DNA of 34,212 nucleotides, from the IMG/VR virus record IMGVR_UViG_3300048838_001349, positions 1 through 34,212 of that record. The stretch is one strand, 5' to 3'. How positions within the stretch are numbered: the first letter of the stretch is position 1; every line of letters starts with the position of its first letter. The stretch is from a virus. Position numbers and translations under genes: made by a program. Positions 1-34,212 of this stretch are shown one piece after another. The notes beneath the pieces were generated by a model. The model worked only from the letters and a program-made list of their open reading frames with translations, did not search any database and was not told the origin of the DNA.

Positions 1-1410
1 CTTGATTTGATAACAAAGCGGTTCCTGGGACTTGAATTCGGCGATGTTGATGTGCTCGGCCTTTCCAATAGCCGGAATGAGCATGTTCTCGTCGAAGTAT
101 TGCTTCGCAAGCTCCAAATAGGTTTTGCACACGTTGACCAGGAAGTTCTCGAACTTTTCAGCGTAAAGCGAAAATTGCTTTTTCTCTCTGATCGAACGAT
201 AAAGGCTCGCGAACGCATCCCCGCCCTCTTTTTCCGCCATTTCCTCAGTGACACCTGCGACCTGATACATTTCCGTGATTTGCGAGGTCATGTAGTCGAG
301 GAACTGCGCGCCCGCTCGGCCTTCAAGCACGGTCGGCGCCTGGCCGGTAACAAACATCGTGCGAATACCTGGAAGGTTCGGTCCGCTCGTTACCTTGGCA
401 CCGTTTTGAAGGATGACCTTGTCGTCGCCGAGCGTGACTTGGTGTTCGGCCATCTTCGAGGCCGAGCGGTTGATTTCATATTGGTAGGGGCGAAGTTGTT
501 TGATGAGGGAGCGATGCCGAGGAGTGGTTTGGATTTCGTCCATGCCTTCATAGACGATGGGAAATACCCCAAAGGGCAGTTCCCCCTCTGCCAAAATCAC
601 TTCACCAGTGGTAATGGCAAACCACCCGTTGGGGTACTCATAGCATGGCCGAAAGTAGAACTCTTTGACAAGAGCCTGCTTTTCAGACTTGGTATAATTA
701 CTCCGGGCGCCATCAAACACGAAAAACGTGTCATCTTGAGTGGCCTGAATCTTCTTTCGCTTTTCCTCATCATCGCCAACCAACGACTTAAGCTCATCAA
801 TGTCCACCATTTTGCGAATGGCGAGCCAGCGAGCTTCGGCTATGGTTTTCGCTTCCACAGGCCGAATGAGGTTGAATCCCAAAATTCTCTCGAAAACCAA
901 GGCGCCTGAGAACACAGCCTTGCCGCTGGATTTGGGCTGGCCCTTTTCGTCCAACACGCCTTGGCCCATTTCATCGACCTCTTGTTCGTAGCCGATGAAA
1001 CGCCCTGCGTGCGGGTCCCAAAAAACCTTCGTGGCACATTCACCAATCTCGGTGAAGTCCTTGCACCAGGAATGAACCTTCATTTTGAGGCCCTGTTCGA
1101 CCTTGGCGAACTCCCATACGGCCTTGTTGAGTTCGGCGGCCTTTTGGTCTTGAAGCTCTTTTGGGTTGTTTGGGGTCGGCGTCACACCAGGCGCTTGCGC
1201 GAGAATTTGGTTCTGGTAAACACGGATGATTTTGTGGATGTGGTTCTTGGTGAGGCGAAGTTTCTGGTCGTTGTAAAGCTCTTTGGATTCGCGGATGCGA
1301 TTCCACCACTTTGAGTTCTTTTTCGAGTAGTGCTCACCCGATGCCAATAAGATGTTCGAGCGCTGTTCAGCAAAGAGATCGCCATCGACCGCCTCGCCAT
1401 CCGTGAACAT
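1..1410 (-). CDS. Phage portal protein (partial, runs off left edge)
   Basis: The minus strand is open from an ATG at 1410 to the window edge, giving 470 codons with no stop. The portal is the dodecameric ring at one head vertex through which the terminase packages DNA. The N-terminus has the typical basic, aromatic stretch (KKNSKWWNRIRE, then KNHIHKIIRVYQNQ). The middle has LIKQLRPYQYEINRSASKMAEHQ and later TSQITEMYQVAGVTEEMAEKE, followed by a long helical region. This pattern fits large P22-like/podovirus portals, and the position directly after the terminase supports it. The gene starts 14 bases after the 128-residue gene's stop, with only a weak AATAAG upstream. The C-terminus is outside the window. 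The assignment rests on composition and synteny, since portals are weakly conserved. Confidence 0.85.
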   Translation of the reverse strand, partial: MFTDGEAVDGDLFAEQRSNILLASGEHYSKKNSKWWNRIRESKELYNDQKLRLTKNHIHKIIRVYQNQILAQAPGVTPTPNNPKELQDQKAAELNKAVWEFAKVEQGLKMKVHSWCKDFTEIGECATKVFWDPHAGRFIGYEQEVDEMGQGVLDEKGQPKSSGKAVFSGALVFERILGFNLIRPVEAKTIAEARWLAIRKMVDIDELKSLVGDDEEKRKKIQATQDDTFFVFDGARSNYTKSEKQALVKEFYFRPCYEYPNGWFAITTGEVILAEGELPFGVFPIVYEGMDEIQTTPRHRSLIKQLRPYQYEINRSASKMAEHQVTLGDDKVILQNGAKVTSGPNLPGIRTMFVTGQAPTVLEGRAGAQFLDYMTSQITEMYQVAGVTEEMAEKEGGDAFASLYRSIREKKQFSLYAEKFENFLVNVCKTYLELAKQYFDENMLIPAIGKAEHINIAEFKSQEPLCYQIK

Positions 1411-1423
1411 CTTATTTAATTGG

Positions 1424-1810
1424 TCAATTCTGGGTTTCTGCGCTTGCTCGTCTGTCACCCAATTCCCCCTCAATCAGCATTCGCTCATAAAGCGCCGGAT
1501 TCTCGATTTGCAATAAATCGAGACGGTCCTCGGCTGACTCCAAGTTCTCGCGAACTAAGGTGTCCGAGGCGGCCTCTTTAAGCTCTGCTTCGGTTGGGGG
1601 GTGGATTTCACTCTCAACCCTTTTCGTTTGCCGGTCTTCAACCCGGCAAAACTGCACGGAAATATCACCGATCTTCAACTCAGTGACTCCCGCCGATTTG
1701 CAAGCTTTCAGTATGCGGACCAATTCTTCCGCGGTGTATTTTTGCTCACCACTCACTTCCTGATGCTCCGCTGAGTTCGTTCCAAAAGTCAAATTCTTCG
1801 CTAATTTCAT
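1424..1810 (-). CDS. Hypothetical protein between large terminase and portal
   Basis: This 128-residue protein is not recognised. It has a helical segment (YTAEELVRILKACKSAGVTELKIGD) and an acidic, Glu-rich C-terminal half, with no membrane segment or signal. From the ATG at 1810 it overlaps the terminase end by 65 bases. A GTG at 1756 would shorten it by 18 residues and reduce the overlap to 11 bases, with GGAG about nine bases upstream, so that start is also credible. Its place in the packaging operon suggests a packaging or head-assembly accessory role, which is inference from position only. Confidence 0.7.
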   Translation of the reverse strand: MKLAKNLTFGTNSAEHQEVSGEQKYTAEELVRILKACKSAGVTELKIGDISVQFCRVEDRQTKRVESEIHPPTEAELKEAASDTLVRENLESAEDRLDLLQIENPALYERMLIEGELGDRRASAETQN

Positions 1811-3308
1811 CGGTCTTCCGCTCGCCGCCCATGAACCACTCCCGGCGTTTCTGGGCCTCGGTCAGTTCAACCTTGGGCTTGCGTTCCGCTGCCAATTCAT
1901 CATCGACTTTGGTAGTGAGTTCGATGTCGGAGAAGTCCCAAGGCACCGCCATGGCGGCATAGCGCAACGCATCGACCAAATCGTCGGATGCCTTTTTCTT
2001 GTCGATGTCCGTCGGTAGCGTGCAAATCTCATGGACCAACTTATCCAACTCCGGGTCGCCCCGTTGGATTTTGAGCATTCCGTTCTTGAACAAGGTGTTC
2101 AAAAGCCCGAAGCCAGCGTCCCGACCCTTGTCGGCGGGGATGAAACTCTCGCCCACCCGGCTCGCGACCGTAAAAAAGTCCTTCGCTGCCCAATCATAGG
2201 ACTGGGCCGCCATCGGGATTTTGCCCTTAAGCTCCCGGTACTTGTCGAGTATGTCGGACGCCGCAGTCGGAACCCCATCGCCGCGCCAGCCGCGCACCAC
2301 CCGCCCCTGTTTATAGTCCGGGCTCACCGCGATTATCACCATGGCCGCCGGATGGCCCGACTGTCCGCCGGAGCCTGGGTCCACGCCGCCGTAAAACACC
2401 CAGGACGACGGCATTGGATGAGGCTCGGACATATTCCGCTCCAGGCTAAAGGATTCAAGCCTGAGGCCATGGGAGCGCACAAACCGCCCATACACCCGGC
2501 GCTGGACTTCAGCTTCCGTGGGGCAGTTCTGTTTGGCCGCCTCGATCTTTTTGTCGGTCCAGGGACTTGGTGTGCCGTCATCATAGACTTGAGAGTCATA
2601 GAGGCTCGCTTGAATCTTCAGGGCGTCCGGATGTTTCTCGTCGGCCTTGGTCGGCGGCTCCATGGTCATTTGCCAGTGCAATTGACCAAGGGTTGCGGTG
2701 AACACCATCAGGAAGTGCCCTTCCGTGGCATTGGTTCTGGCTTTGAGTTCCGGCAAATATTCGACCGGCATTTCCTCGTCGGCGGTGACGTGATAAACAC
2801 TCGCCGTTTGCAGGTCCTTTGCTTTCATTGAATAGGACTTGAATTGAATCTGCACGCCAGTGTTGAACCGGATTTTGGAAATGTACCCCTTGTCGTATTC
2901 TTCCTCCCAGCCAAATTGCGGATGGTTTTTGAACTCGTTTTTCGGCATGAGGGTCGGAAGCCACGCCGTCTCCCACGCGGTTTGCGCGACGGGGATGGTT
3001 GGGTAGAAGTACCAAAACAAATTCGGCACACGGCCCTTCGGGAGATTTGGCCACATCGTCGGCCAAAGCGAAGGGTCCGTTGCCAACCTTATGTTTTTAC
3101 GAATGGCGATGGTGGACTTCCCCACTTGGTTAGCGGAGCACACGAAAATTTCCCGGTTGGTCGAAAGCCAAACTTTTTTCTGCCACGGGTAGAACTTGAA
3201 CCCGTACAAATGCGGCAACCCATCGTGGATGCGCTGAAGTTCCTCAAGCTGTTTTAATTCGGCAAGCTTGCGCTCGTATTCCTCTTTTGACCAATCACTC
3301 ATCGTCAC
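1746..3308 (-). CDS. Terminase large subunit (packaging ATPase-nuclease)
   Basis: A 520-residue motor that pumps DNA through the portal and cuts the concatemer. The N-terminal ATPase has a Walker A variant SANQVGKST at residues 58-66, a Walker B with catalytic Glu in VTADEE near 174-179, and a coupling motif FTATLGQ near 203. The C-terminal RNase H-like nuclease shows three acidic positions: D310 in GGVDPG, D372 in QSYDWAAKD, and D443/D446 in DDLVDALRYA. Length and domain order are normal. It overlaps the small subunit by 14 bases; an ATG six bases further in (3302) is an alternative start. It is followed by the 128-residue gene and the portal, the usual packaging order. Confidence 0.95.
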   Translation of the reverse strand: MTMSDWSKEEYERKLAELKQLEELQRIHDGLPHLYGFKFYPWQKKVWLSTNREIFVCSANQVGKSTIAIRKNIRLATDPSLWPTMWPNLPKGRVPNLFWYFYPTIPVAQTAWETAWLPTLMPKNEFKNHPQFGWEEEYDKGYISKIRFNTGVQIQFKSYSMKAKDLQTASVYHVTADEEMPVEYLPELKARTNATEGHFLMVFTATLGQLHWQMTMEPPTKADEKHPDALKIQASLYDSQVYDDGTPSPWTDKKIEAAKQNCPTEAEVQRRVYGRFVRSHGLRLESFSLERNMSEPHPMPSSWVFYGGVDPGSGGQSGHPAAMVIIAVSPDYKQGRVVRGWRGDGVPTAASDILDKYRELKGKIPMAAQSYDWAAKDFFTVASRVGESFIPADKGRDAGFGLLNTLFKNGMLKIQRGDPELDKLVHEICTLPTDIDKKKASDDLVDALRYAAMAVPWDFSDIELTTKVDDELAAERKPKVELTEAQKRREWFMGGERKTDEISEEFDFWNELSGASGSEW

Positions 3309-3942
3309 TCACCGGAGTCACATCCTTAATCGGCGCCGGATTAAGAAGTTTGGTTTTCAACTCGTTGAGTTTTTCCTCAATAGCTTTTGGGTCAATGGGG
3401 TCGGTGTTGTTTTTCGCGTTCACGTCCACATTGAGGTTCTTGGATTCAATTCTCTGAACCACCGGCCCAAGATGACGGTCGGCGAGCATTTGGAATGCCT
3501 TCAAGATTGTCGGTGCCGATTTCTCCGTTACTGGCATGTTCAAGATGCCATCGCGCACCTTTTGAAATGCGAAATGGTAGGCTTCCTCGATGATTGCTTG
3601 GTTGTCGATAGGCGGCGAAATCAACCAGGCGATGCGCGCCGGGTTTTTAATAAGCTCGTTGTAGAAATAAGGGTCCGAGCAAACCCCTCCATATATATCG
3701 ACCATTTTGAGACGCATGGTCCCCGCCTTCTCGACCTCATAGAACTTGGTCCAAAGCTGTTTCTTCATGGCGTAATCCATGGGGGTTTTGCGAAAAAGTT
3801 TCCCCAGTTCAGCCTCGTCCTTTAAATGGTACTCCGGCGGCAGTTCGTTGATGGCTCGCATGATGCGGCTATCCTCTTTAAAACAGGACAGTAATTGGTC
3901 ACGACGACTTTGGACTTCCAAGTCAGTTGATGCTTCCCCCAC
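3295..3942 (-). CDS. Probable terminase small subunit
   Basis: A 215-residue protein directly upstream of, and overlapping by 14 bases, the large terminase. Small subunits recognise the packaging site and load the ATPase. Sequence conservation in this family is poor, so the call rests mainly on position, length and helical character. The start is a GTG at 3942 with AAAGGGG about nine bases upstream; the first internal Met is residue 29, so GTG is preferred. The C-terminal third (PIDPKAIEEKLNELKTKLL) could form the oligomerisation helix. It is the first gene of the leftward packaging operon and faces away from the gene at 4061 across a 118-base divergent region. Confidence 0.65.
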   Translation of the reverse strand: MGEASTDLEVQSRRDQLLSCFKEDSRIMRAINELPPEYHLKDEAELGKLFRKTPMDYAMKKQLWTKFYEVEKAGTMRLKMVDIYGGVCSDPYFYNELIKNPARIAWLISPPIDNQAIIEEAYHFAFQKVRDGILNMPVTEKSAPTILKAFQMLADRHLGPVVQRIESKNLNVDVNAKNNTDPIDPKAIEEKLNELKTKLLNPAPIKDVTPVSDDE

Positions 3943-3986
3943 TAATATTTACCCCTTTAACAAGCCTATCCATTTTACCTTGGATA

Positions 3987-4015
3987 TTGCAATGGGAGCG
4001 AGTTTAGGCTATCCG
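3987..4015 (+). promoter_or_regulatory. Candidate sigma70-like promoter in divergent intergenic region
   Basis: TTGCAA (3987-3992) and TATCCG (4010-4015) are separated by 17 bases, upstream of the plus-strand gene at 4061. Both boxes are imperfect. The region also has a TAAAAT on the minus strand that could serve the packaging operon, but without a convincing -35 box. A promoter is expected here because transcription diverges. The exact site is a guess. Confidence 0.25.
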
Positions 4016-4060
4016 GTCAAGCACTAAAGGGTTCCTAAACTTAAAAAAGAGAGGTCTGCC

Positions 4061-4339
4061 ATGAACGCCAATGAAAAGGCAAAAACCATTATTGCCAGCC
4101 ATAAGGCCGGTGAGGGTTCTATCAAAGAACTCTGTAAAAAGCACGCAATGAATCCGGCTTATTTCTACCAAGTCCGGAAAAAGCTCGCGCCCAAGTCCAA
4201 AAAGGTGAAGGTCATCAAAAAGCGCAAGTACACCAAGCGCGCCAAAATGATGGACATCCCCCTCGTCTCCGAGGCGCCGACCAAATACTACATCGTGGTG
4301 TGCGAATCCGCTGATGCGGTTAGAAAACTCGTGGGGTAG
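4061..4339 (+). CDS. Small helix-turn-helix protein resembling IS66 TnpA
   Basis: A 92-residue basic protein. Residues 1-42 look like the transposase-type helix-turn-helix found in IS66 TnpA/IS3 OrfA proteins: a helix up to about residue 16, then SIKELCKKHAMNPAYFYQVR, then a run of basic residues (KSKKVKVIKKRKYTKRAK) suited to DNA contact. The C-terminal 30 residues (TKYYIVVCESADAVRKLVG) are unlike a typical TnpA. The start has a good AGAGAGG site. It is immediately followed by a TnpB-like gene, so the pair mirrors the first two genes of IS66. It may be a domesticated regulator; DNA binding is inference. Confidence 0.7.
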   Translation: MNANEKAKTIIASHKAGEGSIKELCKKHAMNPAYFYQVRKKLAPKSKKVKVIKKRKYTKRAKMMDIPLVSEAPTKYYIVVCESADAVRKLVG

Positions 4340-4343
4340 TCAC

Positions 4344-4652
4344 ATGAAACTTGCGAGAGTGTTTTTAGAAACCGACATGCGAATGGGTTTTCAGGGGCTT
4401 CACCGCCTCTTGAGCAAAAACCAAATAAGCCCGATGAATCTCAACCCGGAACACTACTACGTGTTCATGAACCGTGCGCGCACCAAGTTCAAAGTTATCA
4501 GTGGGCACTATCTCGTGTACTTCAATAACGGCAAGCGCCTCATCCCGCTCGAAGCCATTCAGTACCTACCGAAAAACTTCGGCGGCACACAGCTTGAAAT
4601 GTCCGAGGCCATCAGGAAAGTGGTCCTGAAGCAAGTTAGGCACGAACAATGA
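4344..4652 (+). CDS. IS66 TnpB (Orf2)-like protein
   Basis: A 102-residue protein starting at ATG 4344 with GTGGGG seven bases upstream. The order of elements matches the IS66 Orf2/TnpB family: DMRMGFQGLHRLL (compare DMRKGFDGLAALV), then YYVFMNRARTKFKVI (compare LFVFRNRRGDRLKLL), then YLVYFNNGKRL and PLEAIQYLP. TnpB is an accessory protein of IS66-type transposition whose biochemical role is unsettled. No TnpC transposase and no terminal inverted repeats were seen nearby, so this is not an intact element. The gene sits four bases after the TnpA-like gene and overlaps the next gene by ATGA, showing integration into the phage operon. Confidence 0.65.
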   Translation: MKLARVFLETDMRMGFQGLHRLLSKNQISPMNLNPEHYYVFMNRARTKFKVISGHYLVYFNNGKRLIPLEAIQYLPKNFGGTQLEMSEAIRKVVLKQVRHEQ

Positions 4653-4807
4653 ACTTGGAAGCGCTGAACGAAATTCTTCAGTGGTCACTTATCCTGCTGG
4701 CTTTACGGGCCCTGTGGGTTGTGGTTCCATCCGTAGCAGACCTTCAAAAATTAGCGCTCGAAAATTCCCGGCTTGAGCGCCTAAGGAAACATCTTGGAAA
4801 AGACTAA
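4649..4807 (+). CDS. Short membrane protein, 52 residues
   Basis: This gene starts at an ATG overlapping the preceding stop (ATGA) and ends at TAA 4805-4807. It has one hydrophobic segment (SLILLALRALWVVV, about residues 13-26) and then a short charged helix (ENSRLERLRKHLGKD). The topology is that of a single-pass inner-membrane protein with a cytoplasmic or periplasmic helix. Tight overlap on both sides supports it being real. No family was recognised; a lysis-related role is possible but not shown. Confidence 0.6.
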   Translation: MNLEALNEILQWSLILLALRALWVVVPSVADLQKLALENSRLERLRKHLGKD

Positions 4808-5012
4808 ACCGTCTTTATGGGGAGGGCCGGGTTCAATCAAATGGACGGACCCAAGCCTCAAATGGCTCGTATTCTACAACGAACTCACGGACGTGCTCGT
4901 TGTCGGCTGTTTAGTTCGTGACATGTGGTACATGGAATCGGACCATGGCTACAACTACTACTTCCCCGAGGAACTTGGACACACGGGGCATGTGAAGCTG
5001 GGGGAACTTTGA
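4794..5012 (+). CDS. Hypothetical protein, 72 residues
   Basis: This gene starts at a TTG (4794) with AGGA about six bases upstream and overlaps the previous gene by 14 bases. The peptide is rich in Trp, Tyr and acidic residues (KWLVFYNELTDVLVVGCLVRDMWYME) and has no clear signal or membrane span. It ends with TGA overlapping the TTG of the next gene (TTGA). It is unrecognised, with moderate confidence from operon packing. Confidence 0.55.
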   Translation: MEKTKPSLWGGPGSIKWTDPSLKWLVFYNELTDVLVVGCLVRDMWYMESDHGYNYYFPEELGHTGHVKLGEL

Positions 5013-5254
5013 GCGCAAAGGTCTATGAGGGTAAAGGTGGTGAGGTCAACTTCGGATGCGAAGAAATCAACGGCCTCTACACTCCCTTTATTCAAATCAC
5101 CACTTCGTTTGGAAAAACAATTAAACTCAGCGCCGATTGCGGCGTGGAAAGCATTGAAGATGGACGACGATTCTGTGAATTCATTTTCGGAGCCGTTTCA
5201 AGACCAAGAGGCGAAATCCGCCGATTCCCTGACGGAGAACCTCATGACGCCTAA
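5009..5254 (+). CDS. Hypothetical protein, 81 residues
   Basis: The chosen start is TTG 5009, which overlaps the previous stop as TTGA and has GGGGGAA just upstream; the reading frame is open further upstream, but that part overlaps the previous gene. The protein looks like a small beta-rich domain (VYEGKGGEVNFGCEEINGLYTPFIQ, then SFGKTIKLSADCGVESIEDGRRFCEFIFG). No family was recognised. Its stop (5252-5254) lies 11 bases inside the next gene. Confidence 0.55.
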   Translation: MSAKVYEGKGGEVNFGCEEINGLYTPFIQITTSFGKTIKLSADCGVESIEDGRRFCEFIFGAVSRPRGEIRRFPDGEPHDA

Positions 5255-5717
5255 CTCTGACGCCATGAAAAGCATCATTGAGAACACCCGGCAGTTCTTA
5301 AAGGTCGGCGAAACCCTACTTCCCACCTTTTTCGTCGGCAACGGCCAAAATGTGAGCGTGCTTGGCGTGCAGTGGGCGACCGAACAAGACAAAGATATCG
5401 CCGCGGCTGGTGTTAAGCGGTTGGCGAAGGAAATGAGCGCCATTTTCGTGCTCTTTGTGGCTGAAACATGGATGCTATCCGAGGATGCGGCCAATGATTT
5501 CATGAAAAACCCGAAAAAGTACAAGTCCGTTGCCGAGCATCCGGGGGCCGAGGAAGTGGTGTATTTCACACTGGAAACCAAGACAAAAACGTGGTTTGCC
5601 AGTGCTCCCATCCTCAAAGACCGCGAACTTGGCGAAGTTACCTGGCGACTTCAAGACCAGGGCGCTGCAAAAGGGCGATTCACCGACTTTCTGGTCGATA
5701 AACCAGTGATGCACTGA
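5244..5717 (+). CDS. Hypothetical protein, 157 residues
   Basis: The frame is open from further upstream, but ATG 5244 has GGAG seven bases upstream and overlaps the previous gene by only 11 bases, so it is preferred over ATG 5160. The protein appears as a mixed alpha/beta domain (LPTFFVGNGQNVSVLGVQW, then VKRLAKEMSAIFVLFVAETWMLS, then EEVVYFTLETKTKTWFASAPIL). No catalytic motif was recognised. It sits in the run of small early genes and its stop overlaps the next ATG (TGATG). Confidence 0.65.
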   Translation: MTPNSDAMKSIIENTRQFLKVGETLLPTFFVGNGQNVSVLGVQWATEQDKDIAAAGVKRLAKEMSAIFVLFVAETWMLSEDAANDFMKNPKKYKSVAEHPGAEEVVYFTLETKTKTWFASAPILKDRELGEVTWRLQDQGAAKGRFTDFLVDKPVMH

Positions 5718-5884
5718 TGGAAAACCCGTATATTCGCGCCTTATTTTGGATTTTCCTCACCATCGCTTTGATTTTGATAATTAGCTGCGCCACAAAAAAG
5801 CCGGAATGCACGTTCGTGTGCGCCGACCCACACGACATTCCCGGTTCCTGCGCGTGCGCGGAAGAAATGATGGGGGAAAAATGA
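5717..5884 (+). CDS. Short Cys-rich lipoprotein, 55 residues
   Basis: This starts at an ATG overlapping the previous stop. The N-terminus is a strong hydrophobic signal ending in IISC at residues 21-24, a lipobox, so Cys24 would be lipidated after signal peptidase II cleavage. The mature part is only about 32 residues and carries four further cysteines (TFVCADP and SCACAEE regions), which could form disulfides in the periplasm. Short phage lipoproteins can be outer-membrane spanins or exclusion proteins. Neither is established here, and the cysteine content is unlike proline-rich Rz1. Confidence 0.6.
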   Translation: MENPYIRALFWIFLTIALILIISCATKKPECTFVCADPHDIPGSCACAEEMMGEK

Positions 5885-5991
5885 CCATAGCTACCTGGGC
5901 CGCCGCGATACTCGCACTTTTCATTTTGGTCTTTGGGCTTTTGGCCGTTTCATGTTTAATTAAGGAAATGTGGGAAAGGCTGTTTAAGTGA
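5881..5991 (+). CDS. Tiny single-pass membrane protein, 36 residues
   Basis: ATG 5881 overlaps the lipoprotein stop by four bases and has GGGGG four bases upstream. Nearly the whole peptide is one transmembrane helix (residues 5-26) followed by a short amphipathic tail (LIKEMWERLFK). Its stop overlaps the next GTG (GTGA). It may act with the adjacent lipoprotein. The size would suit a holin-like or regulatory micro-protein, but no family assignment is possible. Confidence 0.5.
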   Translation: MTIATWAAAILALFILVFGLLAVSCLIKEMWERLFK

Positions 5992-6338
5992 AAGTTGATG
6001 GTGTCAGACACCGCTTCAGCAGGCGACGGTTCGCCATTCATGGCGGCGATATTATGGTGGAACTTTTCTGGCACGCCGGATACCGAACTACCGGCGCATT
6101 GGTTCTCCACAAGCCCACCGGCAAATGGGACGTGGTATTCGGTCGGCTGGGAAATAAAGCCAACCGCCCGATCATCAGCAAGGTCCGCCAACTCTCGATT
6201 TGGCTCGCTCACCCGGAAGTACAAAAGGTCTCAAAGCGCCTACTCGGTCGCAAGGCTTTCCGAAAAAACGAGGCATTGATGTGGGTTAAGGAAATCGACC
6301 CTAACCCGCATAATATGCCTGGTCCCGATCATACCTAG
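5988..6338 (+). CDS. Paralogue 1 of a three-copy phage protein family
   Basis: A 116-residue protein starting at GTG 5988 (overlap GTGA, GGAAAGG upstream); ATG 6054 is a shorter alternative. Residues 24-90 resemble two other proteins in this window (7286-7867 and 7860-8222): VELFWHAGY, a Gly, LHKPTGKWDVVFG, then a helix and HPEVQKVSKRLLGRK. The shared order suggests a small beta-sheet domain followed by a helix. No known family was recognised. Its 3' end overlaps the convergent zinc-ribbon gene by 38 bases. Confidence 0.65.
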   Translation: MKVDGVRHRFSRRRFAIHGGDIMVELFWHAGYRTTGALVLHKPTGKWDVVFGRLGNKANRPIISKVRQLSIWLAHPEVQKVSKRLLGRKAFRKNEALMWVKEIDPNPHNMPGPDHT

Positions 6339-6489
6339 TTCCCTTGCTCGTTAAGTGAAATCCGTTACAGCGTTTGCAGTGATACGCCCTTAGGCCAATC
6401 ATCCGGCCCCGTTTATCGGCGTCATAGAAATTCTTAAAGCGGTCCTTAGCGCAGCGCGCTTTGCGCCGGAACTTTTGAAAATTTCCCAT
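6301..6489 (-). CDS. Small zinc-ribbon-like protein, 62 residues
   Basis: A basic 62-residue protein with AYHCKRCNGFHLTSKG near residues 39-54. The CxxC followed by (N/G)G(F/Y)HLTS pattern recurs in small phage and plasmid proteins and suggests one metal site completed by His. The N-terminus is Lys/Arg-rich, so nucleic acid binding is plausible. No good ribosome-binding site precedes ATG 6489. It is the last gene on the leftward strand here and ends 38 bases inside the convergent gene at 5988-6338. Confidence 0.55.
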   Translation of the reverse strand: MGNFQKFRRKARCAKDRFKNFYDADKRGRMIGLRAYHCKRCNGFHLTSKGTRYDRDQAYYAG

Positions 6490-6784
6490 GGAAAAATTAA
6501 ATCAAAGTCCCCTGAATTGCACAAGGGGCGGACGTTAACCACACCCAATTGGAAGCCGTGCCCTGATTGTTCTCCCGTGTGGCCGGGGGCAAGATGACTA
6601 GCGGGCATCGTCCTTGCGATTCTTTCCAGCGGTTGGGGGTCGGCGCCGTCCTACCAACTTGGTCCAGTAGAGTGACGGATTTGACTTTCCCACATCATTA
6701 CCCTTCAATCAAGGGGTGCGTTGCCGTCCCTAATCGAAGGTGGTTGGAGGGGACAAGGTTAACCGGCTCACCATCACGCACACC
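6490..6784. other. Gene-free stretch next to the recombinase gene
   Basis: About 295 bases with no credible gene lie directly downstream of the recombinase stop. They hold a CCCCT/AGGGG hairpin (6509-6528), which on the minus strand is followed by a T-rich run and might act as a weak terminator. They also hold a CCCTT/AAGGG hairpin (6701-6715) and two GTTAACC copies (6534-6540 and 6758-6764). A TTGACT at 6681 lacks a convincing -10 box. The position makes it a candidate for an attachment site, but no tRNA 3' end or core repeat could be identified. Confidence 0.3.
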
Positions 6785-7285
6785 CTAGCCCACCAACACT
6801 TTGCGGAGTTCCTCTTGGGAGTAAACGAAATCGACGTACACCATGGTGTTGCGCAAATCTTTGTGACCAAGGGCCAACTGCACGAGTCGGATGTCGCGGG
6901 TTCGTTTGTACAATTCCACCGCAAAGGTATGCCGAATGGAGTGGAACTTTTTCCCGTTTGGGGAAAACTGGTCCCAGATTTGATGCAATCTCGAATACGT
7001 GATGTCGAATGGTTTCTCCCCCTCAAGTTTCACGATGGCATTATATAGCGACTTAGGTAGTGGCAGCGTTCGGTCCCGTGAGCCCTTTAATCCACGGATA
7101 TACACAGCCTTTTCCACATCATCGAGGTCGGCCTTGGTGATTGCCAGAATCTCAGAGGCCCTGGCCCCGGTCGCAAACGCCAATTGAATAATAATTTGGT
7201 CGCGATTCTCCAACCCCTTGGTCATGGCTCTTAGCCTTTTGGCCTCGTCGGGGTCTAAGAATTTATCCTTGGTGAGTGCCAACAT
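6785..7285 (-). CDS. Minimal tyrosine recombinase (catalytic domain only)
   Basis: A 166-residue protein consisting of the catalytic domain of the lambda integrase/XerD family. Visible residues are R42 in ATGARASEIL, K67 in RGLKGSRDRT, the HxxR of FHSIRHT (H115, R118), H141 in ALGHKD, and the nucleophile in TMVYV (Y150; Y155 is the only other candidate). The N-terminal SAM-like core-binding domain of usual integrases is absent. The start is ATG 7285 with GGGGGA upstream, directly after the preceding gene's stop, so no missing upstream piece is hidden in frame. It could integrate the phage, resolve genome multimers or invert DNA. Confidence 0.88.
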   Translation of the reverse strand: MLALTKDKFLDPDEAKRLRAMTKGLENRDQIIIQLAFATGARASEILAITKADLDDVEKAVYIRGLKGSRDRTLPLPKSLYNAIVKLEGEKPFDITYSRLHQIWDQFSPNGKKFHSIRHTFAVELYKRTRDIRLVQLALGHKDLRNTMVYVDFVYSQEELRKVLVG

Positions 7286-7867
7286 CTATTTGTCCCCCTC
7301 GAACTTTCCCAAAATGTAATCCCTGATTTGTTGAAACGTCCGCGGTTTCGACGGCTCCTGTTTCTTCGTGGCCCCGCCCCCTACAAGGCTCACGCCCATC
7401 CCGTACACCAGGGAATCATGAATGTGGCTTTGTAACTGCGCCTGCTGCATCTTGGCCGCTGAGACAGACAGTCCGGAAATCCTCGCCGCGTGTTGCTGAA
7501 TCACCTGCTGTTGCCTCGCTAGAATTTCCTCTAGAGAGTCGGGGCGTTCTTTTCCCTCCAGCCGATCAATGCGCTTTTGTAAATCCGGGTCCTTGAGTTT
7601 GGCGGCCACAAGCCTTGCGTACTGCCAAAGCTCCCGCCTGGTCCCCTTGCCAATGAGCATTTCACAGCGACCCGACTCTTTGTGGTGAAGCTCGATGCCG
7701 CGTGCATTGTGACCATAATGCCAAAATGTTTCCACGTAGAACTCTTTGAGGTTCCAAAGCTTCCGCCGCTTCCGATACTTCAACGATTTGCCGTCGCTCT
7801 TTGGCCTTAGGCCGTGAATATCGACGTCCGACTGAACCCCCATCCCAGTCAATAAGGTGTTAGACAT
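7286..7867 (-). CDS. Paralogue 2 of the three-copy family
   Basis: A 193-residue protein. After a basic stretch (SLKYRKRRKLWNLKEF, about residues 28-43) it has the shared domain: VETFWHYGH, GIELHHKESGRCEMLIGKG, then KDPDLQKRIDRLEGKE. A helical, Gln-rich region follows (DSLEEILARQQQVIQQHAARI), and the end (ILGKFEGDK) resembles that of the next paralogue (LLKKFEGEKDV). ATG 7867 overlaps the upstream paralogue by eight bases and has GGGGGA in front. The adjacency and the similar C-termini suggest tandem duplication. Function is unknown. Confidence 0.75.
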   Translation of the reverse strand: MSNTLLTGMGVQSDVDIHGLRPKSDGKSLKYRKRRKLWNLKEFYVETFWHYGHNARGIELHHKESGRCEMLIGKGTRRELWQYARLVAAKLKDPDLQKRIDRLEGKERPDSLEEILARQQQVIQQHAARISGLSVSAAKMQQAQLQSHIHDSLVYGMGVSLVGGGATKKQEPSKPRTFQQIRDYILGKFEGDK

Positions 7868-8222
7868 CCTTTTCCCCCTCGAACTTCTTAAGCAAGTGAT
7901 CGGTTTTCATGAGTTCCGCTTCAAGCAATCGGCTTGGGATGTACTCGCCGATCAATTTCCCGAAATCCAGCCCGGTTCGCGATGGTCCGTCGAAGCGGTT
8001 CATGACTTGGATAATCCGTGGGTCCTTGAATATTGCGCACTGGAGCCTGATTTCCTTCACAAGCTGGCGTTTGGTGTTGGCGTACACGATTTTATATTTG
8101 CCCGTGTGCTCATAGTGAACCTCGGCTCCATAGACTTGGTTTTCCCAAGTTAACTTGAGATTCGTGTCCCACCAGGCGATGACCAGGAAATCCTTGATGC
8201 GAAATTGGCGGCGTTTAATCAT
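7860..8222 (-). CDS. Paralogue 3 of the three-copy family
   Basis: A 120-residue protein from ATG 8222, which overlaps the preceding stop as ATGA; an upstream GTG at 8255 would overlap by 36 bases and is less likely. The shared features are a basic N-terminus, VIAWWDTN, YGAEVHYEHTGKYKIVYAN, then an FKDPRIIQVMNRFDGPS helix, ending in KKFEGEKDV. It is the most divergent copy, with an insertion after the WWD motif. It has no membrane segment and no recognised catalytic motif. It sits immediately upstream of paralogue 2. Confidence 0.7.
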   Translation of the reverse strand: MIKRRQFRIKDFLVIAWWDTNLKLTWENQVYGAEVHYEHTGKYKIVYANTKRQLVKEIRLQCAIFKDPRIIQVMNRFDGPSRTGLDFGKLIGEYIPSRLLEAELMKTDHLLKKFEGEKDV

Positions 8223-8632
8223 TTCTTTTTCTTCCCACACTCGTTGCCTACCCACTTCATAAACCGTCGCCGGTCGTTGTCATCAAGCGCACGGTAAAAC
8301 GGACGCAGTAAACCAATTGCCCGCACAATATTTTCATGCGGTTTTTTAATCTTCATTTCCTTTTGCCGGTCCGCCCTGATTTGGCGACACACGAGCTTTT
8401 GGGCTTCGTATTCCTTTTCTTCCTTGTCAGTTGGCTTCCAGTCTTCAACCTCAACTTCCTTTGGCATCTTGGCCATTTTGTCGTCGTGGGTAATCTCATA
8501 GACGTGACCAAACCAAACGCGCTTGCGCCCCACCCAGTACATTTCCTCACCATCGCGAGTCTTGAACAATTGGCGAATTGTGCCCATGAATCCGGGGCGC
8601 TCCCCGTGGTACATCACAAGTTTGTGTTTCAT
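8219..8632 (-). CDS. Hypothetical protein, 137 residues
   Basis: ATG 8632 was chosen: it overlaps the previous stop (ATGA) and has AAGGGG about five bases upstream; the frame continues upstream but inside the neighbour. The N-terminal half looks like a small beta-barrel (FMGTIRQLFKTRDGEEMYWVG, then VWFGHVYEITHDD). The C-terminal half is strongly basic and helical, ending GNECGKKKK. Nucleic acid binding would fit the charge, but no family was recognised. Confidence 0.65.
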   Translation of the reverse strand: MKHKLVMYHGERPGFMGTIRQLFKTRDGEEMYWVGRKRVWFGHVYEITHDDKMAKMPKEVEVEDWKPTDKEEKEYEAQKLVCRQIRADRQKEMKIKKPHENIVRAIGLLRPFYRALDDNDRRRFMKWVGNECGKKKK

Positions 8633-9057
8633 CGCCGCCCCTTGAAGTGCTCCCACTCGTCGAGCACTTGCTTGATGGTTTCCGCCATGTGGCCCCACGG
8701 ATTCGAGGCAAACGGATTCGTCGAGGCCAAGTACCGAAGGAAATGCACGAGCCGCGATTCCGCGTGCTCCAACACAGTCGCCGCCCCTTCCTGAAAGCCC
8801 TTGATGTAATCGACACTCTGTCTCACGGTTCCGTCGTCGGCGGCATCAACATAGTTGGCCTTCACGCCATAGCGGAGCATTTCGTAGAGGGTACTCCCGT
8901 GATCGGCGAAATTGTGAGGATGCGTGGACACGTCGATTACATAGGGATGTGGTCCAAGCGGAACCTGGATTCTGTGGGCCGCTGGTCCCGCCCTTAGCCG
9001 CTCAGTGTGGTACACATGCCCGGTGTTTGGGTTCTTAAAGTCGATGCGTATTTCCAC
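8629..9057 (-). CDS. Hypothetical protein, 142 residues
   Basis: This starts at GTG 9057 with a strong GGGGGGAG five bases upstream and overlaps the upstream stop by one base. The N-terminal third looks like beta strands (MEIRIDFKNPNTGHVYHTERL, HRIQVPLGPHPYVIDVSTH). The rest is helical (YIKGFQEGAATVLEHAESRLVHFLRYLA). No catalytic or metal motif stands out. It is a member of the leftward accessory operon, and its end overlaps the next ATG. Confidence 0.65.
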   Translation of the reverse strand: MEIRIDFKNPNTGHVYHTERLRAGPAAHRIQVPLGPHPYVIDVSTHPHNFADHGSTLYEMLRYGVKANYVDAADDGTVRQSVDYIKGFQEGAATVLEHAESRLVHFLRYLASTNPFASNPWGHMAETIKQVLDEWEHFKGRR

Positions 9058-9353
9058 TAATCTCCCCCCATAACTTTAGCGAGCGCGGCCTGCATATCCT
9101 CAATCACCCCAATCGAAATCTCGCCGTCCCACATTTCGATTTCCTTTAATGCTCGCTGTATGGCCTCAAACAAATCGGGCGCTGCCGCGATGAGGCGGGC
9201 GTCGGCTTCGCGCAATACATCGGCAGTGTAGACGCCGACTTGATTGCCAGGCCAATTGTGTTCGCCAGGCCCTGTCTCTGTTCCAACCAAGAACCCATTA
9301 GCATCTTTACTCCAGCGGTATATCCACGGCCCCGGCGTGTGCTTTTGTTTCAT
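9057..9353 (-). CDS. HTPGPW / LIAAAPDL-family small phage protein
   Basis: A 98-residue protein from ATG 9353, which overlaps the upstream stop as ATGA. It carries the two hallmarks of a widespread phage and prophage family: KHTPGPWIYRW at the N-terminus and ADARLIAAAPDLFEAIQRAL near residue 60. The family is common in accessory regions of phages of proteobacteria and has no established function. The frame is open upstream, but the HTPGPW motif normally lies at the extreme N-terminus, which fixes this start. Confidence 0.85.
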   Translation of the reverse strand: MKQKHTPGPWIYRWSKDANGFLVGTETGPGEHNWPGNQVGVYTADVLREADARLIAAAPDLFEAIQRALKEIEMWDGEISIGVIEDMQAALAKVMGGD

Positions 9354-9580
9354 GGTCCACCCCGTTTGAAAATCCGGTCCAACCAAGTGCGCTTTATAAG
9401 TTTGTACCCCCGCTTCTGACAATCCCAGCACGGTTGTAGAATCCCATGCCACAGTTCAATAACCGCCTTTTTCTCGCGGCACACGGCGCAAAAATAATTG
9501 TGGTCCATCGCTGGGCCGCAATTTCGATAAACAAAAACTGCGGGCTCAATGACCTCGTTGTACCCGGCTTCGCGAATCAT
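9350..9580 (-). CDS. Small double-CxxC protein, 76 residues
   Basis: ATG 9580 follows the upstream TAG directly and has AGGTGGGGG in front. Residues 29-56 contain two CxxC pairs (YFCAVCREKK and PCWDCQKRGY), a layout typical of a small zinc ribbon, followed by a basic tail (KRTWLDRIFKRGGP). A shorter start at Met25 would keep both pairs. It may bind nucleic acid or a host protein; there is no direct evidence. Confidence 0.65.
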   Translation of the reverse strand: MIREAGYNEVIEPAVFVYRNCGPAMDHNYFCAVCREKKAVIELWHGILQPCWDCQKRGYKLIKRTWLDRIFKRGGP

Positions 9581-9868
9581 CTATAACCCCCACCTGTGAC
9601 ACTTGCGTCGGTAGAATTCCTTTACCATGAACGCGCACGACTCATTGGCCGGGAGCTTTTCGCACGTCGGGAGAACTCGCGTCCGTGCGTCCTTGGCGTT
9701 CTTCACGCACCAATCGAGGTCCCAGGCTTCCTCTTGTTCGCGCATCGCCGCCTCAAAGGCCCGATCTTGAGCCTGGCGTTGAAGCTCCGTCGTTTGCTCG
9801 TCGATGGCGTTCGTGAGGCCACTCCCCCACGCGGACACTGGGATTAAAAGTGCAATAATGAACTTCAT
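9581..9868 (-). CDS. Secreted four-Cys protein, 95 residues
   Basis: The N-terminus is a classical signal peptide (MKFIIALLIPVSAWGSG), with probable signal peptidase I cleavage after AWG or GSG. The mature part is a charged helix (EQTTELQRQAQDRAFEAAMREQEEAWD) followed by four cysteines spread over the last 45 residues, suited to two disulfides in the periplasm. ATG 9868 overlaps the upstream stop (ATGA) and has AAGAGGA upstream. It may act in the envelope, for example in lysis or superinfection exclusion; the family is unknown. Confidence 0.7.
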   Translation of the reverse strand: MKFIIALLIPVSAWGSGLTNAIDEQTTELQRQAQDRAFEAAMREQEEAWDLDWCVKNAKDARTRVLPTCEKLPANESCAFMVKEFYRRKCHRWGL

Positions 9869-10194
9869 TCGCTGTCCTCTTGAACGGCGTGGTGGTCATG
9901 CTCGCCCATCGAATCGGCGTTGAGCCATTCGTTCACAGCTTCAGGACTGCCCCAAGCGGCTCTTGGCATCGCCCACATAAGGAACTGCCCCCACTCCGCA
10001 ATTGCGTGGATATTGATGTGATCGGCCCTTGCGACCGCGCCAGCCAAATCGTTTTCCAATACCGCGGTCAAGAACCCGCCCGGCTCCACAAAGTCGAACA
10101 CATAATTCAACACGCCGTCGTGCATGTGCTCCGGTATCAAGTGAATGTGTTTATTGATACGGGCTTTAACGATTTCTCGGGTCCGTGGGTCCAT
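9865..10194 (-). CDS. PGGFL-family small phage protein, 109 residues
   Basis: ATG 10194 has AAAGGA about seven bases upstream and is preferred to ATG 10200, which would abut the site. The protein matches a common phage family by pattern: PEHMHDGVLNYVFDFVEPGG, then FLTAVLENDLAGAVARADH, INIHAIAEWGQFLMWAMP and WGSPEAVNEWL. Members are short, helical, cytoplasmic proteins of unknown function, often found among early accessory genes. The gene overlaps its upstream neighbour by 29 bases and its downstream neighbour by four. Confidence 0.8.
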   Translation of the reverse strand: MDPRTREIVKARINKHIHLIPEHMHDGVLNYVFDFVEPGGFLTAVLENDLAGAVARADHINIHAIAEWGQFLMWAMPRAAWGSPEAVNEWLNADSMGEHDHHAVQEDSE

Positions 10195-10429
10195 TGTCAT
10201 TCCTTTCGTTTGAAACTTGGGTCCATAGTTCAACAAGCCTCTGAAGTTCTTCCTCACTCTCGGCCCGGAGATACGCGGCTGCAAATTTCTGCGCGATAAA
10301 ATCCCGGATGTGATGGCGAGTGCGACTGACGACATCGCAAAGCGGACCCACACAAAGCGCTCGGTAAATTGCCTCGTCGAGCGACTTCGGGGTTGGGGAT
10401 AAAGTTTGGTTGTTTGATAGTTTGTTCAT
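10166..10429 (-). CDS. Hypothetical protein, 87 residues, first gene of leftward operon
   Basis: This starts at ATG 10429, with no strong ribosome-binding site. The sequence is helical (SLDEAIYRALCVGPLCDVVS, then AQKFAAAYLRAESEEELQRLVELW). It has no recognised family. As the promoter-proximal gene of the leftward operon it is the likeliest site for a regulator, but no helix-turn-helix is evident. Confidence 0.6.
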   Translation of the reverse strand: MNKLSNNQTLSPTPKSLDEAIYRALCVGPLCDVVSRTRHHIRDFIAQKFAAAYLRAESEEELQRLVELWTQVSNERNDNGPTDPRNR

Positions 10430-10895
10430 AACTCAAGTACCAATGTAACCGAGAATCCGGGGATTTGCGAGCCCGTGCGTCAAGATGGGAACAATCTTCA
10501 TATTTTTAAAATTTTTGCGGGGGCGCTGGGAAGGTAAAATTTAACTCCAAGCGACACCCTACCCCCTGGTGTCTCAAATAGCGAAATCCCTGAATGAAGC
10601 GCAACAGAATGAGAAACGACCAGCAATGAAACACCTTATAATGTTATAACCAACCAATTAACCAATGATACCAATGACTTGACCCTTGAGGATTGACGCC
10701 AAAGCTCAAGCGGATACGTGGGCATTGGTTCCCGCGAGCGCGCGCCGGTCCCGCGCGTGGGCGCCGAGACGGTCTCCCGCAAAATATTCACGTCCTAAAC
10801 TCAAGTATTGACGCCATGCATCCGATACAATACCGATGGGTAATTCAATCCATCAAAAGAGCCATGGCGTGGCCTTGTAACGCTGGAGTATCAGA
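10430..10895. promoter_or_regulatory. Divergent control region with repeats
   Basis: These 466 gene-free bases lie between the leftward accessory operon and the rightward ATPase cassette. They hold: three ACCAAT-type repeats spaced 8-9 bases (about 10654-10677); an 8-base palindrome GTTATAAC (10643-10650) preceded by TATAAT; two ATTGACGCC copies (about 10692-10700 and 10807-10815), each followed by a GATAC; two ACTCAAGTA copies (about 10431-10439 and 10799-10807); and CCCGCGCGTGGG (10750-10761), the inverse of a motif in leaders at 15074 and 15423. No -35/-10 pair with good spacing was found, so promoters are inferred from gene orientation. Confidence 0.5.
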
Positions 10896-11900
10896 ATGAG
10901 ACCATCAGAGCTTAAGGCATTGATCGGAGACCGATTCAAGGCTGGAATCAAGCGCCCGTTGCTTGTCGAATCAAGTCCAGGCATCGGCAAAACCCAAATC
11001 GCCTCACAAGTCGCCACGGAATTGGGTATTGGGTTCCAGGCGATTCACGCGCCATTGCTCCAACCGGAAGATTACGGGTTCCCGGTAATCACAAGCGACA
11101 AGACCAGCGTGAATTTTGTTGTCGCAAAAGACAAGTTTCCCATTGAGGGGTCCGCCGTCGCTGAGACTGGAATCTTCTTAATTGACGAATTGTCTCAAGC
11201 GGACAATTCCGCGCAAAAGATTCTAGCTAACCTAATTCAAGAGCGGGAGATTCACGGGCAGCGCCTTAAGCCTAATTGGTTGGTCATCGCAACCGGCAAC
11301 CGTCTCATTGACCGTGCCGGAGCTAACCGTCTCTTGTCTCATCTTAAGAATCGTCTCACAACGGTTGAGCTTGAGGCATCAATTGATGACTGGTCCCAAT
11401 GGGCCATTGAGAATGGCGTCAAGTCGGAAGTAATCGCATTCCTGAGATTCCGCCCGGAATTGCTCAATGCTTTTGACCCGCAAAATGATATCAATGCCAC
11501 GCCTCGGTCATGGGTCGAGGGAGTCAACGCCGCATTGGGAGTCATTACTCCCGCGCTTGAAATGGAAGTATTCAAGGGAGACGTGGGCGAGGGAGCGGCA
11601 GCGGAATTTTGCGGATTCCTTAAGGTCTACCGGAAGCTTCCGTCTCCCGATTCCATCATGCTCAACCCGGCAAAAGCTGAGATACCAAAAGATCCCGCGA
11701 CTCTTTACGCGCTTTGCGGCGCCTTGGCCCACAAGACCAGCGCGGACAATTTTGGTCGTATCATGACTTATGTGGGTCGAATGGCGCCGGAATTTACCGT
11801 CTTGTATGTGAGGGACGCCATCCGTCGCAAAGCTGAGATACAAGCGACAAAAGAATTCATTGACTGGGCATCGGGTCCCGGCGCGAAGCTTTTGTCCTAA
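10896..11900 (+). CDS. MoxR-like AAA+ ATPase
   Basis: A 334-residue AAA+ ATPase of the MoxR/AAA_5 type. It shows Walker A SSPGIGKT (residues 26-33), Walker B IFLIDELS (D97, E98), sensor 1 in LVIATGNR (N135) and an arginine-rich HLKNRL segment near 150 typical of this group. MoxR ATPases usually act as chaperones that insert metal cofactors or remodel partners, and pair with VWA-domain proteins. Here the VWA partner is two genes downstream, with a DUF3150-like protein between. The start has GGAG with the same GGAGTATCA leader as the next gene. It is the first gene of the rightward operon. Confidence 0.9.
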   Translation: MRPSELKALIGDRFKAGIKRPLLVESSPGIGKTQIASQVATELGIGFQAIHAPLLQPEDYGFPVITSDKTSVNFVVAKDKFPIEGSAVAETGIFLIDELSQADNSAQKILANLIQEREIHGQRLKPNWLVIATGNRLIDRAGANRLLSHLKNRLTTVELEASIDDWSQWAIENGVKSEVIAFLRFRPELLNAFDPQNDINATPRSWVEGVNAALGVITPALEMEVFKGDVGEGAAAEFCGFLKVYRKLPSPDSIMLNPAKAEIPKDPATLYALCGALAHKTSADNFGRIMTYVGRMAPEFTVLYVRDAIRRKAEIQATKEFIDWASGPGAKLLS

Positions 11901-11928
11901 ACTGAAACACTTTACAGGGAGTATCAAA

Positions 11929-12774
11929 ATGAGTCTAAAAACCAATGCATTACTCGTATCCGTCAATATCACTCAATGGACGGGTCGAAAATTCGACAAG
12001 CGCGCAACCGGCACGGTTGAGGCAACCCACGCAACGGACCAAGGTGTGGGCAATTTCACTAAAAAATTGCTTCCGGGCGCCGCTGAATTGGAAGCAATCC
12101 AAAGCGCCGCCTGGGCGTTGCGAAAATTCTTTTATGAGAATACGCTTCCATGGGCGGCGGATGGCGCGCGTATCGTCTCAAGTCAAAATTACTTTCCTTT
12201 CACTCAGGAATTTAGGAAGCGCAAAGCGGAATTTGACGCCCACGTTGCGGCATTCCTAACCGAATACCCGCGATTACAAGACGCCGCCCGACGGAAGTTA
12301 GGCGACTTGTTTAGTGAATCGGAATACCCGGAGATTACCAGGCTAGCCGCAAAATTCCGTTGCGAAATGGCCATTTTCCCGGTCCCTGATATCGGAGACT
12401 TCCGCGTTGAAATCAGCGACGCGGAAAAACAAGTATTCCTAGATTCCATGGCACGGGTCGAGCGGGACGCGCTGAACGATTGCTACAAGCGATTACTTGA
12501 CGTGGTTAGCAAGGCAGCGGAGCGACTCAAGCAACCCGATGCCGTATTCCGGGAATCTCTGATTGGGAATATCGTTGAGCTTGTGGAATTGCTCCCGCGA
12601 CTCAACCCAATTGATGACCCAAAGCTTGAGGCGTTGCGAGCGGAAGTCCAGTCCGTAGTTAGCAAAGTCTCAGCGGAATCAATTCGGGCATCGGAAACCA
12701 CGCGCGCCGATACGGCAAAACAATTGGAAGACATCGCTTCCAAAATGGACGCTTTCATGGGCGGTGCTCAATGA
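11929..12774 (+). CDS. DUF3150-like protein
   Basis: A 281-residue protein from ATG 11929 with CAGGGAG upstream; the frame is open earlier but overlaps the ATPase. It begins NALLVSVNITQWTGRKFDKRAT, the N-terminal pattern seen in DUF3150 phage proteins, and is otherwise helical and charged. Proteins of this family are often encoded between a MoxR-like ATPase and a VWA/metallopeptidase protein in phages, exactly the arrangement here. Function is unknown; it probably belongs to the same complex. It overlaps the next gene by four bases (ATGA). Confidence 0.7.
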   Translation: MSLKTNALLVSVNITQWTGRKFDKRATGTVEATHATDQGVGNFTKKLLPGAAELEAIQSAAWALRKFFYENTLPWAADGARIVSSQNYFPFTQEFRKRKAEFDAHVAAFLTEYPRLQDAARRKLGDLFSESEYPEITRLAAKFRCEMAIFPVPDIGDFRVEISDAEKQVFLDSMARVERDALNDCYKRLLDVVSKAAERLKQPDAVFRESLIGNIVELVELLPRLNPIDDPKLEALRAEVQSVVSKVSAESIRASETTRADTAKQLEDIASKMDAFMGGAQ

Positions 12775-13907
12775 GTCAAGTCAATTACATGACCAAAGCC
12801 AAAGCTCAATTGATACTTGACCATCCGTTTTTCGCCTCAATTCTTTTGGGTATGACCATGGCGGAAGACACGTCAATTCCGACCATGGCAACCGATGGCG
12901 AGTCAATTCGGTTCAACCCGGAATGGGTCGCAACCCTTAAGCTCAATGAATTGACTTTCGTGCTCGCCCACGAAGTCATGCATTGCGTATTCCAACACAT
13001 GACCCGACGGAATCACCGCGACCCTAACAAATGGAACATCGCTGGAGATTACGTAATCAATGACGTGCTCGTTAAAGAGCGCGTGGGCGCCATGCCTCAC
13101 GGCGGGTTGCTCAACCCACAATTGGTCATTGATGGTAATGGAACGACTGAGGGAGTTTATAACTTGCTCCCTGAGCCGCCGCCAAAACAAGACGGCTCAA
13201 GCGGAGACCATCCGGGAGCGGGTCAACCGGGCGGCGCGATGGACCAAGTAATGGACGCGGGTCAAGACCAGGCAACCAATTCCCAAAAGGAAGCGGAAAT
13301 GCGGGTCCGAATCTGTCAAGCGCGCAACGCTGCCAAAATGGCCGGGAAACTCAGCGCCGGACTTGAGCGGTTAGTCTCCGATCTTGTCCAGCCACGCGTT
13401 GACTGGCGCGCGGTTTTGCGTCGATTCCTAACCACGCGAGCCAAAATCGACTTGTCTTATGCGAGACCAAAGCGCCGCTTTCTAGCCGATGACTTGTATC
13501 TTCCGGGACTAACCGGCGAGCGACTAGGCCGGATTGCCGTTGCCGTCGATTGCTCAGGGTCAATTGATGACAAGACGCTAGCGGAATTCAGCGCGGAGAT
13601 TAAGGCCATCGCGGAAGATACGCAACCCGAAGCAATTGAAATCGTCTATTTTGATTCGGAGATTTTGCGGCGGGACGTGTTTGAGCAAGGTCAAGCGGTT
13701 GAGATTCACGCCATGGGCGGCGGCGGTACCGCGTTCAGTCCGATATTCGAGGCGCTGATGGAAGTCCCGCCCATTGCTTGTGTCGTACTGACGGACTTGT
13801 GTTGTGATGACTTTGGTCCCGCGCCGGAATATCCGGTCTTGTGGGCGTCAACCCATGACGGCGAGGCGCCATTCGGCGAAATCGTCTTAATGCGAGACAG
13901 GAGGTAA
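12771..13907 (+). CDS. Metallopeptidase-like VWA protein (DUF2201 type)
   Basis: A 378-residue protein with two domains. The N-terminal part has a zinc-protease signature LAHEVMHCVFQH (H67, E68, H71) and the accompanying WNIAGDYVINDVL. A low-complexity, Gly/Pro/Gln-rich linker (about 134-170) follows. The C-terminal VWA-like domain has a complete MIDAS: DCSGS (D260, S262, S264), T320 in GGGGTAF, and D342 in VVLTDL. This matches putative metallopeptidases paired with MoxR ATPases. The intact HExxH and MIDAS suggest both sites are functional, but proteolysis has not been shown for the family as far as I know. Confidence 0.9.
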   Translation: MSQVNYMTKAKAQLILDHPFFASILLGMTMAEDTSIPTMATDGESIRFNPEWVATLKLNELTFVLAHEVMHCVFQHMTRRNHRDPNKWNIAGDYVINDVLVKERVGAMPHGGLLNPQLVIDGNGTTEGVYNLLPEPPPKQDGSSGDHPGAGQPGGAMDQVMDAGQDQATNSQKEAEMRVRICQARNAAKMAGKLSAGLERLVSDLVQPRVDWRAVLRRFLTTRAKIDLSYARPKRRFLADDLYLPGLTGERLGRIAVAVDCSGSIDDKTLAEFSAEIKAIAEDTQPEAIEIVYFDSEILRRDVFEQGQAVEIHAMGGGGTAFSPIFEALMEVPPIACVVLTDLCCDDFGPAPEYPVLWASTHDGEAPFGEIVLMRDRR

Positions 13908-13909
13908 TT

Positions 13910-14500
13910 ATGTCTTATTTTTATGCGCATAACAGCGTGAGCAATACCCTTAAATGGCGCCCACGGCTCAAAATTTGGAAGTCCGGGGCGCTCTTGTGGG
14001 ACCCGGAACGTGAGGAAGCATGGTCCTACAATTGGTGTTTTGCAAAACGTATCAATGGCAAAATGGTATTCAATGAATACCGATATTCCAACACCACGAC
14101 CCGTCATCAATCGGAGATTCATTCGTTCTTTAGGTCCCACAAGATCAAAATCGACCTAACCGTCAATTGCCATGGTTGCCTTAAGAACGATTCCGGCGCC
14201 GGACCGCAAGCGGTTGAACGCGCCATCCGTGGCGCTGCCGATACGGGAGACTTCCGCGACGCGCGTGCAATTGCTCGCGTCTTCCGCGTCCCGTTCAGTC
14301 GGGCGGTAATTGACCAAGTCATTGAGACCATGGAAGTCGAGCTTTGCGACGCGTATCTTGAGCGCGCATTCCAATACCAGGAAGACAAGCTCAACGCCAT
14401 TTTGGAGCGCCTCGGGGAGCCCACGTATTACCCAACCCACGCGGCGGGACCAAATGACGCCGCTCAACCCACAAGCGAGGTATTCCCATGGGGCGCTTAA
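13910..14500 (+). CDS. Hypothetical protein, 196 residues
   Basis: ATG 13910 is preceded by AGGAGGT, the best ribosome-binding site in the window, two bases after the VWA gene stop. The N-terminal half is aromatic-rich and beta-like (LKIWKSGALLWDPEREEAWSY, NGKMVFNEYRYSN). The C-terminal half is helical (QAVERAIRGAADTGDFRDARA, VIDQVIETMEVELCDAYLERA). No family was recognised. The tight linkage suggests co-expression with the ATPase/VWA genes. Confidence 0.7.
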   Translation: MSYFYAHNSVSNTLKWRPRLKIWKSGALLWDPEREEAWSYNWCFAKRINGKMVFNEYRYSNTTTRHQSEIHSFFRSHKIKIDLTVNCHGCLKNDSGAGPQAVERAIRGAADTGDFRDARAIARVFRVPFSRAVIDQVIETMEVELCDAYLERAFQYQEDKLNAILERLGEPTYYPTHAAGPNDAAQPTSEVFPWGA

Positions 14501-14700
14501 TATCCAGGAAGCAATTGATTACCGAATTGGAAGCTGAGACCGATTCACTCCGCGCCATTTTGGCAGTCCCGGAAGCAATCGACGCGCTTTGCGCTCCCGG
14601 CGTATTCGGACCAGGATACCGGGGCGCTTGTGAGTCGCGACTTAAGGAATTGACCCGAATCATTCGACTAGCAAAGCGAGGTACAAAATGCGCCGCCTAG
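14488..14700 (+). CDS. Hypothetical protein, 70 residues
   Basis: ATG 14488 overlaps the previous gene by 13 bases and has GAGG eight bases upstream. It is a short helical protein (ISRKQLITELEAETDSLRAIL, then ESRLKELTRIIRLAKRG) with a Cys/Gly-rich middle (CAPGVFGPGYRGACE). No family was recognised. Its stop lies 13 bases inside the following lipoprotein gene. Confidence 0.55.
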   Translation: MGRLISRKQLITELEAETDSLRAILAVPEAIDALCAPGVFGPGYRGACESRLKELTRIIRLAKRGTKCAA

Positions 14701-14894
14701 CCGTCATGGCGCTAGCGATTTTGGCTTGTGGGTCATGCGCGACCCCGCCGGAAGCGCCGCCGCCCGTCCCGACCCTAACCGATCAATCGACCAGGCTTTG
14801 CGACCAACGGACCGGAATATGCGTCCATTGCACGACCTACCCAATCCGGAATCTTGACGGGTCGCTGAGCCATTACCAGGAAATATGCCGATGA
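14688..14894 (+). CDS. Small proline-rich lipoprotein, possible o-spanin
   Basis: A 68-residue protein with a signal (MRRLAVMALAILAC) and a lipobox ILAC, giving lipidation at Cys14. A proline-rich stretch follows (PPEAPPPVP), then a tail with three further cysteines. Small proline-rich outer-membrane lipoproteins are characteristic of Rz1-type spanins in phages of Gram-negative hosts, usually next to an Rz-like membrane protein, which is not evident here. The start has GAGG upstream and overlaps the previous gene by 13 bases. Spanin function is a hypothesis. Confidence 0.6.
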   Translation: MRRLAVMALAILACGSCATPPEAPPPVPTLTDQSTRLCDQRTGICVHCTTYPIRNLDGSLSHYQEICR

Positions 14895-15073
14895 CCAATG
14901 CCCGCCGTTCAACCCGACCCGTCCAGCGTGGCGGGCGGGTCCTAACCGAGACGCCAAAACCTGAGGCGTTCCAGTCCGGAGCGCAGCGGTCCGATACGGA
15001 CCAATCCGGGATTTCCCGTTTTGGGGCGGCGACCTGCATACCTGCATATTTATGCGCGCGTTCCTATGGAACT

Positions 15074-15142
15074 CCCACGCGCGGAAACCCCTTTACTCTC
15101 TTTGACAAAGTTTTTGGGGCCGAGCCCCGAAAGGAAAAACCG
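15074..15142 (+). repeat. Leader repeat copy A with hairpin
   Basis: The block at 15074-15095 matches 15423-15444 at 20 of 22 positions (core CCCACGCGCGGA, one variable base, ACCCCTT). Both copies are followed by a C+T-rich spacer and a GGGGCC-containing hairpin. Here the hairpin is GGGGC/GCCCC (15116-15128) with a three-base loop, and then AAAGGA and an ATG at 15143. The arrangement suggests a mobile or duplicated 5' leader controlling translation. It is not a standard terminator, since no T-run follows. Confidence 0.55.
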
Positions 15143-15391
15143 ATGAGAACTTTTCCTTTGAAAGCCATTTGGCACAAGACCGTTGAGGGAACCGATCTTG
15201 AATATCTTCACTGGAACGAAATCGCAGCTTGTTTGGTAAAGGCGGGCGTCATCGCGCTCGTGCCCGCGCCCGGCTCAAAGACGTTCGACCGTTACACCTT
15301 GGTGCGTCTCCCTCGATTTCACACCAAGTCCGAACTCAAGGCGTTTATCCTGGAGATACTCAAAAGGGAGCTAACCCGTGAAAGCGCCTAA
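15143..15391 (+). CDS. Hypothetical protein, 82 residues
   Basis: ATG 15143 follows the repeat leader and AAAGGA. The frame is open back to ATG 14885, but the region before 15143 encodes a low-complexity Ser/Arg/Thr-rich stretch and contains hairpins, so the short form is preferred. The protein looks like a compact alpha/beta domain (WHKTVEGTDLEYLHWNEIAACLVKAG, then a C-terminal helix ELKAFILEILKRELTRES). No family was recognised. Confidence 0.6.
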   Translation: MRTFPLKAIWHKTVEGTDLEYLHWNEIAACLVKAGVIALVPAPGSKTFDRYTLVRLPRFHTKSELKAFILEILKRELTRESA

Positions 15392-15422
15392 TCGCCCCGC
15401 GCACACCGCGTTATATAAATAC

Positions 15423-15497
15423 CCCACGCGCGGATACCCCTTAACCCTTTTAAACGATTCTGGGGCCAGCCTAGGCCCTAAAACCAAGGAGTCACAA
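15423..15497 (+). repeat. Leader repeat copy B with hairpin
   Basis: This is the second copy of the leader, 349 bases after copy A. The matching block is 15423-15444; the hairpin is GGGCC/GGCCC (15463-15478) with a six-base loop, followed by AAGGAG and ATG 15498. A TATATAAATA lies just upstream (about 15412-15421) and could be a -10 region, though no -35 box is obvious. Spacing from repeat to start codon is about the same as in copy A. Confidence 0.55.
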
Positions 15498-16079
15498 ATG
15501 AGCCCTAGTATTTTTTGTAGCCTGATGGATCGAATGGCGGCATTGGTTTGTTCGCCATTTTCTGGATTCGCTCAAGATTTTTGGGAAAAGATTGCTCACG
15601 TAACGCTTCAGCCGCTTGAGCTTCAGCCTGCCGCTTGCGGTTGGCCTCAAGGATTTTCACCCAGCCTGCCTGAATCTTGGCCTGCTGTTCGGGAGTTAAG
15701 GGCGGAACCCCTTCCGTCACATACGACCGCGTTGGCGGTGCCGGTGTCTGTCCCCGGAAATGCTCAGCCACAGTCGTCAAAGCCTGAGGCGTCCCAGGGG
15801 CGGGAGCTTCAATCGCGGGGCGCGGCTGTAAAGCCTGCGATGCCTGCTGCATCACACCCAACCAATCAGACTTTTTCTTCTTCTGAGGCATGGCCCATTA
15901 TTCGGGACATTGGTTACGCAAGTAAAGTAATTCTTTTGAGCCTGGTCGGATGGACATTGGTTTGGATTTTTGCCTTCGGACAGCCGGACAAACTGGTCAA
16001 CATCCCGCTCGGAATTTATCAACTTTTCAACTGCGGCCCATCCGCCGAAGTCGAGGACCCGTGGACTTGTGACAAGTAG
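15498..16079 (+). CDS. Membrane protein downstream of leader copy B (uncertain)
   Basis: ATG 15498 has an excellent AAGGAG site and would encode 193 residues. The last third contains a clear transmembrane segment (SKVILLSLVGWTLVWIFAFG) and an end with two cysteines, which looks genuinely coding. The first two thirds are Pro/Ser/Cys/Trp-rich and lie opposite another plausible gene (15505-15891, minus). Either both strands are used, or the opposite gene was inserted into this one, or a shorter product begins at ATG 15840 without a visible binding site. The C-terminal part is the more secure. Confidence 0.5.
   Translation: MSPSIFCSLMDRMAALVCSPFSGFAQDFWEKIAHVTLQPLELQPAACGWPQGFSPSLPESWPAVRELRAEPLPSHTTALAVPVSVPGNAQPQSSKPEASQGRELQSRGAAVKPAMPAASHPTNQTFSSSEAWPIIRDIGYASKVILLSLVGWTLVWIFAFGQPDKLVNIPLGIYQLFNCGPSAEVEDPWTCDK
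15505..15891 (-). CDS. Possible antisense gene, 128 residues, virion-protein-like composition
   Basis: A complete frame from ATG 15891 to a stop at 15505. It has a basic start (MPQKKKKSDWLGVMQQAS), a Pro-rich middle and a helical, Ala/Gln/Glu/Arg-rich end (LTPEQQAKIQAGWVKILEANR, then QKMANKPMPPFDPSGYKKY). The composition resembles the internal virion proteins at 26-31 kb on the same strand. The ribosome-binding site is weak (TGGGCC). It lies entirely within the plus-strand reading frame 15498-16079, so at least one of the two assignments may be wrong. Confidence 0.45.
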   Translation of the reverse strand: MPQKKKKSDWLGVMQQASQALQPRPAIEAPAPGTPQALTTVAEHFRGQTPAPPTRSYVTEGVPPLTPEQQAKIQAGWVKILEANRKRQAEAQAAEALREQSFPKNLERIQKMANKPMPPFDPSGYKKY

Positions 16080-16260
16080 AGTCAGAACAAACTAGGAATT
16101 CGTTTTATGGAGGTTTACGCGGGGGGAGGGAAAAGGGGGAATTCCGCCAAAACTTTTATCCCATACTACACGTATATGCATATAGTCATGAAATGTACCC
16201 CAATTCTTGCGTATGCATATTGTTATAATATTATTCCCTTTTTCCCCTTATAATTCCCCC
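16080..16260. other. AT-rich palindromic region between convergent genes
   Basis: This 181-base gap follows the plus-strand membrane gene and precedes (on the opposite strand) the primase-helicase stop. It contains TATATGCATATA (16173-16184, perfect palindrome), TATGCATA (16212-16219) and ATAATATTAT (16225-16234). It also has an extended -10-like TGTTATAAT (16221-16229) on the plus strand. No G+C hairpin with a T-run was found, so it is not an ordinary terminator. Operator, origin or promoter function is possible. Confidence 0.4.
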
Positions 16261-18720
16261 TCAATAGAATTCGTTAGAGGAATCAAGTAGTTTGTGGCCA
16301 GCGTCAAAACCGGAAACGTTTGAGGCATCTTCCCCCGAGGGGAGTTTCTTATTCCCCTCTTTTGCAACGCGGGTCAGCACAGGCGATTTTCTTGACGCTA
16401 TGCCTTCAAAGACCCAATCACCTTGGAACTTTGACTTGGCGAGTAAAATCCCCCCAGTCCCCGTTTCGCACCGCGCATAGAATTTCATCTTGGGTATCCG
16501 GGGCCTCGCGTTATAGGCATCTTCATGCCATTTACAGAACTCTTCCCACAAGACTTTAGTATAGCAACGCACCCCGGATTCAAGGGTTAAGTCCGCCACT
16601 TCCCCTTCGCGAATCGCCTCAAAAAAGCTCGCAATCGGGTCGTTATCAGTCTGCCATTTTTGCATCCGGACTTTGCCTGAATCGGGCACAAAAAACTGTC
16701 CGTGGCAGTTGAGCAAATCCTTCAGTCCTTCGAGCGCGAAATTAATTATCCCCGCCATCCCGGCTTCACGGATTCTGTCTATCCTATGTTTATCGTGCTC
16801 ACTGGCGTCCTTTTGAAAGTGGGAGCACGGGATAAAGGTCCATCGTCTCGTGTGGGCCATGGAGCCCCTTTCAAGCGTGGGTGGAATGTCGTTCGCTCCA
16901 AATATATGGACCGCGGGGAACGGCGCCCGGATTATGGCCTTATGTTTGCGGTTGATGGCGACGGGGATTCGGTCCTCGATTTGTTTAATCACGGCATCGG
17001 CGATGGGTTTGGACACGTCCAAGTCGGTGACGGCGTTGACCAGCTTCCCAGCCATTGGTTCCATGCCGAACCCTTGAAAGTCCGCCGGTTGCACGGAGCA
17101 TACGTTCCCCTCACTCACCAATTGCGCGGCCAAAATAATCAGCGTTGATTTGCCCGAGCCTGGTTTCCCCACCAATAAAAAGAGCCTCGGATACAAGGGC
17201 GCAAGGACCGACCCGTACATTTGTTTGACCGCCCTGAGTTTGGTTTCGTACTCGGCATCGCCCAGGATGTTATGAATGGTTTCCTCGAACACTGGGTTTT
17301 TGGCGTCCGGGTCGTAATCAAAGGGAATCAGGTTAGTGGAGAAATCATCGCGTCGGTGCTCCCGAAACGTGAATTCCCAATTGCCCTTGGCGTAATCAAT
17401 GGCCAGGGTTCCGTTATTAAAGGTCACGCGCTGCGGGTTCACGTAAAACATATTACGTTTAGTGTGCGGGAGTAGGTTCAGGAAACATTGGAACACGGAG
17501 CGAAAGCGGTTATAGGTGCCATAGCCAGCGTGAAGGACCATGATTTGCTGCATGACGTGGGCCTGATCGGCCTCGGTGAAAGCGCGCCAGTATTTTTTAT
17601 CCCAAAGGAAAATATCGGTATCGAATTTCACCAGCGAGCCCTGGTAGTAATCAAACAAGCGGCGGGCGACTTCCATTTCTTCCGGGAGAATAACCTTGCC
17701 GGTCTTGGTGTATTTCATGTCCATGGGCTCAAGGCCATTAACCCAAGGCCCCACCACCAAATTAGAACTTGGTTTCTGGGCGGATGATGGGGACGGCGGC
17801 GAATCGAATTTTTGAAACTGGGCCATGTCCACCGGGACCATGCCGTCCTTGACCGCCTGGGTACCGCCTAAGACCCAAAGATCGCAGTAGTCCATGCTCG
17901 CATCGCCCGGAGGGCACACGGCACCAAGACCCAATTCCAGCGCGAGACGCCCGCCCTGTTCCAACCCCGGATTCACGGGCGCTCGGTGTCCCGCCGCCAG
18001 CATCTTGGCCTTGGTGTCAGCGTCATTGTCGAGCGCCAGAATCGCGCCGGGGAATTTCGGGGCTACGTGCTTTAAGTTGGAAAGGGTAAAGGCCACGATG
18101 ACCCGCGAGCCCGTGGCGATATTGAGCGCGACCCCTGTAGCAAATCCCTCACAGACAAGAGTGATTGGGTCCCCACCGGCAGTAGCGGGCAACTCAAAGA
18201 ACAACCCCTCGACTCGGCCAAAGTTGAAGAATGATTTGTCGCCGGAGTCGAAGATGGTTTGGAAGTTCCAAACTTCACCTGATTCGTCCCGCATGGGAAC
18301 GACGACGGCGTGACCACTTCCGGTTGGTTTAACGATGGTGCCGGGCACATGGTTTGGGAGTTTCTTTTTCTCAAGATATAAGGATGTGCCGGAGCTTCCC
18401 TTTTGCTCGTATCGAGTGAAGATGTCCGAGGCGTTCTTTTTGGCCTGAAGCTGGCGTTCGGTTTTTTGTTGGATAAATTGTTTTTGCTTTTCCTCGAATT
18501 CATGTCTTTCCCCCTCTGAAATCGTGTCGCTCGAAAAATAAGAGTAACTTTTACCGTGACGCCATTCGCCCCAAGTGAGTGTAATTTTTCCCGACGCCAA
18601 CGTGGAACCGATGTACCAACCTTTGTTCCCCAGTGAATCCGTGAACTCGTGCGGGATTCCGTCTAACTGTGATGGCAAAAAATCAAAACCATGGGACTTG
18701 ATAAAATCTTGAAGTTCCAA
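16261..18720 (-). CDS. Primase-helicase (Toprim plus SF3/D5-like ATPase)
   Basis: An 819-residue replication protein. The N-terminal half has a Toprim-type primase region: E191 in TLVCEGFATGVAL and ALDNDAD (D231, D233). The C-terminal half is a D5/SF3-type helicase: Walker A LVGKPGSGKST (516-526), Walker B acid near D566 (VTDLD), sensor in VHIFGANDIPPT (N610) and an RR pair at 625-626. It would prime and unwind DNA for the family A polymerase encoded at 22844. The start is TTG 18720 with GGGGGGA six bases upstream; ATG 18727-ward is out of frame. It is transcribed alone, leftwards, away from the candidate origin. Confidence 0.92.
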   Translation of the reverse strand: MELQDFIKSHGFDFLPSQLDGIPHEFTDSLGNKGWYIGSTLASGKITLTWGEWRHGKSYSYFSSDTISEGERHEFEEKQKQFIQQKTERQLQAKKNASDIFTRYEQKGSSGTSLYLEKKKLPNHVPGTIVKPTGSGHAVVVPMRDESGEVWNFQTIFDSGDKSFFNFGRVEGLFFELPATAGGDPITLVCEGFATGVALNIATGSRVIVAFTLSNLKHVAPKFPGAILALDNDADTKAKMLAAGHRAPVNPGLEQGGRLALELGLGAVCPPGDASMDYCDLWVLGGTQAVKDGMVPVDMAQFQKFDSPPSPSSAQKPSSNLVVGPWVNGLEPMDMKYTKTGKVILPEEMEVARRLFDYYQGSLVKFDTDIFLWDKKYWRAFTEADQAHVMQQIMVLHAGYGTYNRFRSVFQCFLNLLPHTKRNMFYVNPQRVTFNNGTLAIDYAKGNWEFTFREHRRDDFSTNLIPFDYDPDAKNPVFEETIHNILGDAEYETKLRAVKQMYGSVLAPLYPRLFLLVGKPGSGKSTLIILAAQLVSEGNVCSVQPADFQGFGMEPMAGKLVNAVTDLDVSKPIADAVIKQIEDRIPVAINRKHKAIIRAPFPAVHIFGANDIPPTLERGSMAHTRRWTFIPCSHFQKDASEHDKHRIDRIREAGMAGIINFALEGLKDLLNCHGQFFVPDSGKVRMQKWQTDNDPIASFFEAIREGEVADLTLESGVRCYTKVLWEEFCKWHEDAYNARPRIPKMKFYARCETGTGGILLAKSKFQGDWVFEGIASRKSPVLTRVAKEGNKKLPSGEDASNVSGFDAGHKLLDSSNEFY

Positions 18721-18750
18721 ACCATTCCCCCCTTTAGTGCTGAACCATCA

Positions 18751-18782
18751 ACTATACACTGAATCACCTACCCCCAAGTCAA
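18751..18782 (-). promoter_or_regulatory. Candidate promoter for the primase-helicase
   Basis: On the minus strand TTGACT (18777-18782) is followed after 18 bases by TGTATA (18753-18758), or after 20 bases by TATAGT (18751-18756). It lies 30-60 bases upstream of the TTG start at 18720. The -35 box is good and the spacing is slightly long. Confidence 0.4.
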
Positions 18783-18813
18783 CGGGGAGACGGGCTCTGA
18801 CCAGTGGTGCCAT

Positions 18814-18868
18814 TGTGGGTAACTCTGTGGAAAGGTGTGTGTGAAGGCTGTGAATACAGCGTGGATAA
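18814..18868 (+). other. Candidate replication origin: cluster of DnaA-box-like 9-mers
   Basis: Four 9-mers in one orientation resemble the DnaA box TGTGNATAA: TGTGGGTAA (18814-18822, 8/9), TGTGGAAAG (18826-18834, 7/9), TGTGAATAC (18849-18857, 8/9) and CGTGGATAA (18860-18868, 8/9). They sit in a gene-free stretch between the leftward primase-helicase and the rightward replication genes, where an origin would be expected. None is a perfect consensus box and no adjacent AT-rich unwinding element is obvious. The origin call is inference from clustering and position. Confidence 0.4.
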
Positions 18869-18895
18869 AGGATTCGCGCGGGTACCACACATCCC

Positions 18896-18923
18896 TTGCG
18901 TTTTCAAGTTGTTCTGATATGTT
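18896..18923 (+). promoter_or_regulatory. Candidate extended -10 promoter for replication operon leader
   Basis: TTGCGT (18896-18901), a 16-base spacer, and TATGTT (18918-18923) preceded by TG at 18915-18916, an extended -10 arrangement. Transcription would begin near 18930, placing the two hairpins at 18947-18992 in the leader RNA. Confidence 0.4.
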
Positions 18924-18946
18924 GGCCGTACCTTTTAGTGCGACGC

Positions 18947-19002
18947 TCAAAGACCTGATCTTTGAAAGTGGCTCGGTCTCCCAACCGGGCCATTTCTTTT
19001 TT
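18947..19002 (+). terminator. Tandem hairpins ending in a Rho-independent terminator (leader RNA)
   Basis: The first hairpin is perfect: TCAAAGA/TCTTTGA (18947-18965) with a five-base loop. Three bases later, TGGCTCGGT pairs with ACCGGGCCA (18969-18992), nine pairs with one G.U and a six-base loop, followed directly by TTTCTTTTTT (18993-19002). This is a textbook intrinsic terminator, placed before rather than after the replication genes that start at 19079. It could yield a short RNA of about 70 bases or act as an attenuator. Confidence 0.7.
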
Positions 19003-19078
19003 AAAGGGGTCTAGATTTTGGTTGCCAAACATTTCGGGTTTGTGAAGGCTGGTGAGGTCGCTTAAAGGGGAATCAGAA

Positions 19079-19285
19079 ATGCTATTGGCTAAGGACCCAC
19101 GGCTCCATGCAACCGTTAGGTGGGTGTTTCTTTTCATCCGCCACGAGATTCATCGTGGGCATTCGTTATCGGACATCGAACTCCATTTATCCCAAGCGGT
19201 TCATTCAGGTAAACTGGACGAGTTTATAAAACTCTTTGACAAGGAAATTAAGGATGCCGCAATCAACGGACCATTACACGAGTGA
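19079..19285 (+). CDS. Hypothetical protein, 68 residues
   Basis: ATG 19079 has AAAGGGGA seven bases upstream and lies 76 bases after the leader terminator, so it is the first gene of the rightward replication operon. The protein is helical and His-rich (LHATVRWVFLFIRHEIHRGHS, then LDEFIKLFDKEIKDA). No family was recognised; an early regulatory role would suit the position. Confidence 0.6.
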   Translation: MLLAKDPRLHATVRWVFLFIRHEIHRGHSLSDIELHLSQAVHSGKLDEFIKLFDKEIKDAAINGPLHE

Positions 19286-19295
19286 GGCGGGGAAA

Positions 19296-19616
19296 ATGTG
19301 GGCGGGGCTTTTGTTCATAGTATTTGGTTTTGCCTGGGCGATGTCGGGCGTTTGGCTGATTGTCGATTCTTATTTTAAATCAGTAGACCACACCAACCGC
19401 GTGCTCACGGAAACACGGACGCAAGTCATCGAGGAAATTCGCTCCCTTCGCACCGAGGTTAAGGGCTTTTGTGAGGCGCAGAAATTATTCGGGAAAACCT
19501 GCGACGCGGAGTTTGACCGGCTGGACACGGTGAGCGATACCGTTGGCGCACATGAGCTTGAAATCAAGCGGCTCAAAGAGCGGCAGAGTAGTTTTGTCAA
19601 ACAACGGGAGCAATGA
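19296..19616 (+). CDS. Membrane-anchored coiled-coil protein
   Basis: A 106-residue protein from ATG 19296 (GAGGCGGGG upstream, no overlap); ATG 19254 with AAGGA upstream would add 14 residues and overlap the previous gene by 32 bases. An N-terminal transmembrane helix (WAGLLFIVFGFAWAMSGVWLIV) is followed by a long charged helix with heptad character (VLTETRTQVIEEIRSLRTEV, then GAHELEIKRLKERQSSFVK) and two cysteines. The topology resembles Rz-type inner-membrane spanins but also other phage membrane proteins. Its location in a replication operon argues for caution. Confidence 0.65.
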   Translation: MWAGLLFIVFGFAWAMSGVWLIVDSYFKSVDHTNRVLTETRTQVIEEIRSLRTEVKGFCEAQKLFGKTCDAEFDRLDTVSDTVGAHELEIKRLKERQSSFVKQREQ

Positions 19617-19870
19617 TGCAGGAAAAGGGAAGCCCAGAACTTCACGACCCCGTTAACCACCCCAAACACTACACTCAGCATCCGAGCGGAATCGAGTGCA
19701 TCGAGATTACCCGGCACATGAATTTCAATCTCGGCAACGCCATGAAATATATTTGGCGGGCCGATTTGAAGGCGGGACTTCAGGACTTGGAAAAGGCCAT
19801 TTGGTACATCCAGGACGAGATCAAAAAGCGCAAAAGCAAAATGGAAATCGGGGACCGGAGCCGTGACTGA
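19613..19870 (+). CDS. DUF3310 protein (putative nucleotide kinase-like)
   Basis: An 85-residue protein with the DUF3310 signature: DPVNHPKHYTQHPSGIECIE (residues 12-31), then GNAMKYIWRADLKAG and LQDLEKAIWYIQDEI. The domain occurs in many phages, alone or fused, and is found in T7 gp1.7, described as a nucleotide kinase. It probably acts in nucleotide metabolism for replication, in keeping with its neighbours. Two adjacent ATGs (19613 and 19616) are possible starts; the second is better spaced from GGGAG. Confidence 0.85.
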   Translation: MMQEKGSPELHDPVNHPKHYTQHPSGIECIEITRHMNFNLGNAMKYIWRADLKAGLQDLEKAIWYIQDEIKKRKSKMEIGDRSRD

Positions 19871-21362
19871 CGCTGAACACGTTGGCGACCCCAGTCCCCT
19901 CGGTCACGATGGGAATGCGTATCCATCCGGCAATTCATCGGTGGAACCAAGTTCAAACTTAAACGGTCTTTGGGGCCATCAAGTCGAGGGTATTCATCGG
20001 GCACTGGCCAAAGGTAGCTATGGCTTTTTCTTTGAAGCCGGGACCGGGAAAACCCGTACCACCATTGAAGTCCTGCGCCACATTTATACGCAGCACAACG
20101 AGGCGCTCAAGACCCTGATTGTGGCGCCGCAAGTGGTGTGCCCAAATTGGAAAGCCGAGTTCGCGAAGTTCTCAAAAATTCCGGAACGCATGATCGAGGT
20201 CCTGGAAGGCTCAGGCAAAGAGCGAACCGAAACCATCAAAACCACGGACGCACGGATTCTGATTTGCAATTACCACACGCTCAATATGTTACCGGCGTTC
20301 GATGCGCTAAGAGCCTGGGCTCCAAAGGTCATGATTGCCGACGAGTCACACCGGATAAAAAACCCAAAAGCCATGATGACCAAGCGAGCGATAGCGTTAG
20401 CGATTCACGCCCAGTATAAATATATTTTATCTGGGACGCCGATTCTCCAGAACGCCATGGACGCGTTTTCCCAGTTCATGTTTCTCGATGGGGGAAAAAC
20501 CTTTGGGGTTAATTACTTCACCTTCCGCCGCAGATACTTCCAAGACTTAAACGCGAGCATCCGGGCACGCTCACCACAAGTGACGTGGGCCAAGTGGGCG
20601 CCGATCAAACACCGCGAGGCGGAACTCAAAACCAAAATCTCCAACTCCAGTCTCTCGGTGAGAAAATCGGAGTGCCTGGACCTGCCGCCGTTCGTGCGCC
20701 AGCGGGTCGCGGTTCCATTGTCGAATGAGCAAATGAAAGCCTATGAGGAAATGCGGAAGTACATGATTACGTTCGTAGGGACGGAAGCCTGTACCGCGCA
20801 AATGGCTCTACACAAGGCTCTCAGGCTACAACAAATAACGTCCGGTTTTTTGGGGAGTGATGATGGAAGCGAACACGATTTCAAGAACGTCCCGCGCCTC
20901 GACGCGCTCAAGGAATTGCTCGAAGATTTATGCGAATCAGAAAAAGTTATCGTTTGGGCCTGTTGGCGTAACAACCAACGCGCGATTCGGGACATGCTCG
21001 CTAAAACTAAGATCGGATTTAGGGAACTTATTGGAGATTCAAGTCACCAAGACCGCCAGCAAGCAATGGAAGATTTTCGCCGCGACCCGAATGTCCGCGT
21101 TATCCTTGGAAGCCAGGGGGCCGGGGGCATCGGCGTTAACTTGGTGGAAGCCTCTTATGCGATATATTATTCGAGAAATTTCTCGCTCGAACAAGACGTA
21201 CAAAGTGAGGCGCGAAATTATCGCGGCGGTTCAGAGATTCATGGAAAAATCACTCGGATTGACCTTGTCGCACCTGGAACCATTGACGACGATGTCTTAA
21301 AGGCCCTGGAGCAAAAGCAGGAAATCTCTGACCGGGTGATATTCCAATGTCTGAAGAAATAG
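19863..21362 (+). CDS. Snf2-type SF2 DNA helicase/translocase
   Basis: A 499-residue ATPase. It shows a Q-motif-like GHQVEG (38-43), motif I EAGTGKT (58-64), Ia LIVAPQVV, motif II DESH (160-163), motif III LSGTP (189-193), motif V GSQGAGGIGVNL (417-428) and a modified motif VI QSEARNYRGG (447-456) in place of the usual QxxGRxxRxGQ. Phage Snf2 helicases are thought to act in replication or recombination. The N-terminal 30 residues are Ser/Gly/Pro-rich and probably disordered. The start is GTG 19863, overlapping the DUF3310 gene by eight bases, with GGAG just upstream. Confidence 0.93.
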   Translation: MTDAEHVGDPSPLGHDGNAYPSGNSSVEPSSNLNGLWGHQVEGIHRALAKGSYGFFFEAGTGKTRTTIEVLRHIYTQHNEALKTLIVAPQVVCPNWKAEFAKFSKIPERMIEVLEGSGKERTETIKTTDARILICNYHTLNMLPAFDALRAWAPKVMIADESHRIKNPKAMMTKRAIALAIHAQYKYILSGTPILQNAMDAFSQFMFLDGGKTFGVNYFTFRRRYFQDLNASIRARSPQVTWAKWAPIKHREAELKTKISNSSLSVRKSECLDLPPFVRQRVAVPLSNEQMKAYEEMRKYMITFVGTEACTAQMALHKALRLQQITSGFLGSDDGSEHDFKNVPRLDALKELLEDLCESEKVIVWACWRNNQRAIRDMLAKTKIGFRELIGDSSHQDRQQAMEDFRRDPNVRVILGSQGAGGIGVNLVEASYAIYYSRNFSLEQDVQSEARNYRGGSEIHGKITRIDLVAPGTIDDDVLKALEQKQEISDRVIFQCLKK

Positions 21363-21586
21363 CCAACGTCTCCAAGATCGAAATCAACGACCAGGAAATT
21401 CAAGTCGAGACCCGAACCACCAAGGACTTCAGAGTGGTGGTGTACGGGCTCACGAGCCAAGAGCCCATCGAGCCGGTGACTGTGGCGTTGACGCTGTATT
21501 TAATCTGCAAGGACATATGCAGCAATTGCAACATTGAGATTGACCAACTGGAAGACGGTTTGGTTGAGTCGGATGACATGCACTAA
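21347..21586 (+). CDS. Hypothetical protein, 79 residues
   Basis: ATG 21347 overlaps the helicase end by 16 bases. It appears to be a short beta-then-helix protein (ISKIEINDQEIQVETRT-like start, then VALTLYLICKDICSNCNIEID) with three cysteines close together and an acidic C-terminus. No family was recognised. It is encoded within the replication operon. Confidence 0.6.
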   Translation: MSEEIANVSKIEINDQEIQVETRTTKDFRVVVYGLTSQEPIEPVTVALTLYLICKDICSNCNIEIDQLEDGLVESDDMH

Positions 21587-21596
21587 GGGGGGAAAT

Positions 21597-22019
21597 TTGG
21601 ACGGGGAATCAGGCGACGTTTCAGTCGCGGAATTTCAAAATGTAATCGACGAGTGGGTTTTGGTGCGGGAGAAAATCGACGAGATTGAAGCGTCGGTAAA
21701 ACCCTACCAGGAAAAGCGTCGCGAACTGGAGCAACGGATTATCCAATACATGGATGCCTGCGAGCTTAGTAGCTTTCAAGGCAAGCTCGGCGGCGTGGAA
21801 AAACGCATCGTGGATTACTGCAACCAACCCTCGGAAGAAAACCGGCAGATTTTCTTGGACCATTTAATCGCGAACGGGGAACTCAGCGACGTGGTGACGT
21901 TTCACCAGGGCCGCTTGACCTCATGGTACAAGAGTAAAAAGGAAGAACTTGGATTTGATTTTAAGGCCCCTGGCCTTGATGAAATGAAGCAAAGAACAGA
22001 ACTAAGAAAAAAACGATAA
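21597..22019 (+). CDS. Hypothetical coiled-coil protein in replication operon
   Basis: TTG 21597 was chosen because GGGGGG lies about five bases upstream and it follows the previous stop by ten bases; ATG 21573 would overlap that gene. The 140-residue protein begins with a charged coiled coil (VREKIDEIEASVKPYQEKRR ELEQRII) and ends with DVVTFHQGRLTSWYKSKKEE and a basic tail. Its position before the ssDNA-binding-like gene and polymerase suggests a recombination or replication accessory. No family name was recognised. Confidence 0.65.
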   Translation: MDGESGDVSVAEFQNVIDEWVLVREKIDEIEASVKPYQEKRRELEQRIIQYMDACELSSFQGKLGGVEKRIVDYCNQPSEENRQIFLDHLIANGELSDVVTFHQGRLTSWYKSKKEELGFDFKAPGLDEMKQRTELRKKR

Positions 22020-22030
22020 GGGGGAACAGT

Positions 22031-22834
22031 ATGAGCACGGAATTAGTGAACAAGGAAACTGGAGAAATCATGGACGCCAACCAGGCGGCGATGGGGATGC
22101 TCGACGACTTGCCGTCTGCCGACGCATCGGACTACCGGATACCAAACCTTTGCATTGTCCAACCCACGTCGAAGCTGCAAAACGCGGCGGGAGAAATCGT
22201 GGACCTGAACACCAAACATGCCGTTGGTGCTGCGGGGAAGGCGTTGAACTTTGTACCGCTTTGGTTTTTCAAGACCTGGGAAATTTACCACGTCGATAAG
22301 CAAAACAACCGTGAGTACATCGGCAAAGAACTATTTGGCCCGAAGAACGCCATGTGGAAGTGGGAAGAGGAGGCCAAGGACTTCACCATCAAGCGACACT
22401 TGAACACCAATGTGTTCATGATCTTGGAAAAGGATTTGGATTCACCGATGCCGCAGCTTTATATGTTTAAGTTCCGCGGCAAGTCCAGCGTTGAGGGGAA
22501 GAAACTTTTGACGTTCTGGACGAACGCGAAGAACTATAAACAGATTCCATTCAGCTATGTGTTTTCCATCACGCCCCAGTTAATCACCGACCAAAAGGGG
22601 AAGTATTACGTGGCCAGTGTTGCCAACGTCATGGACGGTGACAAGTACCGCATGATTAAGGGGCCACAATTGGCGGTCGCAACCGGCTGGGTGGATATGA
22701 TTAAGACGAACCTTGCCGCCATGACTTCGGCACAGCTTGCTGTGACTGACGAGGATGTCGAGGAAACTCCGGACTCCGGCCCCATTCAAGCCGGACCCGT
22801 GGTGCAGGACGCCCAAAACCAACTCACGTTTTAG
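22031..22834 (+). CDS. Putative ssDNA-binding/recombination protein
   Basis: A 267-residue protein with GGGGGA upstream of ATG 22031. The body is beta-rich with many exposed aromatics (LNFVPLWFFKTWEIYHVD, QLYMFKFRGKSSVEGKKLL, YSVFSITPQL-like strands). The C-terminus is acidic, low-complexity and ends in an aromatic (VTDEDVEETPDS to NQLTF), a design seen in bacterial SSB and T7 gp2.5. It sits directly before the DNA polymerase. The role is inferred from architecture and context; no specific family motif was confirmed. Confidence 0.5.
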   Translation: MSTELVNKETGEIMDANQAAMGMLDDLPSADASDYRIPNLCIVQPTSKLQNAAGEIVDLNTKHAVGAAGKALNFVPLWFFKTWEIYHVDKQNNREYIGKELFGPKNAMWKWEEEAKDFTIKRHLNTNVFMILEKDLDSPMPQLYMFKFRGKSSVEGKKLLTFWTNAKNYKQIPFSYVFSITPQLITDQKGKYYVASVANVMDGDKYRMIKGPQLAVATGWVDMIKTNLAAMTSAQLAVTDEDVEETPDSGPIQAGPVVQDAQNQLTF

Positions 22835-22843
22835 GGGTTGGCC

Positions 22844-24769
22844 ATGAATCAAATTGAAGTTATCGCGACCGAGGAAACCCTCGGCGCGATTCTCGCTGAG
22901 TTTAAAGAGGAACCAATTCTCGCCATTGACACGGAGACGACGGGCCTTCGCCCCTTCCACAATGATGAGCTTTTCAGTATTATCGTCTCGTCGTCAAAGA
23001 CCGCCTGCTACTTTAATTTCAATTGGTATTCGGAGTTAGGGGTTGCACAGTACCAACTGAAAGATAAGGCCAGCCTTGCGCCCCTGTTTGAAACTCCAAG
23101 GCTGTGGGTATTACAGAACGCCAAGTTCGATCTTCACTTTTTAAACAAAGCGGGGCTCAAACCAAAGGGCGAGTTTTACGACACACAAGTCGCGGGCCGC
23201 GTGCTTTACAATATCCACGATTCCTACAGCCTCGATGCCATGGCTGAGCGGGAACTCGGGGAGCGCAAAGACGACGCCGTGATGAAATGGTTAGAGGAAA
23301 ACAAGTGCTACCAAATGGAGTCGGTGCCTGGTCGGAAGAAACAAAACAAGAATTACTTTTTCAACCAAGTGCCGTTTGAGATTATCTCAAAGTACGGCGC
23401 CAAGGACGCGAAGCTCACGCTCGCCCTATGGCAGCATCAGACCGACCCAGATAAAAATCCGTTTCACGCAACCGACCAAAATGTGATTCAAAACGAAATG
23501 CGCCTTATCCAAACGCTGTTCGACATGGAGCAAGTGGGCGTAAAGGTGGACATCCCCTTTACTATTGCGGCCTCTGAGTTTGAGCGCAGGCGCGTGGAAC
23601 AAGCTCTTGAGAAGTGGAAGGCGGCTCACGGGGTTGAACTAACTGACTCCGGTGAATATTTAAAGCCCGTGTTTGAGGCGCTGGGATTTTATATTCCGCT
23701 CACCGATAAGGGCGAGCCCAACGTGGACTATAACGTCATTTCCAAAATCGACCACCCCTTGGCGCGCATCCTCGAAGAATATCGGGACGCCGACAAACGC
23801 TACTCCACTCTCATGGGGTTGCTTTACCAGGCGGATAACAACCATGTGGTCCACACGAACTTCAAGCAATCGGGAACGGTCACTGGGCGCATGTCGTCCA
23901 TGGAACCAAATCTCCAGAACTTGGCCGCGGAAGACGAAAGCGAATACCCAATCCGGCGGGCGTTTGTGCCGCGACCTGGGTTTTTCTTCGTGAGCATTGA
24001 CTACAAGCAAATGGAGTTCCGGGTTTTGCTGGATTACGCCAAGGAAATGGAACTCATTCAAAAGATCATTGAGGGGCACGACCCTCACCAAGCGACCGCT
24101 GATTTAACGGGCCTGTCCCGGAAGGCAGCAAAGACCCTAAACTTCGGGTTGATTTATGGGATGGGGATTGCCAGGCTCGCCCATGGAATTGGTGTCACGG
24201 ATGCCGAGGCCAAGGCGTTCAAGCAAAAATATTTTAATGCCCTGCCGGGCGTGCAGCAATTCCTGTGGAACGCCTCAGGAAATCAACGCAAACGCGGGTT
24301 CACTTGGAATTGGTTCGGGCGCCGCTTCCAGCTTAAGGACAAGAACTTTGCCTACCGGGCTCCGAACTCGGTGATTCAGGGCGGCTGTGCCGATGTCTGT
24401 AAAATCGCTATGAACCGGCTCCACGGGTTCTTAGGCGATAAGAAAACCCGGATGGTACTCCAGGTTCACGATGAGATTTTATTCGAGGTCGCGCTCGACG
24501 AGGTCGGTATTGTGCCCGAATTAAAGGCCATCATGGAAGCGGCATACCCGGTCCGGAATATTCCTTTGACTTGCTCGGTGGAATTCAGCCTAAAATCTTT
24601 TCACGACATGGAGACCGTGTCCGAGGATTTGGGGGAAATCTATCGAGCCATTGGAGCGTCAATTCCAAGTGAAGGTCAGGAAAGCCCTGAAGGAACTTCC
24701 GAACGTGTGGTTCTTCAAGGCGAGCGAACGGAGCTTAGCGGGAATTCCGGACTTCATACTGTGCATTAA
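22844..24769 (+). CDS. DNA polymerase I (family A) with 3'-5' exonuclease
   Basis: A 641-residue replicative polymerase. Exonuclease motifs are AIDTETTG (Exo I, about residue 29), NAKFDLHF (Exo II, about 92) and YGAKD (Exo III, about 184). Polymerase motifs are motif A SIDYKQMEFR (about 384), motif B RKAAKTLNFGLIYG (about 426) and motif C VHDE (about 541). All catalytic carboxylates are present. Motif B has Phe at the position that is Tyr in T7 polymerase, the E. coli Pol I state, predicting discrimination against dideoxynucleotides. Start ATG 22844 has AGGGG seven bases upstream. The last ~40 residues overlap the next gene and look unlike a normal polymerase C-terminus. Confidence 0.96.
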   Translation: MNQIEVIATEETLGAILAEFKEEPILAIDTETTGLRPFHNDELFSIIVSSSKTACYFNFNWYSELGVAQYQLKDKASLAPLFETPRLWVLQNAKFDLHFLNKAGLKPKGEFYDTQVAGRVLYNIHDSYSLDAMAERELGERKDDAVMKWLEENKCYQMESVPGRKKQNKNYFFNQVPFEIISKYGAKDAKLTLALWQHQTDPDKNPFHATDQNVIQNEMRLIQTLFDMEQVGVKVDIPFTIAASEFERRRVEQALEKWKAAHGVELTDSGEYLKPVFEALGFYIPLTDKGEPNVDYNVISKIDHPLARILEEYRDADKRYSTLMGLLYQADNNHVVHTNFKQSGTVTGRMSSMEPNLQNLAAEDESEYPIRRAFVPRPGFFFVSIDYKQMEFRVLLDYAKEMELIQKIIEGHDPHQATADLTGLSRKAAKTLNFGLIYGMGIARLAHGIGVTDAEAKAFKQKYFNALPGVQQFLWNASGNQRKRGFTWNWFGRRFQLKDKNFAYRAPNSVIQGGCADVCKIAMNRLHGFLGDKKTRMVLQVHDEILFEVALDEVGIVPELKAIMEAAYPVRNIPLTCSVEFSLKSFHDMETVSEDLGEIYRAIGASIPSEGQESPEGTSERVVLQGERTELSGNSGLHTVH

Positions 24770-24980
24770 CGGGATGTTTGTGGGGCTGGAGTTAAAGCGC
24801 AGCGAACGCGCCAAGGCATCAAGGCTTCAGGCCCACACACTGGAACTAATAAATCGGGCGGGCGGCATGGGTATCGTCGTCCACCCTGGAAACTGGAACA
24901 AGGTACTTGAAGCGTTAAAGGGCTTAGCCCGAGGGGGAAGATGTGATCGAAATGAATTGGCTTCAACTGCGGAACCATGA
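24651..24980 (+). CDS. VRR-NUC-like endonuclease
   Basis: A 109-residue protein of the PD-(D/E)xK superfamily. It shows a conserved order: ASERSLAGIPDFILC (G-x-PD, about residues 24-38), FVGLELKRSE (E-x-K, about 43-52), then LQAHTLELINRAGGMGIVV with the downstream Gln. VRR-NUC phage nucleases are proposed to process branched DNA. The frame opens at TTG 24651, overlapping the polymerase by 119 bases; GTG 24672 would give a slightly shorter form. Both overlap the polymerase heavily, which is unusual for the window. Confidence 0.8.
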   Translation: MERQFQVKVRKALKELPNVWFFKASERSLAGIPDFILCINGMFVGLELKRSERAKASRLQAHTLELINRAGGMGIVVHPGNWNKVLEALKGLARGGRCDRNELASTAEP

Positions 24981-25365
24981 CCTAAACGGCGCGCTCAATG
25001 GGCTGGCCCGGCAGCGGGTTCCCTACGCCACGACCGTCAAGATTTTGGCGATAGTGAAGGCGCTGGAGACCGAGCAAAAAAAGGCCGACGCCGTGGCCAA
25101 GGCCCTTCAGGATAAATACTTCAAGTTTAACCAGGAAACCAAAACCCTGGAACTCAAAGACGAGAAGTTAAAGCCCGAGGCCGAAGCGGCGGAAAAAGAG
25201 TTCGCGGAGACCAAGGCCAAATTCAAGATCCCGAAAATTAAATCCGTGGAACTTGAGGGCACGGCCCTAAGTGCGGTGGAACTCTATAAGCTGGAGCCGT
25301 TTATTGAAATGGAGCCGGAAGAAAAAGCGCCGTCACACTTAAAGCCGGTGGAAGGCAATGCCTAA
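24943..25365 (+). CDS. Hypothetical helical protein, 140 residues
   Basis: GTG 24943 has GAGGGGG six bases upstream; ATG 24952 is the alternative. The protein is highly charged and helical (VKILAIVKALETEQKKADAV, then KPEAEAAEKEFAETKAKF) with an alternating Lys/Glu composition and a conserved-looking start (LNGLARQRVPYATTVKI). It resembles the type of small coiled-coil protein seen near replication or tail genes in many phages (DUF1617-like), but I am not certain. It is the last gene of the rightward operon. Confidence 0.6.
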   Translation: MIEMNWLQLRNHDLNGALNGLARQRVPYATTVKILAIVKALETEQKKADAVAKALQDKYFKFNQETKTLELKDEKLKPEAEAAEKEFAETKAKFKIPKIKSVELEGTALSAVELYKLEPFIEMEPEEKAPSHLKPVEGNA

Positions 25366-25370
25366 AGCAA

Positions 25371-25425
25371 GGGGGCCTTTTCAGGTCCCCCGCGCCCACA
25401 ATCCTAAGACGGTGGGGTTGTTTTT
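25371..25425. terminator. Hairpins at convergent gene ends
   Basis: GGGGGCC/GGTCCCCC (25371-25391) forms a hairpin with one bulge and a six-base loop directly after the rightward operon; on the minus strand it is followed by TTGCTTT. A second stem CCCAC/GTGGG (25395-25416) is followed on the plus strand by TTGTTTTT. Together they could terminate both converging operons. Each is weak alone. Confidence 0.45.
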
Positions 25426-25565
25426 GGTTTCTCAGTTGATGTGAGTATCTTGAAACATTCCTCGCAAACAACGTCGTCCTCAGTGTACCAGCACAGCCAT
25501 GCGCGCTTGTTGCATGAGGTACAGACATCGTAAAGGTCTTTTACCCACTTGACCTTTTTGTCCAT
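25404..25565 (-). CDS. Small zinc-finger-like protein, 53 residues
   Basis: ATG 25565 lies one base after the upstream stop, with no clear binding site; the frame continues upstream but overlaps the neighbour. Two CxxC pairs (DVCTSCNK and VVCEECFK) are separated by about 15 residues, giving a treble-clef or ribbon-type metal site, with Trp-rich sequence between. It is the last gene of the leftward virion operon. Function is unknown. Confidence 0.6.
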   Translation of the reverse strand: MDKKVKWVKDLYDVCTSCNKRAWLCWYTEDDVVCEECFKILTSTEKPKTTPPS

Positions 25566-25566
25566 G

Positions 25567-25809
25567 TTAGGATTTTTTGTTAGCGAGTTTGCGAAGGTCA
25601 TCAAGAGAAGTGATGGCCGCACTGTAGGCGTCGCCTTTGGCTTTCAGGCATTCGCCGACGTACTTCATTTTCTCTTTGTCCTTTTTGATTTCCTCGGCCT
25701 CGATGAGTGTGCGCGCCGCGGATTCAATTTCCCAGTCGTCGTACTTGCCGTATTTCTTTTCCTTGGCCTCGGAACTTTCGAGCGGCTGGGCGTGGATTTT
25801 CACTTCCAT
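25567..25809 (-). CDS. Hypothetical charged helical protein, 80 residues
   Basis: ATG 25809 has AAGGAG six to seven bases upstream. The sequence is Lys/Glu-rich and helical (DWEIESAARTLIEAEEIKKD, KEKMKYVGECLKAKG), a pattern common in small phage proteins near virion genes. No family was assigned with confidence. It follows the basic 79-residue protein. Confidence 0.7.
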   Translation of the reverse strand: MEVKIHAQPLESSEAKEKKYGKYDDWEIESAARTLIEAEEIKKDKEKMKYVGECLKAKGDAYSAAITSLDDLRKLANKKS

Positions 25810-25820
25810 CTTTGAACTCC

Positions 25821-26060
25821 TTAGTAGCTACTGTTTCGGATGCCCATGGCTCGACGGGCGGAATCCATTGGTTTGAAGGCGCGTTTTTTCTTCCGTTGTT
25901 GGAACCTCGGGACCTTGCGCTCTTGGGCGATTTTCTCCCCCGGCGGCTCGTCCTTTTTCCCCATCTTCAGCCAGGGTGAGCTTTTCTTTGGTTTCTTTTG
26001 AATGCCCTTGGTTGCGGGTTTGGCCTTGAGCATGTTGCCAAAATCTCGATTGGTCGCCAT
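25821..26060 (-). CDS. Small, very basic protein, 79 residues
   Basis: ATG 26060 overlaps the previous stop (TAATG) with AGGGAG eight bases upstream. The protein is extremely Lys/Arg-rich with Pro (GIQKKPKKSSPWLKMGKK, RKVPRFQQRKKKRAFK), so it is probably disordered and able to bind DNA or other acidic partners. It could be a packaged DNA-associated protein because it lies in the virion operon, but this is inference. Confidence 0.65.
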   Translation of the reverse strand: MATNRDFGNMLKAKPATKGIQKKPKKSSPWLKMGKKDEPPGEKIAQERKVPRFQQRKKKRAFKPMDSARRAMGIRNSSY

Positions 26061-27706
26061 TACTTGTTCTCCCTATTCATCAGCGTCCACGGTACCACGT
26101 ATGAACCAACTGGAATTTTCGATGCGGCCCTGAGCGGTCGGCTTAGGGCTTCCGCTCCGCGCACGGTTTGGTAGCCAATGCCGGGGCCATATTTACGAGC
26201 CTGCCTCAATGCAATCCCACCGACAATGCCTTTACCTATCGCTTTCAGCGGGTCTTCGCCGCGGGCGATTTCCGACGCCGCGTAACCAGTTCCGGCGATG
26301 GTTTCAAGCAAGCCTAAATTCGCTTTGGCCGCTTCGCCAGCCGCCCTGTCTTCCGCCATCTTTTGGACGTTTCGGGCCATGCGGTAGCGGTGGTTGAGTT
26401 CCTTGAGGCGCTTAAGCCGGTCCCCGGAATCACCGCCTGCGAGTTTCGATACCGCCTCCACGTCGGCGATGCGCTTATCGAGTTTTTCCTTGATGACGTT
26501 GCGGGCGATTTTCAAAGCCTTTTGTCCGGTCTTTGATTCGTTGAACGTCTTGTTGTACCCGGCAATGTCGTCGAGGGATTTGCGGTAATTGAGAATTTCT
26601 TCAAATGGGGTTTCCGGCACCTTGGTGGTTTTGGTTGTTACCGGAATCATTTCCCGTGTGCCGGACGCATAGTCGAATTTCCCAGGCTTCATGACGGTAT
26701 TTACTTCCGTCCTCCGGCGGTCAAGGGACGCCAGGTTTTTCATTTCCGAACGCAATTGTCCGAGCGCCTTGTTGCCTTCGGCGGTTCCCCGCAATTCTTG
26801 TCTAGCCTTGCGGAGAACTTCCGCCGCCACATCGCGGGCGGTGAGTTTGGTTTTATCGAGGGCTTTGGCAATTTCCGGGGAATCATCCGCTAGGCGGCTT
26901 AAGTCGTCAGTGACGCTTTTATAGGTTTGACCAATTTGTTTCCCGGCGTCGTCCACGATGGCCGTGGATTTTTCCAAGGCGGTCTCAAAGGTTTGGCCGG
27001 GCTTAAGCATCCCCTCTTTTTGCATGAACTTTTCGAGGTCGTCGCCGATCTTGAATTTGGCAATGTCCTTCATGTGGGCTTTGCGGGCTCCGGCCAACTT
27101 AAACGCCAATTGCTGTCTACCGGCTTTGAGCGCCGACCCGGCACCGGATAGGGCTTTACCCAAAGCACTGCCGCCAGCCGCCAGTGCCCCACCCATTTTG
27201 GCCTGGTCTAGTCGAGCTTGTAGTTGGTCATCAGTCTCGCCGGGGTTGGCCACAAAGCCGAGTCCAGCGCCGGTTCCTACGGCCTTGGCCGCCCGTGTGA
27301 GCATCGTTCCGCCCTTGGCCACGGTTGCACCAGGGATTGGAATGGCGGCCCCGCCAGCGACCGTCCCAGCGCCGTAGGCAAGGGGGTCCTCGGTTGCTAT
27401 GGCCTGGTCCCGGCCACGCCATTGCTTTAGGGCCTCTTTGAGTTTGAGGTTCCTCTGCCCGCCAAATCGCTCAGGGAGCAATCGGTCCAAAGCGACCTCA
27501 GCCCCGGCTTGGAGTTCCGGCAGGTACCCAAGGCTTGCGCCCTGGCCTACGCCCTGAAGGGTGGATTCGCCGCCGGAGAACTTCTCAGTAATTGGTGCTT
27601 CCGGAGCCTCGGGCGCTTGGTCCCACGGGGCCTGCCCTGCTTTAAACCCAGCCTGCGGCTCACTGATTTCCCAGGGCGCTTCGCCCTTTTTAAACGCTTC
27701 CGGCAT
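26060..27706 (-). CDS. Internal virion/ejection-type protein, 548 residues
   Basis: The protein starts with an imperfect repeat (FKKGEAPWEISEPQAG / FKAGQAPWDQAPEAP) typical of phage virion proteins. Two or three Gly/Ala-rich hydrophobic stretches follow (GAGTVAGGAAIPIPGATVAKG, GGALAAGGSALGKALSGAG) that could enter a membrane. A long helical region spans about 200-450, and another Gly-rich stretch is near residue 500. This layout matches ejection proteins of short-tailed phages, which leave the head with the DNA and form a conduit through the envelope. Start ATG 27706 overlaps the upstream stop as TAATG. The family assignment is by architecture and context. Confidence 0.65.
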   Translation of the reverse strand: MPEAFKKGEAPWEISEPQAGFKAGQAPWDQAPEAPEAPITEKFSGGESTLQGVGQGASLGYLPELQAGAEVALDRLLPERFGGQRNLKLKEALKQWRGRDQAIATEDPLAYGAGTVAGGAAIPIPGATVAKGGTMLTRAAKAVGTGAGLGFVANPGETDDQLQARLDQAKMGGALAAGGSALGKALSGAGSALKAGRQQLAFKLAGARKAHMKDIAKFKIGDDLEKFMQKEGMLKPGQTFETALEKSTAIVDDAGKQIGQTYKSVTDDLSRLADDSPEIAKALDKTKLTARDVAAEVLRKARQELRGTAEGNKALGQLRSEMKNLASLDRRRTEVNTVMKPGKFDYASGTREMIPVTTKTTKVPETPFEEILNYRKSLDDIAGYNKTFNESKTGQKALKIARNVIKEKLDKRIADVEAVSKLAGGDSGDRLKRLKELNHRYRMARNVQKMAEDRAAGEAAKANLGLLETIAGTGYAASEIARGEDPLKAIGKGIVGGIALRQARKYGPGIGYQTVRGAEALSRPLRAASKIPVGSYVVPWTLMNRENK

Positions 27707-28980
27707 TACTGTGCTCCCGGCTCAACTTCTACCCAGGTGTCTCCCTGGAGTTCGTAGGTTTTACCTTCCCACTCTTTTCGGGTTGCTCCGGGCGGGGGTT
27801 TACCAGCGCCGGGTTCGGGGAAGAAATCGTCGGCGAGCATCCCGCCTTGTTTCTTAAACCGCTCCCTAACTTCAGGGGAGAATGCGGCCTCGTGTTGGCG
27901 CATCCGTTTGCGAAGAATGTTTTTGTACCGCTGCAAAGCCTCAAGCATCTTTTCTTCGGTGTTGAACTTGCCTTGCGCGAATTCGCTTTTCATACGAACC
28001 AATTCCTGGTCCGTCACCGCAGCACCGCTTCGTTCTTTTAACGTGGTGTTGAAGATGTTGGAGAACGCGGCCTGCAAAGATTCGCCCACGCTACCAGGCA
28101 TGAACACTCGCCCCACACCGGGGATGGACTTGCCAGGCAAATCCACCTTTTTCCCATTGATGGTCCCGGTCTTTGGGTCGAATTGCTCAAGCTTGCCGCC
28201 GATGATGTCCTCGATGGCTTCGAGGTTTTCCACTAGCGGTACGGCATCGATGGCCTTTTGCTCAAATTTAATCAAATGGTCTTCGACCTTTTTCTCGCGC
28301 TTTTCAGCAAGGCCAGCTTCCTGCCGTTTATCGGCGCGGCCTTGGGTTCCGGCAAGGCGGGCCATGTCGGCCTCAATTCGGCGTGCCGCGATGTCTTCCA
28401 TCACTTTGTTGTGGCGCTCGTACTCTGCCGATCTAGCTTTTTCAAATTCGGCTTTTTGTTTGGCCAGGTCTTGGCGTTGCTGGAATTGTTGGTCCGCCGC
28501 GAGTTGTCTTTGTTTGAGCATGTCGGATTGCGCCTGGCGGTTAAGCTGTGCGGTTAGTCCCGAAAGCTGGCGCTGGGCAAGTCCACCTTTACGCTGTTGG
28601 AGCTTGTCTTGAAGCTCCAGGAATTTTTGTGTCCTGGCCTCACGGTTCGGTGCCATAGCCGCGGCAACATCCGCAATCTTGGTTCCAGGTCTGAGAGTGT
28701 CGGCCCATGCGGCCAGTGCTCGGAAATCGGTTTCTTGGGGCTGGGCTTGGTAGTCATCGAGGTACTTGGACAATTGGGAGATTCCGGCTTGCTCGTCGGA
28801 AACCGCCTTGCGAGATAGCTCGTCATACATCTTGGCCAATGCCCCGGATTCCGCTGTGGCCTGCGGGGCCACACGGGCGTTACCCATTTCATCCACCGCC
28901 ATGTAATCCATGAGAGTTGGGGCGGCGGGGTTGAGTTCCTCGTCGTCCACTGGCAAGTAGGCATTTAATCCGTTGGCCAT
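27706..28980 (-). CDS. Coiled-coil internal virion protein, 424 residues
   Basis: A Gln/Ala/Arg/Glu-rich protein. Residues about 110-235 form long coiled coils (QKFLELQDKLQQRKGGLAQR, then QFQQRQDLAKQKAEFEKAR). A more globular part with VPGVGRVFMPGS-like loops follows, and the C-terminal tail (KEWEGKTYELQGDTWVEVEP) resembles the GKTY/W tail often seen at the end of phage internal proteins. It probably forms part of the internal core or ejection machinery with its neighbour. The start is ATG 28980. Confidence 0.65.
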   Translation of the reverse strand: MANGLNAYLPVDDEELNPAAPTLMDYMAVDEMGNARVAPQATAESGALAKMYDELSRKAVSDEQAGISQLSKYLDDYQAQPQETDFRALAAWADTLRPGTKIADVAAAMAPNREARTQKFLELQDKLQQRKGGLAQRQLSGLTAQLNRQAQSDMLKQRQLAADQQFQQRQDLAKQKAEFEKARSAEYERHNKVMEDIAARRIEADMARLAGTQGRADKRQEAGLAEKREKKVEDHLIKFEQKAIDAVPLVENLEAIEDIIGGKLEQFDPKTGTINGKKVDLPGKSIPGVGRVFMPGSVGESLQAAFSNIFNTTLKERSGAAVTDQELVRMKSEFAQGKFNTEEKMLEALQRYKNILRKRMRQHEAAFSPEVRERFKKQGGMLADDFFPEPGAGKPPPGATRKEWEGKTYELQGDTWVEVEPGAQ

Positions 28981-28991
28981 TTAAAGTCTCC

Positions 28992-29195
28992 CTAGTAATC
29001 GCACCAAATTCTGGTTTCAGTTTTATGGAACCGACAATTTGGAAAGCTGCATTCGTATATCGTGGTCTTCGTTACCGCTGGCATCCTGGTGTCCGGGTCT
29101 TCCGCCTCACCATCCTCGATAACCTCGTGAATGTGCTCCCAAAAAAGTTTATGCCACCACGGGTGGTCCTGGTGGATTTCGGTTCTCAGCTTCAT
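28992..29195 (-). CDS. Small Cys/His protein, 67 residues
   Basis: ATG 29195 overlaps the upstream stop (ATGA). The N-terminal half is Trp/His-rich (HQDHPWWHKLFWEHIHEVIED). The C-terminal half has YECSFPNCRFHKTETRIWC, three Cys and one His that could hold one zinc ion. It lies among virion genes, but no structural role is evident. Confidence 0.6.
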   Translation of the reverse strand: MKLRTEIHQDHPWWHKLFWEHIHEVIEDGEAEDPDTRMPAVTKTTIYECSFPNCRFHKTETRIWCDY

Positions 29196-29581
29196 GAATT
29201 TATCATTCCGCCCCAGGGAGAAAACCGCGAGTTCATGGTCGAGGGCATTGAGGTCCCCTGGTATTGACCCTTCAATAGCTGTTCCTCGTCCACGGTCTTT
29301 GGCTTATAGATGGACGGCTTTTGCCCCGGTGTCGCCGGGTTCGCCTGGTTAAACATCGCCCCCATCATGGCACCTTGAGCCCCGGCTCCAAGGACGCTTC
29401 CCATCCCGCCGGTTGGTTTCGGCCCCTGCATTTGAGTTTGCATCCCGGTCCACGGGCTGTGCTCAATGGCGGCGGCGTTCGCCATCATGCTCGCTTTATC
29501 GGCCCGCCGTTGCTGGCGTTGTTGCTCCCCCTGCTGGAGCATTGAGCCCGCGGCCATCGCTACTGGAATCCACCAAGCCAT
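29192..29581 (-). CDS. Small virion-associated protein, 129 residues
   Basis: ATG 29581 has GGGGGGA six bases upstream. A short hydrophobic start (AWWIPVAMAAGSML) is followed by Gln/Arg-rich sequence and a Gly/Met/Pro-rich low-complexity middle (GGMGSVLGAGAQGAMMGAMF). Such proteins are common between the adaptor and ejection proteins of podoviruses. It overlaps the end of the GNAT-like gene by 86 bases, a large overlap for this genome. Confidence 0.65.
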   Translation of the reverse strand: MAWWIPVAMAAGSMLQQGEQQRQQRRADKASMMANAAAIEHSPWTGMQTQMQGPKPTGGMGSVLGAGAQGAMMGAMFNQANPATPGQKPSIYKPKTVDEEQLLKGQYQGTSMPSTMNSRFSPWGGMINS

Positions 29582-30002
29582 TGTCGTCCCCCCTGAAATC
29601 GTTCATTAAGTGTAAATAAATTCCGTCTTCCATGTAATCAACGCCGTGGATAATGAACCCCGCTGAGTAGGCGAGTTTTATCATGGCGATATTCGTGTTC
29701 TTGATAATTGTCGATGAGCGCGCGTAACTCTCGCGCAAGTAATTCATAATCATGTGGTAGGCCCGAACTGCGCCCGGCCCCTTTTCACTTCCGGGAAACG
29801 CGCCCCCGTGCTGCATGTAGCAGGTGTCTTTGTCCAATTCGATAATTGTGGCGTAGGCCATGGGAGTGCCTTGCTCATTCTCGATGAGAATGGCGTAGTT
29901 GAAGGTGTTGAATTGTCTCGGGCGAAGTTCCTTGAAGCAAATCAGGTGAGCATCCTCAACGATTTGCTTGAAGTCTTCGTAATGGAGAACCTTCAACGTC
30001 AC
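29496..30002 (-). CDS. GNAT-like acetyltransferase-fold protein in virion operon
   Basis: GTG 30002 was chosen because it overlaps the upstream stop (GTGA) with GGGGGG upstream; TTG 29996 is an alternative. The 168-residue protein looks like a GNAT fold: a central strand ILIENEQGTPMAYATIIELD, then a helix, then NTNIAMIKLAYSAGFIIHGVD, the characteristic helix-turn-GF region near the end. The acetyl-CoA loop (Q/RxxGxG/A) is not clear; PGSEKGPGAVRAYHM is the closest. GNAT-like proteins occur among podovirus internal virion genes, so it may be structural rather than catalytic. The C-terminal tail is low-complexity. Confidence 0.6.
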   Translation of the reverse strand: MTLKVLHYEDFKQIVEDAHLICFKELRPRQFNTFNYAILIENEQGTPMAYATIIELDKDTCYMQHGGAFPGSEKGPGAVRAYHMIMNYLRESYARSSTIIKNTNIAMIKLAYSAGFIIHGVDYMEDGIYLHLMNDFRGDDNGLVDSSSDGRGLNAPAGGATTPATAGR

Positions 30003-30745
30003 TTCTTTCCCCCCGATTTCGAGGCGGCGGCCCGCTGAGCGTCGGCGGATTGTTTCGCCGCCCAAGCTTTCATTTGCTCACCGTAGCGACCCGACTCGAA
30101 CATGGCCTTGCGGTTAATGTCCTCTTTGAGCGAGCCCAAATTCATTTCCTGGGCGCGCTGTTCGGCATTGGCGAACGTGCCGAGCAAACTCTCTTTGCGG
30201 GCCAAGTCTTGTTCCTGGATGCCCATGCGGCCCATGGCGCCCTGGCGGGAAATCCCTTGGCGCGCCATCATGAGGTCCCGCGCCCCCATTCTCGCCATTC
30301 GTTCCCTGGCGCCGCCGGATAATCCGCCGGTCATGGCAAGCTGCGCTTGGTTCTGGGCCGCGGCCTGCATTTGTTGCTTGGCCGCTGAATCCATCAGTCC
30401 CGATTGCTCAAGCGCCAGCTTTTGGTTTTGAAGCTGCGCCCACGGGGAATCCCCTTGCGCGAACGCCTGTTGCTTCAATGCCTGAACAGCTTCGCCTTGG
30501 TAGGGGTCAAATTTGTACTGCCCGAGAAGTTCGCCCGTGTTGAGGTCACGGTAGCCTTCGAGGCTCGGCGGCAGGACGCCTGCGGCTTTTTCTTGGGCGG
30601 ATTGTTTGTACTCAATCACACCTTTCCTAGCCAAGCTTTGGCGGCGCTCAAGCTCACGTTGGGCGGCGAGTTCTTCAGCTTTTTGCTTGGCCGCGATTTC
30701 CGCAGGGCTTGCCTGCCGGGCACGAAATCCCCCACCTTTTCCCAT
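29999..30745 (-). CDS. Ala/Gln-rich virion protein, 248 residues
   Basis: The protein begins MGKGGGFRARQASPAEIAAK and continues as charged coiled coil, then has a conserved-looking YKFDPYQGEAVQALKQQAFAQGDSPWAQLQ and a Met/Arg/Gly-rich stretch (LSGGARERMARMGARDLMMAR). The C-terminus is basic. This composition is typical of internal or head-completion proteins. The ATG 30745 overlaps the adaptor gene's stop by one base. No specific family was assigned. Confidence 0.65.
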   Translation of the reverse strand: MGKGGGFRARQASPAEIAAKQKAEELAAQRELERRQSLARKGVIEYKQSAQEKAAGVLPPSLEGYRDLNTGELLGQYKFDPYQGEAVQALKQQAFAQGDSPWAQLQNQKLALEQSGLMDSAAKQQMQAAAQNQAQLAMTGGLSGGARERMARMGARDLMMARQGISRQGAMGRMGIQEQDLARKESLLGTFANAEQRAQEMNLGSLKEDINRKAMFESGRYGEQMKAWAAKQSADAQRAAASKSGGKK

Positions 30746-31449
30746 TATGATTGGTCCTCATAGTGGCTCAAGTCTTGGTCGATCAAGTCCATGTCAGGGT
30801 CGGCCACTTGACCCTGCAAAGTTTCGCGCATGAGCGCGAGCATTGAATCGTGAATCTGTTTTTCGCTTGCTGTGTTGACGTGGGTTTCCTTCATGTAGCA
30901 ACGGAGCCGAACGTAGCTGAGCAAATACTCATAGCAAATGTCCGGCATGTCGCAATTGGTCCCGTCACTCAAGTAGCGATTGAGGTCGCGGAAATAAATA
31001 ACCCGAAGCCCATTGGCCAGGGCCTTGCCTGCTTTGGGGACAAGTCTGAGCTTTTGGGTTTTTGTGGAGGGGTCTTTGTAGAGCATGTACCGATAGTAGT
31101 CGGAACCCGGATACTGGTTGAGCACATCCTCGGCCTCGTAGGCCGACTCACCCTTAAGGGGTTTGAGAGTGTAAATGATCGAGCCGTCCCGGTAGACGAT
31201 TTTTCGGACCTTGTTCTCAATGATGTCGGCTGGCAGGTCGTAGTCTTGTTGGGCTTGAACCAGAGAAATGGTGCTTTCGCTTTGCAGGTATTTGTCCCGA
31301 AGCCCAAGCTTCACGATTTCGCTTTCGACGATTCGCACACCGGAATTGAAATACTCGATGAGTTCTTGAGGCTGGATGAATTCCTCATCCTCAATGTCAA
31401 GCTCACGCTGAACCTGAGTGCTCAAGTCGCCGAAAGTCCTATATGCCAC
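30745..31449 (-). CDS. Head-tail adaptor (gp4-like) protein
   Basis: A 234-residue protein from GTG 31449, preceded by GAGGGGGG eight bases upstream. The N-terminus YRTFGDLSTQVQRELDIEDE, then FIQPQELIEYFNSGVRIVESEI, matches the alpha-helical adaptor family that binds beneath the portal (P22 gp4/podovirus connector type). A beta-rich middle (QDYDLPADIIENKVRKIVYRDG) and a helical C-terminal half (ICYEYLLSYVRLRCYMKETHV) follow. It probably connects the portal to the 756-residue nozzle protein encoded next to it. The assignment is by pattern and context. Confidence 0.75.
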   Translation of the reverse strand: MAYRTFGDLSTQVQRELDIEDEEFIQPQELIEYFNSGVRIVESEIVKLGLRDKYLQSESTISLVQAQQDYDLPADIIENKVRKIVYRDGSIIYTLKPLKGESAYEAEDVLNQYPGSDYYRYMLYKDPSTKTQKLRLVPKAGKALANGLRVIYFRDLNRYLSDGTNCDMPDICYEYLLSYVRLRCYMKETHVNTASEKQIHDSMLALMRETLQGQVADPDMDLIDQDLSHYEDQS

Positions 31450-31504
31450 GGTTTAATCCCCCCTCTAATCGTTGCCCAAAACAAAACCTGAGACAAGGGG
31501 CGTT

Positions 31505-33775
31505 TTAAGCGTTGCTTCCGTCCTGACCAGTCTCGTAGGTGTTTTGGGTTTGGGATACGTCGCTCCAATGCACGTTGTACCCCAAGAGCTTTAAGGGCTC
31601 ACCCTTTTTGAATCCCCAAAGCTCCCATTCCAAGGACCCGTCCGGAAGCAATCCCTCCGAGTCGATGACCGTGATGACGGTATCGGAGTTTCTCACCGAG
31701 ACTTCAAACTCTCGGGTGTACCCATCAAAGCTTGAGCGTATCGTGTAGCCGACCACATCGTCCGGCCACTTATTGTTCACTGTGTCATCAAGGGTTATTT
31801 GGTTGAGGGTCCCGTCGAAGGTCGCGGTGCCGTCGGTGTCGGAGTTGGTCACAATGGAATAGCCGTTGGTGATGACAAGCTGAAGGTAGGAAAGCCTTAA
31901 GGACCGGGCTGGGAAGCGGCGCCATTGTTCGATGAGACCAGTTCCACGCCACACACAGTCCGGATTGTTCCAGGAAAACTCCGTGTCGCCCCAAATGAAA
32001 TTCCTGCGCCAGCGAATTGGCTTCAAGGACCGCTCAATTCGCCCATCGTCGGAAATCGCCACAATTTGAATCGTGGTGTTCGCGCGGTTCGCCGCTTGGA
32101 GCAAAATCTTGGTTGGCAGTTTGCGATTGAACGTGGAGCCGAAGTTGATGTTGACCGACTTGTACGTCCAAATGATGGTCTCATTGGACCAGTTGTTTGG
32201 TGTCGTGAGGATGTCGATTCTCGGGTCGGTGTCGTACTCTGACGAGTGCTTGAGCACAAAGCCGCGGGTGTCGCCGCGATACAAAAACCCACCGAAGAAC
32301 CCTACGGCGGTCGGTCTGAAACTATCTCCCGACCAAGTGGTGAAAGTGCTCTTTGCTGAAACTCCCCAACGCATGTCAAGAACCACAAGGGAATCATTGT
32401 CGAGGTTAGCGGAATTGCGCTGAACTCCCCAATACACTCGGCGGTCTTTTTCGTTGAAGGTCCCGGTGATGCGGTTGGCTTGAGTTTGGGAATCAAGGAT
32501 GCTACGGTAGCGGGTGTTGTTGCTGTCTGAGATTTTGAAAACCTGATACCCGTCGCTGGCGTAGAATCCGTCTTGTCCGGCCCAGAGAACAAAGTTCTCG
32601 GCTTGGACAATGGAGAGATTAGAAACACAGCCAGCGGTGTCACTGATGCGAATAGGACGAATGCTACCGCGGCCAAAGCGGTCAAAGCCTTGCTCAAGGC
32701 GGTAAATATAGCGCTTGCAGAAAACAAGTGGAATGGATTTCGTCGAGCTAAGACCTGTGATTTTATCTTCAAGGTCCACGAAAAAATCGCCAGGCACAGC
32801 GCCAGGCGCGCTTGGGACACTCTGACGAACACGGAACTCGAAGTCCTCGGTTCCTTCTCGGGTGGAAGCATAGTACCCGGTATTGTTCACGACATGGACG
32901 AACTTCGCAAGCGGCGGCGGTTCAAAATCCACGGTTCCATCGTCGGTGTAAAGCACCAACCCATTTTCCTGGGCGAAGTCGTCGCTCACGTTGTCATTGA
33001 ACGTGGTCACTCCGTTGGCGACTTCACCGATTTTGTAGAACGTCTCCCCGCCGTCAACCGTGCGGTAAATGAAAATCTTGACGTTCGCCAAATCGTAATT
33101 GCCGTCGGTTCCGTTTGAGAGAACCGGAATCCCGGACACTTGGTTTGGAGTAACCGCGGGGTCGCCGGAATTAAGTAGCTGCACCACTGTGGTTGGACCG
33201 AAATCCTGGAACTCTTGATTGCCCACCATGTAGGTCAGGTGGAAGTGAAACGCGTAGGCGTAGGCCCTTGTTCCAACAGCACCGGCTGTGAGGATGGGGT
33301 CCGTCGCCAGATAATCGAAGCCGTGGGCGATGACTTTGTAAACCCCGTTTTCGTCTTTATAAACCTTCACAGGTTTAGAATAGGCGTCGTTGGTGATGTA
33401 GAAGTGATTGTTCCACTGGGCAAAGGAAACCGTGTTGGTTTCATCGCCCGCTGACAAGACCTCAAAATTGCTCGGTCCCCGGAGAATGGAGTAGGCGTCA
33501 GGATTCCGGTAGAAAAGCTGGCGCCCTGAGTTCACGAACAGTTTGTCGTTGTTGGCGTAATTTATCAGCGCGCCAATTCGGGCGACGCCTGCCGGAATTT
33601 GGCCAAAGTCCACATTATCCACGACCGAGCCGTCGCGCGAATCCAGCAGGCCATCCGAAGTGATGGTGAAGTTGTCCAGTTCAGCCGCGGCGTCGTAGAC
33701 TTGCTCGAACGTGTCATCAGTGATGCCCTTCGAGAAACTGAAAACCTCGAAGGGATTCATTGCGCTTTCAGCCAA
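31505..33775 (-). CDS. Tail nozzle / DNA-stabilisation-type protein, 756 residues
   Basis: A large beta-rich protein resembling P22 gp10-like or podovirus nozzle proteins. The N-terminus is FSKGITDDTFEQVYDAAAELDN and SDGLLDSRDGS. Repeated blade-like segments follow (FVNSGRQLFYRNP, FYITNDAYSKPVKVY, FVLWAGQDGFYASDGYQVFK, VYWGVQRNSANLDNDSLVVL, RGDTRGFVLKHSSEYD), consistent with a beta-propeller. Length is above the P22 protein (about 470) and close to T7-type nozzles. It would plug and extend the portal-adaptor channel. The start is TTG 33775 directly after the preceding stop, with GGGGG upstream; ATG 33760 is an alternative. Confidence 0.75.
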   Translation of the reverse strand: MAESAMNPFEVFSFSKGITDDTFEQVYDAAAELDNFTITSDGLLDSRDGSVVDNVDFGQIPAGVARIGALINYANNDKLFVNSGRQLFYRNPDAYSILRGPSNFEVLSAGDETNTVSFAQWNNHFYITNDAYSKPVKVYKDENGVYKVIAHGFDYLATDPILTAGAVGTRAYAYAFHFHLTYMVGNQEFQDFGPTTVVQLLNSGDPAVTPNQVSGIPVLSNGTDGNYDLANVKIFIYRTVDGGETFYKIGEVANGVTTFNDNVSDDFAQENGLVLYTDDGTVDFEPPPLAKFVHVVNNTGYYASTREGTEDFEFRVRQSVPSAPGAVPGDFFVDLEDKITGLSSTKSIPLVFCKRYIYRLEQGFDRFGRGSIRPIRISDTAGCVSNLSIVQAENFVLWAGQDGFYASDGYQVFKISDSNNTRYRSILDSQTQANRITGTFNEKDRRVYWGVQRNSANLDNDSLVVLDMRWGVSAKSTFTTWSGDSFRPTAVGFFGGFLYRGDTRGFVLKHSSEYDTDPRIDILTTPNNWSNETIIWTYKSVNINFGSTFNRKLPTKILLQAANRANTTIQIVAISDDGRIERSLKPIRWRRNFIWGDTEFSWNNPDCVWRGTGLIEQWRRFPARSLRLSYLQLVITNGYSIVTNSDTDGTATFDGTLNQITLDDTVNNKWPDDVVGYTIRSSFDGYTREFEVSVRNSDTVITVIDSEGLLPDGSLEWELWGFKKGEPLKLLGYNVHWSDVSQTQNTYETGQDGSNA

Positions 33776-34156
33776 TTATCCCCCGTACACGGCCACGAAA
33801 TCTTGAGTCGGGTCCGTCGTGTAAACGTAAAACTGTGTTGCCGAAAACCGCTCAACCGTCGGGTAAATCATTTCGCCCGTACTTTTCCGGAAGGAAATGT
33901 AGCAGGTGTTGTAATTGAACCCGGCGACCATGGTCACAAGCTGACGGTAATGCCCTGTTGGCCCAAAGGCAACCCATCCCGCCGCCAAAATGGTTTGCGA
34001 AATCCCCTGGAGCGATTGGGCGGTGAGCGCGGGTGAGTTCACACCATCGTGGTTGTGGTCATTGACCCTCTGGATATTTTCCTCAAGCGCTTGGAATAAG
34101 GGCGTGCCCTTGTCCCCGGCCTGGGGTTTTTTGTAGCCATACGAAAGCGTGAGCAT
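33776..34156 (-). CDS. Small virion protein, 126 residues
   Basis: ATG 34156 has AAGGGGGCC just upstream. The N-terminus (MLTLSYGYKKPQAGDKG, then LEENIQRVNDHNHDGVNSP) carries the NDHNHDGVNS motif frequent in short phage tail and appendage proteins. The rest is beta-rich (FNYNTCYISFRKSTGEMIYP). It probably contributes to a head-tail or appendage structure. No closer assignment is possible. Confidence 0.7.
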   Translation of the reverse strand: MLTLSYGYKKPQAGDKGTPLFQALEENIQRVNDHNHDGVNSPALTAQSLQGISQTILAAGWVAFGPTGHYRQLVTMVAGFNYNTCYISFRKSTGEMIYPTVERFSATQFYVYTTDPTQDFVAVYGG

Positions 34157-34165
34157 GAGGCCCCC

Positions 34166-34212
34166 TTATTTTTTCGTGGTCGCTTCGACCTTCACCGGCT
34201 CCGCAGGCGCCG
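34166..34212 (-). CDS. C-terminal end of an upstream virion gene (partial)
   Basis: The minus strand reads APAEPVKVEATTKK then TAA at 34166-34168, ten bases before the next gene's ATG. The Ala/Pro/Lys/Glu tail is typical of a structural protein's C-terminus, possibly a capsid-region protein. Only the last 14 residues are in the window, so identity is unknown. Confidence 0.5.
   Translation of the reverse strand, partial: APAEPVKVEATTKK

Follow-up and report, generated by a model that had tools for sequence, protein, structure and literature searches.

Phage operons contain translationally coupled open reading frames (ORFs) with ATGA junctions. A stop-free frame opposite a conserved gene characterizes the ambigrammatic narnaviruses, according to the accessible portions of three reports (PMC6884476, PMC8316113 and PMC8155312), one of which considers that the act of translating the frame may be what counts (PMC8316113). 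In frame -2, the excerpted text of PMC6884476 states, stops are not always synonymously removable, and a Phe followed by N, I, K, M, S or T makes one unavoidable. Bacterial antisense overlapping genes have likewise been described (PMC7457138), including three in E. coli O157:H7 (PMC9927249) and laoB (PMC5810103), again as given in the accessible portions of these papers. Here we describe a locus, shared by a few uncultured phages, where a stop-free plus-strand frame runs antisense through a conserved minus-strand gene. We propose, with confidence evenly poised for and against, that selection keeps this frame open so that ribosomes can traverse the backward gene and reach a region encoding a membrane protein, a reading drawn from sequence comparison.

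The window, by which we mean the whole 34212-base stretch analysed (IMG/VR record IMGVR_UViG_3300048838_001349), encodes a terminase, a D5-type primase and a family A DNA polymerase, and is thus that of a DNA phage. No exact direct end repeat of 11-500 bases was found in it. The plus ORF (15498-16079, plus strand, 193 aa) has two parts: a stop-free frame that crosses the minus gene (15498-15890) and, fused to it, a small membrane protein (~15891-16079). Its Shine-Dalgarno (SD) motif, AAGGAG, lies at 15486-15491 (plus strand) with a spacing of 6, and the frame is open upstream as far as a GTG at 15378. The minus ORF (15505-15891, minus strand, 128 aa, ATG start) is located entirely within the plus ORF. 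A preliminary description had reported two fully overlapping frames on opposite strands, the plus one having the best-placed binding site and a C-terminal membrane segment. All of this stands. Both ORFs are present, the minus gene is real and the plus frame is kept stop-free, as detailed below; the window minus start lacks an SD; and the 19-residue hydropathy maximum (1.93) falls at residues 144-162 of the plus product, giving the predicted membrane segment VILLSLVGWTLVWIFAFGQ (15927-15983, plus strand). Going upstream from the minus gene along its own strand, the first long gene reached encodes the D5-type primase/helicase (16261-18720, minus strand; PHROG primase E 7.8e-40; D5_N and DUF5906). 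Beside the primase stop is an AT-rich stretch (16150-16260) whose core, ATATTATTCCC, is common to the window and the relatives L004 and L011 introduced below.

Direct searches of viral contigs and phage records with the plus or minus protein yielded no relatives. Neither the window nor the L081 minus protein gave a tblastn match in the phage records, and the DNA of 13900-18800 had no match among the phage records of the annotated collection. Relatives were found solely via neighbouring genes, namely the primase, the polymerase, the DUF2201 gene and MRTF, a small conserved gene of unknown function upstream of the overlap (15143-15391, plus strand, 82 aa, SD AAGGA). The window primase matched 229 phage records, none covering more than 80% of its length; among the 30 matches listed, identity was 22.9-26.0% over 42-49% of the length. 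Three loci proved comparable. L004 is syntenic with the window (polymerase 62% and primase 57% identical), L011 has a primase 57% identical to that of the window, and L081 was found through MRTF. MRTF identity to the window is 44%, 41% and 42% for L004, L011 and L081, respectively. A repeat primase search added no loci, and a primase scan of genome contigs gave two partial matches (L078 and L079). The DUF2201 search returned 64 loci, with L014, L015 and L016 inspected more closely (L016 being the L004 contig again); tblastn of the query proteins over the loci showed no minus-gene or MRTF relative in the remaining DUF2201 loci. Two alignment searches over 45 records, run without a positive control, produced no further copies. 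L013 (primase 31%) was not counted, as a comparable gene pair was not recognised beside its primase.

Several features of the wider region were also recorded. Within 10896-13907, an ATPase gene (phrog_1297) is found near the DUF2201 metallopeptidase/VWA gene, to which a gene on a 157-kb contig (L015) is related at 61% identity. In metagenome 3300048839, two contigs (_001209 and _001175) are identical to the window beside the locus but stop at 15170 and 16451, so that neither covers the overlap; these ends perhaps mark a variable spot in that population. The second of them (3300048839_001175, L003) shows zero differences in 16451-32221, and its 297 mismatches and 12 gap openings all fall in 32222-34187. 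This is the internal virion protein region, and the boundary between L003 and the window is sharp and recombination-like.

The layout of L004 is that of the window, with a plus ORF at 2976-3521, a minus ORF at 2986-3321, the same phase and a fused C-terminal membrane part. L011 and L081 carry a minus gene in the position it has in the window; behind it, the small membrane protein has a gene to itself, complete with an SD. The plus ORFs of these two phages (139 and 150 codons) extend from an ATGA overlap with the MRTF stop to an ATGA overlap with the membrane-gene start, and enclose the minus gene apart from the region of its first codons. All four phages share one register, with the first codon positions of the two strands opposite each other, and the minus genes span 111-128 aa. 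Plus starts are preceded by AAGGAG in the window, AAGGA in L004 and L011, and a 3-base match only in L081. At the minus starts we found no SD in the window and L011, and a 3-base match in L004 and L081. A small membrane protein is encoded at the same place throughout. Its sequence is related within each pair, with 6/2000 shuffles scoring as well for window/L004 and 0/2000 for L011/L081. A single family spanning both pairs was tested and is unsupported, as no relation was detectable between them (202 to 984 of 2000 shuffles as good).

A 30-base leader precedes these genes. In the window, copies at 15072-15101 (plus strand, before the small gene at 15143) and 15421-15450 (plus strand, before the plus ORF) score 34.4 and 31.7 bits with a weight matrix for which 4 phages supplied 8 copies, that at 15072-15101 included. 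The best other window site reaches 11.5 bits, and the maxima in 3 shuffles were 9.8-14.1 bits. Exactly two high scorers occur in the window and in each part-contig examined from L004 (21.9 kb; 2588 and 2919), L011 (13.4 kb; 4776 and 4398, minus strand) and L081 (7.1 kb; 5927 and 6274). One copy lies ahead of MRTF and the other ahead of the plus ORF or inside its start. The two L081 copies are nearly identical to one another. Rfam gave 0 matches in 14400-19400. In L011 and L081 the minus gene stands between the second leader copy and the membrane gene, which fits the picture of a gene set backwards behind a leader. As one of two alternatives, the preliminary description had suggested that a gene of virion type was inserted in reverse into a gene under leader control. 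In line with this, the reversed placement between leader and membrane coding region recurs in all four phages, and it may or may not have come about by insertion; for a virion role, composition is the only support.

Evidence that the minus frame is a gene is clearest for L081 and L011. Their minus proteins share 56% identity at the same locus position, with a dN of 0.37, a dS of 1.69 (near saturation) and a dN/dS of ~0.22. The window minus protein scores 13.5 bits against the L081/L011 profile, a value reached by 0/3000 shuffles (maximum 8.5). For L004 no kinship was detected, with 649/3000 shuffles scoring as well, and grouping its minus protein with the other three is unsupported by sequence. 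A codon log-likelihood test was trained on 31 other ORFs of the window, L004 and L011; in calibration, the true frame outranked its shadow in 77/77 held-out pieces. Minus genes fell on the coding side (0.120, 0.113 and 0.263 per codon for the window, L004 and L011, respectively), and the plus overlap fell on the shadow side (-0.181 in the window and -0.150 in L004), within the upper 6% and 3% of shadows. None of the 77 true pieces scored as low as the minus genes of the window and L004 (minimum 0.155), and no shadow scored as high (maximum -0.103). Scores near zero on both strands would be expected under double constraint; a presumed single small gene at 14688-14894 also scores near zero (only 0.004). 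The non-overlapping membrane parts are coding-like (0.198 in the window and 0.171 in L004). Given the plus frame, the minus frame is more open than expected (P 0.0012 and 0.0090 for the window; 0.0128 and 0.0440 for L004). On the sequence evidence, then, proof of the minus gene is strongest for L081/L011; in the window it is supported by relation to that pair, and in L004 by position, length, phase and codons.

The minus-gene product had been likened to virion proteins for its Ala/Gln/Pro-rich composition. The richness is there (A+Q+P 0.375) and is not specific, as it exceeds all 15 late-strand proteins (0.107-0.319) and all 8 early-strand proteins (0.146-0.207). PHROGs gave 3 weak matches for the window protein, all of unknown function (best E 0.002 over 15 residues), and 0 families for the L081, L011 and L004 proteins. 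The single Pfam match of the window protein, GemA at 16.1 bits, was below the cut-off of 27. The virion-protein reading was rejected, no homology to a known structural family having appeared in PHROGs for any of the four proteins or in Pfam for that of the window. Structure predictions were helical and of low confidence (mean pLDDT 50.1 and 69.7). The sole sigma-70-like site in 14600-19300 (15897-15926, minus strand) immediately precedes the minus start codon and would yield a leaderless minus message; one site against 3.8 expected from shuffles is not above chance.

In each of the four phages the plus strand reads without a stop across the minus gene, always in the same phase. In comparison genes this antisense phase meets a stop about every 20 codons; it was open over 110 codons in 5/1600 overlapping stretches, and in 1/75 separate 115-codon control pieces. 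The window had been picked for its openness, so the fair test lies with the relatives found via other genes, in which the frame is open in 3/3. When synonymous codons were permuted within each minus gene, the probability of an open frame was 0.0067 for the window, 0.0055 for L004, 0.025 for L011 and 0.0013 for L081, with a combined p of 2.5e-5 for L004, L011 and L081. Under a looser null, with synonymous codons redrawn from comparison genes, the values were 0.0058 (window), 0.055 (L004), 0.075 (L011) and 0.0012 (L081), so that L004 and L011 are not individually significant there. In joint synonymous redraws, L081 and L011 were both stop-free in 0/5000. The more distant L005, with 63 codons, one stop in phase (P 0.13) and a minus ORF of uncertain kinship, was omitted from the combined p-values. 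Apart from that stop, homologues of one frame facing a stop-broken other frame, the pattern that would count against the overlap, were sought and are absent from L004, L011 and L081. The other two antisense phases of the minus genes contain 3 to 5 stops each, except for one L011 phase with none.

Codon choice within the minus genes was also counted internally: for Leu, Ile, Val, Ser, Pro, Thr and Ala, we scored how often the codon used was one that gives a plus stop if the next codon starts with A. Over the four genes, such stop-making codons number 0/48 before A-beginning codons vs 71/157 elsewhere. A zero count arises by construction where the frame is open, and hence the relatives unselected for openness carry the weight; excluding the window, the counts are 0/35 vs 50/108 (p 1.7e-8). 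Control genes show slight avoidance (404/1265 vs 1214/3341, 32% vs 36%, p 0.0028). Phe-forced stop pairs are absent as well, affecting 0/8 Phe residues in the four minus proteins vs 155/530 in controls (p 0.06 given the Phe count and 0.002 given length), a result only suggestive that these proteins avoid residue pairs forcing a plus stop. A reverse frame kept stop-free across relatives by synonymous choice, as expected of an ambigrammatic gene, was thus found in 4/4 phages. The overlap proposed in the preliminary description is a true one in that the plus frame over the minus gene is kept stop-free. What seems to be kept is openness alone, the plus protein being without clear conservation.

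The sequence of the plus product behaves differently. Between L081 and L011 the plus frame has a dN of 0.58, a dS of 0.32 and a dN/dS of ~1.8. Purifying selection on amino acids in both frames, expected of an antisense gene pair, was seen for the minus frame only (L081/L011 comparison). Codon identity at conserved minus residues (24/53) is like that of four other aligned L081/L011 segments (91/190, 31/56, 19/35 and 10/22). Plus-strand similarity is slightly above synonymous redraws, which reach it in 342/5000 (BLOSUM) and 130/5000 (identities) cases, so the plus protein may be under weak constraint. The plus segments have a mean hydropathy of 0.04 in L011, 0.36 in L081, -0.20 in the window and -1.22 in L004. 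Over the overlap we see no clear sign of amino-acid conservation in the plus frame.

These observations suggest a route by which the membrane protein could be made. A plus message running from the leader to the membrane gene would have to cross ~350 nt antisense to the reversed minus gene. Ribosomes would load on it at the SD (5-6 bases in the window, L004 and L011; 3 bases in L081), and the stop-free plus frame behind this binding site would take them on to where the membrane protein is encoded. The last step would be translational coupling via the ATGA overlaps in L011 and L081, and in the window and L004 through a pass-through frame fused in frame to the membrane protein. The L011 and L081 membrane gene, having its own SD, may be independent of coupling. 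Translation of the plus frame is our inference, as is its benefit, which would lie in ribosome delivery to the membrane gene and in shielding the plus message, from Rho for instance.

Other explanations deserve weighing against passage of ribosomes. The N-terminal extension could be a useful part of the plus protein, either a sequence-tolerant spacer or a disordered arm of the membrane protein, with stops avoided for the sake of that protein. In the window and L004 the extension follows a good SD and is joined in frame to the membrane segment; this would suit such a role, as would the slight plus-similarity excess in L081/L011. Against it, the stop-free frame of L011 and L081 lies outside the membrane protein, the four plus segments are unlike in character (mean hydropathy -1.22 to 0.36), and extra synonymous constraint is absent between L081 and L011; we regard a spacer or arm as rather unlikely. 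An antisense RNA controlling the minus gene, with openness as a side effect, would account for the conserved leader copy adjoining the minus gene 3' end in all four phages. Such an RNA needs no stop-free frame, SD or ATGA junctions, and we judge it improbable.

It could also be that only the minus gene matters and that the plus frame is open by chance, the membrane protein of the window and L004 being made from an internal start. The plus overlap codons do resemble an antisense shadow, the plus amino acids are not clearly conserved, and TTG codons occur in the membrane segment region of both phages. The window also has an in-frame ATG within the overlap (15840-15842, plus strand), 17 codons before the overlap end and the last in-overlap, in-frame start other than 15498. 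It is a possible internal start of the window membrane protein, preceded by a 3-base SD match only and lacking a counterpart in L004. There, no in-frame ATG, GTG or TTG occurs from 2976 to the overlap end, the first TTG afterwards lying at the membrane segment. In both phages the ATG nearest the membrane part is the out-of-frame one within CATG (15889-15892 in the window, 3319-3322 in L004), which contains the minus start codon and is one base out of the membrane-protein frame. Chance openness was rejected on the stop-making codon counts in three relatives not chosen for openness; the phase is also open in only 1/75 control pieces, and we hold this account decidedly improbable. Least credible, with a probability close to negligible, is that the plus ORF is the real gene, with a spurious minus ORF opposite. 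The better SD is on the plus strand, the minus starts having none or a 3-base match. A plus ORF as the only gene was nevertheless rejected by the codon test, which favours the minus frame in the window, L004 and L011, and by the dN/dS values (0.22 minus vs 1.8 plus). It is contradicted for L081/L011, and related minus proteins occur in three phages.

If ribosome passage is indeed what keeps the frame open, selection on the message of a DNA virus can act on whether it is translatable rather than on what is made from it, and annotators relying solely on protein conservation would overlook such frames. Antisense overlaps are usually debated in terms of whether there is a second protein or not; here two constraints can be separated, the frame being open and its amino acids looking free. 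The signature, an absence of stop-making codons only before codons beginning with A, can be scanned for in other phages. A broader formulation, to which we give somewhat less than an even chance, is that this is a dsDNA phage lineage with an ambigrammatic gene. Its stop-free antisense frame, free in amino-acid sequence, would serve only for ribosome passage; in this staggered frame not all stops are synonymously removable, and the opposite-strand protein would avoid stop-forcing residue pairs. The evidence base is four phages, with minus homology clear for L081/L011, weak for the window and undetected for L004.

Searches of open-licence papers listed no comparable phage case, judging by titles and abstract openings, in listings that included surveys of viral overlaps such as PMC7017920 and PMC8903798. 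The closest likeness is to the ambigrammatic narnaviruses, in which a frame is also stop-free opposite a conserved gene. As far as the accessible portions of PMC6884476 describe them, however, those are RNA viruses in which nearly the whole 3-kb segment is open and codons are aligned (frame -0). Here a DNA phage carries one ~350 nt gene in the staggered frame -2, position 1 lying over position 1 in all four phages, and the window holds a terminase, a primase and a family A DNA polymerase in place of a narnavirus RNA polymerase genome. The bacterial antisense genes, in the accessible text of PMC9927249 and PMC5810103, resemble this locus in having opposite-strand frames that overlap over most of their length. 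In those cases the embedded frame is held to encode a new, second protein (PMC9927249, PMC7457138), whereas here the embedded minus frame is conserved and the enclosing plus frame lacks a clearly conserved protein. With the coupled ORFs of phage operons the locus shares ATGA junctions, found at both plus-ORF ends in L011 and L081; the difference is that the coupling ORF here runs antisense through another gene.
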